From Nitrospirales bacterium (lineage in GTDB: Bacteria; Nitrospirota; Nitrospiria; Nitrospirales; UBA8639): a stretch of DNA of 44,288 nt. The notes below the pieces were generated by a model. The model was given only the letters and a program-made list of their open reading frames with translations. It had not been told where the DNA came from and made no database searches. Below, piece by piece: positions 1 through 44,288 of the stretch. Where the stretch lies: positions 1 to 44,288 of the forward strand of contig JAJDBR010000240.1 of assembly GCA_029261275.1 (NCBI GenBank). Reading direction: 5' to 3'. The position numbers were made by a program, and so were the translations under genes. Position 1 is the first letter of the stretch; every line of letters begins with the position of its first letter.

Positions 1-1
1 G

Positions 2-1711
2 GGTTTTGCCTTGGTGAGTTTAGCGGCATTAGGAATGCTTCTGATCTATCTTGGGTTGAAGAGCATCATGCCGGAACAATTGCCGACACACGTCTTAATG
101 GAAGTTATTGCTGGTTTCGGTTTGGGTGGGTCTTCCATTGCATTGTTTGCACGTGTGGGTGGTGGGATTTTCACAAAAGCTGCGGATGTGGGTGCTGACC
201 TTGTGGGAAAAGTTGAAGCGGGAATTCCTGAGGATGACCCACGGAATCCCGCAGTCATTGCTGATAATGTGGGTGATAATGTCGGTGATGTGGCTGGAAT
301 GGGGGCTGACCTCTTTGGGTCCTGTGCGGAAAGCACCTGTGCGGCCATGGTGATTAGTGCAGTAGCATTTTCTGGGATGGTCGATGCATTGTTATACCCT
401 ATTCTCATTTCTGCCATTGGCATTCCTGTGAGCTTACTGACGCTGATGATGGTCAAGGTTACTACAGAGGAACAGGTTGCTCCAGCCTTGAAAAGAATGC
501 TGATTATCTCCAGTGCGATTATGGCCGTCGTGATGTTCTTCGTGACCAAAGCGATGCTTCCTGATACGTTTGAGATTGGCGGAGTCGCCTATACGGACAT
601 GGGGGTGTATTTCTGTTTCCTGACAGGGTTGATTGCGGGACTTGTTGTGGGGTTGATGACGGAATACTACACCTCGCATGACTACGCTCCTGTCCGGGAG
701 GTGGCGAAATCGTGTGAAACCGGTTCAGCCACGAATATCATCTTTGGGTTGGCTCTTGGGTATCAGAGTGCCGTAGGTCCTTATCTCGCGATAGGACTGG
801 CAATCTATATTCCTTGGGTGTTGGCAGGAATGTATGGGGTGGCCATTGCCTCTCTGGGCATGTTGGGAACACTCGTGATTGCCTTGACGATCGATGCTTA
901 TGGGCCGGTTTCCGATAATGCGGGAGGGATTGCAGAAATGGCTGGCATGCCAGAACATGTCCGTCAACGGACGGACGTATTAGATGCGGCTGGAAATACC
1001 ACCGCCGCGATTGGTAAGGGGTTTGCTATCGGTGCGGCGATTCTCACCTCCTTGGCGTTGTTTGCCGCCTTCCTGACTAGAGCGGATTTGTTGCTCAAGG
1101 AGCAGAATGGCCCAGAGTATGATCTCTTAGGCAGTATAAATTTGCTTGATCCTCTGGTTTTTACCAGTCTTTTTATGGGCGCAGTCTTGCCGTCATACTT
1201 TTCTGCTATGACCATGAAATCTGTTGGGTCTGCAGCCTATGAGATGATTGAAGAAGTCCGCCGTCAGTTCCGCACGATTCCTGGATTGATGGAAGGAAAA
1301 GCCGAAGCAGATCATGAGCAATGTGTGGCGATTTCGACCAAGGCCGCACTCAAGGAAATGATTGCACCAGGCATCCTGATAATGGGAACGCCTCTGGTTA
1401 CGGGGTTCCTCTTTGGTATCCAAGCCGTAGCAGGTGTTCTTGCCGGATCCCTTGTTGCTGGTGGCGTGATTGCCATTTCTTCATCTAATAGTGGTGGAGC
1501 CTGGGATAATGCAAAAAAGTATATTGAGAAGGGAAATCTTGGTGGGAAAGGGACAGAAACCCATAAAGCCGCTGTGGTCGGTGATACGGTTGGCGACCCA
1601 CTCAAAGATACATCAGGCCCCTCGCTCAATATCCTGATCAAACTTTCGGCCATTTTATCCTTGGTATTTGTGCCATTTTTTGTGCAGTACGGTGGCCTGT
1701 TGCTGAAATAA
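2..1711 (+). CDS. hppA: Membrane-bound ion-translocating pyrophosphatase, 5'-truncated by window edge
   Basis: This integral membrane enzyme hydrolyses cytoplasmic pyrophosphate and pumps H+ or Na+ across the inner membrane. The open frame runs in from the window edge; about 569 residues are visible, against roughly 680-700 for the family, so about 110-130 N-terminal residues lie outside. The family signatures are plain: [13 protein letters not shown] followed by the Asp-rich [19 protein letters not shown], a second Asp-rich stretch [12 protein letters not shown], and C-terminal [14 protein letters not shown], all parts of the PPi/Mg2+ site. The motif [10 protein letters not shown] carries Ala where K+-independent enzymes carry Lys (GNTTK), which points to the K+-dependent subfamily. 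Whether Na+ or H+ is pumped cannot be decided from what is visible. No partner gene follows in a tight operon. The family call is very secure. Confidence 0.97.
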
Positions 1712-2222
1712 TATGTTTATGCGTTGTTGGCTGACGCACAGGTTGAGTTGATGGTGAGCCGTATGGGGGCAAAATTTTTATGCAATGGTATATAATGATA
1801 TATGTCATGGTAGAACGGTAGATTTTTCTATAAGAATGTTCATCCCATTTAACATTAATGTTTATATGATTGTTCCGCTTTATTCTTTTTTTTCTTTCCG
1901 ACCGTATTCTTCATTTCTTCATTCCGTATTTATCCCCATTACCGAAAAGTGGTCACCTTCTTATGAAGGTGGACATTGCTCGGAGTCTAACATTTCTCAC
2001 AAGAACGCGTGATGTTTCAACATCTTAGGTGCTGAAGTTCTAGGTCAAAAGGCGTTAGGGTTCTGGATGAGCCCTCTTAAGCCGGGTCTGTGTTTGAAGC
2101 AACCGAGAGAGTTGGCGTGCGCAAGTTGAGACTGCTGCCGCAGATTATTGCGCCAGAACTGCCTCTAACCAAGTATGTAGGATGAACTATTTTAAAATGG
2201 GTTGAAAAGGAACGACAATTTC
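1712..2222. other. Intergenic region, no gene supported
   Basis: About 510 bases separate the pyrophosphatase from the kinase. The region is AT-rich between about 1770 and 1960. A TATAAT hexamer lies at 1791-1796, but I see no convincing -35 element at the right spacing. A short open frame here has no ribosome site, and its Phe/Tyr/Ser-rich translation reflects the AT-rich DNA. No tRNA-like or terminator-like structure was recognised. Confidence 0.4.
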
Positions 2223-3053
2223 ATGGATACACCGAGTCAACCAGATAAACCGCTTTTTCCTCCATCAGGAGAGACCCAAGGGGTCCTGCCAGAAGATGAT
2301 ATGGAAACGCTGATGCATGTCATTTCCCATGACCTGCGGGCTCCCATCGTGACGATTCAGGGTTTTTGCCAGGAACTCACCATGGCCTGTGATCGTCTGA
2401 AAACGTTATTTGAAGAAGAAGCGATGTCTGATGCGGTTAAGGAACATGTGCATCCCTTGGTGATGCAGGATATTCCGGAAGCCGTGCGCTTTATTCGAGC
2501 AGGAGCCGATAGCGTGAATACGGTGGCCTCTGGAATTCTTCGATTTATCAGACTTGGCCAAATCAATATTCAATGGGAACGTTTGGACATGAATCGGTTG
2601 ATGATGAGCATAGTTTCCTCCCTGGAATTTCAGTTGAAGCAAAAAGGTGTTGTCCTACATATAGGGGATCTTTCTGATTGTATGGGGGATGAGGTTTTAG
2701 TGACGCAGGTGTTTGCTAACTTGATCGATAACGCTCAGAAGTATCTTGAGCCTTCCCGGTCTGGAGAAATAACGATTTCAGGAAAAACCGTGGATGGATG
2801 GTCGGCATATGCCATTGCCGACAATGGTGTGGGTATTCCCCAGGAACACCATGCACGAATTTTTCAAGTGTTTCACCGATTGAGCCCTCAACACGGAAAA
2901 GGGGAGGGGTTGGGTCTAGCCATTGTGCAGCGAATTCTTGATCGGCATCAAGGCAAGATTGAGGTTGAATCTTTATCAGGGAAAGGGACGACGTTTCACG
3001 TGTACATTCCGCGAGTGATGGACGTTGAAGAAGGAGGACAGTATGAATCCTGA
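2223..3053 (+). CDS. Sensor histidine kinase without sensory domain
   Basis: Cytoplasmic two-component kinase of about 276 residues. The H box is HVISHDLRAP, with the phospho-accepting His near residue 36. It is followed by a long helical dimerisation segment and a HATPase_c domain with N box NLIDNAQKYL, G1 box ADNGVGIP, F box IFQVFHRL and G2 box GEGLGLAIV. No transmembrane, PAS or GAF segment precedes the H box, so the signal must come from a partner protein or through the dimerisation helices. The start at ATG 2223 is preferred because AAGGA lies about 10 bases upstream; a TTG at 2202 is in frame but has no ribosome site. The 3' end overlaps the following response-regulator gene by 11 bases, which suggests translational coupling and a cognate pair. 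Confidence 0.93.
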   Translation: MDTPSQPDKPLFPPSGETQGVLPEDDMETLMHVISHDLRAPIVTIQGFCQELTMACDRLKTLFEEEAMSDAVKEHVHPLVMQDIPEAVRFIRAGADSVNTVASGILRFIRLGQINIQWERLDMNRLMMSIVSSLEFQLKQKGVVLHIGDLSDCMGDEVLVTQVFANLIDNAQKYLEPSRSGEITISGKTVDGWSAYAIADNGVGIPQEHHARIFQVFHRLSPQHGKGEGLGLAIVQRILDRHQGKIEVESLSGKGTTFHVYIPRVMDVEEGGQYES

Positions 3054-3510
3054 CACGACGATATTAATTGCAGAAGATGATGATGGACATGCGGCTCTCA
3101 TTGAAAAAAATCTTCGACGGGCTGGGATGGAAAAGCCCTGTCACCGATTGCGAGATGGTCAGGAAGCCCTGGAGTATTTCTTAGGTTCTGACAATATAGA
3201 GCAGGGGAAAACGGCCCACCGCTATCTTTTGATTCTTGATATTAACCTACCCCGGGTGAATGGCATTGAAGTATTACGAAGAATGAAAGAACATGAAGTG
3301 TTGAAACGAATTCCGATTCTCATGTTATCCACCACCGATAATCCACAAGAAGTGGAAGCCTGCCATTCAATTGGATGCAATTTTTATCTGACCAAACCTA
3401 CCCAGCCTGAAGCCTTTGCGCAAGCAATCAACTGCTTAGGTTCCTTCTTAGATATCGTGACAGTTCCCACTATTCGTCTAAGTTCCCCCTCCACTATTTC
3501 CTTGAATTAA
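3043..3510 (+). CDS. Single-domain response regulator, Rcp1-like
   Basis: Receiver domain with no output domain, about 155 residues. It shows the acidic pocket (LIAEDDDGH), the phospho-acceptor Asp in LILDINLPRVNG, the Ser/Thr switch position in MLSTTDN and the conserved Lys in YLTKPTQP. The relatively long loop before the phospho-Asp strand resembles Rcp1-type regulators that pair with phytochrome-like kinases; this subfamily is inferred from general pattern. The start is ATG 3043, with a strong AAGGAGG at 3031-3037 lying inside the end of the kinase gene. It probably receives phosphate from the kinase encoded just upstream and acts by protein contact, since it lacks a DNA-binding or enzymatic output. 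Confidence 0.93.
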   Translation: MNPDTTILIAEDDDGHAALIEKNLRRAGMEKPCHRLRDGQEALEYFLGSDNIEQGKTAHRYLLILDINLPRVNGIEVLRRMKEHEVLKRIPILMLSTTDNPQEVEACHSIGCNFYLTKPTQPEAFAQAINCLGSFLDIVTVPTIRLSSPSTISLN

Positions 3511-3604
3511 AGACCTAGGGCAAGCCCTGATTAGGTTTAGATGAGGACGTAACGTAAAAAATGTGTGGGTAAAAGCTGAAGGAAGGCGGAGGTAGGGATA
3601 GTAT

Positions 3605-3637
3605 TAACCCCAAGTCTAGAACAGGGGTTATTGATTT
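3605..3637 (+). terminator. Weak terminator-like hairpin after the two-component pair
   Basis: Inverted repeat TAACCCC (3605-3611) and GGGGTTA (3624-3630) with a 12-base loop, followed by the moderately T-rich TTGATTT. It lies about 95 bases downstream of the response regulator stop. The stem is short and the T tract interrupted, so termination is only a suggestion. Confidence 0.3.
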
Positions 3638-3672
3638 AGCGAGGCATCAACGAACACACCGAGAAGAAAATG

Positions 3673-4149
3673 CTACCGGTGGCGTCGGACAAGACCGGAC
3701 CACTGCGCATGGTGTTGTTCCGTCATTCTCTTTGGAGGCAAGCTGTTTTTCCCCTTATATTTCCAACCAAGGGCTCGTAAGATCCGACTCACGTGATCAG
3801 GGTGATATTTCACCCCAAAGGACCGACGAATAACCGTGCCAACACGGCGGCATGTCCATTGATCAGCTCGTAAGTTTGCCGCTCTAGGCCCTTGCTTGAG
3901 AATGTGGAGGAGGTCTTGGCGTTGTTTAGCCGAGAGGCGTGAAGGACGTCCCGTGTGGGGTTTTGACTTCAACGCGTTTTTCCCGCCTTCTTCCAGGGCA
4001 TCTTTCCATCGTTTCACAGAAGATGGAGCTGCCCCAATGGTTCGGGCAACCTCTCGAATGCCTCGGCCCTTGGTTAACATGGTCGCAGCCAGCCGCCGTC
4101 TCGCTTCTAATTTTTCTGCACTACCTTTTGGTCTCATACAGACATTCAT
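3673..4149 (-). pseudogene. Truncated IS630-family transposase (helix-turn-helix part only)
   Basis: About 158 residues matching the N-terminal DNA-binding half of IS630-type transposases: a helix-turn-helix segment (GIREVARTIGAAPSSVKRWKD), a basic linker with HTGRPSRLS, and a second winged-helix-like part ending in DHVSRILRALGWKYKG. Full-length members continue with a DDE catalytic domain of about 180 residues, and that domain is missing. An in-frame TAG at 3673-3675 closes the frame. Reading through it gives FVDAS, faintly reminiscent of the first catalytic Asp motif, but another stop follows within 15 codons. The start could be ATG 4149 or ATG 4137. I could not define terminal inverted repeats or a TA target duplication. 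This is an inactive remnant unless the missing half lies elsewhere. Confidence 0.75.
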
Positions 4150-4292
4150 CGGATCGACAGGGAGACCACTTGAGGATTCGATGAACTTAGGAGAATTTTT
4201 TTAAAGGGGAAGTGCTGACAACATTAGTCTAGATAAAATTGAAAGGAAACTAACCAGAAAAAGAACACGGAGAAAAGAGCTACTTGAAGAGG

Positions 4293-4817
4293 TTAGGGGA
4301 CTTGGTGAGGTGAATCGTTTGGAGTATAAGACACCTCGGGGTTTCTCATACCATAAAAAAGAAGAGAAGGTTCCTCAATAGATAATTGTTTTGGAGAGCG
4401 GATGTCTCCATAGGCATTGAGGGTGGATACCGTCAATCCAGAAACAAGGCCCTCAGAAGAAAAACTGAAAGCGGTGGAAGGGGTCTGATTTTGAAGAGGC
4501 TCCAAATAGGCAATGCCCCCAAGAAGGGGAAGGTATTGGTAGGGGCTAATTTCCGCTTCAGCGGTGGAATAGCTCAAAGATTCCACCTGGATTCCATCGG
4601 TGGAACGTACCTTCTCGTCGGTAGGATGTCCAAGTCTCGCGACCATCTCTTGTTTGGTCGTGACTCCAATTCGTATGGGAGCTAACTGAGGAGAGGAAGC
4701 GAAAGAGGAATTCTGATATTGAGTAGGGCCGGACAACCAATTACTAGCTTCCACGCAACCAGAGAGAACGAAACAAACCACATACAATGGCCAAATTCTT
4801 AGAGTGGACGGAGTCAT
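4293..4817 (-). CDS. Small outer-membrane lipoprotein, BamE/SmpA-like domain
   Basis: Predicted lipoprotein of about 174 residues. From ATG 4817 the signal peptide has a hydrophobic core and the lipobox LSGC near residue 21. The frame is open 26 codons further upstream, but that would bury the signal peptide, so the shorter start is preferred. After a Ser/Gln-rich linker, the segment IRIGVTTKQEMVARLGHPTDE has the pattern of the BamE/SmpA fold (a Gly-Thr turn, then a helix ending in LG.P). The rest is not recognised. It lies 139 bases downstream of the hydrolase lipoprotein gene on the same strand and may be co-transcribed. True BamE assists outer-membrane protein assembly, but this protein lacks the rest of that family, so only fold-level similarity is claimed. 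Confidence 0.65.
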   Translation of the reverse strand: MTPSTLRIWPLYVVCFVLSGCVEASNWLSGPTQYQNSSFASSPQLAPIRIGVTTKQEMVARLGHPTDEKVRSTDGIQVESLSYSTAEAEISPYQYLPLLGGIAYLEPLQNQTPSTAFSFSSEGLVSGLTVSTLNAYGDIRSPKQLSIEEPSLLFYGMRNPEVSYTPNDSPHQVP

Positions 4818-4956
4818 GAGGGGTTGGCTCCCTGTGGGGCTTAGGAATGATCCATGGAAATTAGGTGTTCCTTTTGGAAGCACAGCATATGACAAATTGA
4901 AGGATTCTGTTATAGGGCAGTTTCAATTTTCTGGGGCAACAAGGTTGCCTGAGATA

Positions 4957-6288
4957 TTATTCACGATTGGCAAACGTGGTTAAGAGAGCTGAGACTTTTT
5001 CTGTGGCACGTGGTGAGCGCAGAATACTGACGTGATCTTCATTAAACCCAATGGTCTTGATCGCAGCGTCTTGGGCTTCTGCTTTTAATTGACTCACTAA
5101 AGAGACCGTCCCATCGTCGTTTCCATTCGTAAATGGGTTTCGACCGCCTTTAAACCCAAAGAAGAGGTAATAGTCGATTTTGTTTGATAAGGGTGCTTGG
5201 AAGAGGGCCTGTTGAAAGGGGCTATTGGGGATCATGTCAATCCAAGAAGGAATCACAGCTGGAGCGTAGTCGACTCCCATTTGGGCGGCTTGGTGTCCTC
5301 CCCAAGGGGTTGAGAGGGTGAGAAAGAGCACCCTGAACTTTTGCTCCACATCCTTTTCCACAATCATATTCACGAGAGAGCGAGACACGAGTCCTCCCAT
5401 ACTATGGGCAATCACCACGATTTTATTATCATGTAATGTATTCCCAACCATAACCTTTCTCAGAGTTCCGGCCAGAAATTCGGAACAGATATCCAGTCGA
5501 AATCCAGAAGGATAAAAGAAAAGCCAAGGTTGGTAGAGGGTTTGGTCTAACTGGTCAATAAGAGGTCCCCATTGCTGAGGATAACCCCCTGCACCATGAA
5601 CAAAAACCACTGGAATTTTTTTGGGGTCGAATGGTTCAAGAAAATAGACCCCTCCGCCTACATCGCGTAAGAATTGAATGGGTTCCCATAAGCCTTGCTC
5701 GCCGTTTTTTTGTGAAAATCGTCGATCCTCAATTGTGACGATTTCTCCTGCTTGAATTTTGGATAAATCGAGTTGGGCCTTTATGGCAGGAGAAGTCAGG
5801 TCAGGCGCTTCTGCAAAGGTAACCCTGTCAGGATTCTGGAGCGTTAGGTCAAGATGCAAAAGATCCTCGCCTGGCTTAACCGTGATAATAGAACCGTTCC
5901 CGACATAGCCCGCATATTCCGTTGGCTGATACACCAAGTCTTCATTCGCATCCTCAAAGGCGGCGATAAGGTAGCGACCGGGGAGGCGGATAAATTTGAA
6001 AGTGCCCGGTCGATGTTGGACGGAGTACACGACAAGTTTTTTGTCATCCCCCCGAAGTTGATACGCCAAGACAATGATCGGTTTCTGGTGAGGAGACGGG
6101 TTCGAAATCCTCCCTTCGAGACGTGACGTTTGTTCAAGAATGGCGAGGTCCTTTTCAAGTGACTTAAACATACAGCCAGAGAAGATGAGGCACATGATGA
6201 CAGACAAAATACAACGACAGGCTATTGGGATGAGGAATGGCCTTGATTCGTATTTTGGGGAGAGACCTTTTATGTACATATGTTTCAC
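4957..6288 (-). CDS. Alpha/beta-hydrolase (lipase-like) lipoprotein
   Basis: Putative secreted esterase or lipase of about 443 residues, anchored as a lipoprotein (hydrophobic segment ending FSGC, Cys near residue 39). Residues about 60-160 form a beta-rich N-terminal domain. The hydrolase fold then begins with the oxyanion motif VVFVHGAGG (about 228-235), the nucleophile elbow AHSMGG (Ser about 296), an acid in GNDDGTVSL, and a catalytic His in NEDHVSIL near the C-terminus. The Gly-Ser-Met arrangement and the Thr-Pro-Trp-Gly segment after the elbow recall PGAP1/lipase-class enzymes. The first possible start is GTG 6288, with ATG 6279 just inside; neither has a clear ribosome site. A second hydrolase lipoprotein with similar organisation lies at 26612-28477. 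Substrate unknown. Confidence 0.85.
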   Translation of the reverse strand: MKHMYIKGLSPKYESRPFLIPIACRCILSVIMCLIFSGCMFKSLEKDLAILEQTSRLEGRISNPSPHQKPIIVLAYQLRGDDKKLVVYSVQHRPGTFKFIRLPGRYLIAAFEDANEDLVYQPTEYAGYVGNGSIITVKPGEDLLHLDLTLQNPDRVTFAEAPDLTSPAIKAQLDLSKIQAGEIVTIEDRRFSQKNGEQGLWEPIQFLRDVGGGVYFLEPFDPKKIPVVFVHGAGGYPQQWGPLIDQLDQTLYQPWLFFYPSGFRLDICSEFLAGTLRKVMVGNTLHDNKIVVIAHSMGGLVSRSLVNMIVEKDVEQKFRVLFLTLSTPWGGHQAAQMGVDYAPAVIPSWIDMIPNSPFQQALFQAPLSNKIDYYLFFGFKGGRNPFTNGNDDGTVSLVSQLKAEAQDAAIKTIGFNEDHVSILRSPRATEKVSALLTTFANRE

Positions 6289-6467
6289 GATATTCTCTAT
6301 AGATGATTGAGAATGACAAACGGTAGCGTCAATGAAATATAGACACCACCATCATCCTACCATTCACCTGAAAAATCCTTTTCTTTATGATAGTGAAAGA
6401 TCGAGAGGCATGTGACGAGCAGGACATGGATGCTGGTTGAAAGAGGGGTTCAAAACCCATGAACCCT

Positions 6468-6698
6468 TTACTTGCCAATGAAAGTTTCGGCTGCCTCTTT
6501 ATACTGGCCACATTTTTCGGCAACATCTTCCTTCCCTTCATATTTTTCAAGGCACTCACGATACTGTTGCATCATTTTGACTTTTTCCTCGGCAATGACA
6601 GCATCCGCTTCTGCTTCTCGTTCTTGCGGGCTACTTCCACATCCAACTAATCCCATTGCGTAAAAAGCCATGATGACAACAAAGAATGTTCGAACCAT
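6468..6698 (-). CDS. Small lipoprotein of unknown function
   Basis: About 76 residues from ATG 6698, preceded by a good AGGAG ribosome site. A signal peptide leads to the lipobox LVGC near residue 20. The mature part is short, charged and helical, with many Glu/Lys and two further cysteines (in YRECLEKYEG and AEKCGQYKE) spaced as in a helical-hairpin disulfide. The frame stays open 25 codons upstream of this start, without a ribosome site. No family recognised. Confidence 0.65.
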   Translation of the reverse strand: MVRTFFVVIMAFYAMGLVGCGSSPQEREAEADAVIAEEKVKMMQQYRECLEKYEGKEDVAEKCGQYKEAAETFIGK

Positions 6699-6973
6699 TT
6701 GTGTTCTCTCCTTTTTTGTAAGGTTCCTCATGTACGAAACCACGACCAAATGAGCCAGATGTAAACCTACCAATTTATTTCAAACGACTAGGGATCAGGC
6801 CATTTTTTGTTTAGACCCATACTTTCTAAAAGACCGTTCATTCTACCGAACGTAGAAACGCAGAATCTCTCAAAAATTTTAACATAGTGGCTGTAGAGAC
6901 AAAAGACTTATCGATCAGGAAACCTTCTATTGTTCCTAAACCACCATTTTCATCATTATCTTGAAAACGGACG

Positions 6974-8793
6974 TTACCGAGCTACACCCCCAGGGGAACC
7001 AGCTGGAGGATAATCGAGGGATCCTTGAAGCTCTTCGATCTTTTCTTGGGGAAACGAAGGGATATACAAAGCATGATTGTCCTTCCAGCTCTTCACGCAA
7101 TTTTCTGTGGCGTCCACCTTCGCTGGATCGAGTCCTGCACCACGCTGAACGTACAACGTCTGCGAAGGAATGGCAAATTCGGTTCCAGCTTCGGCAACAA
7201 TTTCCATGATTCGCAAATTCAAATCCTCAGCCACTTCTGTAAAGTTATCAGGGTTATTCACATCAAGAAACGCAAAGACTTGGAGGTCTAGTGAATGCTC
7301 TCCAAATCCTTCAAATCGAATACGAGCCGGAGACCGAAGCACCTTAGGGTGCGAGTAGAACATTTTACGGACCTCGACCAGAACATACCGTAATTGATCT
7401 GGCGTGGTTTCGTACCGCAATCGGATTTTAGGGTGATACCACATATGTTCTCGCATTGAGAAATTTTCGAGTTGAATGGTTGAAAATTCCGCATTGGGTA
7501 TATTGATAACCGTACTATCATGGGTGCGAACCTTCGTCGCGCCCAATCCGATTTCTTCCACCGTTCCATAACTGTCGCCAAACCGACAAAAGTCTCCAAC
7601 TTTAACTGGACGCGACGCAAACAAGGTAATCGCCCCAATCACATTTTCAAGACTTTTTTGGGCGGCGAGCGCCACGGCAAGTCCTCCAATACCCAATCCG
7701 GCCAAAAGCGCTCCCACCTTAACACCAATATTATCTAACCAGAAAATACCTACTCCAATAGCCAATACGATCTTCAAGACATTCCCCAGAGTCGGCAACA
7801 ACACGGTCAGTCCAGGACGACCTTTTTTCTTCATTCGAAGAGCTAACCGGACAAAACTAAAATTAATAATTCTCATGGCAAACCAGGCACAAATAATAAT
7901 GGTAATCGTTTTGGCTTGATGTAAGGCCTGGGCGACAAGGGAGAGTTTCAAAAAAGGCAGTAATTGATTCCCGATGAGTGCCCATACAATTAAGCGAAAA
8001 GGCTGACGAAAAGATGTCAGGAGTTGGGCATAGAGGGGACGCTCCTGACGACCCATCAAATAATACAAGGGGCCGGTCAATCCCACAGCAAGAAGATAGG
8101 CAAGCAGACCGATGGCAAAGAATCCTACCCACTCGCCAAGATAAATTTTGAAGACTCGAATGTGGAAGAACCATTGGGGTAAAACCTCATCCAAAATTCC
8201 ACGTCCAAAGATGGTGTACATTTCTGGTATCTGAGCAACGGTTTTATTAGAAAACTTCCAAATAGATACCCCATCTCCTCGTGGCACCTTTTGCAATAAG
8301 ATACTAAAATGTTTGGATTTGGTGTGAATTCGCCCAACTCGATCCCGGTAGGTCGGAAGCCCATCCTGCATATGTCCCTTAGGGTCTAGACTGACCGTAT
8401 CTAAATCAACCCAGATCGTTCTCGCCAATACCCTTCGAAGTTGTTGCGCTAATTCGGGGCCTTGTATTTTTTTACCTCTGTCGGCAAATCTCGTAAATCA
8501 AGGTATTCGGAAGCTCGTTCAAAATCTCTTTGCCGAACAGCCAAGAAAAATCCTCGAACGGTGCCACGAGGCATCCCGCGATGAAACTCGTCATCTGGAA
8601 CCCCTTTCATTGCTGCCTTTTCGATTTCAATGGTCGAGTCTTTCTTCGAAGAATCTTCAACGACTTCCGACAAGCTCGGTTGGGCATGAAGGGGGTCAAT
8701 TCCTATGATGATCATCATGACGAACAACATAATGATTCGCGGGAAAAGAGACTGAGGATGGTGATTCTCTTTATTCCATGTACGTCTACGCAT
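6974..8793 (-). CDS. MscS-family mechanosensitive channel, frame split near 8461-8473
   Basis: Two adjacent minus-strand frames together form one MscS-type channel of about 607 residues. The first part (8793 to the stop at 8449) has an AGGAGG ribosome site, a signal peptide ending in HAQ and an N-terminal periplasmic domain. The second part carries several membrane segments, a pore helix with Gly/Ala periodicity (LAGLGIGGLAVALAAQKS) and the MscS beta domain (RPVKVGDF, TVEEIGLGATKVRT, IPNAEF). The first frame ends ...KKYKAPN. In the -1 frame the same bases read GPELAQQLRRVL and run directly into the second part, a join expected for this family. A canonical heptamer A AAA AAA, in register, sits at 8467-8473 just before the break. 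Causes could be a lost base, an assembly homopolymer error or recoding. Confidence 0.85.
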
Positions 8794-9059
8794 GAGGTAG
8801 CTCCTCCTTCTTATAGCTATGGGCTATCATTCACAGATGGGACTTTGGTAAGACTTGGACACATGTGATGCGATTTTTGTCTCCTGGGAGGATATTCTAC
8901 AAATTGAACTCCATCAGGAAAAGGCTTTTCATCCCCTACAGCGCACGGCAACTAAAAACCATTTTCCAAAAATTTCCAACTTGGCGTGTAAGGGACGTAA
9001 GAACGACGTTGTATTTGAATTGCAAGCCTCCTCCCTTTGTAACTTTCATTGACTCAGGC

Positions 9060-10406
9060 ATGCATTCCCGTGGATGGTTCTACGGATTTCTTGTAGGTGT
9101 CTTTCTACTTGTGCCCATATCGAGTAGGGCAATGGATGGACATGAATATCCTGAGAAATTGAAGCATTTTCGATCTTACCTCAATGCGAGGGGAGTCACT
9201 CTGGAAAATGTGAACACCACCGATATCGGCTCCAACGTCAACAATGAGGGCACCAACAAAGCCCTAGTCATTGGGGATATTGATTTGCTGCTCACCATTG
9301 ATACTCAAAAACTGGCCAACTGGAAGGGTGGAACAGTGTTTTTATCTGGATTGGGATTGTATGGCGGGAATATTGCCGAAGGTCGCGATGCTCAAGGTGT
9401 GAGTAATATTTCTGGCAACAATACATGGAAACTCTTCGAAGCCTGGTATCAACAAAATCTTTTTCAAGAAAGACTTTCTTTCTTAGCCGGACTGTATGAT
9501 GTGACCTCAGAATTCGATGTGATCAGTTCTGCGTCCGAACTATTTGTCAATAGCAGCTTTGGCACCAATCCTACGTTTGCCACCAGTGGGAAGAACGGTC
9601 CTTCAACATTTCCGAACGTTTCATTAGGGTTTCGCGCACAAGCCAAACTGACTGAAAACATCACTCTTCGGGCTGTAGTCGCTGATGGAGTCCCAGGCGA
9701 TCTACCCGACAATCCCGATACTCTTAACCTCAAATTGAGTGCCAAGGATGGGATCCTGTTCGCCACAGAGGTCGCGTACTATGTGGGTAAACCGGACGCT
9801 CAACAAACAGAGGAGCAGAAGGTAGGCCTGGAACGACCAAACCGGTTGGTCTTTCGCCGACTTGGGCGAGCCGCAGAGTTAGAATATGATGCGAAGGTTG
9901 CTCTGGGAGGGTGGCTCTACACCACCGATCAGGATGATTTGAGTAAACAGGATGGTGCCGGCAATCCTGTGGAGCGAAATGGAACGTATGGCATCTATGC
10001 ATTAGGCGAAAAGCGGGTGTTCGAAGAGCAGGGGCCAGGGGAACAGGGGCTTTGGCTTTTTGGGGAAGTCGCCTACGCCAATCCTAAGGTCAACCGTTTC
10101 TCTCACTATGTTGGAGGAGGTCTGATGTATCAAGGTCTCATTCCCGGTCGCGATCTGGACCAAACAGGATTCGGTTTCGCGATGGCCCGCAATGGCAGAC
10201 ATTATAAAGACGGGCAACGCGAAGAAGACAAGCGGGTGTCTGACCAGGAGATAGCATTAGAGTGGAGCCACGCGATTCAATTTTCTCCCGCTTTCACAAT
10301 CCAGCCAGACGTGCAATATATTATTCATCCCAATACGGATCCCACAGGCAATAATGCCATTGTTCTTCTCATGCGGCTGCAACTCACAGTGAATTGGTTC
10401 CAATGA
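9060..10406 (+). CDS. OprB-like carbohydrate-selective porin
   Basis: Outer-membrane barrel of about 448 residues. The start at ATG 9060 gives a clean signal peptide (hydrophobic FLVGVFLLVPI ending near SSRA). The frame is open 65 codons further upstream, but that stretch is basic and non-signal-like, so the longer form is rejected, although no strong ribosome site is visible at 9060. OprB-type features include the early GDIDLLLTIDT strand, FEAWYQQN followed by FLAGLYDVTSEFD, SELFVNSSFGTNP, and a C-terminal part in which FSPAFTIQPDVQYIIHPN precedes a final aromatic residue. The family transports sugars or other small polar solutes; the substrate here is unknown. It is divergent from the MscS gene, and the periplasmic amidohydrolase follows 116 bases downstream. 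Confidence 0.85.
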   Translation: MHSRGWFYGFLVGVFLLVPISSRAMDGHEYPEKLKHFRSYLNARGVTLENVNTTDIGSNVNNEGTNKALVIGDIDLLLTIDTQKLANWKGGTVFLSGLGLYGGNIAEGRDAQGVSNISGNNTWKLFEAWYQQNLFQERLSFLAGLYDVTSEFDVISSASELFVNSSFGTNPTFATSGKNGPSTFPNVSLGFRAQAKLTENITLRAVVADGVPGDLPDNPDTLNLKLSAKDGILFATEVAYYVGKPDAQQTEEQKVGLERPNRLVFRRLGRAAELEYDAKVALGGWLYTTDQDDLSKQDGAGNPVERNGTYGIYALGEKRVFEEQGPGEQGLWLFGEVAYANPKVNRFSHYVGGGLMYQGLIPGRDLDQTGFGFAMARNGRHYKDGQREEDKRVSDQEIALEWSHAIQFSPAFTIQPDVQYIIHPNTDPTGNNAIVLLMRLQLTVNWFQ

Positions 10407-10522
10407 TCAGCACTTTCTGGAGGAATGTTTTTTAAGCTAAAATACAGCGATTTTCATACACCTGCGGTTGCTTCTTCCTCAAAGAAAAGACACAGTACAT
10501 TGTTAAATGGAGATCCCAAAAA

Positions 10523-11926
10523 ATGAAACAACTCTTATTAGCGGCGATGTTAGTGGTTGGATCGATTTGCCCGTTGACGTTTCCGTCAGCAATTTCCGCA
10601 AAGGAAAGTGCCAACTCCCAAGTTCTTTTCACGAACGTCAACATCTTCGATGGCAAGACGGATAAGCTGGCGATCGGCCAGGACGTGCTAGTTGAAGAGA
10701 ATCTCATCAAGCAGATCGGCAAGGGTCTGGAGGCCAATGAAGGGGCCACGATCATTGATGGCAAAGGGCGGACGTTGATGCCAGGCTTAATCGACGGACA
10801 TGCCCATGTCATGCTGAACGGAAGTTACAGTCAAATAGAAACCAATATGGACTTAACCGATTTGGCCTATCGCGCAACAAGGGTCATGGAACGATTTTTA
10901 ATGGATGGGTTCACTGCGGTACGAGATATGGGCGGCCCCGCGTTTGGGTTGCAACGCAACATCGATGCAGGCTTTGTGCTTGGTCCCAGACTCTACCCAT
11001 CGGGCGCCTTTATTTCGCAGACGTCCGGCCACGGTGATTTCAGAGACCGCGCCGATGGTGGGTTCTCTGCTGCTCTTCCTGGGGATGTGTCGAACTTCCA
11101 ACGCTTTGGGATCGGGACCGTCGCTGATGGTGTTCCTGCAGTCCTAGCAGCTACGCGCCTGAATCTTCGAAATGGTGCCACTCAGATAAAGATCATGGCG
11201 GGTGGGGGTGGGTCATCACGGTTTGACCCGATGGATACGACGCAGTTCTCAAAAGAAGAAACCTGTGCGATTGTAGAAGCAACCAAAGATTGGGGCACCT
11301 ATGTGGCCGCCCATGTGTTTACTGATCGTGCCATGAACCGCCTGATGGAATGCGGGGTCAAATCCTTTGAGCACGCATTCTTTATGACCGAAGCCACGAT
11401 GAAGAAAATTGCCGAGAATGGAATATATGTCGTGCCGCAGATGTGGGGCCTATCACCTGACCTGGCTAAGAACCCCTTAATGCCGAAAGAAAAATTACCC
11501 ATGCTCGCACAATTGCAGAAAGAATATGGCGACCTTGGCAAGAAACTGGTCAAGCATGGGGTGAAAGTAGTTTTCGCTTCAGACTATGTGGGAGTATTTT
11601 CTGATGCCGAGCGAGCCCGCCGCTATGAACTTTGGTGGCGCACCCAGGCCTTCGGGAGCAACTTTGAAGTGCTGAAGCAGCTCACTTCAATAGCAGGCGA
11701 ATTGTTGGCGCTTTCTGGGCCACGCAATCCTTACAAAGCAGGGAAACAAGGCGTGATTGAAGAAGGTGCGTATGCGGACATTCTGCTAGTGAATGGGAAT
11801 CCGCTCAAAGATATTGCTGTGATCGGCGGCAATGAAAAGTGGTTTGATGCTGATCCAGAGTACAAACCTATTGATACATTACATCTGATCATGAAAGACG
11901 GCAAGATCTACAAAAATACGTTGTAA
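10523..11926 (+). CDS. Periplasmic metal-dependent amidohydrolase (imidazolonepropionase/prolidase-like)
   Basis: Amidohydrolase-superfamily enzyme of 467 residues with a signal peptide (MKQLLLAAMLVVGS, cleavage near AISA), so periplasmic. Residues about 33-85 are the N-terminal beta sandwich (FTNVNIFDGKTDKLA, MPGLIDGHAHV). Metal ligands: His93-x-His95 in DGHAHV, a probable carboxylated Lys in QIKIMAGGGGSS, His residues in YVAAHVF and KSFEHAFF, and the catalytic Asp in VVFASDYVG. The C-terminal part ends with the usual YADILLVNGNPLKDI signature. Related enzymes hydrolyse Xaa-Pro or other N-acyl amide bonds. The substrate cannot be read from sequence. The gene stands alone between the porin and the efflux operon. 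Confidence 0.9.
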   Translation: MKQLLLAAMLVVGSICPLTFPSAISAKESANSQVLFTNVNIFDGKTDKLAIGQDVLVEENLIKQIGKGLEANEGATIIDGKGRTLMPGLIDGHAHVMLNGSYSQIETNMDLTDLAYRATRVMERFLMDGFTAVRDMGGPAFGLQRNIDAGFVLGPRLYPSGAFISQTSGHGDFRDRADGGFSAALPGDVSNFQRFGIGTVADGVPAVLAATRLNLRNGATQIKIMAGGGGSSRFDPMDTTQFSKEETCAIVEATKDWGTYVAAHVFTDRAMNRLMECGVKSFEHAFFMTEATMKKIAENGIYVVPQMWGLSPDLAKNPLMPKEKLPMLAQLQKEYGDLGKKLVKHGVKVVFASDYVGVFSDAERARRYELWWRTQAFGSNFEVLKQLTSIAGELLALSGPRNPYKAGKQGVIEEGAYADILLVNGNPLKDIAVIGGNEKWFDADPEYKPIDTLHLIMKDGKIYKNTL

Positions 11927-12009
11927 GAGCCTTGGTTTTCAAAAGAAAACACATGATATATTTTCTTTAAAATCTGGCCATTAAATGGGTTTTGTCATTG
12001 GCCATGAGT

Positions 12010-12106
12010 GGTCTTGCTAGTGCCAAGACCTCCGCTATGGTGATATGTAATGATAGGGCTGTGCTCCAACAAGGTGGATATCTTGAGTACCGGAATGTCG
12101 ACTCAA
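12010..12106. promoter_or_regulatory. Two inverted repeats upstream of the efflux operon
   Basis: The 236-base gap before the RND operon holds a hairpin with perfect 7-base arms, GGTCTTG (12010-12016) and CAAGACC (12024-12030), without a following T tract. It also holds a separated dyad, TTGAGT (12083-12088) and ACTCAA (12101-12106), with a 12-base spacer, ending 58 bases before the adaptor start. Such dyads are typical of repressor operators at efflux promoters, but no regulator gene is adjacent, so the role is inferred. Confidence 0.35.
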
Positions 12107-12163
12107 TTTCTGGAAGCTATTCATAGTATATTTTTTCCCTGTAACTATGATGGAAGCTAGGCA

Positions 12164-13435
12164 ATGAGAACTAGGATTGTAAGTATGAATATCCTTCAAG
12201 CTCTTCTGTTTTGCCCGAAGAATGCCGTGCCAAACTTTCTCGTCATATTGGGGATCGCTCTTGTTTTCATTGCAGGATGTGGAGGGGAGTCCAAACCTCC
12301 TGCTCCTCCATCGCCATCAGTGATCGTTGCCCCTGTTGTTCAGAAAACAGTGTCCATTTATGGGGAGTACGTTGGACAGACGGAATCTCCCAGGTCGATT
12401 GAGTTACGAGCAAGAGTTGAAGGGTTTCTTGACAAGATTAATTTTAAAGAAGGGAATTTAGTCAACAAAGGGGACTTGTTATTTATTATTGATCCTCGAA
12501 AATATAGGGCGGACCTGCAACAAGCGAAAGCTCAATTAGCCGGGAATAAAGCTGCTCTTCTAAAAGCCCGCCAGGATGCAAAACGTTATCAATCACTTCA
12601 TGCCAAAGATGCGGTGAGTACGAGCCGCCTTGAAAGCGTCGTAGCTCATGAGAAGCAAATGGAAGCGACCGTGCGGGCCGACTACCAATTATTAGAGCAG
12701 GCCAAACTGAATCTGAGCTTCACCAAAGTTTTTGCTCCCCTGTCGGGCCGCATTGGTCGGACAGATGTACGGGTCGGTTCGCTTGTTGGAAAAGCAGATC
12801 CGACCCTCCTGGCGACGATTTCACAGGTTGATCCGGTCTTTGTCAATATCAGCGTCAGCGAGAGGGATTATCTCTTAACTGCCAAGCGCATGGATGACAT
12901 CAAGAAGAATCAGCCTGCTGGGGAACACAATGCCAAAAAAAAATCTTCCTTAACGATGATTCTCGCTGATGATAGTGTTCACGCTTTTAATGGAACCATT
13001 AATTTCGTGGGACGAACGGTGGATGAATTTACTTCTACCCTTCCCCTTCGAATCGAATTTCCTAACCCCAAGGGGATTCTTCGCCCCGGCCAGTTTGCAA
13101 GAATTCGAGCTGTGCTTTCAGAGCACCCGAACGCCCTATTAATTCCTCAGCGGGCCGTACAAGAGGGAATGGAAGGTACCTCGGTTTTCGTAGTCAGCGC
13201 GGACAACATCGTTGAAAAACGACGGATCAAGGTTGGAAGCCGACAGGGGAGCCAATGGGTCATTGAAGAGGGGCTTCGCCCTGGGGAGCAGGTCATAACT
13301 GAAGGTCTTCAGAAAGTACGCCCGGGGATTCAGGTGAATCTGACCACGGAACAGACTCCCGGGAATGGGCATTCTCTTCCTGCGCCAGAAACCTCAAAAT
13401 CCAACCCCCCCACTGAATCGACTCCTGAGACTTAG
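12164..13435 (+). CDS. RND efflux periplasmic adaptor (AcrA/MexA type)
   Basis: Membrane-fusion protein of about 423 residues linking the inner-membrane pump to the outer-membrane channel. A signal sequence ends in the lipobox FIAGC, so it is lipid-anchored. Then come the half-lipoyl motif (IELRARVEGFLDKINFKEG with a following DPRKY), an alpha-helical hairpin rich in Ala/Lys/Gln (about residues 115-180), the second lipoyl half (FTKVFAPLSGRIGRTDV), a beta barrel and a membrane-proximal domain (GLRPGEQVITEGLQKVRPG). The C-terminus is a Pro/Thr/Ser-rich tail. The inner-membrane pump gene begins 2 bases after its stop codon. The ribosome site at ATG 12164 is weak; ATG 12185 is an alternative. Confidence 0.95.
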   Translation: MRTRIVSMNILQALLFCPKNAVPNFLVILGIALVFIAGCGGESKPPAPPSPSVIVAPVVQKTVSIYGEYVGQTESPRSIELRARVEGFLDKINFKEGNLVNKGDLLFIIDPRKYRADLQQAKAQLAGNKAALLKARQDAKRYQSLHAKDAVSTSRLESVVAHEKQMEATVRADYQLLEQAKLNLSFTKVFAPLSGRIGRTDVRVGSLVGKADPTLLATISQVDPVFVNISVSERDYLLTAKRMDDIKKNQPAGEHNAKKKSSLTMILADDSVHAFNGTINFVGRTVDEFTSTLPLRIEFPNPKGILRPGQFARIRAVLSEHPNALLIPQRAVQEGMEGTSVFVVSADNIVEKRRIKVGSRQGSQWVIEEGLRPGEQVITEGLQKVRPGIQVNLTTEQTPGNGHSLPAPETSKSNPPTESTPET

Positions 13436-13437
13436 TT

Positions 13438-16400
13438 GTGGTTAATTTTTTCATTGACCGCCCAATTTTTTCCTCTGTTATTTCAATCCTCATCGTCCTA
13501 TCGGGTGTAATCTCCCTATTAGGGCTGCCCATTGCCCAATTTCCTGAAATTACCCCTCCTCAAGTCGAAGTCAAAACCTCCTATCCAGGGGCCGGAGCTG
13601 ATGTCGTCGAGATGACCGTTGCCTCTCCCATTGAGCAGGAAGTCAATGGTGTAGAGAACATGATTTATATGTCCTCGCAAAGCACTAACGATGGTTCTAT
13701 GACCTTAAACGTGACATTCGATGTTGGAACCAACCTTGACCAAGCAGCCGTCAATATACAAAACCGGGTAGCCATTGCTGAGAGTAAGTTGCCAGAGGAA
13801 GTGATTCGAAACGGTATTACCACCAAGAAAAAATCTACGAGTCTCTTAATGGTTGTGGCGCTTCAATCCACGAGTGACCAATTTGGACAACTGTTTCTGA
13901 GCAACTACTCGGCCATCAATATCCTTGACCAGCTCAAACGTTTACCGGGCGTTGGAGATGCCAAAGATATGGCGGCACGTGATTATGGGATGAGAGTTTG
14001 GCTCAACCCTGATCGATTGACGGAACTTGGATTGACTGTCACGGATGTGGCTAATGCGATAAAAGAGCAAAACGTTCAATTCGCCGCGGGGCAAATCGGG
14101 CAGGCCCCAGCTCCACCAGGCCAAGAGTTTCAATACAACCTCAAGGCGAAAGGCCGGCTCACTGAAGTATCAGAGTTTGAAAATATTATTTTGCGGACTG
14201 GTACGGGTGGATCCATGGTTCGGGTGAAAGACGTGGCAACGGTGGAGCTAGGCGCCCAGTCCTATTCCCAATTTGGCCGGCTCAATGGTGAGCCGACGAC
14301 CTTGATCGGTGTGTACCAACTCCCTGGTGCCAATGCCCTAGAGACCGCGAAGAGGATTCGTGGAACGATGCAGGAACTCTCAGAGCGTTTCCCTGATGGT
14401 CTTGTCTATAGCGTACCGTATGATACGACGATTTTCGTGACCGAATCTATCAAGGAAGTTGTTATCACATTATTTGAGGCCATCGCGCTCGTGTTTCTGA
14501 CGGTCTTTATCTTTCTTCAGAACTGGCGAGCCACGCTGATTCCCTTGATGACCATTCCTGTTTCCCTCATCGGGACGTTTGCTTTTTTGAACGCGTTTGG
14601 TTTTTCTCTGAATACCTTAACGCTGTTTGGTTTAGTCTTGGCCATCGGCAATGTCGTTGATGATGCCATTGTGGTTGTCGAAGGGACCCAACGGTATATT
14701 GATGAGGAAGGAATGTCCCCGCGTCTGGCAGCGAAAAAGGCGATGAGTGAAGTGACCGGTCCTATCGTCGCGACGACGTTGGTCCTTTTAGCCGTGTTTA
14801 TTCCCGTTACGTTTCTTGGAGGAATTACAGGTCGGTTGTTTCAACAATTCGCCATCACGATTTCCGTGGCTGTTTCCTTATCCAGCTTCAATGCTCTGAC
14901 GTTGAGCCCGGCGTTATGCGCGGTCCTCCTACGGCCGTCTCATCAGGCCAAGGGACCTCTCGGCTGGTTTTTTGGACACTTTAATCGTCTTTTTGATCGA
15001 TTCACGAATGGGTATGAGCGATCAGTTAAATTGTCCGTGAAACGTATGGGTGTGTCATGTGCCATTTTCGGAATATTGGTCGTGGCCACCGTTGGACTTT
15101 TCTCCGCCCTACCGACCGCCTTTGTTCCAGAGGAAGATCAAGGATACTTTTTTGTCAATATTCAGCTTCCGGATGCGGCATCGCTCGAGCGAACCACCAA
15201 TGTCGTAGATCAAGTTGAGGCTATATTGAAAGACACGCCTGGGATTAGAGACGTCATCACCTTCGGCGGATTGAGTATTTTGAACAATACGGTGAGCTCA
15301 AATGTGACCTCAATCATTCCAGTTTTGACTCCATGGGCGGAACGAGCTTCGCCAGATCTTCAAGCCACTAATCTTTCCAGACGCGTGGGAGCTAAGTTAC
15401 GGGCCATTCCTAATGCCGTGATTGTGGCATTTAATCCCCCTGCTATTTCGGGTCTGGGAAATGCTGGAGGGTTTCAGTTTCAGCTTCAAGACCGAGGGGG
15501 TGGAACCCTTCAAGGTCTTGTTGATGTGTCCAATGAAGTCATGGCTGCTGGCCAACGGGCAGAGATCAATCCACCGTTCACCATGTTTCGAGCCAATGTT
15601 CCGCAATTAGCAGTGGAACTTGATCGGACCAAGGCCAAAATTCTGGGAATTCCGCTACAGGAAATCTTCAGTTCTATTCAAACGTACTTTGGCTCATTTT
15701 ATGTGAACGACTTTAATAAATTTGGCCGCACGTTTAAAGTTATGACGCAGGCCGATGCAAAATTTCGGACAACACCAGAGGACATCAAGCGGATTCAAGT
15801 CCGCACGGAGTCAGGGCGGATGGTTCCCTTAAGCACTCTCGTCACGGTTACTCCAACCGTTGGACCCGAATCGATCACCCGATACAATCTCTATCGGACG
15901 GTGGAAATCATGGGATCAGCCAAGCCTGGGTATAGTTCCGGGCAAGCATTAGAAGCGATGGAAGACGTGGCACGGAACGTTCTTCCTAAAAACATGGGGT
16001 TTGAATGGACGACGATCGCCTATCAGGAGAAAATTTCAGGTGGACAAGTTCCTGTGATTTTTGCCCTTGGCATGGTGTTTGTCTTTTTAATCCTCGCCGC
16101 TCAATATGAGAGTTGGTCGGTACCATTTGCCGTTATTTTGGCGGTGCCCATTGGCATATTCGGTGCGGTTGGGGCCCAATTTCTGCGGGGATTAGACCTT
16201 GGAGTGTATGCTCAAATCGGGCTGATTATTCTTGTAGGACTCGTGGCAAAAAATGCCATCCTCATCGTGGAATTTGCGAAACTTCGGTACGAGGAAGGTC
16301 TGCCCCTTCGGGAGGCGGCGACAGCTGCGGCACGGCAACGGCTGCGTCCAATCCTTATGACATCCTTTGCTTTTATTCTTGGAGTGGTTCCACTCGTCGT

Positions 16401-16599
16401 GGCGACGGGTGCGGGAGCCGCAAGTCGCGTGTCCTTAGGGACATCGGTGTTTGGCGGAATGCTCGCAGGAACATTGATCCTTATATTTTTAGTCCCTGTA
16501 TTTTTTGTGGTTGTTCAACGGTTAAGTGGGCAGGACTTTTCTCAGCATGCACGTCCATCAGAGGATTCTTTTTCTGAGGAAAATCCCCCAATCCATTAA
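13438..16599 (+). CDS. RND efflux inner-membrane transporter, HAE1 family (AcrB/MexB type)
   Basis: Proton-driven multidrug exporter of 1053 residues, the usual length for hydrophobe/amphiphile RND pumps. The start is GTG 13438, giving the family N-terminus MVNFFIDRPIF. Two bases separate it from the adaptor stop, indicating translational coupling. Visible features: TM1; porter domains (FPEITPPQVEVKTSYPGA, TVASPIEQEVNGVE); TM4 with the proton-relay Asp pair in GNVVDDAIVVVEG; the repeat half beginning after LPTAFVPEEDQGYFF; and TM10 with the conserved Lys in GLVAKNAILIVEFAKL. The C-terminal tail is short and acidic. Substrates cannot be predicted; the complete three-gene operon suggests a working tripartite pump. 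Confidence 0.97.
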   Translation: MVNFFIDRPIFSSVISILIVLSGVISLLGLPIAQFPEITPPQVEVKTSYPGAGADVVEMTVASPIEQEVNGVENMIYMSSQSTNDGSMTLNVTFDVGTNLDQAAVNIQNRVAIAESKLPEEVIRNGITTKKKSTSLLMVVALQSTSDQFGQLFLSNYSAINILDQLKRLPGVGDAKDMAARDYGMRVWLNPDRLTELGLTVTDVANAIKEQNVQFAAGQIGQAPAPPGQEFQYNLKAKGRLTEVSEFENIILRTGTGGSMVRVKDVATVELGAQSYSQFGRLNGEPTTLIGVYQLPGANALETAKRIRGTMQELSERFPDGLVYSVPYDTTIFVTESIKEVVITLFEAIALVFLTVFIFLQNWRATLIPLMTIPVSLIGTFAFLNAFGFSLNTLTLFGLVLAIGNVVDDAIVVVEGTQRYIDEEGMSPRLAAKKAMSEVTGPIVATTLVLLAVFIPVTFLGGITGRLFQQFAITISVAVSLSSFNALTLSPALCAVLLRPSHQAKGPLGWFFGHFNRLFDRFTNGYERSVKLSVKRMGVSCAIFGILVVATVGLFSALPTAFVPEEDQGYFFVNIQLPDAASLERTTNVVDQVEAILKDTPGIRDVITFGGLSILNNTVSSNVTSIIPVLTPWAERASPDLQATNLSRRVGAKLRAIPNAVIVAFNPPAISGLGNAGGFQFQLQDRGGGTLQGLVDVSNEVMAAGQRAEINPPFTMFRANVPQLAVELDRTKAKILGIPLQEIFSSIQTYFGSFYVNDFNKFGRTFKVMTQADAKFRTTPEDIKRIQVRTESGRMVPLSTLVTVTPTVGPESITRYNLYRTVEIMGSAKPGYSSGQALEAMEDVARNVLPKNMGFEWTTIAYQEKISGGQVPVIFALGMVFVFLILAAQYESWSVPFAVILAVPIGIFGAVGAQFLRGLDLGVYAQIGLIILVGLVAKNAILIVEFAKLRYEEGLPLREAATAAARQRLRPILMTSFAFILGVVPLVVATGAGAASRVSLGTSVFGGMLAGTLILIFLVPVFFVVVQRLSGQDFSQHARPSEDSFSEENPPIH

Positions 16600-16615
16600 G
16601 AGGAGGTTCGTCATA

Positions 16616-18055
16616 ATGTTCCTATCTCTTCTCTTCCTTTTCTCTAGTCTTGTGTTTGTGGGTTGTACGATTGGCCCGGATTATGAGCGTCCCGCCATAT
16701 CCCAACCAGAGGGATTTCGGAATCAACTTCCAGAAGTTCTTGATACTCATTCTTTAGCAGATACCCCCTGGTGGGAACTGTTTCAGGACAAGGAACTTCA
16801 GGTCCTGATTCGCACGGCGCTTGAACACAATAACGACCTGTTATTGGCGATCGCGCGAATTGAAGAAGCCCGTGCGGAGTTGGGGATTACCCGATCAAGT
16901 TTATTTCCTACCATTGAAGGGGGTTCCAGTTTTTCCAAAGAAAGAATTGCAGAAACTGATCAACAGGCTGATTTTACGTTGGAAACGTACAAGTTAGGCG
17001 GAGCCCTTTCCTGGGAAATTGATATCTGGGGACAGCTGCGCCGTGCCACTGAGGCATCTCGTGCAAGATTGTTGGCCAGTCAGGAAGCCAGACGCGCCGT
17101 TACGATTGGGCTGGTGAGCCAAGTTGCTCAATCCTATTTTGAACTCCGTGCTGTAGATCTCCAGCTGGCTATTACTCGTCGGACCGTTGAAACCAGAGCA
17201 AAGACCTCCAAAATCGTCAACTTTCGCTATGAAGATGGGTTGGTCTCTGGTCTTGATAAGGCAAGAGCGGAGGCTGAAGTAGTGAGAGTGAGCGCTCAGA
17301 TTCCAGACCTCGAACGGCAAATTGTTCAAACAGAAAATGCCCTGAGTATTCTATTAGGACAAAACCCTACCGGCATCGTTCGAGGTCGTACTCTTACAGA
17401 TCAAGCTACGCCTCCCGTCGTGCCGGCTGGGCTCCCTTCGGCACTGCTGGAACGTCGACCAGATATTATGCAAGCTGAGCAACGACTGGTGTCCGCCAAT
17501 GCTGAAATTGGAGTGGCAAAAGGAAATTTTTTCCCACGGTTTACACTCACGGGAGATTTAGGTGTGACGAGTAGTGATCTCGATAACTTATTTACCGGGC
17601 CAGCAAAATTTTGGGGAATCGGCCCTGGAGTTACCTTACCCTTCTTTACAGCTGGTCGAAATATGGCCAACCTAAATGCCGCAGAAGCGCGCCAGCAACA
17701 GGCCCTCATTCAGTACCAACAAACTATCTTAGAAAGTTTCCGTGAAGTGGAAGATGCTCTTATTGCCTATCAGAAGTTTCGCCTCATACAAACACAGCAG
17801 AAAAAACTGGTGACACTGAACCAACGTGCGGTGGAATTGGCCGGGACTCGGTATGAAGAAGGTCTCGCTGACTACATTGATGTGCTTGATTCCCAACGGG
17901 AACTGTTCTCTGCAGAACTTGACTTGGCACAAACGCAACGAGCCCAACTGGTGGCCGTGGTACAGCTGTACAAAGCTCTTGGTGGTGGATGGAATCCGGA
18001 AATGGATCCCGATTATGGGGACGCCACAGCACCCTCACCGTTGAAATTAATGTAA
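16616..18055 (+). CDS. RND efflux outer-membrane factor lipoprotein (NodT/OprM type)
   Basis: TolC-like channel subunit of about 479 residues, third gene of the pump operon. ATG 16616 is chosen because AGGAGG lies at 16601-16606 and it begins a signal peptide with lipobox FVGC; an upstream in-frame ATG overlaps the pump gene and has no such support. The N-terminal CTIGPDYERP motif is diagnostic of the NodT group. Two tandem halves follow, each with long helices and beta strands: the first contains ARIEEARAELGITRSSLFP, the second ALLERRPDIMQAEQRLVSA and a VTLPFFTAGR turn. It forms the trimeric exit duct for the adaptor and pump encoded just upstream. Confidence 0.95.
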   Translation: MFLSLLFLFSSLVFVGCTIGPDYERPAISQPEGFRNQLPEVLDTHSLADTPWWELFQDKELQVLIRTALEHNNDLLLAIARIEEARAELGITRSSLFPTIEGGSSFSKERIAETDQQADFTLETYKLGGALSWEIDIWGQLRRATEASRARLLASQEARRAVTIGLVSQVAQSYFELRAVDLQLAITRRTVETRAKTSKIVNFRYEDGLVSGLDKARAEAEVVRVSAQIPDLERQIVQTENALSILLGQNPTGIVRGRTLTDQATPPVVPAGLPSALLERRPDIMQAEQRLVSANAEIGVAKGNFFPRFTLTGDLGVTSSDLDNLFTGPAKFWGIGPGVTLPFFTAGRNMANLNAAEARQQQALIQYQQTILESFREVEDALIAYQKFRLIQTQQKKLVTLNQRAVELAGTRYEEGLADYIDVLDSQRELFSAELDLAQTQRAQLVAVVQLYKALGGGWNPEMDPDYGDATAPSPLKLM

Positions 18056-18165
18056 CCCATCTTCATTTTCAACGAACACATAGTTGTGCGGTTGGTCAGA
18101 GCGCCCATGTACCCGAAACAGTCTTTAGTCCTAAATTCATTGTTCATGGTTTGAGAAGAGGGCAT

Positions 18166-18607
18166 GTGGAAATAGCTGATTTGGGTATATTCAAGAAAAC
18201 GTGGTGCTTAGCAGTCTTGTGTTTCTGGATGAGTGCCTGCCCGCAGGAGTCTTCGGCACAGGATCAAACGACTGCAATGTCTGGAACCCTCCTTATCCGA
18301 AACGTGACGCTAATCGATCAGAGGGGAGAAACGGAAGATACCATCGTCGATATCCTGATCCGGGACAACCAGCTTGACGCGATCATTCAGGAGAAGATCT
18401 CCAGGGATATGGCGAAACTGGCGATGGATGGGAAAAAGGCATTCTGCTATGGAAGCTAGAATGAGGCAAAGCGGCAATTTTCATAGTTCTTGACGGTGCT
18501 TCACGAGAAGATTTTCAGATATTGGTGGACATAGTCACCCACGTACTTTTGCGATAAAAAACGGGGTAATCGAACGCAATTGGCTGGTTAAAGTTATTAA
18601 GGAGTAA
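18166..18607 (+). pseudogene. Decayed secreted amidohydrolase-like gene
   Basis: A signal-peptide-like start (GTG 18166 is one option) leads into the beta-sandwich opening typical of amidohydrolases, GTLLIRNVTLIDQRGETED, but the frame stops at 18457-18459. The protein continues in shifted frames. From about 18443 a -1 shift gives LLWKLE, a TGA, then GKAAIFIVLDGASREDF. After another shift near 18540 it reads TFAIKNGVIERNWLVKVIKE and stops at 18605-18607. These are the end motifs of the same family, whose short relatives I recall lacking most of the catalytic barrel. At least two frameshifts and one nonsense codon mean true decay is likely. Its last bases supply the AAGGAG ribosome site of the DUF502 gene that follows. 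Confidence 0.7.
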
Positions 18608-18612
18608 CCATT

Positions 18613-19221
18613 ATGCAGGACAAAGTCGAATTCATGAAGGCCACCGTGATCGGAGGCATTTTTTTTCTTATTCCACTCGCCGTCGTCGTCGTGGTAGTTG
18701 GGAAATTGGTGCTCGTGATGAGGAGTTTCGCGGAAAGCCTTGCTCCCTTTTTGCCAGTGGATAGCCATATTGGAACCGTCGTGTTGAATCTGCTCGCCGT
18801 GCTGGTCATTCTGGGATTTTGTTTCCTAGCGGGCCTGGCGGCACAAAGATCTTATGCTAAAACGATCGTCGCTAAACTGGAAACGACTTTGCTTGCAGCC
18901 CTGCCTGGGTATGCGTTTGTCAAAGGGTTTGGCGATAACCTTCGCCGGAGCGATGAGATCTCCGAGAGTTTCCTGCCGGTTTCTGTTGACTTCGACGATT
19001 ATACGCAACTGGCTTTTGAAATTGAGCGTCAACCTCAAGGCAAAGTGGCATTGTACTTACCGAGTGCTCCCAACCCATGGTCTGGCACGGTGGTTTATGT
19101 GACGAATGAACGGGTGACGCGGCTGCCCATGAGTTTAAACGAAGCTCTGAAAAACATCCGCATGCTCGGGAAAGGATCATCCGAAATCGTAGAGCGTCAG
19201 GGGAAAAAAACATCAAGCTGA
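18613..19221 (+). CDS. DUF502 family inner-membrane protein
   Basis: About 202 residues with two N-terminal membrane spans (GGIFFLIPLAVVVVVVGKL and a second around LLAVLVILGFCFLAGLAA), then a soluble domain with the conserved LLAALPGYAFVKGF helix, VALYLPSAPNPWSGTVVYV and MSLNEALKNIRMLG, all typical of DUF502. The function of the family is unknown. The start ATG 18613 has AAGGAG 9 bases upstream. The stop TGA overlaps the following porin ATG by one base (TGATG), so the two are translationally coupled, which suggests a shared envelope role. Upstream lies the decayed amidohydrolase-like gene. Confidence 0.92.
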   Translation: MQDKVEFMKATVIGGIFFLIPLAVVVVVVGKLVLVMRSFAESLAPFLPVDSHIGTVVLNLLAVLVILGFCFLAGLAAQRSYAKTIVAKLETTLLAALPGYAFVKGFGDNLRRSDEISESFLPVSVDFDDYTQLAFEIERQPQGKVALYLPSAPNPWSGTVVYVTNERVTRLPMSLNEALKNIRMLGKGSSEIVERQGKKTSS

Positions 19222-20555
19222 TGCCCTATTATGTAGGTACTTGGACCAAAACTGAAAGAGGAGTTTGGGCGTTCGTTGCTCTGACGTTAACAATTTTATT
19301 AGGAATTTCATCGGCCAGTTATACTCAGGCTTCTGAAACACCATCGGATCAGGGCTTTGCTTCAACGCAAGCAATTTCTTCTCAGGCCGGCTATGAGGAT
19401 ATTCCTGAATTCGGTGGCCCCACCAGTGTCGGCACGCAGCTCAAGGAGGATGATGCTCCCAAGCAACCGCTCTATCGCTTTGATCAGCTCCAACAACTCT
19501 TGAGCCCTTATTACGGGCTGAAAAAACAAGTTCACGATCAGTTAGGCCTGAGTTTTTCCTTCGACTATACGACCCTCTATCAACGGGCCACGGACAGCCC
19601 CGGTCGGGATCATGCCGCAGGCGGGATTTTTCGCTCGTATGGGGAATGGACAGTATTTGGTCGCGAATCCAGCACGACCGGGAGCCTGGTCTTTCGGGTG
19701 GAGCATCGGCATCAGGTCGGGACCAGCGCCACGCCCTTTGCACTCGGGTTTGAAGCCGGGTCTACACTTCCCACCGCCGTGGCTTTCAATGATTTCGGAT
19801 GGGGTGTCACGAATCTCTATTGGCAGCAACGTTGGTTTGACGGAAAGCTCACCGCATTAGTTGGCCAAATTGATGTGACGGACTTTCTGGATATTTATGG
19901 CATGATTAATTATCTGACCGCGTTCACCAACTTTGCCTTTTCTGTCAATCCAGCCATCGCGGTTCCCAACCAAGGACTTGGCGCCGCAGTCGGAGGATTT
20001 GCCTCCGAACATATCTATATTGTGGGTGCCTTAGCGGATGCCAATGGAGATCCCACTGAATCCGGGTTTGATACCTTTTTCGATGATCATGAATATTTTA
20101 AACACCTGGAAGTGGGATGGGTTTCATCGTTTGCCAAGCGATATTTAGACAATGTTCATCTCGTGGTATGGCATGTTGATGAACGAACCCAAGCCTTGGT
20201 GCCTGATAGTTGGGGACTGACCTTTTCTGCGACGACATTCGTAGATGATCGATGGATGCCGTTTCTTCGTCTCGGCTGGTCGGACGGAGACGCCGCAGCT
20301 CTGGAGGCTAGCGCTAGCCTGGGAGTAGGGCATTACTTTCGTCAACGGGGGGATTTATTTGGAGTGGGGGTCAACTGGGGCCGACCAACGGTCGGAACAT
20401 TGGATGACCAATACACGAGCGAACTTTTCTATCGGTTGCAATTGTCTCCCAACTTTGCCCTCACTCCGGATATTCAATACATTCATAGCCCTGCACTCAA
20501 TCCCAAAGAAGATGATATCTTTGCCTTTGGCATCCGTGCCCGGCTGACGTTGTGA
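19221..20555 (+). CDS. OprB-like carbohydrate porin
   Basis: Outer-membrane barrel of 444 residues with a signal peptide (hydrophobic FVALTLTILLGISSA, cleavage near TQASE). OprB-type motifs include LGLSFSFDYTTLYQRATD, GGIFRSYGEWTVFG, WQQRWFDGKLTALVGQIDVTD, a central FTNFAFSVNPAIAVPNQG, a LGVGHYF strand and the terminal LSPNFALTPDIQYIHSPALNP with a final barrel strand ending LTL. Its start overlaps the DUF502 stop codon. Similarity to the 9060-10406 porin is at family level; this one has a longer Ser/Gln-rich N-terminus before the barrel. Substrate unknown. Confidence 0.9.
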   Translation: MPYYVGTWTKTERGVWAFVALTLTILLGISSASYTQASETPSDQGFASTQAISSQAGYEDIPEFGGPTSVGTQLKEDDAPKQPLYRFDQLQQLLSPYYGLKKQVHDQLGLSFSFDYTTLYQRATDSPGRDHAAGGIFRSYGEWTVFGRESSTTGSLVFRVEHRHQVGTSATPFALGFEAGSTLPTAVAFNDFGWGVTNLYWQQRWFDGKLTALVGQIDVTDFLDIYGMINYLTAFTNFAFSVNPAIAVPNQGLGAAVGGFASEHIYIVGALADANGDPTESGFDTFFDDHEYFKHLEVGWVSSFAKRYLDNVHLVVWHVDERTQALVPDSWGLTFSATTFVDDRWMPFLRLGWSDGDAAALEASASLGVGHYFRQRGDLFGVGVNWGRPTVGTLDDQYTSELFYRLQLSPNFALTPDIQYIHSPALNPKEDDIFAFGIRARLTL

Positions 20556-20710
20556 AAGAGTTATAGAAAGAGGCCTGGCGATCTAGAGCGAGGGATAGGG
20601 TGATGATCCATCTGGCTTCCATGTTTCAACAATCAAAAAATATGTATGCGCAAGGAGTCACGGCTGACTTCTTCCTCCCTCCTTCACCCTCAAAACGGAT
20701 TAAGCACGTC

Positions 20711-22441
20711 TCAGGAATCCTGGCTGTGTGGGGGTGGCTTGGCGGGTGGGGTAAACCACTGATCTTTGGGAACGATTTTTGGTTCTGCAGGATCATCCCG
20801 GTACGCGGGGGTCATGATTTGCACGCCATGTTCATTAAAGACGTCAAGAATATTCTGATTCAGACGGCTATACAGTTCCATCATTTCGTGCGGGTTGTCA
20901 CAGTAGGCATTCAGTTCATAGCTCACACAAAAGTCTCCCAATGATGGCTGCAAGACAAATGGCGGAGGGTTTTTCAGTAAACCAGGCGTCTGGCCCACAG
21001 CGTCTACCAGCATGGCCTCTACCTGCCGCCACGGCGTCTCATAGCCGATCCCCACAGTCGTATGAAGGATCAGGCCCTGTTGTTTGGCCAGAGAACTGTA
21101 GTTGATGACCGGATGGTTCAAGATTTCCGAGTTGGGCACGATGATTTCTTCATTCTTCAAGGAACGAAGATGTGTCACCAGGAGACGTCGCTCGATGACA
21201 TCTCCGAGATGTTCATTCACTCTAATGCGATCTCCTACGCGAAACGCTCGTCGGTAGACTAAGGAATATCCCGCAATGATGTTGCCGATCACCGAAGTGG
21301 ACCCAAGCGACAGGAGTACACCCAGAAAAAGGGTGACACCCTTAAAGGCATTGGAGTTGGATCCAGGAATATGGGGATAGGCCATGACCACGGCAAAGGC
21401 GATTATGAGGGCTCGAAAGATCCGATAGGTCGGCCAAGCCCATTCCTGATCAAATCCTTTGAAGGTCACGGTTCCTTCAGCGAGATTGGCAAAAATTAAT
21501 CTTCCGAATTTGAGCAGATAGCGAAACAAGGCGATCAGAATTACCAAGAAAAAAATATCGGGAATTGTTGCGACGATTCCCTTCCCTATGATTCGCAAAG
21601 GATCAAACAGGATGGTCAGCAATTGCTTCCCTAAATAGGCCGTCCAAGGGTACAACCGCAAGACGAAATTCAGGTAGGCATAGAGCAACACCAATAACAG
21701 GAATAGCCAGATAAATTTTACCGTTCCGCGATAGCCAGCCCAAATTTGATGGGATTGAAGAACGCTGACTTTGTGAATCGTGACATCCTTGACGCGTGCT
21801 TTATAGCGCCGCTCAAAAGCAGCATCCAGCTTTTTGAAGATCCAGCCAAGTCCCCACCAGCCGAACGCGAGAATAGCAGTAGCAGCCAACGCATTCACCG
21901 TATTCAGTAAGAGGTTGGGTGTTTCCCGTTGTTCCCGATACTCCTTCACCATTTCGGTGATTTTTTTGAGATAGACCTTGGCCAGGATTTGACGATCCAT
22001 CCCACCTACTCCACCCTCAAGCCGACTGTCGATATCCAAGACAGTCGTTAATAGCTGTTTTCCTGCAAAAATTTTGGTGAACCCTTTGTCTTCGGTCACC
22101 CGCAGAGACGTGATTGATCGCGTAAGATCTTCGGCAAAGACCTCTATGTGTTCGGAGATTTTTTTAGCACGTACCTCAGCTGGGTAGGCTGACATCCCTC
22201 GGACCTGAAAAAGAACTTCACCATCAAGCCGAACCGGGGCGGTGGGAATCATAACCGACGAGAACAGTTCGGCTTGATTATTGTGACTCGGATCTAGGGT
22301 TTCCTGAGCTAGAGCTATCCATGGAAATACTACGAGCATCAAAACGAGGAGAAACATCCCAGGATATTTATTGAGCGTTAAAAGACTTATATCGAAAGAG
22401 CGGGTGGCTGGTTGAAAGCTGGCAATGATTTTGGTGATCAT
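20711..22441 (-). CDS. MscS-family mechanosensitive channel with large periplasmic N-domain
   Basis: About 576 residues. A hydrophobic signal segment near residues 29-46 (MFLLVLMLVVFPWIALAQ) is followed by a periplasmic domain of about 130 residues (EVLFQVRGMSAYPAEVRA) and several membrane helices. The MscS core has VTLFLGVLLSLGSTSVIGN as the pore helix, then the beta domain (RAFRVGDRIRVNEHLGDV, EIIVPNSEILNHPVINYS) and an alpha/beta end ending GVQIMTPAYRDDP. The C-terminal tail is Pro-rich. ATG 22441 has only a weak ribosome site; ATG 22357 would start directly at the signal peptide. The family releases solutes under hypo-osmotic stress. It is convergent with the porin gene. Confidence 0.93.
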   Translation of the reverse strand: MITKIIASFQPATRSFDISLLTLNKYPGMFLLVLMLVVFPWIALAQETLDPSHNNQAELFSSVMIPTAPVRLDGEVLFQVRGMSAYPAEVRAKKISEHIEVFAEDLTRSITSLRVTEDKGFTKIFAGKQLLTTVLDIDSRLEGGVGGMDRQILAKVYLKKITEMVKEYREQRETPNLLLNTVNALAATAILAFGWWGLGWIFKKLDAAFERRYKARVKDVTIHKVSVLQSHQIWAGYRGTVKFIWLFLLLVLLYAYLNFVLRLYPWTAYLGKQLLTILFDPLRIIGKGIVATIPDIFFLVILIALFRYLLKFGRLIFANLAEGTVTFKGFDQEWAWPTYRIFRALIIAFAVVMAYPHIPGSNSNAFKGVTLFLGVLLSLGSTSVIGNIIAGYSLVYRRAFRVGDRIRVNEHLGDVIERRLLVTHLRSLKNEEIIVPNSEILNHPVINYSSLAKQQGLILHTTVGIGYETPWRQVEAMLVDAVGQTPGLLKNPPPFVLQPSLGDFCVSYELNAYCDNPHEMMELYSRLNQNILDVFNEHGVQIMTPAYRDDPAEPKIVPKDQWFTPPAKPPPHSQDS

Positions 22442-22753
22442 AACCTACACGTCTTTAATGAAGGAGATGGGCTAACACCAATCAGTGTAAAAGGTTGTAC
22501 AGCTAAAAAGGAAGTCTAAAAAACGGGGTGTAGCCTTTGAAACATGAGAGACACGTCTGGTGTCTGAGCGATGGCCTCTGCCAAAGAAGAGGCCATGATT
22601 TTTTTGCCAGGGAGATCATGCGTACTCCATCGATAGGTGGGGTGCGCTGATGAGCCGGAAGATCAGATCATACAGTCATAGGACAGTTGCGAAGAATAAC
22701 ACGACACCCAATTTAAAGACGTGCCCGTCGAAGCCCCAATGGGCTGGAGTGTG
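22442..22753. other. Gene-free gap holding an orphan plus-strand terminator
   Basis: No coding frame is supported in these 312 bases between two minus-strand genes. It would hold the promoter of the MscS gene and any terminator of the YSC84-type gene. The only clear structure is the plus-strand hairpin at 22571-22605, listed separately. Confidence 0.45.
22571..22605 (+). terminator. Intrinsic terminator with no plus-strand gene upstream
   Basis: Perfect 9-base arms ATGGCCTCT (22571-22579) and AGAGGCCAT (22588-22596) with an 8-base loop, followed by GA and seven Ts (22599-22605). This is a textbook rho-independent terminator on the plus strand. Both flanking genes are on the minus strand and the preceding plus-strand gene ends at 20555, so it may end an unannotated small RNA or antisense transcript. 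Confidence 0.65.
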
Positions 22754-23341
22754 TTAATTCTTTTCTTTTGTTTCGTTCAAGTCGTCATTCTTCCAGTATT
22801 TCGTCCCTTGGATGGTGGCCTGCAGGGCTAACCCGTTTTCGGTCAGTTGGTACAATTTGACGCCTGGGGCAACATCAATGGCGAGATCTACGGCACCGCC
22901 TTTCTTTTCGGTTTTGGCGGCGGCATCGGCTTGGCCCGCAGCTTGCCAGCCATGTTCGACGAAGTTTTCAAACGCATCTTTTGTCGTAAAGACAAATACC
23001 CCTCGAAAGTCTTTGACCCCCATACCAACACCCACACCCGCAGAAAACATTTTCATATAGGTTTCTTTTCCTGTCTCATTGTTATGGGCCACGCCCCAAC
23101 CATTTCCGGTGGAAAGAAGGAGTACATTGATGCCGGTATTGCTGAAAACGGCATACCCAATGGCATTGGTTATCGCGTTTTTGGTTTCCGGATGGTATCC
23201 GTACACTTTCTCTAAGGTTTTTTGTTTCATGGTTTGTATGGTCTGGCGTTGTTCATCGGGATTGTCCCCATCGGGACCAAAGAAACCGGTCAACAAGAAA
23301 AACGCCAAAAAGGCAATTAGAATTGAAGTGTTTTTGTTCAT
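22754..23341 (-). CDS. YSC84/SYLF-type lipid-binding domain protein, exported
   Basis: About 195 residues with an N-terminal signal or anchor sequence (TSILIAFLAFFLLTGFFG) and a good GGAGGG ribosome site. The body matches the pattern of YSC84-related proteins: AIGYAVFSNTG, then a Gly-rich GNGWGVAHNN, and MKMFSAGVGVGMGVKDFRGVF with the following FTTKDAFENFVEHGW, then a small-residue stretch and ending with LALQATIQGTKYWKND. In eukaryotes the SYLF domain binds lipids and actin; in bacteria these are envelope proteins of unclear role. The gene is monocistronic as far as can be seen. Confidence 0.8.
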   Translation of the reverse strand: MNKNTSILIAFLAFFLLTGFFGPDGDNPDEQRQTIQTMKQKTLEKVYGYHPETKNAITNAIGYAVFSNTGINVLLLSTGNGWGVAHNNETGKETYMKMFSAGVGVGMGVKDFRGVFVFTTKDAFENFVEHGWQAAGQADAAAKTEKKGGAVDLAIDVAPGVKLYQLTENGLALQATIQGTKYWKNDDLNETKEKN

Positions 23342-23583
23342 CGCTTACCCTCCAAATTGAATGAAAAATGAGAGCCAAGCATAAAACTCTGAAATCTTAA
23401 AGCGCAATGTTTCAATTGAGGGGGCTATGGGCGTCCCCGATTCAACACATTCAAGGATCATATGCTGCCTCTTAGGGAATTCATTACGATATAAAAGATA
23501 ACGTCTAACCTTCAGTGAATTCCATTGAAACCGCCATGAGATTGGCTTGGGCAGTTCATTTCAAAACGAGTAGAGAATCCACC

Positions 23584-23961
23584 ATGAAAATTTGGTTTGT
23601 AGCCTGTGTTGGGAGTCTTTTCCTTTATGGGTGTGCTGGGATGACGTCTGTCAAAGCTGGAGCCACCGAATCCGACCTTGAGACCGATAAGGTGGATTGC
23701 CATAACCAAGTCCTCAGGTCTTCAAGCGGGGCCGATCTGACATGAGCGCCCATGGGTTCACCAGGGAGGCGAGCTATTGCCATCCCTTCGGCTAGTGCTG
23801 GTGCTCGACAGGAAGTGGACCAATGCTTACGAGCCAAGGGGTGGGCGGAGGAAACAGTACCCCAGAAAGTCATGATTCGGGTGACGAGTGAAACCTGCCG
23901 AGGAATGTCTGCCTGGTTCTATTCCCAAAAATTTTGTCAGTGTCTTGAAAGGAAGAGGTAA
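23584..23961 (+). pseudogene. Small lipoprotein gene interrupted by an in-frame TGA
   Basis: ATG 23584 opens a lipoprotein with signal sequence and lipobox LYGC near residue 17, then ESDLETDKVDCHNQV, typical of small envelope lipoproteins with paired cysteines. The frame stops at TGA 23743-23745, but the same frame continues for 71 codons to TAA 23959-23961 and carries EVDQCLRAKGWAEE, the Cys...Gly-Trp ending expected of this kind of protein, plus a Cys-containing extension. The most economical reading is one gene of about 125 codons with a nonsense codon after residue 53. Sequencing error or readthrough are alternatives. No selenocysteine element was recognised. Confidence 0.55.
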
Positions 23962-24208
23962 GGGGCCAATCAGATGTTCCCCTAGACTCCTTTCGCCACA
24001 TTTGAATGACAACCGAATGCCACAGTCTTTTAACTGGCGCTGGTCATAGAGGAAGCATTTCACAAGGTCAGGATGTCTGGGGTCCTGCCTATGACCCTGC
24101 CTGAATAGGTGTGATGGGTTTTTGCAACGTCTGTGAAATTGAGTGGTTCAGGACACGATCTCAAGTCTTGCCATGTGAGAAGTTTTTTAATTTCCACTCC
24201 ATGACCCT

Positions 24209-25252
24209 TTAGAAAATCTTCCAAAACCACAGGATGACTCCGAGGAATGCCAGTGGAAACATGAAACGGGAAACGAGGTCAATCCGAAGGGCCAACGGTT
24301 CTTTTCCTTGGGCAGCAATTCTTCCACTCGTGATGGCTTCAAGGAATGCCAAAAACACGAAAGCGAGTGAAGTATAGACGAACAGGTCCATACGAGTCAG
24401 GTAATCCGTTTTCGGGAGGATATGTTGGAGACTGAACAGAAAGGCAATCAGGCTGAGCATCATGCCGGTGCCTATACCCGTTTGAATGCCGAGTTGACTG
24501 GGATGAATCCAGAAGACCGCCCAAGACACTATGACAATCATGCAGAGTGGCACGAAGACTTTCCACACATAATACATGATTTGGCGTCTCACTTGAATTT
24601 CGTAATCAAACCGTCCGAACCCCTGGCTCACGGCATCTCCTTGGGCAACACCAAAATCAAATCGAGAGGAATGAGCGTCAATCCCTTCAACGGCCCATCC
24701 CGTTTCGGTAAAGATCTCCGAACTATCTGAAGCTTCAAACACAATTTTTACTTCTTCCGGAGAGTCTTGAGTGGAGATGAAGGTTATCGGTAAGACTTGA
24801 GTATCGAGAGGAAATTCGCTGAGATCAAAATGAGTCCCAAAAGATCCCATCAAACGTTGCTTAACTTTTATCGTCCCGTCATCAGAGACCAGGAAAATCT
24901 GAGGTAACCCAGTCTTCATGTTACGAACATTAAGGTTAATCATTTTGGGTGACCAGATTTGCCCCAGTGCCATAACACAAGATTTGATCCCGGCCTTGCG
25001 AAGCAAGGTGCCTAAGCGAGGATCCTTCCATCTCGCACCGAAGAAAAGGTCGACGATAAACTCTTGCTTGACGGTGACGACGTCGACGAGATCCATGAGG
25101 AAGAATTTGACATGAATCTCTATCGGTTTGCCCTCGGGTACGGGTGGGCGGGTCAGAGGAATTTCTTCGTCCAAGTGACAGGGTTCGAAGGCAGCAATAG
25201 GCATGCTCCACATGGGAAAAAGAACGAGGGCGAAAAAGATGCTCCTGAACAT
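24209..25252 (-). CDS. Prokaryotic pentameric ligand-gated ion channel (Cys-loop receptor homologue)
   Basis: About 347 residues from ATG 25252, which gives a good signal peptide (MFRSIFFALVLFPMWSMPIAA). The extracellular beta-sandwich domain shows the WSPKMINLNV loop (the conserved Trp-x-Pro) and the Cys-loop-equivalent FPLDTQVLPITF. The four-helix channel domain follows: M1 with the conserved Pro (KVFVPLCMIVIVSWAVFWI), pore-lining M2 (GIGTGMMLSLIAFLFSLQ), an M2-M3 loop HILPKTDYLTRMD, M3, then a short loop and M4 ending LAFLGVILWFWKIF. This order is that of GLIC/ELIC-like channels. Longer starts at ATG 25342 or TTG 25348 are in frame but put charged residues before the signal. The ligand is unknown; adjacent genes give no clue. 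Confidence 0.92.
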   Translation of the reverse strand: MFRSIFFALVLFPMWSMPIAAFEPCHLDEEIPLTRPPVPEGKPIEIHVKFFLMDLVDVVTVKQEFIVDLFFGARWKDPRLGTLLRKAGIKSCVMALGQIWSPKMINLNVRNMKTGLPQIFLVSDDGTIKVKQRLMGSFGTHFDLSEFPLDTQVLPITFISTQDSPEEVKIVFEASDSSEIFTETGWAVEGIDAHSSRFDFGVAQGDAVSQGFGRFDYEIQVRRQIMYYVWKVFVPLCMIVIVSWAVFWIHPSQLGIQTGIGTGMMLSLIAFLFSLQHILPKTDYLTRMDLFVYTSLAFVFLAFLEAITSGRIAAQGKEPLALRIDLVSRFMFPLAFLGVILWFWKIF

Positions 25253-25599
25253 TCGTGAAATGACTGGTTTGCAAAACATCGTTGCCAAAAGTATCCCTTT
25301 CAACGTCTTAAAGAGAAATACGCGATGTTTCAGATAATCCATCTGCAAGGACTAGTTATACCTGGAACAGATATTCCCTTATTGGCGGCAGGCAAGTGTA
25401 CCCGATTTTGAATTGTGGGCCAATAGTTATGAGAACTATTTGGGTGGTTTCACGCCTGCGGGGTTGAGGGCTGCTGAGTTGTGGGATAATAAATTATATT
25501 TCACCTGTTCTGCTGAGTTAGAATGACCCATATGGAGCAGTCTTTTCCTGAATGTTTTCTCCTGGAATCATGTTTATTCCTCAGCCATAAGATGTTTAG

Positions 25600-26493
25600 T
25601 TGACCAAAGGATTGTCCTTGGCCTCTCGAAGAATATACCAAAGCTGGTTAATGGTCGGAGTATTCTTGAGTTGCCTGGCAAGCTCAATTGTCCATGCTGA
25701 GGAAATGAAAAAATTAGAGGAGGCCGAGGACATTAAAAAACTTGCTCAGCAAGTACAAAACCCTGTGTCCGATCTGGTGCGGGTTGGGTTTTTGAATGGG
25801 ACGCTATTTGGCAGTGGAGTGAATGATCATGTCTTGAATAACTTCAACCTTGAGACTTCCAATACAAGAAGAATTGGCGACTGGGCCTTTCTCAACCGGC
25901 TGAATATTCCCTTCCCTTACTTACCAGCAAGTGCTATACCAGATAAATCAGGAAGTCTTACTGGATTAGGAGATATTTCGTTTACGTCGTTTATTGTCCG
26001 GGACGAATCCAAGCGTTGGTTTAAAGGAATCGGTGGCATTGGGCCGACCTTTGTTTTTAATTCTGCCACCGATGAGCGTTTGGGGCTTGGAAAGTGGAGT
26101 GCGGGCCCTATCCTTGCGCTCGTCAAACAACCTCATCCCTGGGTGGTAGGTGTCCTCCTCAGCAATATCTGGTCGTTTGCGGGTGATTCGGATCGGCGGA
26201 AGGTCAACAGGTTTGTGGTTCAACCCATCCTCAACTACAATTTCCGCAATGGCTGGTATCTCACCTCCACCCCTGGGATTACTGCGAACTGGAAGGCGGA
26301 GGACGTTCGGAATCGTTGGACCCTGCCCGTTGGAGGCGGGGTGGGCAAGGTGTTGGGCCGAGGGGAAAGACAGCCCATCAATATCAGACTTCAGGGATTT
26401 TACTTCCTGGAAAAACCTGATCGGGCCCCGGACTGGACCTTACAGCTCAAGTTTGAAATCCTGTTTCCTGATACACCCGACACGGACGACTAG
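25600..26493 (+). CDS. Putative outer-membrane beta-barrel protein
   Basis: About 297 residues with signal peptide (WLMVGVFLSCLASSIVHAEE). A short Lys/Glu helix and VQNPVSDLVRVGFLNGT begin the mature protein. Alternating strands follow: WAFLNRLNIPFPYLP, GLGDISFTSFIVRD, GIGPTFVFNSATDERLGLG, VVGVLLSNIWSFAGDS, WYLTSTPGITANW, and a last strand WTLQLKFEILFP. This is the pattern of a family often labelled transporter or, misleadingly, neuromedin U. The start used is TTG 25600; ATG 25651 would begin right at the signal core. Function unknown. It is convergent with the hydrolase gene that follows. Confidence 0.75.
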   Translation: MTKGLSLASRRIYQSWLMVGVFLSCLASSIVHAEEMKKLEEAEDIKKLAQQVQNPVSDLVRVGFLNGTLFGSGVNDHVLNNFNLETSNTRRIGDWAFLNRLNIPFPYLPASAIPDKSGSLTGLGDISFTSFIVRDESKRWFKGIGGIGPTFVFNSATDERLGLGKWSAGPILALVKQPHPWVVGVLLSNIWSFAGDSDRRKVNRFVVQPILNYNFRNGWYLTSTPGITANWKAEDVRNRWTLPVGGGVGKVLGRGERQPINIRLQGFYFLEKPDRAPDWTLQLKFEILFPDTPDTDD

Positions 26494-26562
26494 CGAGGCT
26501 TCAGCTTTCACACGCTGAATGCCCTCGAGAGTCGATGAGTCGCTAGGTCCTCCCCCAGAATT
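26488..26562. terminator. Nested inverted repeats between convergent genes
   Basis: Immediately after the barrel gene stop, TTCAGC (26500-26505) pairs with GCTGAA (26514-26519), extended by CGAGG (26494-26498) with CCTCG (26523-26527). An outer TAGCGA/TCGCTA pair (26491-26496 and 26540-26545) competes with it. A run of six Ts follows at 26561-26566. This is a plausible transcript end for the plus-strand gene. Confidence 0.4.
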
Positions 26563-26611
26563 TTTTCAAATCTTCCCCTCACACAAACGAATAACAACTT
26601 CGCAAAGGACA

Positions 26612-28477
26612 TCAGGAACAGAAACCTGGCAAGTCGCAATTTTTTGTGGTATGGAGCAGTAAAATCCGTCGGACTTCCTGAATGGTATGAGTATTCGATT
26701 GACAGGAATGCCCTGATCGCACGATGAATTCTGAGTCGACGCCTTCAATGTGAGCACTGGTATATTTCACCACGCCATCGGAGCCTTCTTCTAATGGACC
26801 TTCATCCTGTACGGCAATAATGGAATGGCCCGATACTCCTGGGGCCAGTGGGAGGGGCGCCAGGTTGGTCATGAGGGGACTGCCTGGCTCCATGGCGGAC
26901 ACAGCACCCATTGTTCCGCCCTGTAAGTTTATTTTCATAGCACCTAAATTGTTGGTCATGATATCGGCGACCCCGGAAACTACCCGGCTTGGCAGTTTTA
27001 CGAATTTGGCGACCTGCTGTGCCGCCCAGCTCCCAGACACATAACTACCACGCTGAGGCGTAGCGATAAAAATCACCCGATTCACAAAGGGAAGAGGTGT
27101 TACAAACATCCCTTTTTGCAACAACTCCCGTGTCTCGGGAGAGACATCCATGTCCTCAAGAGGTTCCGAACTAAAGGCATCCCAAAACTTGGTGCCGCTA
27201 TCGATGGCGGTAAGCTTGGTCAACAGGCCTCCCTGACTATGCCCCATGACGACCATGTGTTGAAGCGCGGGATCATGATATTTTTCATCCAATTGGTGTA
27301 CCGTTTTATTTAACGTATCACGAAACTGTCTTGCTGAAAATAAAATAGGACTCCCCGTATCATAGGTAAAAAACCAGAACTGAAATCGATTATGGATTTT
27401 AGGATCAACAATCAAATCATTCACCATGTCGGCCCACCGGCCGTGCCCCGATGCGGTCCCATGGACAAATACCACGGGGATTCGTCCAGGACGATATGGT
27501 TCAAGAGCCACTAATTGACTGGGTTGTTTTCCAGCGAGATCTCCGAGAAAAAATCCTTGGAGTTCCCGCGCCCATATCGGAGAATCAGCCAGACTGGCAG
27601 CCAAGGAAGAGGTATACTCCGTTTCCAAGGGATAGTCCTGATCATGAATTTTCACTCTTTGTTGATCGTAGGTGACATACACTTCCCAGCGAGCCTGAAT
27701 CGTGCTTTGAGTTAATTGGGAAGAGAGCTGACTGAATCGCATAAACGCGGTGACCGGAAGTTTGCCTTTCGCGATTTGTAACCCCTCATCAGGGCCTTCC
27801 ACGCTTTGTTTGGCCGCCAGAGGAACCCCGATACCAGCTTGCCGGTACCGGTTTTGGAGGCCAGTGACTTCTAATTCGGCGGTGGGGATAAAATGAGATA
27901 AGGTGCGGTTTCCCCAACGAAGATTGTCTTCTGAAAGCTCAACTTGTAAGGTCCCAAAGGGGAGAGGATAGGCCCCTGCGTTCAGAGTCATGCTCTTCCA
28001 ATCCGGTGAGCGAAAGGCCAAAGTCAGGCTACGATTGTACAGATCGGCCGCTACGCGTATGCGCGAATCTAATGGATGAGGCCGATATTCTGGATTTTCA
28101 GGAAACATAAACAGGTAGGCATACATGGCCGCCGCGAGATAATAAGCGGGCCGGTCATCTTTGTTGGCATGCAAATAGGATAATTCAGCAAGCGCGAACG
28201 CTATCGAACCAGGCCGGTCTGAAGTCAGAAGGTCGTCATGTAACTTTTGGAGCGCGCCACGTGGATCATGGGCATAGGTCTCGGTGAGATCAGATATATG
28301 GAGAACGATATCGGTATTTCCGCTTGGGACCCCATCAGAGAGAGCATCCCTTGTGAGCTGATAATTCACGATCTCTGGATCCACCCTGGTGACTCCTACG
28401 GGGGAACCACAAGCAGAGAGGAAGACGGCGGTCAGGATAAGATAAGACCATTTAATGTTCAGCAGTGTTCGTATCAA
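26612..28477 (-). CDS. Large alpha/beta-hydrolase lipoprotein
   Basis: About 621 residues. TTG 28477 is the start, with AAGGAA 9 bases upstream; the signal ends in lipobox LSAC (Cys about 23). The N-terminal 330 residues contain a helical region (LAELSYLHANKDDRPAYYLAAAM) and a beta-rich part. The hydrolase fold then starts with VVFVHGTASGHGRWADM, has the nucleophile elbow VVMGHSQGGLL, a segment IFIATPQRGSYVSGSWA like that of PGAP1-type lipases, and probable Asp/His partners in EGSDGVVKYTSAH and VRSGHSCQSN. It shares the lipoprotein plus hydrolase organisation of the 4957-6288 gene but is longer. It probably acts on lipid or ester substrates at the envelope. Confidence 0.85.
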   Translation of the reverse strand: MIRTLLNIKWSYLILTAVFLSACGSPVGVTRVDPEIVNYQLTRDALSDGVPSGNTDIVLHISDLTETYAHDPRGALQKLHDDLLTSDRPGSIAFALAELSYLHANKDDRPAYYLAAAMYAYLFMFPENPEYRPHPLDSRIRVAADLYNRSLTLAFRSPDWKSMTLNAGAYPLPFGTLQVELSEDNLRWGNRTLSHFIPTAELEVTGLQNRYRQAGIGVPLAAKQSVEGPDEGLQIAKGKLPVTAFMRFSQLSSQLTQSTIQARWEVYVTYDQQRVKIHDQDYPLETEYTSSLAASLADSPIWARELQGFFLGDLAGKQPSQLVALEPYRPGRIPVVFVHGTASGHGRWADMVNDLIVDPKIHNRFQFWFFTYDTGSPILFSARQFRDTLNKTVHQLDEKYHDPALQHMVVMGHSQGGLLTKLTAIDSGTKFWDAFSSEPLEDMDVSPETRELLQKGMFVTPLPFVNRVIFIATPQRGSYVSGSWAAQQVAKFVKLPSRVVSGVADIMTNNLGAMKINLQGGTMGAVSAMEPGSPLMTNLAPLPLAPGVSGHSIIAVQDEGPLEEGSDGVVKYTSAHIEGVDSEFIVRSGHSCQSNTHTIQEVRRILLLHTTKNCDLPGFCS

Positions 28478-28553
28478 AATAAAAATTCCTTTCCTAGAAA
28501 TTGTTCGCAGAAAAGGGTTCGTCTGCTTTGCCTACACATCTCATAATTTCTAA

Positions 28554-28570
28554 GACTCATTTAATGAGTC
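28554..28570. promoter_or_regulatory. 17-base perfect palindrome upstream of the hydrolase gene
   Basis: GACTCATT, a single central T, then AATGAGTC: 8-base arms with perfect dyad symmetry. It lies 77 bases upstream of the hydrolase TTG start and downstream of the FadL gene on the same strand. There is no T tract on either side, which favours an operator over a terminator. Related half-sites (TGAGT) also form the dyad upstream of the efflux operon, but short matches can arise by chance. Confidence 0.4.
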
Positions 28571-28646
28571 AAGGTTGTTGCGGACGATCAAACATTTAAA
28601 TTTAATAGCGCCCTACAATACACCCATTTAGATGCACGAAGCTTTT

Positions 28647-29882
28647 TTAGAATATCCAATTAGCATTGAGGGCAATAAAGAAAATTTCGTTGCGTCGAAA
28701 TTCTCCTTTCAGGGTTCGATCATTGTCGATCTTGGCATCGCCAGCATCGATGTATTCAAAGTTTCCTCCAAGCTTGAGACGTTCGCTCCATTGGTATTGG
28801 GCGCCAATCGCGTACCGAAGTTGCCGATCTACAGGCAGGTCAGCGGTCCGGTCCTTGTCGTCAACAGGAGAAGAATCATAGGCAAATCCCGTCATCAGGA
28901 GCCAGGGCTTTGAGGGTCGGTAATGAAAGCCGCCAGCAAGTTTATACGTGTCCTTCCAATGATTGGGGATCTGTCCTCCCCCTGCGGAAACAGAGATGGG
29001 GATGGTATCGAGTGAGCCACCCCAATCTTCCCAGTCAGCCGTCGCCAAGAAGGCGAATTGATCATTTATCTCATGGTAGAATCCTACTTCCACCATTTGT
29101 GGAAGTTCGATTTCCGTATCGGACCCGACGCTCAGTCCACCTAAGGCTCCGCCAGAAATTTCCAGATCTCCGTCAAATTCAAAGTTCGTCTTAGATTGAT
29201 ACCTCACCCCAAGTCGGCTACCTTCTGAAAATTCCACTAATGCCCCAACCGTAAAGCCGTAGGCCCAATCACTCCCATCGATTTGAACTGTTGACTCTGC
29301 CGGGTTGGGTGCCTTTAACTTCAATGGATCCAATTTCCCATAGGAAATTTGTAGCCCTGCCCCAAATGATAACCAGGGGCCGAGTTTGACGGCCAGACTT
29401 GGCATGCCCGTCAGGGTAAGCAGCTTTGACTCAGTGGCTTGTCGGCGTCCGGCCCATTTGCTGCCATAATCGAGGCCCGCTCCTGCCATGGAGCCAAGGG
29501 CAAAGCCAAGCTTCAGGTTGTCTGTCAGGCTATGCACGATAGAGGTGTTCGCGATCGGTGTTGCAAGGCCTGCTTGCCCCCCGTCCCCTCCAGCGACAGG
29601 AGTATTCGAATCAGCGTCAAATTTGATATTGGGAATAATCAGTCCGATGGTTCCCATGATTTGCGTGTCCGATATACGCGTCATCCCCGCCGGATTGTGC
29701 CACGCGGTCGAAGCATCGTTCGCGACCGCCACGGCGCCAGCATTGGCCACGCCCGTACTAGGAGTCCCAAACTCCGTAGTGTAGAGTCCGCCCGCTTGTG
29801 AAGGATGAGGCGAGAATACTAATCCCAATACGAAGAATACGGAGAAGGAACGAATACATTTTAAAGGGACCGTCGGTGGCAT
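28647..29882 (-). CDS. FadL/OmpP1-type outer-membrane hydrophobic-compound transporter
   Basis: 411 residues with signal peptide (FFVLGLVFSPHPSQAGG). The FadL N-terminal hatch is clear: GLYTTEFGTPSTGVANAGAV, then ANDASTAWHNPAGMTRI with the conserved Asn-Pro-Ala-Gly. The barrel shows GAGLQISYGKLD, GFTVGALVEFSEGSRLGVRY, LPQMVEVGFYHEI, WKDTYKLAGGFHYRPS and the last strand EIFFIALNANWIF with a C-terminal aromatic. The family passes long-chain fatty acids or aromatic hydrocarbons across the outer membrane. ATG 29882 has AAGGAT a few bases upstream. It lies between a predicted lipase-like gene and the sulfatase cluster; a role in uptake of lipids released by the hydrolase is possible but inferred. 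Confidence 0.93.
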   Translation of the reverse strand: MPPTVPLKCIRSFSVFFVLGLVFSPHPSQAGGLYTTEFGTPSTGVANAGAVAVANDASTAWHNPAGMTRISDTQIMGTIGLIIPNIKFDADSNTPVAGGDGGQAGLATPIANTSIVHSLTDNLKLGFALGSMAGAGLDYGSKWAGRRQATESKLLTLTGMPSLAVKLGPWLSFGAGLQISYGKLDPLKLKAPNPAESTVQIDGSDWAYGFTVGALVEFSEGSRLGVRYQSKTNFEFDGDLEISGGALGGLSVGSDTEIELPQMVEVGFYHEINDQFAFLATADWEDWGGSLDTIPISVSAGGGQIPNHWKDTYKLAGGFHYRPSKPWLLMTGFAYDSSPVDDKDRTADLPVDRQLRYAIGAQYQWSERLKLGGNFEYIDAGDAKIDNDRTLKGEFRRNEIFFIALNANWIF

Positions 29883-30164
29883 AAGACTATCCTTTCTTTA
29901 TGTGACGGGGATCTTGTCTTGAATATTTTGGTAAAGCCAGTTTTATGCTGTTTAAAACTTCAATGAGCTAGGTTGTAGGATTTGAATCAATCAGAACCCC
30001 TATACGTTGTGCCTGGAACCGAGTATAGAAAATTTACAGGGCCATACTCAATTGAAAAAAATCTTTGCAACATCTAAGGCTGTGAATCATTGACGATTGG
30101 CTAACCGATTTGACAGTCATAATTCAAGTTCGCGCAGAGTCTGTATGTCTGAGAAAGGGACCAG

Positions 30165-31205
30165 TCAAAACACCATGCGTACTCCAAACCACCCATTGAG
30201 ATTGCGCAGGCCATCTTCGAAGCTTTCCTTGCGGTGCGCACCCTGAAAACCCGCTGTCAATTCAACGGTATCGGTCAACTCGTAGACAAGACTAATATCC
30301 CCAGAGACTACGTCCTCGTGCTCGCCATTTCGCTCATCGTCGACAATGCCGGTCGTAAACCCGTTTCGTTCGTAATCAATCACCATCTCCAGGCTTAGTT
30401 CTTTCATTACATCAATGATGAGTTCTGCGGTGACAAAATGATTGAAGTAGGAGATATCATCTTTGAGCAATGCTTGTTTTCGGCCCTCTGCTAAACCTCG
30501 TTCATAGTGATACCCCAAAGCAAACTCCACCCGTTCGGTAACTTCCCACTCGAGATGTGTGCCAATGGTCCAAAAGTCGGTATCTCGCTGATCAAATGCG
30601 TCGGTGTATCGGCGAAGCCCGTAGCGTCCAAAAAGGATTGCGGTTACACCCTCATGAATCTGTTGCTCAATCCCACCGGCCCAAAAATGCGTGGTGACTT
30701 CCTCGTTTTTAAACTCTTCCTCGAGACTCACGACTGGTGTTCGTACTTCGTTTTTACCTAAAAAGAGATCGGGACCGTAGAAATAGCGGAATCCCACGGT
30801 TGCGGTTGGTGAGAGCTCCTGTCTGACTTGCACTCCAAGGCTTCCATGATTGAAACGGCCATTGTCCGCAAATAAGAAGCCTTGGCCGCGCACGCTAATC
30901 TCTGTTTGACTGCCTAGGGAACCGAAGGATTTCGTCACCTGCGCCGCGGGTTCATACACGACGTCATTGCCTTGCTCTGCTAGGGGTCGGTCGATGATAG
31001 GTTGGGTGGGATCCTGGTTCCGTGCTAATCGGCGTGTCGAGGAGAACAAGGCCACATCATCAGTGTAAAACAGGTAGCTTTCAGCCTGTACCGACCATTC
31101 TGCCGCACCGGGATAGGGAACGAACAGTTGTGGGGCCGTCAACAATAGGCTGTAACTGCACATCACGAATATCTTGCCCATGAAGCAGCGTTGGCTGTTT
31201 CTCAT
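30165..31205 (-). CDS. Outer-membrane beta-barrel protein at the end of the sulfatase operon
   Basis: About 346 residues from ATG 31205 (ATG 31181 is the alternative), with signal segment MGKIFVMCSYSLLLTAPQ. The mature protein begins EWSVQAESYLFYTDDV and alternates strands typical of a barrel: TEISVRGQGFLFADNGRF, TATVGFRYFYGPDLFLG, VTAILFGRYGLRRYTDAFDQ, EFALGYHYERG, and a final GWFGVRMVF ending in Phe. No family name can be assigned with confidence. A longer in-frame start at 31325 would overlap the HAD gene by 52 bases and bury the signal, so it is disfavoured. It may be the outer-membrane gate for the upstream sulfatase and HAD enzymes. Confidence 0.7.
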   Translation of the reverse strand: MRNSQRCFMGKIFVMCSYSLLLTAPQLFVPYPGAAEWSVQAESYLFYTDDVALFSSTRRLARNQDPTQPIIDRPLAEQGNDVVYEPAAQVTKSFGSLGSQTEISVRGQGFLFADNGRFNHGSLGVQVRQELSPTATVGFRYFYGPDLFLGKNEVRTPVVSLEEEFKNEEVTTHFWAGGIEQQIHEGVTAILFGRYGLRRYTDAFDQRDTDFWTIGTHLEWEVTERVEFALGYHYERGLAEGRKQALLKDDISYFNHFVTAELIIDVMKELSLEMVIDYERNGFTTGIVDDERNGEHEDVVSGDISLVYELTDTVELTAGFQGAHRKESFEDGLRNLNGWFGVRMVF

Positions 31206-31273
31206 GTATTCATCTGCAAGCGTTCCTGAATGTGTCTGATATGTTCCCGATGAAAGGACCCCTCTCCCTCGCA

Positions 31274-32275
31274 TTAAAACGGATAAATGACCTTCCAATC
31301 TTTTTTCATATCCACAATGGTCCAACCGCGCGCGGTTCCTTCATCAAGGGCCTTGTCCAACTGCCCAATTGTAGACTTTCGATCATAGGCCCATTCCCGA
31401 TCGGCGTCGGTATGACGAACAATGCCCATAAGCCTGGAACCTTTGCCGCCGGCCGTCCATTGTAGCATTTGAAGATCGCCATCGGAATTTCCAAAGGCGG
31501 CGATGGGACGCCGACCGATAAATTTGTGAATTGCCACAGGTTTTCCGGCCTTATCATCAATGAAATCAATTTCAGGGAGACGAACAATCACTGGTGTTCC
31601 ATTACGAATCTCAAATTTGGTCTTAATACTACTGCCGACAACCTGTTCCGGAGGAATTCCATAGACCTTCTCGACCCAAGGCCGCATAAATTCGATGCCT
31701 CCTCCGGAGACAATGTAAGTTTTAAAGCCATTGGCTCGAAGATAGTCAAGCAATTCCAGCATGGGTTGGTAGACAATATCGTTGTAGGGACGTTTGAAAC
31801 GGGGATGTTGCGAGGTCGCAAGCCAGTCTTTCACTATCTGCTCAAATTCTGCACTCGTCATGCCCGCATGCGAAGCCATGATAAGTTGGAGTAATCCCTT
31901 CTTGCCTGAACCGGCCAAGGCCGCTTTGTCGTTTTCTAGGACGGCCTTAAACGGCATCTGGGTTTTCCACTCTGGATGTTTTGGTGCCAGTTCTTTGATG
32001 CGATCAATTGCAAAGAGCAGTTGAAAGTAGACGGGTTGCTCAGACCACAAGGTACCATCGTTATCAAATGTGGCGATACGTTCTTCTGCAGGAACAAAGC
32101 TCGAAGAGGAGGAGGTTGTCACTTCCGTAACGAACTTGAGAATCTGCTGCTTGGTTTTTCCCTCATTCCAAGACGGCAATGGATCCTGCGCATAGACAGA
32201 GAATGCCGAGGCCACCAGGTAAAAACATGGAACCCCAATCCACCAAAACAATTGCTTCTGAAGTTTTCCGTTCAT
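31274..32275 (-). CDS. Secreted HAD-superfamily hydrolase (phosphatase-like)
   Basis: About 333 residues from ATG 32275, with AAGGAAAG close upstream. The signal peptide is WWIGVPCFYLVASAFSVYAQ. HAD motif I is ATFDNDGTLW (nucleophile Asp71, general acid Asp73), motif II is YIVSGGGIEF, and motif III is the GNSDGDLQM Asp pair, with a Lys in between. This is the phosphoserine-phosphatase-like type of HAD enzyme, here exported. It lies 60 bases downstream of a sulfatase stop and is probably in the same transcript. Its pairing with sulfatases suggests removal of phosphate from organic esters or a helper role; the substrate is unknown. Confidence 0.88.
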   Translation of the reverse strand: MNGKLQKQLFWWIGVPCFYLVASAFSVYAQDPLPSWNEGKTKQQILKFVTEVTTSSSSSFVPAEERIATFDNDGTLWSEQPVYFQLLFAIDRIKELAPKHPEWKTQMPFKAVLENDKAALAGSGKKGLLQLIMASHAGMTSAEFEQIVKDWLATSQHPRFKRPYNDIVYQPMLELLDYLRANGFKTYIVSGGGIEFMRPWVEKVYGIPPEQVVGSSIKTKFEIRNGTPVIVRLPEIDFIDDKAGKPVAIHKFIGRRPIAAFGNSDGDLQMLQWTAGGKGSRLMGIVRHTDADREWAYDRKSTIGQLDKALDEGTARGWTIVDMKKDWKVIYPF

Positions 32276-32334
32276 CGGTTCTTTCCTTTCATAGTTATCC
32301 AACTCTTCGAAGGTTAACCGTTTACCTCACACAT

Positions 32335-34722
32335 TCATTTGAGGGTGACTTCTACCTTCTCGATTTTTCCAGTGAATGGGAACGGTCGACGGTTGTCGTA
32401 TTCACGGGAGACGGGTGAACCGAGGTCGATGCCGACATCAAACGTCTCGCTTGCGGTGAAGGCCAGCGGCACCGTGCGTTTGGTCGTCACCTTGGCAACT
32501 TCCTTGCCGTCGACGCTCAACAGGATAGTGGCCGGGGCGGCAGGTTTGCTCAGAGTTGTGTCCACGGTGATCGTATGCTTGCCAGGCATGAGCCTTTCCT
32601 TTGATTTGGCGATGTAACGCTCAATGATCATCAGATTGTATTCGTAAATGAGGTAACCGTCGTCCATGTAACACGTCAGACCACCACTTGCTCCGCCAAG
32701 AGCATAGAGGGTTCCTGTGGCGCTCTCTCCAACCTCAAGATCGATGGTCACCGTATTACTTTTTTTGCCAAGACCAGGCGCGGTGAATTCGGGCATCCTA
32801 CGGGTATCCTGGTGGAAGGTCCAACTAGTGTAAGGCGAGGTATGAATATCCTTCGGATGAAGTCTCAACCAGTTACCGGCTCCAATCGGAAAGTCGTGAT
32901 TCTCCTTGGCCGCCTTCAGGAAGAGCGTCTTCATTTCATCGAGTTTCTCCAGGTTCTCTTTTGAGAGGTCGACGGCTTGGGAGAAATCCTGGCGTAAGTC
33001 ATAGAGCTGCCAGACATCTTTGGCTGAATCCCAATCTTTGTTGAAACCACCCTGGGTCGCATTCCAAGGCATGAACGGTCCGAACGCACTCGCGAACCAG
33101 CCTTCGTGATACACTCCGCGACTGCCGTTGTTGTCAAAAAATTGAGTCTTTTTTCGCCCCTCTGCCGCGCCGTCCGCAAAGGTGTAGGCCAGGCTCATCC
33201 CATCCATCGGTATTTGTTTGTGGCCATACACGATCTTCGGGTGAGGAATGCCAAGGATATCATAAAGGGTAGGCGCAATATCCACGACATGGTGAAATTG
33301 GTTGCGCATCGTCTTGTCTGGCCGGATCCCCTTCGGCCAGGACACCACCATCGGATTGCGGGTTCCGCCAAAGTGGGCCGCAACAAGCTTCGTACTCTTA
33401 AATGGTGTAGCCCCAGCCCAGGCCCAGCTTGCGTGGTACATGTTGTCCATCTTTGAGCCACCCAGTGCGTCGAGGCCACCGAGCGTTTCCATCGTCGTCA
33501 TTTGCTGCTCGATGGTGTTCGGAATTCCATTTTGAGCCAGCAATTCGCTGATCGAACCTTGCTGGCCTTCGGCGCTCGAACCGTTGTCGCCGACTATATA
33601 GAACACGATCGTGTTGTCTTTGAGTCCGCGTTGCTCGAGCCCTTCGATCATCTCACCAATCTGATGGTCGGTGTGTTCCATGAATCCTGCAAAGACCTCC
33701 ATCAATCTCCTCTGGAAGGCACGCTGCTCTTCGGGGATGCTGTCCCAGGAAGCCATCGACGGATCCCGCTCGGTGAGTATCGTGCTTTGCGGAATCACAC
33801 CCATATCGATTTGCCGCTGGTAAACGCGTTGGCGATAGGCGTCCCAGCCGTCATCGAACTTACCCTTGTATTTGTCCGCCCACTCCTTAAACACATGGTG
33901 CGGTCCGTGGACCGCGCCAGGCGCCCAGTACATGAGAAAAGGCTTGTCGGGTGCGAATGCCTGGTGCTGGTCAATCCAGGCTAAGGCTTTCTCCTTCATA
34001 TCCACAGTCAAATGATACGCTGGGTCGTCATGTGGCGGTTCCACCGTGTTGTAATTCTCATATAGACGCGGCTCGTATTGGGAGGTTTCGCCAGCCATGA
34101 ACCCGTAAAAATATTCAAACCCGTACCCATTTGGCCAACGATCCTTCGGACCCATCGCAGTGGTCTCGGTGGCAGGAGTGTTGTGCCACTTTCCAAAGGC
34201 CGATGTCTTGTACCCATACTCCTTTAGGACCTCAGCCATGGTCGCTGCCGTCTTGGGCATGATGCCTGTGAACCCATCGAAAGCCACCGCACGTTCGGCG
34301 ATCGTGCCCGAGCCGACCCGTGTGTGGTTGCGCCCGGTCAATAAGGCGGCACGAGTCGGTGAGCAAATTGACGTGGTGTGGAAGGCGTTATAGCGGATAC
34401 CTTCCGTCGCGAGCTTCGTGAGTGTTGGGGTGTGCACTTCACCTCCAAAAGTATCGGCGACACCGAATCCAACGTCATCGATTAAAATGATCAGGATGTT
34501 AGGTGCATCTTTCGGCAATCGAACAGCCTCTTTAGGCCATTTCATTGTGGAATCTTGCAGTCTCGCTCGTGCTGTGCTCTCCGATGGAGACGGGGGAAAT
34601 GGCAATACCGAGCCAGCGGCCACGTTCTCTGCCCATGCGGGTGCAAAGGTTCCCAACGCTAAGGTGAGGAGCATGGCGATGGCAATCTTGCAAATCGTCG
34701 TGAACCCATTTCTAGCCTTCAT
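32335..34722 (-). CDS. Periplasmic arylsulfatase (sulfatase S1 family), long form
   Basis: 795 residues, signal peptide cleaving near AWAEN, AGGAGG ribosome site. It hydrolyses sulfate esters using a formylglycine made from Cys120 in CSPTRAALLTGRNHTR (C-x-P-x-R). Metal ligands include Asp82-Asp83 (LIDDVGFG) and Asp-Asn in VGDNGSSAEG. HTDHQIGEMIE and AFGKWHNTP carry further active-site residues. The C-terminal 250 residues form an extra beta domain (SATGTLYALGGASGGLTCY, VGIDLGSPVSREYDNRRPF), shared with the next gene and typical of the roughly 780-residue arylsulfatases. It is highly similar to the 34764-37139 product in order and motifs, so the two are tandem paralogues, 41 bases apart. Confidence 0.95.
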   Translation of the reverse strand: MKARNGFTTICKIAIAMLLTLALGTFAPAWAENVAAGSVLPFPPSPSESTARARLQDSTMKWPKEAVRLPKDAPNILIILIDDVGFGVADTFGGEVHTPTLTKLATEGIRYNAFHTTSICSPTRAALLTGRNHTRVGSGTIAERAVAFDGFTGIMPKTAATMAEVLKEYGYKTSAFGKWHNTPATETTAMGPKDRWPNGYGFEYFYGFMAGETSQYEPRLYENYNTVEPPHDDPAYHLTVDMKEKALAWIDQHQAFAPDKPFLMYWAPGAVHGPHHVFKEWADKYKGKFDDGWDAYRQRVYQRQIDMGVIPQSTILTERDPSMASWDSIPEEQRAFQRRLMEVFAGFMEHTDHQIGEMIEGLEQRGLKDNTIVFYIVGDNGSSAEGQQGSISELLAQNGIPNTIEQQMTTMETLGGLDALGGSKMDNMYHASWAWAGATPFKSTKLVAAHFGGTRNPMVVSWPKGIRPDKTMRNQFHHVVDIAPTLYDILGIPHPKIVYGHKQIPMDGMSLAYTFADGAAEGRKKTQFFDNNGSRGVYHEGWFASAFGPFMPWNATQGGFNKDWDSAKDVWQLYDLRQDFSQAVDLSKENLEKLDEMKTLFLKAAKENHDFPIGAGNWLRLHPKDIHTSPYTSWTFHQDTRRMPEFTAPGLGKKSNTVTIDLEVGESATGTLYALGGASGGLTCYMDDGYLIYEYNLMIIERYIAKSKERLMPGKHTITVDTTLSKPAAPATILLSVDGKEVAKVTTKRTVPLAFTASETFDVGIDLGSPVSREYDNRRPFPFTGKIEKVEVTLK

Positions 34723-34763
34723 GTCATATTTCCTCCTGTTGGATCAGAACATCTGGCAAATTC

Positions 34764-37139
34764 CTATTTCTTGAGATACACGATCTTTGTCTGGCCAATC
34801 GTGCCGTTGAAGGCAAAGGGTGCTTGGTCGTAGTAGTCTAGTGACACGGGCGAATCCAGATCGGTTCCGATATCGAAGGTCGCGTTCGACGTGAAGTGGA
34901 GCGACATAGCGGCCGGGACATGGCCTTGGCCCACCACCTCCCCGTTCACCCGCAGTATGATGTCCATCGGCCCGCCGATCTTTTTAGTCAATGTGGATTC
35001 GACTTCAATTTTCACCTTACCGGTGGGTAATTTGCTTTTTGATCGAACCTTCGTTCGTTGGACCTCGAAGAGGTTGAACTCGTAGTTCAGGACCCCGTCC
35101 TTCAGGTAGCACGTGATGCCACCGGAAAATCCAGCAAGCGCATACAGCACCCCATTCGCCTTCGCCGGCACATCCACCTCCATTGTCACCAAGTTGCTGA
35201 CCTTCCCAAGTTTGGGTGCAGCCGATTCAGGCATGCCGGTAATGGGGGCATCAAAAGTCCATTCGGTAAAGGATGAGGCCGGGGCATCCTCCGGATGGTA
35301 CAGCACTGTGGACCACAGGCCACCGCCGATGGGCAGGTTTTTGTTCTTTGCCGATTCGGTGAGGAAGAGGGCTTTCATCTCCTCCAGTTTTTTCGGCTTC
35401 GTGGCTGCAAGATCATTCGCCTGGCTCCAGTCTTTATCAATGTGATAGAGCTGCCACGTATCCGTCAGAGGGGACCATTCCCTGATGCCAGGCGGGATGC
35501 CACCGACCCATGGCTCGCGCGGTCCACGAGCGCTGGCAAACCAGCCATTTTGATAGACGCCGCGGCTGGCCATGATGTCGAAAAACTGTGTCGTCTTCTG
35601 TCCCTTAGCTTTCGCATCGCCAAAGGTGTAGGCCATGCTGACGCCGTCGAAGGGATCCTGTTCCACACCGTTGACCACGCGTGGCGGCTGAATGCCGAGG
35701 AGTTCATACACGGTCGGCACAATGTCGTTGACGTGGTGGAACTGGGCGCGTGGCGTGGCATCAGGCTTAATGCGCGTAGGCCAGAATACGGCCATGGGCT
35801 GGCGAGTTCCACCGAAGTAGGCTCCCTGAAGCTTGGTGCCTTGATAGGGTGTGCTGCCCGCCCAGGCCCAGCCTGCGTGATACATGTTGTCAGTCTTCGG
35901 ACCCCCCAACACATCGAGGCCGCCGAGATCGGCCAACGCAGCGAGGTGTTGCGAAATCTTGGTTGGTATCCCATTCTGGGCAAGCTGTTCGCTGATGGTG
36001 CCATACAGGCCCTCGGATGACGAGCCGTTGTCACCCCAGATGTAGAAGATAAGCGTGTTGTCGAGTTTCCCTTGCTTCTCGATCTCGGCGATGACTCGGC
36101 CCGCATTATAGTCGACGTGTTCAGTAAAGCCAGCGAATACCTCCATCAGACGGCGCTGGAAGGGCCTTTCATCTTCCGGGATTGACTCCCAAGCATCCAT
36201 CGATGCGGCACGCGGCGTGAGCTGTGCGTCCTGGGGAATCCAACCTTTGGCTTTGGCGTTTGCAAAGACGCGCTCGCGATATTTGTCCCAGCCATCGTCG
36301 AACTTGCCCTTGTACTTGTCGGCCCATTCCTTCGGCACTTGGTGCGGTCCGTGGGAGGCGCCCGGAGCCCAATACATGAAGAAGGGTTTATCCGGTGCAT
36401 AGGCTTTCTGCTCGCGTAACCAATTGATCGCATCGTCGGAGATGTCTTCAGACAAATGATAGTAGTCATGGCCACCGGAAGTATGTGGTCTTTTTACATA
36501 GCTCGTGTTGCGCACCATAGTGGGTTCGTATTGGGAAGCCTCGCCAGCGAGGAAGCCATAGAAGTATTCAAAACCGTAACCAGTGGGCCAGTAGTCGAAC
36601 GGCCCCTTGGAGGTGATCTGTTCCTCTGGCGTATTGTGCCACTTGCCGAACGCGGAGGTGTTGTAGCCGTAATCTTTCAGCACTTCCGCCATGGTCGCTG
36701 AGGACTTCGGAATGATTCCGCTAAAGCCGTCGAAGTCGTTGGCGATCGCAGCAATTTGGCCATTGCCCACACGGGTGTGATTGCGCCCGGTGAGCAACGC
36801 GGCACGCGTGGGCGAACACATGGCGGTAGAGTGGAAGCGGTTGTAGGAAATACCGGCCCTGGCGATTCGGTCCAAGTTCGGTGTCTGGATCTCGCCACCG
36901 TACGTCGAGGGGGTTCCCGGTCCGACGTCGTCAATCAGAATGATGAGGATGTTCGGCGCGCCTTCGGTCAGACGCTTCGGTTCTACGCGTTTCTTGTAGG
37001 TGGAACCCTCGATCGTGACGCCCGCTTGCGAACCCGAGGGAACGGGCGGAAAGGGCAAAATTTCTTGAGCTACGATGTTTGGCGCAAAGAATCCTACCAG
37101 TAAAAGACTAATAGTAGGGATAAGCCTGTTTGGTTGCAT
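34764..37139 (-). CDS. Periplasmic arylsulfatase (sulfatase S1 family), long form, tandem paralogue
   Basis: 791 residues, signal peptide ending near NIVAQ. The formylglycine site is Cys108 in CSPTRAALLTGRNHTR; metal ligands are Asp70-Asp71 (LIDDVGPG) and the WGDNGSSSEG pair; AFGKWHNTP and HVDYNAGRVI complete the core. It has the same C-terminal extension as its neighbour (NGVLYALAGFSGGITCYLKDG, IGTDLDSPVSLDYYDQAPF). The two copies differ most in the loops after the GKWHNTP motif and near the C-terminus, which may tune substrate choice. The gene lies 137 bases downstream of the frameshifted sulfatase and 41 bases upstream of its paralogue. Confidence 0.95.
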   Translation of the reverse strand: MQPNRLIPTISLLLVGFFAPNIVAQEILPFPPVPSGSQAGVTIEGSTYKKRVEPKRLTEGAPNILIILIDDVGPGTPSTYGGEIQTPNLDRIARAGISYNRFHSTAMCSPTRAALLTGRNHTRVGNGQIAAIANDFDGFSGIIPKSSATMAEVLKDYGYNTSAFGKWHNTPEEQITSKGPFDYWPTGYGFEYFYGFLAGEASQYEPTMVRNTSYVKRPHTSGGHDYYHLSEDISDDAINWLREQKAYAPDKPFFMYWAPGASHGPHQVPKEWADKYKGKFDDGWDKYRERVFANAKAKGWIPQDAQLTPRAASMDAWESIPEDERPFQRRLMEVFAGFTEHVDYNAGRVIAEIEKQGKLDNTLIFYIWGDNGSSSEGLYGTISEQLAQNGIPTKISQHLAALADLGGLDVLGGPKTDNMYHAGWAWAGSTPYQGTKLQGAYFGGTRQPMAVFWPTRIKPDATPRAQFHHVNDIVPTVYELLGIQPPRVVNGVEQDPFDGVSMAYTFGDAKAKGQKTTQFFDIMASRGVYQNGWFASARGPREPWVGGIPPGIREWSPLTDTWQLYHIDKDWSQANDLAATKPKKLEEMKALFLTESAKNKNLPIGGGLWSTVLYHPEDAPASSFTEWTFDAPITGMPESAAPKLGKVSNLVTMEVDVPAKANGVLYALAGFSGGITCYLKDGVLNYEFNLFEVQRTKVRSKSKLPTGKVKIEVESTLTKKIGGPMDIILRVNGEVVGQGHVPAAMSLHFTSNATFDIGTDLDSPVSLDYYDQAPFAFNGTIGQTKIVYLKK

Positions 37140-37275
37140 GAAATTTTCCCCCTAGGGTTGAAATCAATTTACGAAAATGGCAATGGATCAAATACCTGTT
37201 CAAGAGTCTGCTCTTAATCCACATTCCTTTTCCACCACTTGGCAAAACCGGAAATATTTGTGAGTGAGTCGCAAC

Positions 37276-38717
37276 TTACCTAGATAGTATTGAGGGAACA
37301 TACGGGTCTGGTGTGCCCAGTTGGATAGGCGGTTCAACAACCAGTGACTTTTTGAAGGCCACCAGGCGTTTCAAGGCCACAGGCATGAACCAGGCATCAG
37401 CTATGTCCACTTTGTCTATGGGGTACAGCTCTTTCGGATCCTTGATGAGATTAAACATCATGGGCATGTTCAACCGTTGGGGCGCCTCGAACATCGAGTC
37501 AAGTTTTACGAAATGAATCTTATAGTCTCGCCATTTGTACGCAAATATATTATCGCCGTTGTAAATTGGAAAACCTTCGCGATTTGATTTCTCACTTTTG
37601 CCAAGAAAGAAATCGAGTTGATCCTTCCCGTCAATGATTCTGTCCTCAGGAACCTGGTACCCTGCGACTCTCGCGAAGGTCGGCAATAGGTCAGTGATGT
37701 GTACTATTTCGTTACTAACACGGCTTGGAGCGATCTTCCCAGGCCACCGGATGAGAAAAGACGTGCGCAATGAGCCTTCCAGAGCCGTGAAATAATTGCC
37801 GCGCCAGAATCCGGCCGTGCCTTGCCACCCTTCGATTTGTTCGGGTCCGTTGTCGCTAGTCCAGACCACGATCGTGTTGTTCGCAATCCCCAAATCCTTG
37901 ATCGCATCCAGGATCTGCCCTGCGCGATGATCTATCTCTTCGATCACGTCAGCATAATAGCCTTTGCCGGTACGACCTCCAAGTCCGGATGCGGAAGCGT
38001 GGGAAGATGTGGTTGAGTGAAAGGGACAAAGGTAAAGAAGGGTTTGCCAGCTGCAGTCTGGCGCCGTATAAAGTCGATGGTGCGCTTGGTGAGTTCACCG
38101 TCGATCAAGCGGCGCTCTTTCACCGTATATGGCTGTAGTTTCTTCACTTCTCTGCCTTTGCGTCCTTCCATGATATGCGTGACATGGGCAACGGTCGGGT
38201 CAAACTGATCACTCGTTGGGTAGAGCGATTCGTCCGTTGAGTTGGGGATCCCATACCACTCATCGAAGCCCTGGTCGGTCGGGAAGCGTCCAGGCGTGTC
38301 GCCCAGGTGCCATTTGCCGAACATTCCTGTGGCATAGCCTGCATCCGAGAATAGTTCTGGCATGGTCTTTTCCCATTGCGTCATGCCGTAGAGCATGCCC
38401 CACACGACTTTTGTTGTTCCCGAGCGAATCGGATGGCGTCCGGTCATGAACGCCGAACGGCTCGGTGTGCATTGCGGTTCGACATTAAAGTTCAGAAGCT
38501 TCAGACCTTCCTCTGCTAAGGCATCCAATCTTGGCGTACGAGCGCCACGAAGAATTCCTCCGCCATACGTGCCGATTTCACCCCATCCCAGGTTGTCGAC
38601 CATCATAATGATGACGTTGGGTTGCTCGGAAGCCAGGAGGACCGGCGATAGCCAAAGGTGCCCCGTCAGGATCATCAATAATATTATTAATAGAGGGGCT
38701 TTCCAAAAGAGTCTCAT
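37276..38717 (-). pseudogene. Sulfatase gene split by a one-base frameshift
   Basis: From ATG 38717 (AAAGGAA upstream) a signal peptide and sulfatase N-terminal half are read. It has VDNLGWGEIGTYGGG, formylglycine Cys83 in CTPSRSAFMTGRHP, and MFGKWHLGDTPG. It then ends in PHPDLEVVPAKAIMLT at 37944. Restoring one G in GAGGTCGTACC (about 37976) gives LEGRTGKGYYADVIEEID, which joins exactly to the second half from 37947 to 37276, containing VWTSDNGPEQIEG, FLIRWPGKI and HITDLLPTFARVAG. The intact protein would be about 479 residues. The position of the second metal-ligand Asp is Asn (Asp41-Asn42), unlike the other four sulfatases. Either an assembly error or a recent inactivation. Confidence 0.85.
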
Positions 38718-38734
38718 ATTTGATTATTCCTTTC

Positions 38735-38812
38735 TTAAAACCCCTTCCCTATAGTCAGGGTAAAAACTGTCCTTCAGGCCACGCTTCCGTCGTCTTGGCA
38801 AGATCCTGCATC
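38735..38812 (-). pseudogene. 3'-end relic of a MetA-pathway-type barrel gene
   Basis: Plus-strand bases from about 38735 match the end of the barrel gene at 41302: TTAAAACCC then TTCCCTAT and AAAAACTGTCCTTCA are shared, about 39 of 43 positions with one gap. On the minus strand the copy reads EGQF, then TLTIGKGF and stop after a one-base shift, the same C-terminus as the intact gene. The rest of the copy is gone. This indicates that a second barrel gene once preceded the split sulfatase. Confidence 0.65.
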
Positions 38813-38910
38813 GTGCTGGGTTATCCTTTATTTCAATAGTAGGTTTTGAGTTTCCTGACTAGACGCGGATGCCCTCAATGTATATTTTGCTGGAATGATT
38901 AACACGTTTC

Positions 38911-39258
38911 CTATCCGTGATAAAAATCTTCGCGAATAATTTTTCCGTCTTTCCATGTTTGTACGGTGGCCTGCTGCATGCTCACACGATTCCCGTCTTT
39001 AAACGTGATATCAAGTGACCATTCTATGGCCGCATGATCGCCATCGACTATCACTCTGCCAACTTGCGCACCATGAAATTCCTGAATGGAGCTGAGGAAT
39101 TGTATTTCGTATTCTCGATTCACCGCTTTTCCAACCCGTTCAGCTGTTTGGTTCTCGCTCATGACCACATCATCGGCATAATAGGTATCAAAGGTTTCTA
39201 AAAGTTTTCCTGCCAAAATTCCCTCGATAACTGCTTGAGCGTGGGCTTTGGTACTCAT
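38911..39258 (-). CDS. SnoaL/NTF2-like domain protein
   Basis: Cytoplasmic protein of 115 residues with no signal peptide. The fold pattern is that of the SnoaL-like/NTF2-like superfamily: an N-terminal helix (AQAVIEGILAGKLLETFDTYYADDVVMSE), then strands VGRVIVDGDHAAIEWSLDITFKDG and ATVQTWKDGKIIREDFYHG ending the cone-shaped sheet. The Tyr-Tyr-Ala-Asp and the final Glu-Asp-Phe-Tyr are usual. The ribosome site AAAGGAG lies about 8-10 bases before ATG 39258. These proteins act as small hydrolases, isomerases or binding proteins; the activity here is not predictable. It sits alone between two sulfatase genes. Confidence 0.85.
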   Translation of the reverse strand: MSTKAHAQAVIEGILAGKLLETFDTYYADDVVMSENQTAERVGKAVNREYEIQFLSSIQEFHGAQVGRVIVDGDHAAIEWSLDITFKDGNRVSMQQATVQTWKDGKIIREDFYHG

Positions 39259-39312
39259 CCTTCAATCTCCTTTCGATTCAGTCAATATTGAAAACGGATA
39301 GTGATCAATTTT

Positions 39313-39480
39313 CTAGTATTTCTCTCCCCCATGAGGGGCAAGAAAGTCATGAATGGGGCCAAGTGGCACCATCCCCATGGGATTGATGCCAGCTTGTGTG
39401 ATGTGAAGTCCCGTCGAGATCCAAGATCGTGGGCATGAGGTCCCACGCATATGGAAACCATGCTCCCAAGGTTTAGCCAT
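39313..39480 (-). other. Unrecognised 55-codon reading frame or gene remnant
   Basis: Between the SnoaL-like and sulfatase genes (39259-39557) the minus strand holds a short frame from ATG 39480 to TAG 39313-39315. Its translation looks protein-like: MAKPWEHGFHMRG, then GLHITQAGINPMGMVPLG and PIHDFLAPHGGEKY. No ribosome site is obvious and the frame is closed 10 codons upstream of the ATG, so it could be the tail of a decayed gene. I do not recognise the family. An overlapping longer frame (39282-39536) looks less protein-like. Confidence 0.3.
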
Positions 39481-39557
39481 TCCTGAGGCTGGTGGATGAT
39501 TTGAGAACTCTTCGTATCATTCAATCCCTGGCTCACGACTGTGCAGAAGATGTCAGC

Positions 39558-41234
39558 TTAAAACACAGGTGGTGATGGCAAAATGACGCCGGTTTCCTGC
39601 GAGTAGCCCTTCCAGATCTCGACCATTTCCGCATGAAGTTGAGGGTGGAGGGCGGACAGGTCATTCATTTCCCCGGGATCCTTGGCTAAATCGTAGAGCT
39701 GCCAATCGCCCGTGCCAAACGGCTTGGGGAGCCAGAGTAATTTGAAATCGCCCTTCCGGACCGCGCGCATCCCGAACAATTCCCAACTGACCGCGATGTC
39801 GTCTTTATGCACCACGTCGGCCGTTCCGTTGAGGACCGGCCACATCGACTTGCCACGAAGTGGTTCTATCGTGCGTCCCTTATACTCTGTACCGGGATGT
39901 GCTGTCTGTGATGCCTCCAGGATGGTGGCGGCGAGATCCATGACATGCGCAAACGCATCACTACGAGTGCCAGGCTTCTCCACGCTCGGCCCGCTCATGA
40001 TGAGTGGAGAGCGGATGCCTCCCTCAGCGACGAATAACTTGAACATACGAAACGGGGTCATGCTGGCTTGAGCCCAAGCAGGACCGGACGCGATTCGTGA
40101 ATATTGGCGTCCAAGGTTCCCAAAGCGGTTGTCAGAGTTTCTCTCAACCCAGGCTTCGTCGGTCTCGCCATACTGATGCATTTGCAGACCATTGGCCCCG
40201 TTGTCCGAGAAAAAGATCACCAGCGTGTTGTCCCACTGACCGGAATTCTTGAGGTGTGCGAAGAGTCTCCCCAGCTGATGGTCGACATACGCGATCATCG
40301 CCGCGTAGATCTCCATTCTTCTGGCGTCAATCTTCTTTTGTTCTGTGGTTAGCTCCTCCCAGGCCGGGACGACCTTGAGTCTTGGAAAGGGTTTCGCATC
40401 TGCTGCAACGAAGCCAAGTTTCTTCAGCTGTTCGAGACGAGTGTGACGGAGAGCGTCGTACCCCGCATCGTACGTTTCTTTATACCGGTCAATCCAGTCA
40501 TCCGGGGCATGGAGGGGATCGTGAGGAGCCGTAAACGAGAGATACCCGAAAAATGGCTGGGTGGCTGGGCGTTGGTCGAGATACTCAATGAGCTTGCTGG
40601 TATAGAATTCAGACGAATAGAATCCCTTGGGCACATGCACACGAACCCCGTTCTCGCGATAAATCGGGGTATAGTTAGCATACATCATCCATTCGTCATC
40701 GAAATGGCTGGCGCCACCGTTGAGCATGGTGTATACCTTCTGAAAACCGCGCCGAGAGGGGTCTTGTTCTGGCTCGTCACCAAGATGCCACTTCCCGGCC
40801 ATCGCGGTAAAATAGCCCGCATCTCCTAAGAGCGTGGCAATGCTCACCACTCGATCATTCAAATATCCCTCGTACCCGGGCTTGCCCTTCTGATTCGGTG
40901 TGATCGTTTCACCCATCGAGCCGACTCCAGCCAGATGGTTGTCTGTGCCGCTGAACAACATCGAGCGGGTGGGTGAGCAGGAGGCGGACGTGTGAAAGTC
41001 GGTAAACACCATACCGGACCTGGCCAAAGCGTCGAGATTCGGCGTGTCGATTTCACCGCCAAACGGGCCAATGTCGGAGTAGCCCATATCGTCAACTGCG
41101 ATGAGCAGAATGTTGGGTCGATGGTCTGCCTGTTCGGCACCTTCAGAGGGGTTTGTTACCAAAAAACTAAGGGCGATAAGAAGAAGCATTGTTGCCATAT
41201 GCGGCGTTGTCAAAGTACGGCATTTATTCCCCAA
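39558..41234 (-). CDS. Periplasmic arylsulfatase, mid-length form
   Basis: About 558 residues with signal sequence MATMLLLIALSFLVTNPS. The start could be TTG 41234 or ATG 41198; neither has a strong ribosome site. Formylglycine Cys86 in CSPTRSMLFSGTDNH (C-x-P-x-R), metal ligands Asp48-Asp49 (AVDDMGYSD) and FFSDNGANG, the active-site MAGKWHLGDEP, and YVDHQLGRLFAHL. It lacks the long C-terminal beta domain of the 32-37 kb pair and resembles classical AtsA-type arylsulfatases (ending with GDWQLYDLAKDPGEMNDLS). The barrel gene lies 67 bases upstream on the same strand, so the two are probably co-transcribed. Confidence 0.95.
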   Translation of the reverse strand: MGNKCRTLTTPHMATMLLLIALSFLVTNPSEGAEQADHRPNILLIAVDDMGYSDIGPFGGEIDTPNLDALARSGMVFTDFHTSASCSPTRSMLFSGTDNHLAGVGSMGETITPNQKGKPGYEGYLNDRVVSIATLLGDAGYFTAMAGKWHLGDEPEQDPSRRGFQKVYTMLNGGASHFDDEWMMYANYTPIYRENGVRVHVPKGFYSSEFYTSKLIEYLDQRPATQPFFGYLSFTAPHDPLHAPDDWIDRYKETYDAGYDALRHTRLEQLKKLGFVAADAKPFPRLKVVPAWEELTTEQKKIDARRMEIYAAMIAYVDHQLGRLFAHLKNSGQWDNTLVIFFSDNGANGLQMHQYGETDEAWVERNSDNRFGNLGRQYSRIASGPAWAQASMTPFRMFKLFVAEGGIRSPLIMSGPSVEKPGTRSDAFAHVMDLAATILEASQTAHPGTEYKGRTIEPLRGKSMWPVLNGTADVVHKDDIAVSWELFGMRAVRKGDFKLLWLPKPFGTGDWQLYDLAKDPGEMNDLSALHPQLHAEMVEIWKGYSQETGVILPSPPVF

Positions 41235-41301
41235 ATTTCCCGTCCCCCATTTGCTGGCCCTGGGCCAGTCTTTCAGCTCTAGATAATAAATTATGCCTTT
41301 A

Positions 41302-42333
41302 TTAAAACCCTTTCCCTATCGTCAAGGTGAAAAACTGTCCTTCAAAACGTGCTTCGGCACTAAATTCTTGTACTCCATGAAACACAATAAGTGCGTTCCA
41401 GGGAACATAGGTCAAGCCAATTTGACCCCCAGCCCCGTGAATCTGATCTTTGGGGTTAAACTGGGTATTCACGTCAGACCCGGAGTCTTTCTCTACCTGC
41501 CACTGAGAGTAGCCTAAGGCACCCACCTCCAATAAAAGTGAATTCGCCTTGTTGAGCGGGAGATATTGACTGATGCCCCAGTTGAGAGAAACTCGGTCGC
41601 CTGGCGTAATATTTACATCATCAATTTCAGAATGAATTTCATAGGTTCCTGCGAGCGTCACCGCGGTTCCCCGACTCTCCCATGGATACCAGGCCGTGGC
41701 TACTTGGAACTCATGCGTCCAAAACCCCAATCCAATATTATCCGCATCCCCATTGTCGTATTTGCCGACGGGCGCGTAAAAGCCATAGCCGGCTGCAACC
41801 GAATAATGCGTGCCATCCCATCCTAACCAAAATGGCTTGATGTATAAATCACCAACACCAAATTGAGACTCATCCACGTCAACCCCAAACCCCGTTTCCG
41901 TACGTAGAGACGCCTGAACTGAGGTGTTCGAAAATGAGGGAATAATTTGCGCCCCATATCGTGCGCCCAGAAACTTCCATGGGCTGACCCAAACCAAGGT
42001 GGGAGCAATAATAAATGCATCCACGTCTGCTTCCACTTCCAGCGTTGCGGGGCCTGCGTTGATGGAGTTTACCTTGTCGCCATGTCTGTCTTTGAAGGTG
42101 TCAGTGTGGTACGACACAAAATATTGCAGGAAATACAATCCTGGATCTGGAACGACTAAGTCGCGAATATTGGGGACTGCTGGGGCGAAATGCCCTAATT
42201 GACCTGCCTGGGTAGGCCCGAGGCCACCCAACAGAAGACAAAGTGTCCCCAGAAGTATTCTCGGCCCTTTCTTTAAAGAAAGGGTGTGAGTCAGTGGAAA
42301 AACTTCGATTAACCCTTGATAGGTGCACCACAT
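41302..42333 (-). CDS. MetA-pathway-of-phenol-degradation-type outer-membrane barrel
   Basis: About 343 residues from ATG 42333 with an AGAGG ribosome site; signal sequence RILLGTLCLLLGGLGPTQA. The mature start AGQLGHFAPAVPNIRDLVV followed by DPGLYFLQYFVSYHTDTF is characteristic of this channel family, as are VGDLYIKPFWLGWDG, YGFYAPVGKYDNGDADN, FQVATAWYPWESRGTAVTL and the last strands QIGLTYVPWNALIVFHG and FFTLTIGKGF. These porins pass aromatic or other hydrophobic molecules. Located directly upstream of a sulfatase gene, it is a candidate entry route for the sulfated substrate (inference). A 3' relic of a related gene lies at about 38735. Confidence 0.88.
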   Translation of the reverse strand: MWCTYQGLIEVFPLTHTLSLKKGPRILLGTLCLLLGGLGPTQAGQLGHFAPAVPNIRDLVVPDPGLYFLQYFVSYHTDTFKDRHGDKVNSINAGPATLEVEADVDAFIIAPTLVWVSPWKFLGARYGAQIIPSFSNTSVQASLRTETGFGVDVDESQFGVGDLYIKPFWLGWDGTHYSVAAGYGFYAPVGKYDNGDADNIGLGFWTHEFQVATAWYPWESRGTAVTLAGTYEIHSEIDDVNITPGDRVSLNWGISQYLPLNKANSLLLEVGALGYSQWQVEKDSGSDVNTQFNPKDQIHGAGGQIGLTYVPWNALIVFHGVQEFSAEARFEGQFFTLTIGKGF

Positions 42334-42483
42334 GATAGCCTCTTGTTTAAAGGAAATTCGCCTTATTGATTCGAGGAACTGGCTAATCCCAAACTAAGAA
42401 ATGCCTATGCTGCCCGTTGACAATACGATTGAGGCTTTGTGTCCACGGGATAGATTGCTCAAAAAAAGTTCACAACGGTCACT

Positions 42484-42532
42484 TTTTAAAAAAAAAGGCT
42501 GCACCCAGTCTTATGCTGAGTACAGCCTTTTT
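42484..42532 (-). terminator. Strong intrinsic terminator after the 42554-44122 sulfatase
   Basis: Ten-base arms AAAAAGGCTG (42492-42501) and CAGCCTTTTT (42523-42532), with a loop that can form an inner helix. Read on the minus strand it ends in nine Ts (42488-42496), 22 bases after the sulfatase stop. It separates that gene from the barrel/sulfatase pair downstream. Confidence 0.85.
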
Positions 42533-42553
42533 GAAAGGACGCAATTCCTGATA

Positions 42554-44122
42554 TTAGTGCCCCCCACCTCCTGTCTGAAGTCTTTCCATGACATCATCCA
42601 GGCTAAAGCTGGCGGCTTTTTGACGAGGCGGAAATTCCTTAAAGGTTGCCAGGAATTTTCCGACATAGGCTTGGGCCGGAACAAGCATAAAGGCATGATC
42701 CAGGAGCCAATCATAATAGGTATTCGACGTAATTTGTCCTCGCTCATAGGGATCGCGACGCAAATTAAAAATTAAGGGAACTCGCAATGGCGTAAACGGG
42801 TTGGCCCAAATTTCAAATGTCGCTTCAACTCGTTGTTGTAAAAAAATCAACTTCCAATCGTTGTAACGCAACGCACTCAAATCTCCGTCGTCGGTAAAGT
42901 AGAAGATTTCATTTCGACGTCCGTTTTTTTCCTTCCCCGTTAGATGGGGGAGGAAATTATATCCATCTAAATGCACCTTGAAGGTTTTGTTCCCGGCCTT
43001 ATGACCCTTCTTTAATTTTGCCTTGATATCCGCATCTCCGGCGATGGCGGCAAAGGTCGGCAACCAATCCATGTGGTGCATAATCTCATTGGACACTGAG
43101 CCTGGTTGAATGTGGCCGGGCCACCGAACCATGGCAGGCACCCGCATGGCGCCTTCCCAGTTGGTATTCTTTTCACCACGAAATGGCGTCATCGCCGCAT
43201 CCGGCCAGGTGTTCATGTGTGGACCATTATCAGTGGAATAAAAGACAATGGTGTTGTCCGCAATTCCAAGGTCATCCAGTTTTTTCAGCAGTTTTCCAAC
43301 ATGCATGTCATGTTCGACCATGCCGTCACTATATTCGTCTTGTCCGGAAATCCCTCTCAGTTCAGGCTTTACATGGGTACGGAAATGCATGCGGGTGCCA
43401 TTCCACCAAACAAAGAATGGCTTTTTGGCTTTGTGTTGCCGATCAATGAAGTCCAAGGCCGCATCGGATGTTTCATCGTCGACCGTCTCCATCCGTTTCT
43501 TGGTTAACGGTCCCGTATCTTGAATTTTTCCATCAGCATGGGAATGAATGACACCACGAGGGCCGAATTTTTTGTGGAAGTTGGGATGTTTCTTTGGGTC
43601 CGGATAGTCGGGAAGCTCCGGTTCTTCCTCGGCATTGAGATGGTAGAGATTGCCGAAGAATTCGTCGAATCCATGATTCGTGGGCAGATGTTCATCCTTA
43701 TCGCCAAGATGATTTTTACCAAATTGCCCTGTGGCGTAGCCCATGGGCTTCAAGACTTCCGCAATGGTGGGATCTTCTCCTTTCAGGCCGAGCTCTGCAC
43801 CAGGTAGTCCAACTTTGCTCAGCCCGGTACGAAATACACTTTGGCCCGTGATAAATGACGAGCGGCCTGCCGTGCAGGATTGTTCCGCGTAATAATCGGT
43901 AAAAATCATCCCTTCATTGGCCACCCTATCGATATTGGGCGTTCGGTACCCCATGAGTCCTTTGGTGTAGGCGCTGATATTAGATTGACCAACATCATCA
44001 CCCCAGATGACCAGAATGTTGGGTTGGTCTTTCGCTTGTGCTGGTGCCAGGCCCAAACACCATATGAGGGCGAAGATTAAGCTAGCAAAAGGCCATGAAT
44101 TTCTAGAGGGGGTTTTTTTCAT
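42554..44122 (-). CDS. Periplasmic sulfatase with C-x-A-x-R formylglycine motif
   Basis: 522 residues from ATG 44122, with AGAGGAA upstream and a signal peptide (FASLIFALIWCLGLAPAQA). The catalytic Cys83 lies in SCTAGRSSFITGQ, i.e. C-x-A-x-R rather than the C-x-P-x-R of the other four sulfatases. Metal ligands Asp42-Asp43 (GDDVGQSN) and FYSTDNGPHMNTW, plus QFGKNHLGDKDEH, in which Asn replaces the usual Trp of GKWH. Further on are VRWPGHIQPG and HHMDWLPTFAAIAG. The C-terminal part contains PLIFNLRRDPYERGQ. A terminator follows, and the partial gene upstream ends 36 bases away. Substrate unknown. Confidence 0.93.
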   Translation of the reverse strand: MKKTPSRNSWPFASLIFALIWCLGLAPAQAKDQPNILVIWGDDVGQSNISAYTKGLMGYRTPNIDRVANEGMIFTDYYAEQSCTAGRSSFITGQSVFRTGLSKVGLPGAELGLKGEDPTIAEVLKPMGYATGQFGKNHLGDKDEHLPTNHGFDEFFGNLYHLNAEEEPELPDYPDPKKHPNFHKKFGPRGVIHSHADGKIQDTGPLTKKRMETVDDETSDAALDFIDRQHKAKKPFFVWWNGTRMHFRTHVKPELRGISGQDEYSDGMVEHDMHVGKLLKKLDDLGIADNTIVFYSTDNGPHMNTWPDAAMTPFRGEKNTNWEGAMRVPAMVRWPGHIQPGSVSNEIMHHMDWLPTFAAIAGDADIKAKLKKGHKAGNKTFKVHLDGYNFLPHLTGKEKNGRRNEIFYFTDDGDLSALRYNDWKLIFLQQRVEATFEIWANPFTPLRVPLIFNLRRDPYERGQITSNTYYDWLLDHAFMLVPAQAYVGKFLATFKEFPPRQKAASFSLDDVMERLQTGGGGH

Positions 44123-44158
44123 GAGAATTCCTCTTATTCAAATAATTAAAAAAAATGT

Positions 44159-44287
44159 CTAATACATCAAAGGAATATTTGCGGCTAAGTCATATTTAAT
44201 CAAGGCGCGAATTTTGCTTTCCATTTGCAAATAGCGGGCAACCTTGGGGGCTGGCAGAATTTTCGTGAGTTTTTCGGCATACTCCCT
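44159..44287 (-). CDS. C-terminal end of an unidentified gene, cut by window edge
   Basis: The last 42 codons of a minus-strand gene run in from the right edge to TAG 44159-44161. They read KLTKILPAPKVARYLQMESK, then IRALIKYDLAANIPLMY. This ending (a Leu-Pro...Lys-Val-Ala-Arg helix followed by Asp-Leu-Ala...Ile-Pro-Leu) resembles the tail of small helical periplasmic proteins I have seen without a clear name. It lies 36 bases upstream of the CTAGR-type sulfatase gene and is probably in the same operon. Confidence 0.65.
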   Translation of the reverse strand, partial: REYAEKLTKILPAPKVARYLQMESKIRALIKYDLAANIPLMY

Positions 44288-44288
44288 T

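Follow-up and report, generated by a model that had tools for sequence, protein, structure and literature searches.

A sulfatase-rich gene run in a Nitrospirales bacterium includes a sulfatase-HAD gene partnership that recurs across phyla

Polysaccharide utilisation loci, in which several sulfatases are clustered with outer-membrane proteins, are among the nearest described counterparts of the locus considered here. At the level of single enzymes, PAS (AtsA) of Pseudomonas aeruginosa belongs to the SulfAtlas subfamily S1_4 and is classed as an arylsulfatase in an excerpt of PMC5066984, and PsFucS1 is a member of S1_13; according to an excerpt of PMC8484680, which also gives the latter assignment, PAS acts on small substrates and PsFucS1 on fucoidan oligosaccharides. 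The phosphatases SerB and AphA and the structure 4OVY, a protein of Planctomyces limnophilus whose title says no more than haloacid dehalogenase domain hydrolase, provide the terms of comparison for the HAD protein of the locus.

Here, I describe a run of genes in the draft genome of a Nitrospirales bacterium (3.8 Mb, 283 contigs, 90% complete). The window, that is, the whole stretch of DNA that was analysed, is one entire contig (C157) of 44,288 nucleotides, and the run occupies its minus strand. In the order of transcription, the features are:

SulE, 42554-44122, minus strand: PF00884 sulfatase of 522 aa, motif CTAGR, signal peptide recognised by eye
MetA, 41302-42333, minus strand: PF13557 outer-membrane barrel (E 1.5e-31)
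SulD, 39558-41234, minus strand: PF00884, S1 sulfatase of 558 aa, motif CSPTR, related to SulA and SulB
SnoaL-like protein, 38911-39258, minus strand: named by Pfam
MetA relic, 38735-38776, minus strand: remnant of another MetA-type barrel gene (its 3' end), immediately ahead of SulC
SulC, 37276-38717, minus strand: PF00884, SulE-like sulfatase, motif CTPSR, in two ORFs (37944-38717 and 37276-37947)
SulB, 34764-37139, minus strand: PF00884 sulfatase of 791 aa, motif CSPTR
SulA, 32335-34722, minus strand: PF00884 sulfatase of 795 aa, motif CSPTR, C-terminal part mostly beta in a low-confidence model
HAD, 31274-32302, minus strand: PF12710 phosphatase-like protein, signal peptide recognised by eye, complete DxD/S/K/D catalytic set
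BBP2/EpsL-like outer-membrane barrel, 30165-31181, minus strand: weak BBP2_2 match (23.2 bits, cut-off 23.7)
FadL/TodX-type barrel, 28647-29882, minus strand: E 2.1e-66, possible extension of the locus
PGAP1-like alpha/beta hydrolase, 26612-28477, minus strand: putative lipase/esterase, possible extension of the locus

Pfam and alignment thus recover the one-strand, sulfatase-rich locus that a preliminary description had put forward, complete with its HAD protein, pair of barrels, barrel relic and SnoaL-like protein; its extent of about 14 kb holds for the run proper, but the same strand goes on into the FadL barrel and the PGAP1-like hydrolase. The contig ends at position 44288, 166 nt before the start codon of SulE. 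Eleven PF00884 matches occur in the whole assembly and six of them fall in the window (five genes, SulC being split into two ORFs); therefore, the clustering exceeds chance. Intergenic gaps range from -52 to 299 nt on ORF coordinates, the negative value stemming from an over-long barrel ORF (30165-31325), for the BBP2 barrel probably starts at the ATG at 31181 rather than at the TTG inside HAD. Since neither a promoter scan of the run (20 promoter-like sites vs 14.8 +/- 3.2 in shuffles) nor a terminator scan (13 terminator-like sites vs 16.9 +/- 4.1) gave a clear signal, its transcription as an operon is possible only. Unlike polysaccharide utilisation loci, the window has no SusC/SusD, glycoside hydrolase or lyase among the 31 ORFs covered by the Pfam scan, in line with what had been claimed of SusC/SusD and glycoside hydrolases; it also holds two OprB porins (PF04966), at 8865-10406 and 19221-20555.

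All five PF00884 genes carry the FGly motif of class I sulfatases (C-x-P/A-x-R), which bears out the earlier count of five, yet SulC is frameshifted at about 37961-37991 and the intact sulfatase ORFs are therefore four. Nor are there four architectures, as was first thought: by similarity the proteins group into two lineages, SulA/SulB/SulD and SulE/SulC. SulA and SulB are tandem paralogues (55% identical), SulD is 28-29% identical to both of them, and SulC and SulE are nearest to each other. The DD, GKWH and DNG motifs are all found in SulA, SulB and SulD; in the broken SulC, GKWH and DNG lie on its two pieces and VDN replaces the DD pattern. In an alignment that joined 43 sulfatase ORFs, out of 49 listed, to the window's own, the SulE-type residues DD, DN, R87, H246 and K318 were kept in 44/44 sequences, K136/H138 in 43/44 (with one gap) and the cysteine in 43/44.

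PAS (PDB 1hdh) is among the nearest solved relatives of SulA (E 7e-51, its mutant forms scoring slightly better); it is also close to SulA by model, and its CxPxR motif is kept. The two enzymes differ in that SulA, like SulB, reaches about 790 aa and carries an additional C-terminal part, and in that their identity in the structural alignment is about 25%. Structurally, the SulA model matches 7all best, an entry whose title points to work on gut mucin-glycan sulfatases, with PAS close behind. Because the mean pLDDT of this model is only 67.9, the C-terminal part of SulA is left without an assignment; a laminin-G match there is below threshold (E 0.21), and SulB gives none. Among solved structures, PsFucS1 (PDB 7AJ0; E 9.7e-57, profile E 4e-90) stands closest to SulE, and the two are of the same length class; unlike PsFucS1, SulE has the motif CTAGR, its type adjoins a HAD gene, and the window is devoid of glycoside hydrolases among its scanned ORFs. 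PMH enzymes differ from sulfatases at the DN position of the metal site; since the sulfatase DN pair is present there in 44/44 sequences, a phosphonate or phosphodiester hydrolase was dropped as the lead reading of SulE.

The HAD protein exceeds the Pfam PF12710 cut-off and scores under that of NCBIfam HAD-SF-IB (30.7 bits, cut-off 45). Residue and structure comparisons covered 52 of the 65 listed HAD ORFs together with the window's own, and in these 53 sequences D80, D82, S199, K254 and D274 are invariant; the motifs DxD, S/T, K and acidic motif IV have recognised roles in HAD phosphatases. With 4OVY (E 2e-130, TM 0.86) the protein shares its family, and the next matches of its model (pLDDT 86.6) are the uncharacterised protein 4gxt, phosphoserine phosphatases, a 5'-nucleotidase and a class B acid phosphatase. 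SerB and AphA, found among these, have the DxD, S/T, K and D motifs in common with it, but the window HAD is larger, and in matches with E up to 0.001 the TM stays below 0.6 and the identity at 11-22%. Owing to these structural matches and to the invariant phosphatase-type catalytic residues, a phosphatase is the best guess for its activity; its DxD motif makes dehalogenation unlikely. Phosphorylcholine phosphatase was considered as a relative and set aside, the match being only E 0.18.

As for the barrels, the 42 nt of the relic align to the 3' end of MetA (41302-41344) with one gap and three mismatches, and their local score of 64, where 300 mononucleotide shuffles reached at most 26, indicates that the relic, already noticed in the preliminary description, is real though tiny. 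The SnoaL-like protein had no homologues at E 1e-4, except the window's own, in the loci fetched by then. FadL barrels, which handle hydrophobic solutes, recur elsewhere: five further sulfatase loci of Nitrospirales have one, two other lineages have one next to HAD, and locus L137 gives a weak match. Transport of aromatics by MetA is not supported, a PDB search having given only E 0.77. The idea of aromatic substrates itself has no support beyond the name of PF13557 and the kinship with PAS; the nearest solved relatives take small substrates (PAS) and fucoidan oligosaccharides (PsFucS1); hydrophobic or lipid-like esters would fit the FadL neighbours as well as aromatics do, and glycans would fit the kinship with PsFucS1.

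Conservation was followed in 117 related genomes, this one included, with thresholds that differ between genes. Matches occur in 17 genomes for HAD, 22 for SulE, 17 for SulA-like sulfatases and 56 for the BBP2 barrel; counting this genome, SulD (E 1e-80) is found in two and MetA in five, all of the same genus. SulE and HAD are both present in 15 genomes, HAD alone in two, SulE alone in seven and neither in 93 (Fisher 6e-12, a value that treats the genomes as independent, which they are not, and that compares genes with different thresholds). The two genes lie within 3.5 kb in seven of the 15 genomes (coordinates read by eye) and 7.8-17.2 kb apart in three, this one included; in two genomes SulE adjoins a broken HAD copy only, and in three they sit on different contigs or far apart. 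In this genome the distance is 10 kb, with MetA, SulD, SnoaL, SulC, SulB and SulA in between. Four relatives have HAD copies that are partial or contain stops, and the HAD of the nearest named relative, a Nitrospirota MAG (L065), is 83% identical.

The nearest relative (G001) has SulE, MetA, SulA, HAD and BBP2 at 78-86% identity; in its fragmented assembly MetA directly precedes SulA (86%) on one contig, and HAD and BBP2 are on another. Stop codons interrupt both its SulE and its SulA match, the latter having two TGA close to the 5' end. It yielded no SulD match at E 1e-80 and, with SulA as query, no second SulA-like match above 42%. Judging by the gene content of this relative, itself fragmented, SulB and SulD look like additions or local survivals in the strain studied here, and SulC and SnoaL perhaps are as well. 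The GC content of SulA, SulB and SulD (54-56%), vs 48-49% in SulE, MetA and HAD, fits acquisition and does not prove it. Gene order had been proposed as the check on the locus: as compared by homology searches, the full order is not conserved, given the rarity of SulD and MetA, but the sulfatase-HAD core is, across phyla, and in Rhizobiales so is a sulfatase-HAD-PF13557 arrangement. The long sulfatase pair, formerly counted in the gene set, proves to be a pair of paralogues outside that core.

The evidence for the core across phyla comes from a scan with HAD that gave 341 matches; the analysis used the best 80 of these, which are not a random sample; a SulE-like match had to reach at least 30% identity over 150 aa. 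Such a match lies within 3 kb of HAD on the same strand in 58 of these best 80 loci (53 upstream and 5 downstream), and upstream of HAD in 46 of the 59 among them with at least 3 kb of upstream sequence. Across the 32 loci with full flanks, 26 SulE midpoints fall in the 2.5 kb before HAD, seven in the next bin and zero to two in every other bin. In the remaining 22 of the best 80 a SulE match close to HAD is missing, and many of these loci are short in flanking sequence. Going by the titles of the records, at least seven phyla contribute pairs, namely Planctomycetota, Krumholzibacteriota, Bacteroidota, Pseudomonadota, Acidobacteriota, a Desulfobacteraceae MAG and Hydrogenedentes. The distances of SulE and HAD are weakly correlated (Mantel r 0.18 over 53 pairs, with 25 of 2000 permutations as high), so the partners are often reshuffled; strict co-evolution of the two is not supported by this value, and a tight unit is disfavoured both by it and by the 3 of 15 relatives that have them on separate contigs or far from each other.

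Barrels and maturation genes join the pair at times. Three Bradyrhizobium loci (L115, L136 and L138) share the one-strand order FGE-SulE(-SulE)-HAD-PF13557 barrel, and in two further HAD loci the PF13557 barrel is on the opposite strand. A plasmid of Methylobacterium nodulans reads PF13557-FGE-SulE-HAD, and in Roseobacter litoralis PF13557 directly precedes a SulA-type sulfatase (64.5% identical). Overall, PF13557 was found in 5 of the best 80 of the 341 HAD loci and in 2 of 15 hand-picked plasmid regions, with a search profile made of six sequences that include three of the matched HAD loci and both matched plasmids. The barrel-sulfatase and sulfatase-HAD links are therefore not private to this strain. 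Of the best 80 loci of 341, 10 have an FGE gene no more than 5 kb from HAD and three have one at 5-10 kb. HAD adjoins SulE in three of the six plasmid regions chosen by SulE, and on two plasmids it occurs together with a MoxR/DUF58/VWA cluster. In Nostoc, sulfur-assimilation genes are near a SulA-type gene. A tally of neighbours, for which 136 of 150 selected ORFs were aligned, gave TPR (8/136) and multihaem cytochromes (6/136) as the most frequent families, and PF13557 in 3/136. For a reading of the locus as a response to phosphate starvation there are scattered hints at most: an ATPase of phosphate-ABC type, named by eye, forms part of a neighbour cluster in 4 of the best 80 of the 341 loci, and a Na/Pi symporter is near one SulE gene. 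The open-licence full-text literature searched yielded no description of the sulfatase-HAD unit. The recurrence of this partnership is the main unusual point of the locus, its parts being ordinary in themselves.

Maturation of the sulfatases is a separate matter. Among the 13 FGE-domain matches of this genome, the catalytic cysteine pair (CxxxxCxRY) was seen in none of the regions, the one on C168 being cut by the contig end and the one on C209 having no recognised domain end; a search of the genome with a catalytic FGE returned only these weaker FGE-domain relatives. A single hit of the cysteine pattern, in a frame of L063 that is full of stops and is no FGE, is due to chance, and no anSME exceeded the cut-off in nine genomes. 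The island FGEs of relatives have the pair in 10/10 cases, read by eye. The catalytic FGE gene may lie in an assembly gap; because no FGE with catalytic cysteines is found in this 90%-complete assembly, sulfatase activity in this strain is unproven. Likewise, TIGR03478, used as a test for nitrite oxidation, has no match in this genome, and matches in 10 of 12 genomes are all under the cut-off, which hints at a gap or an absence here.

With a slight lean in its favour, I regard the locus as a periplasmic system for the hydrolysis of organic esters, distinct from polysaccharide utilisation loci, built on a conserved SulE-HAD core and enlarged by extra sulfatases. The core would consist of a SulE-type FGly sulfatase and a HAD phosphatase, predicted to be exported, at times accompanied by a PF13557 barrel and FGE; SulA, SulB and SulD would have been added in this lineage, along with a second barrel-sulfatase unit, since decayed, of which the relic and SulC may be the remains. 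The barrels would let in sulfated and some phosphorylated organic molecules; in the periplasm these would lose their sulfate and phosphate to the sulfatases and HAD, and uptake of the anions, of the de-esterified carbon skeleton, or of both would follow. A bolder version, rather unlikely as it stands, is that SulE and HAD form a dedicated two-step pathway, common to unrelated phyla and transferred from one to another, for a single unrecognised class of compounds, either doubly modified (sulfated and phosphorylated) or lipid-like, the window being an enlarged array of it with entry barrels.

That the locus serves sulfated polysaccharides or oligosaccharides, not small aromatic or amphiphilic esters, is somewhat unlikely. 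It would fit the kinship of SulE with the fucoidan-oligosaccharide sulfatase PsFucS1, the top match of SulA to a structure from a mucin-glycan study (by its title, with PAS closely after), the mostly beta model of the SulA C-terminal part with its sub-threshold laminin-G match, and the two OprB porins; yet the Pfam scan of 31 window ORFs finds no glycoside hydrolase, lyase or SusC/SusD, the sulfatases sit beside barrels of PF13557, BBP2 and FadL types, with FadL as a neighbour in relatives too, and PAS is classed as an arylsulfatase in an excerpt of PMC5066984.

A loose pile of paralogous sulfatases, gathered by local duplication and acquisition and having no joint function, would account for the SulA/SulB tandem, for the MetA relic before SulC as a decayed barrel-sulfatase copy, for the GC difference, for the rarity of SulD and MetA in relatives and for the broken SulC. 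This is distinctly improbable against the SulE-HAD neighbourhood in 58 of the best 80 of 341 loci and in at least seven phyla, and against the barrel and sulfatase arrangements that recur in another phylum. Equally improbable is that the locus is decaying or unmatured here, its sulfatases keeping an unmodified cysteine for want of FGE and being largely inactive: the FGE-domain regions devoid of CxxxxCxRY, set beside the intact pair in island FGEs of relatives, would agree with it, as would the SulC frameshift and the broken HAD copies of relatives, but the assembly is 90% complete in 283 contigs, the FGE-domain match on C168 is cut by a contig end, the window's own contig stops 166 nt before SulE, and the active-site motifs sought are intact in HAD and in four of the sulfatases.

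To sum up, sulfatase substrates are hard to assign, and a steady HAD neighbour over at least seven phyla offers a handle on the 4OVY-type HAD family. The pairing predicts that SulE and HAD share a substrate, perhaps the same molecule, or a nutrient response. The word "sulfatase" is absent from the start of the abstract of a paper on the cultivation of marine Nitrospirales (PMC10579370); if this reading is true, relatives of nitrite oxidisers would handle organic sulfate esters.

In relatives, a larger sulfatase island runs through DUF4410, a PPIC-type prolyl isomerase, a HupE/UreJ permease, DUF3604, FGE (the formylglycine-generating sulfatase maturase) and a SulA-type sulfatase; its loci are L050/L153 (genome G018), L055/L151 (G013), L162 (G017), L157 (G106) and, in the window's own genome (G000), L063. 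The last of these is a piece of the island on a separate contig, C148, with four DUF3604 genes; for DUF3604, no relative was found in the PDB at E 0.1. The SulA-type sulfatase is followed by a sulfatase of the SulE type in G013, G017 and G018, and SulE in turn by the phosphatase-like HAD protein in G013 and G018.

Genes for MscS-type channels also occur inside the relatives' sulfatase islands, and two are present in the window, which encodes, outside its sulfatase run:

6974-8428, minus strand, MscS-type mechanosensitive channel
20711-22441, minus strand, MscS-type mechanosensitive channel
24209-25348, minus strand, Cys-loop receptor-type protein with both the ligand-binding (PF02931) and the membrane (PF02932) domain

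By these two domains, the last product is a bacterial homologue of pentameric ligand-gated channels.

On Alloyangia and Azospirillum plasmids (L179 and L045), HAD is followed downstream by MoxR ATPase, DUF58, DUF4381 and VWA genes, the Alloyangia locus additionally having a multihaem cytochrome. Four relatives carry HAD copies that are partial or stop-containing (L036 in G001, L039 in G003, L041 in G015, L037 in G110). Since an open SulE gene adjoins the damaged copy in G003 and G015, these remnants suggest that the HAD partner of SulE has been lost repeatedly among relatives.
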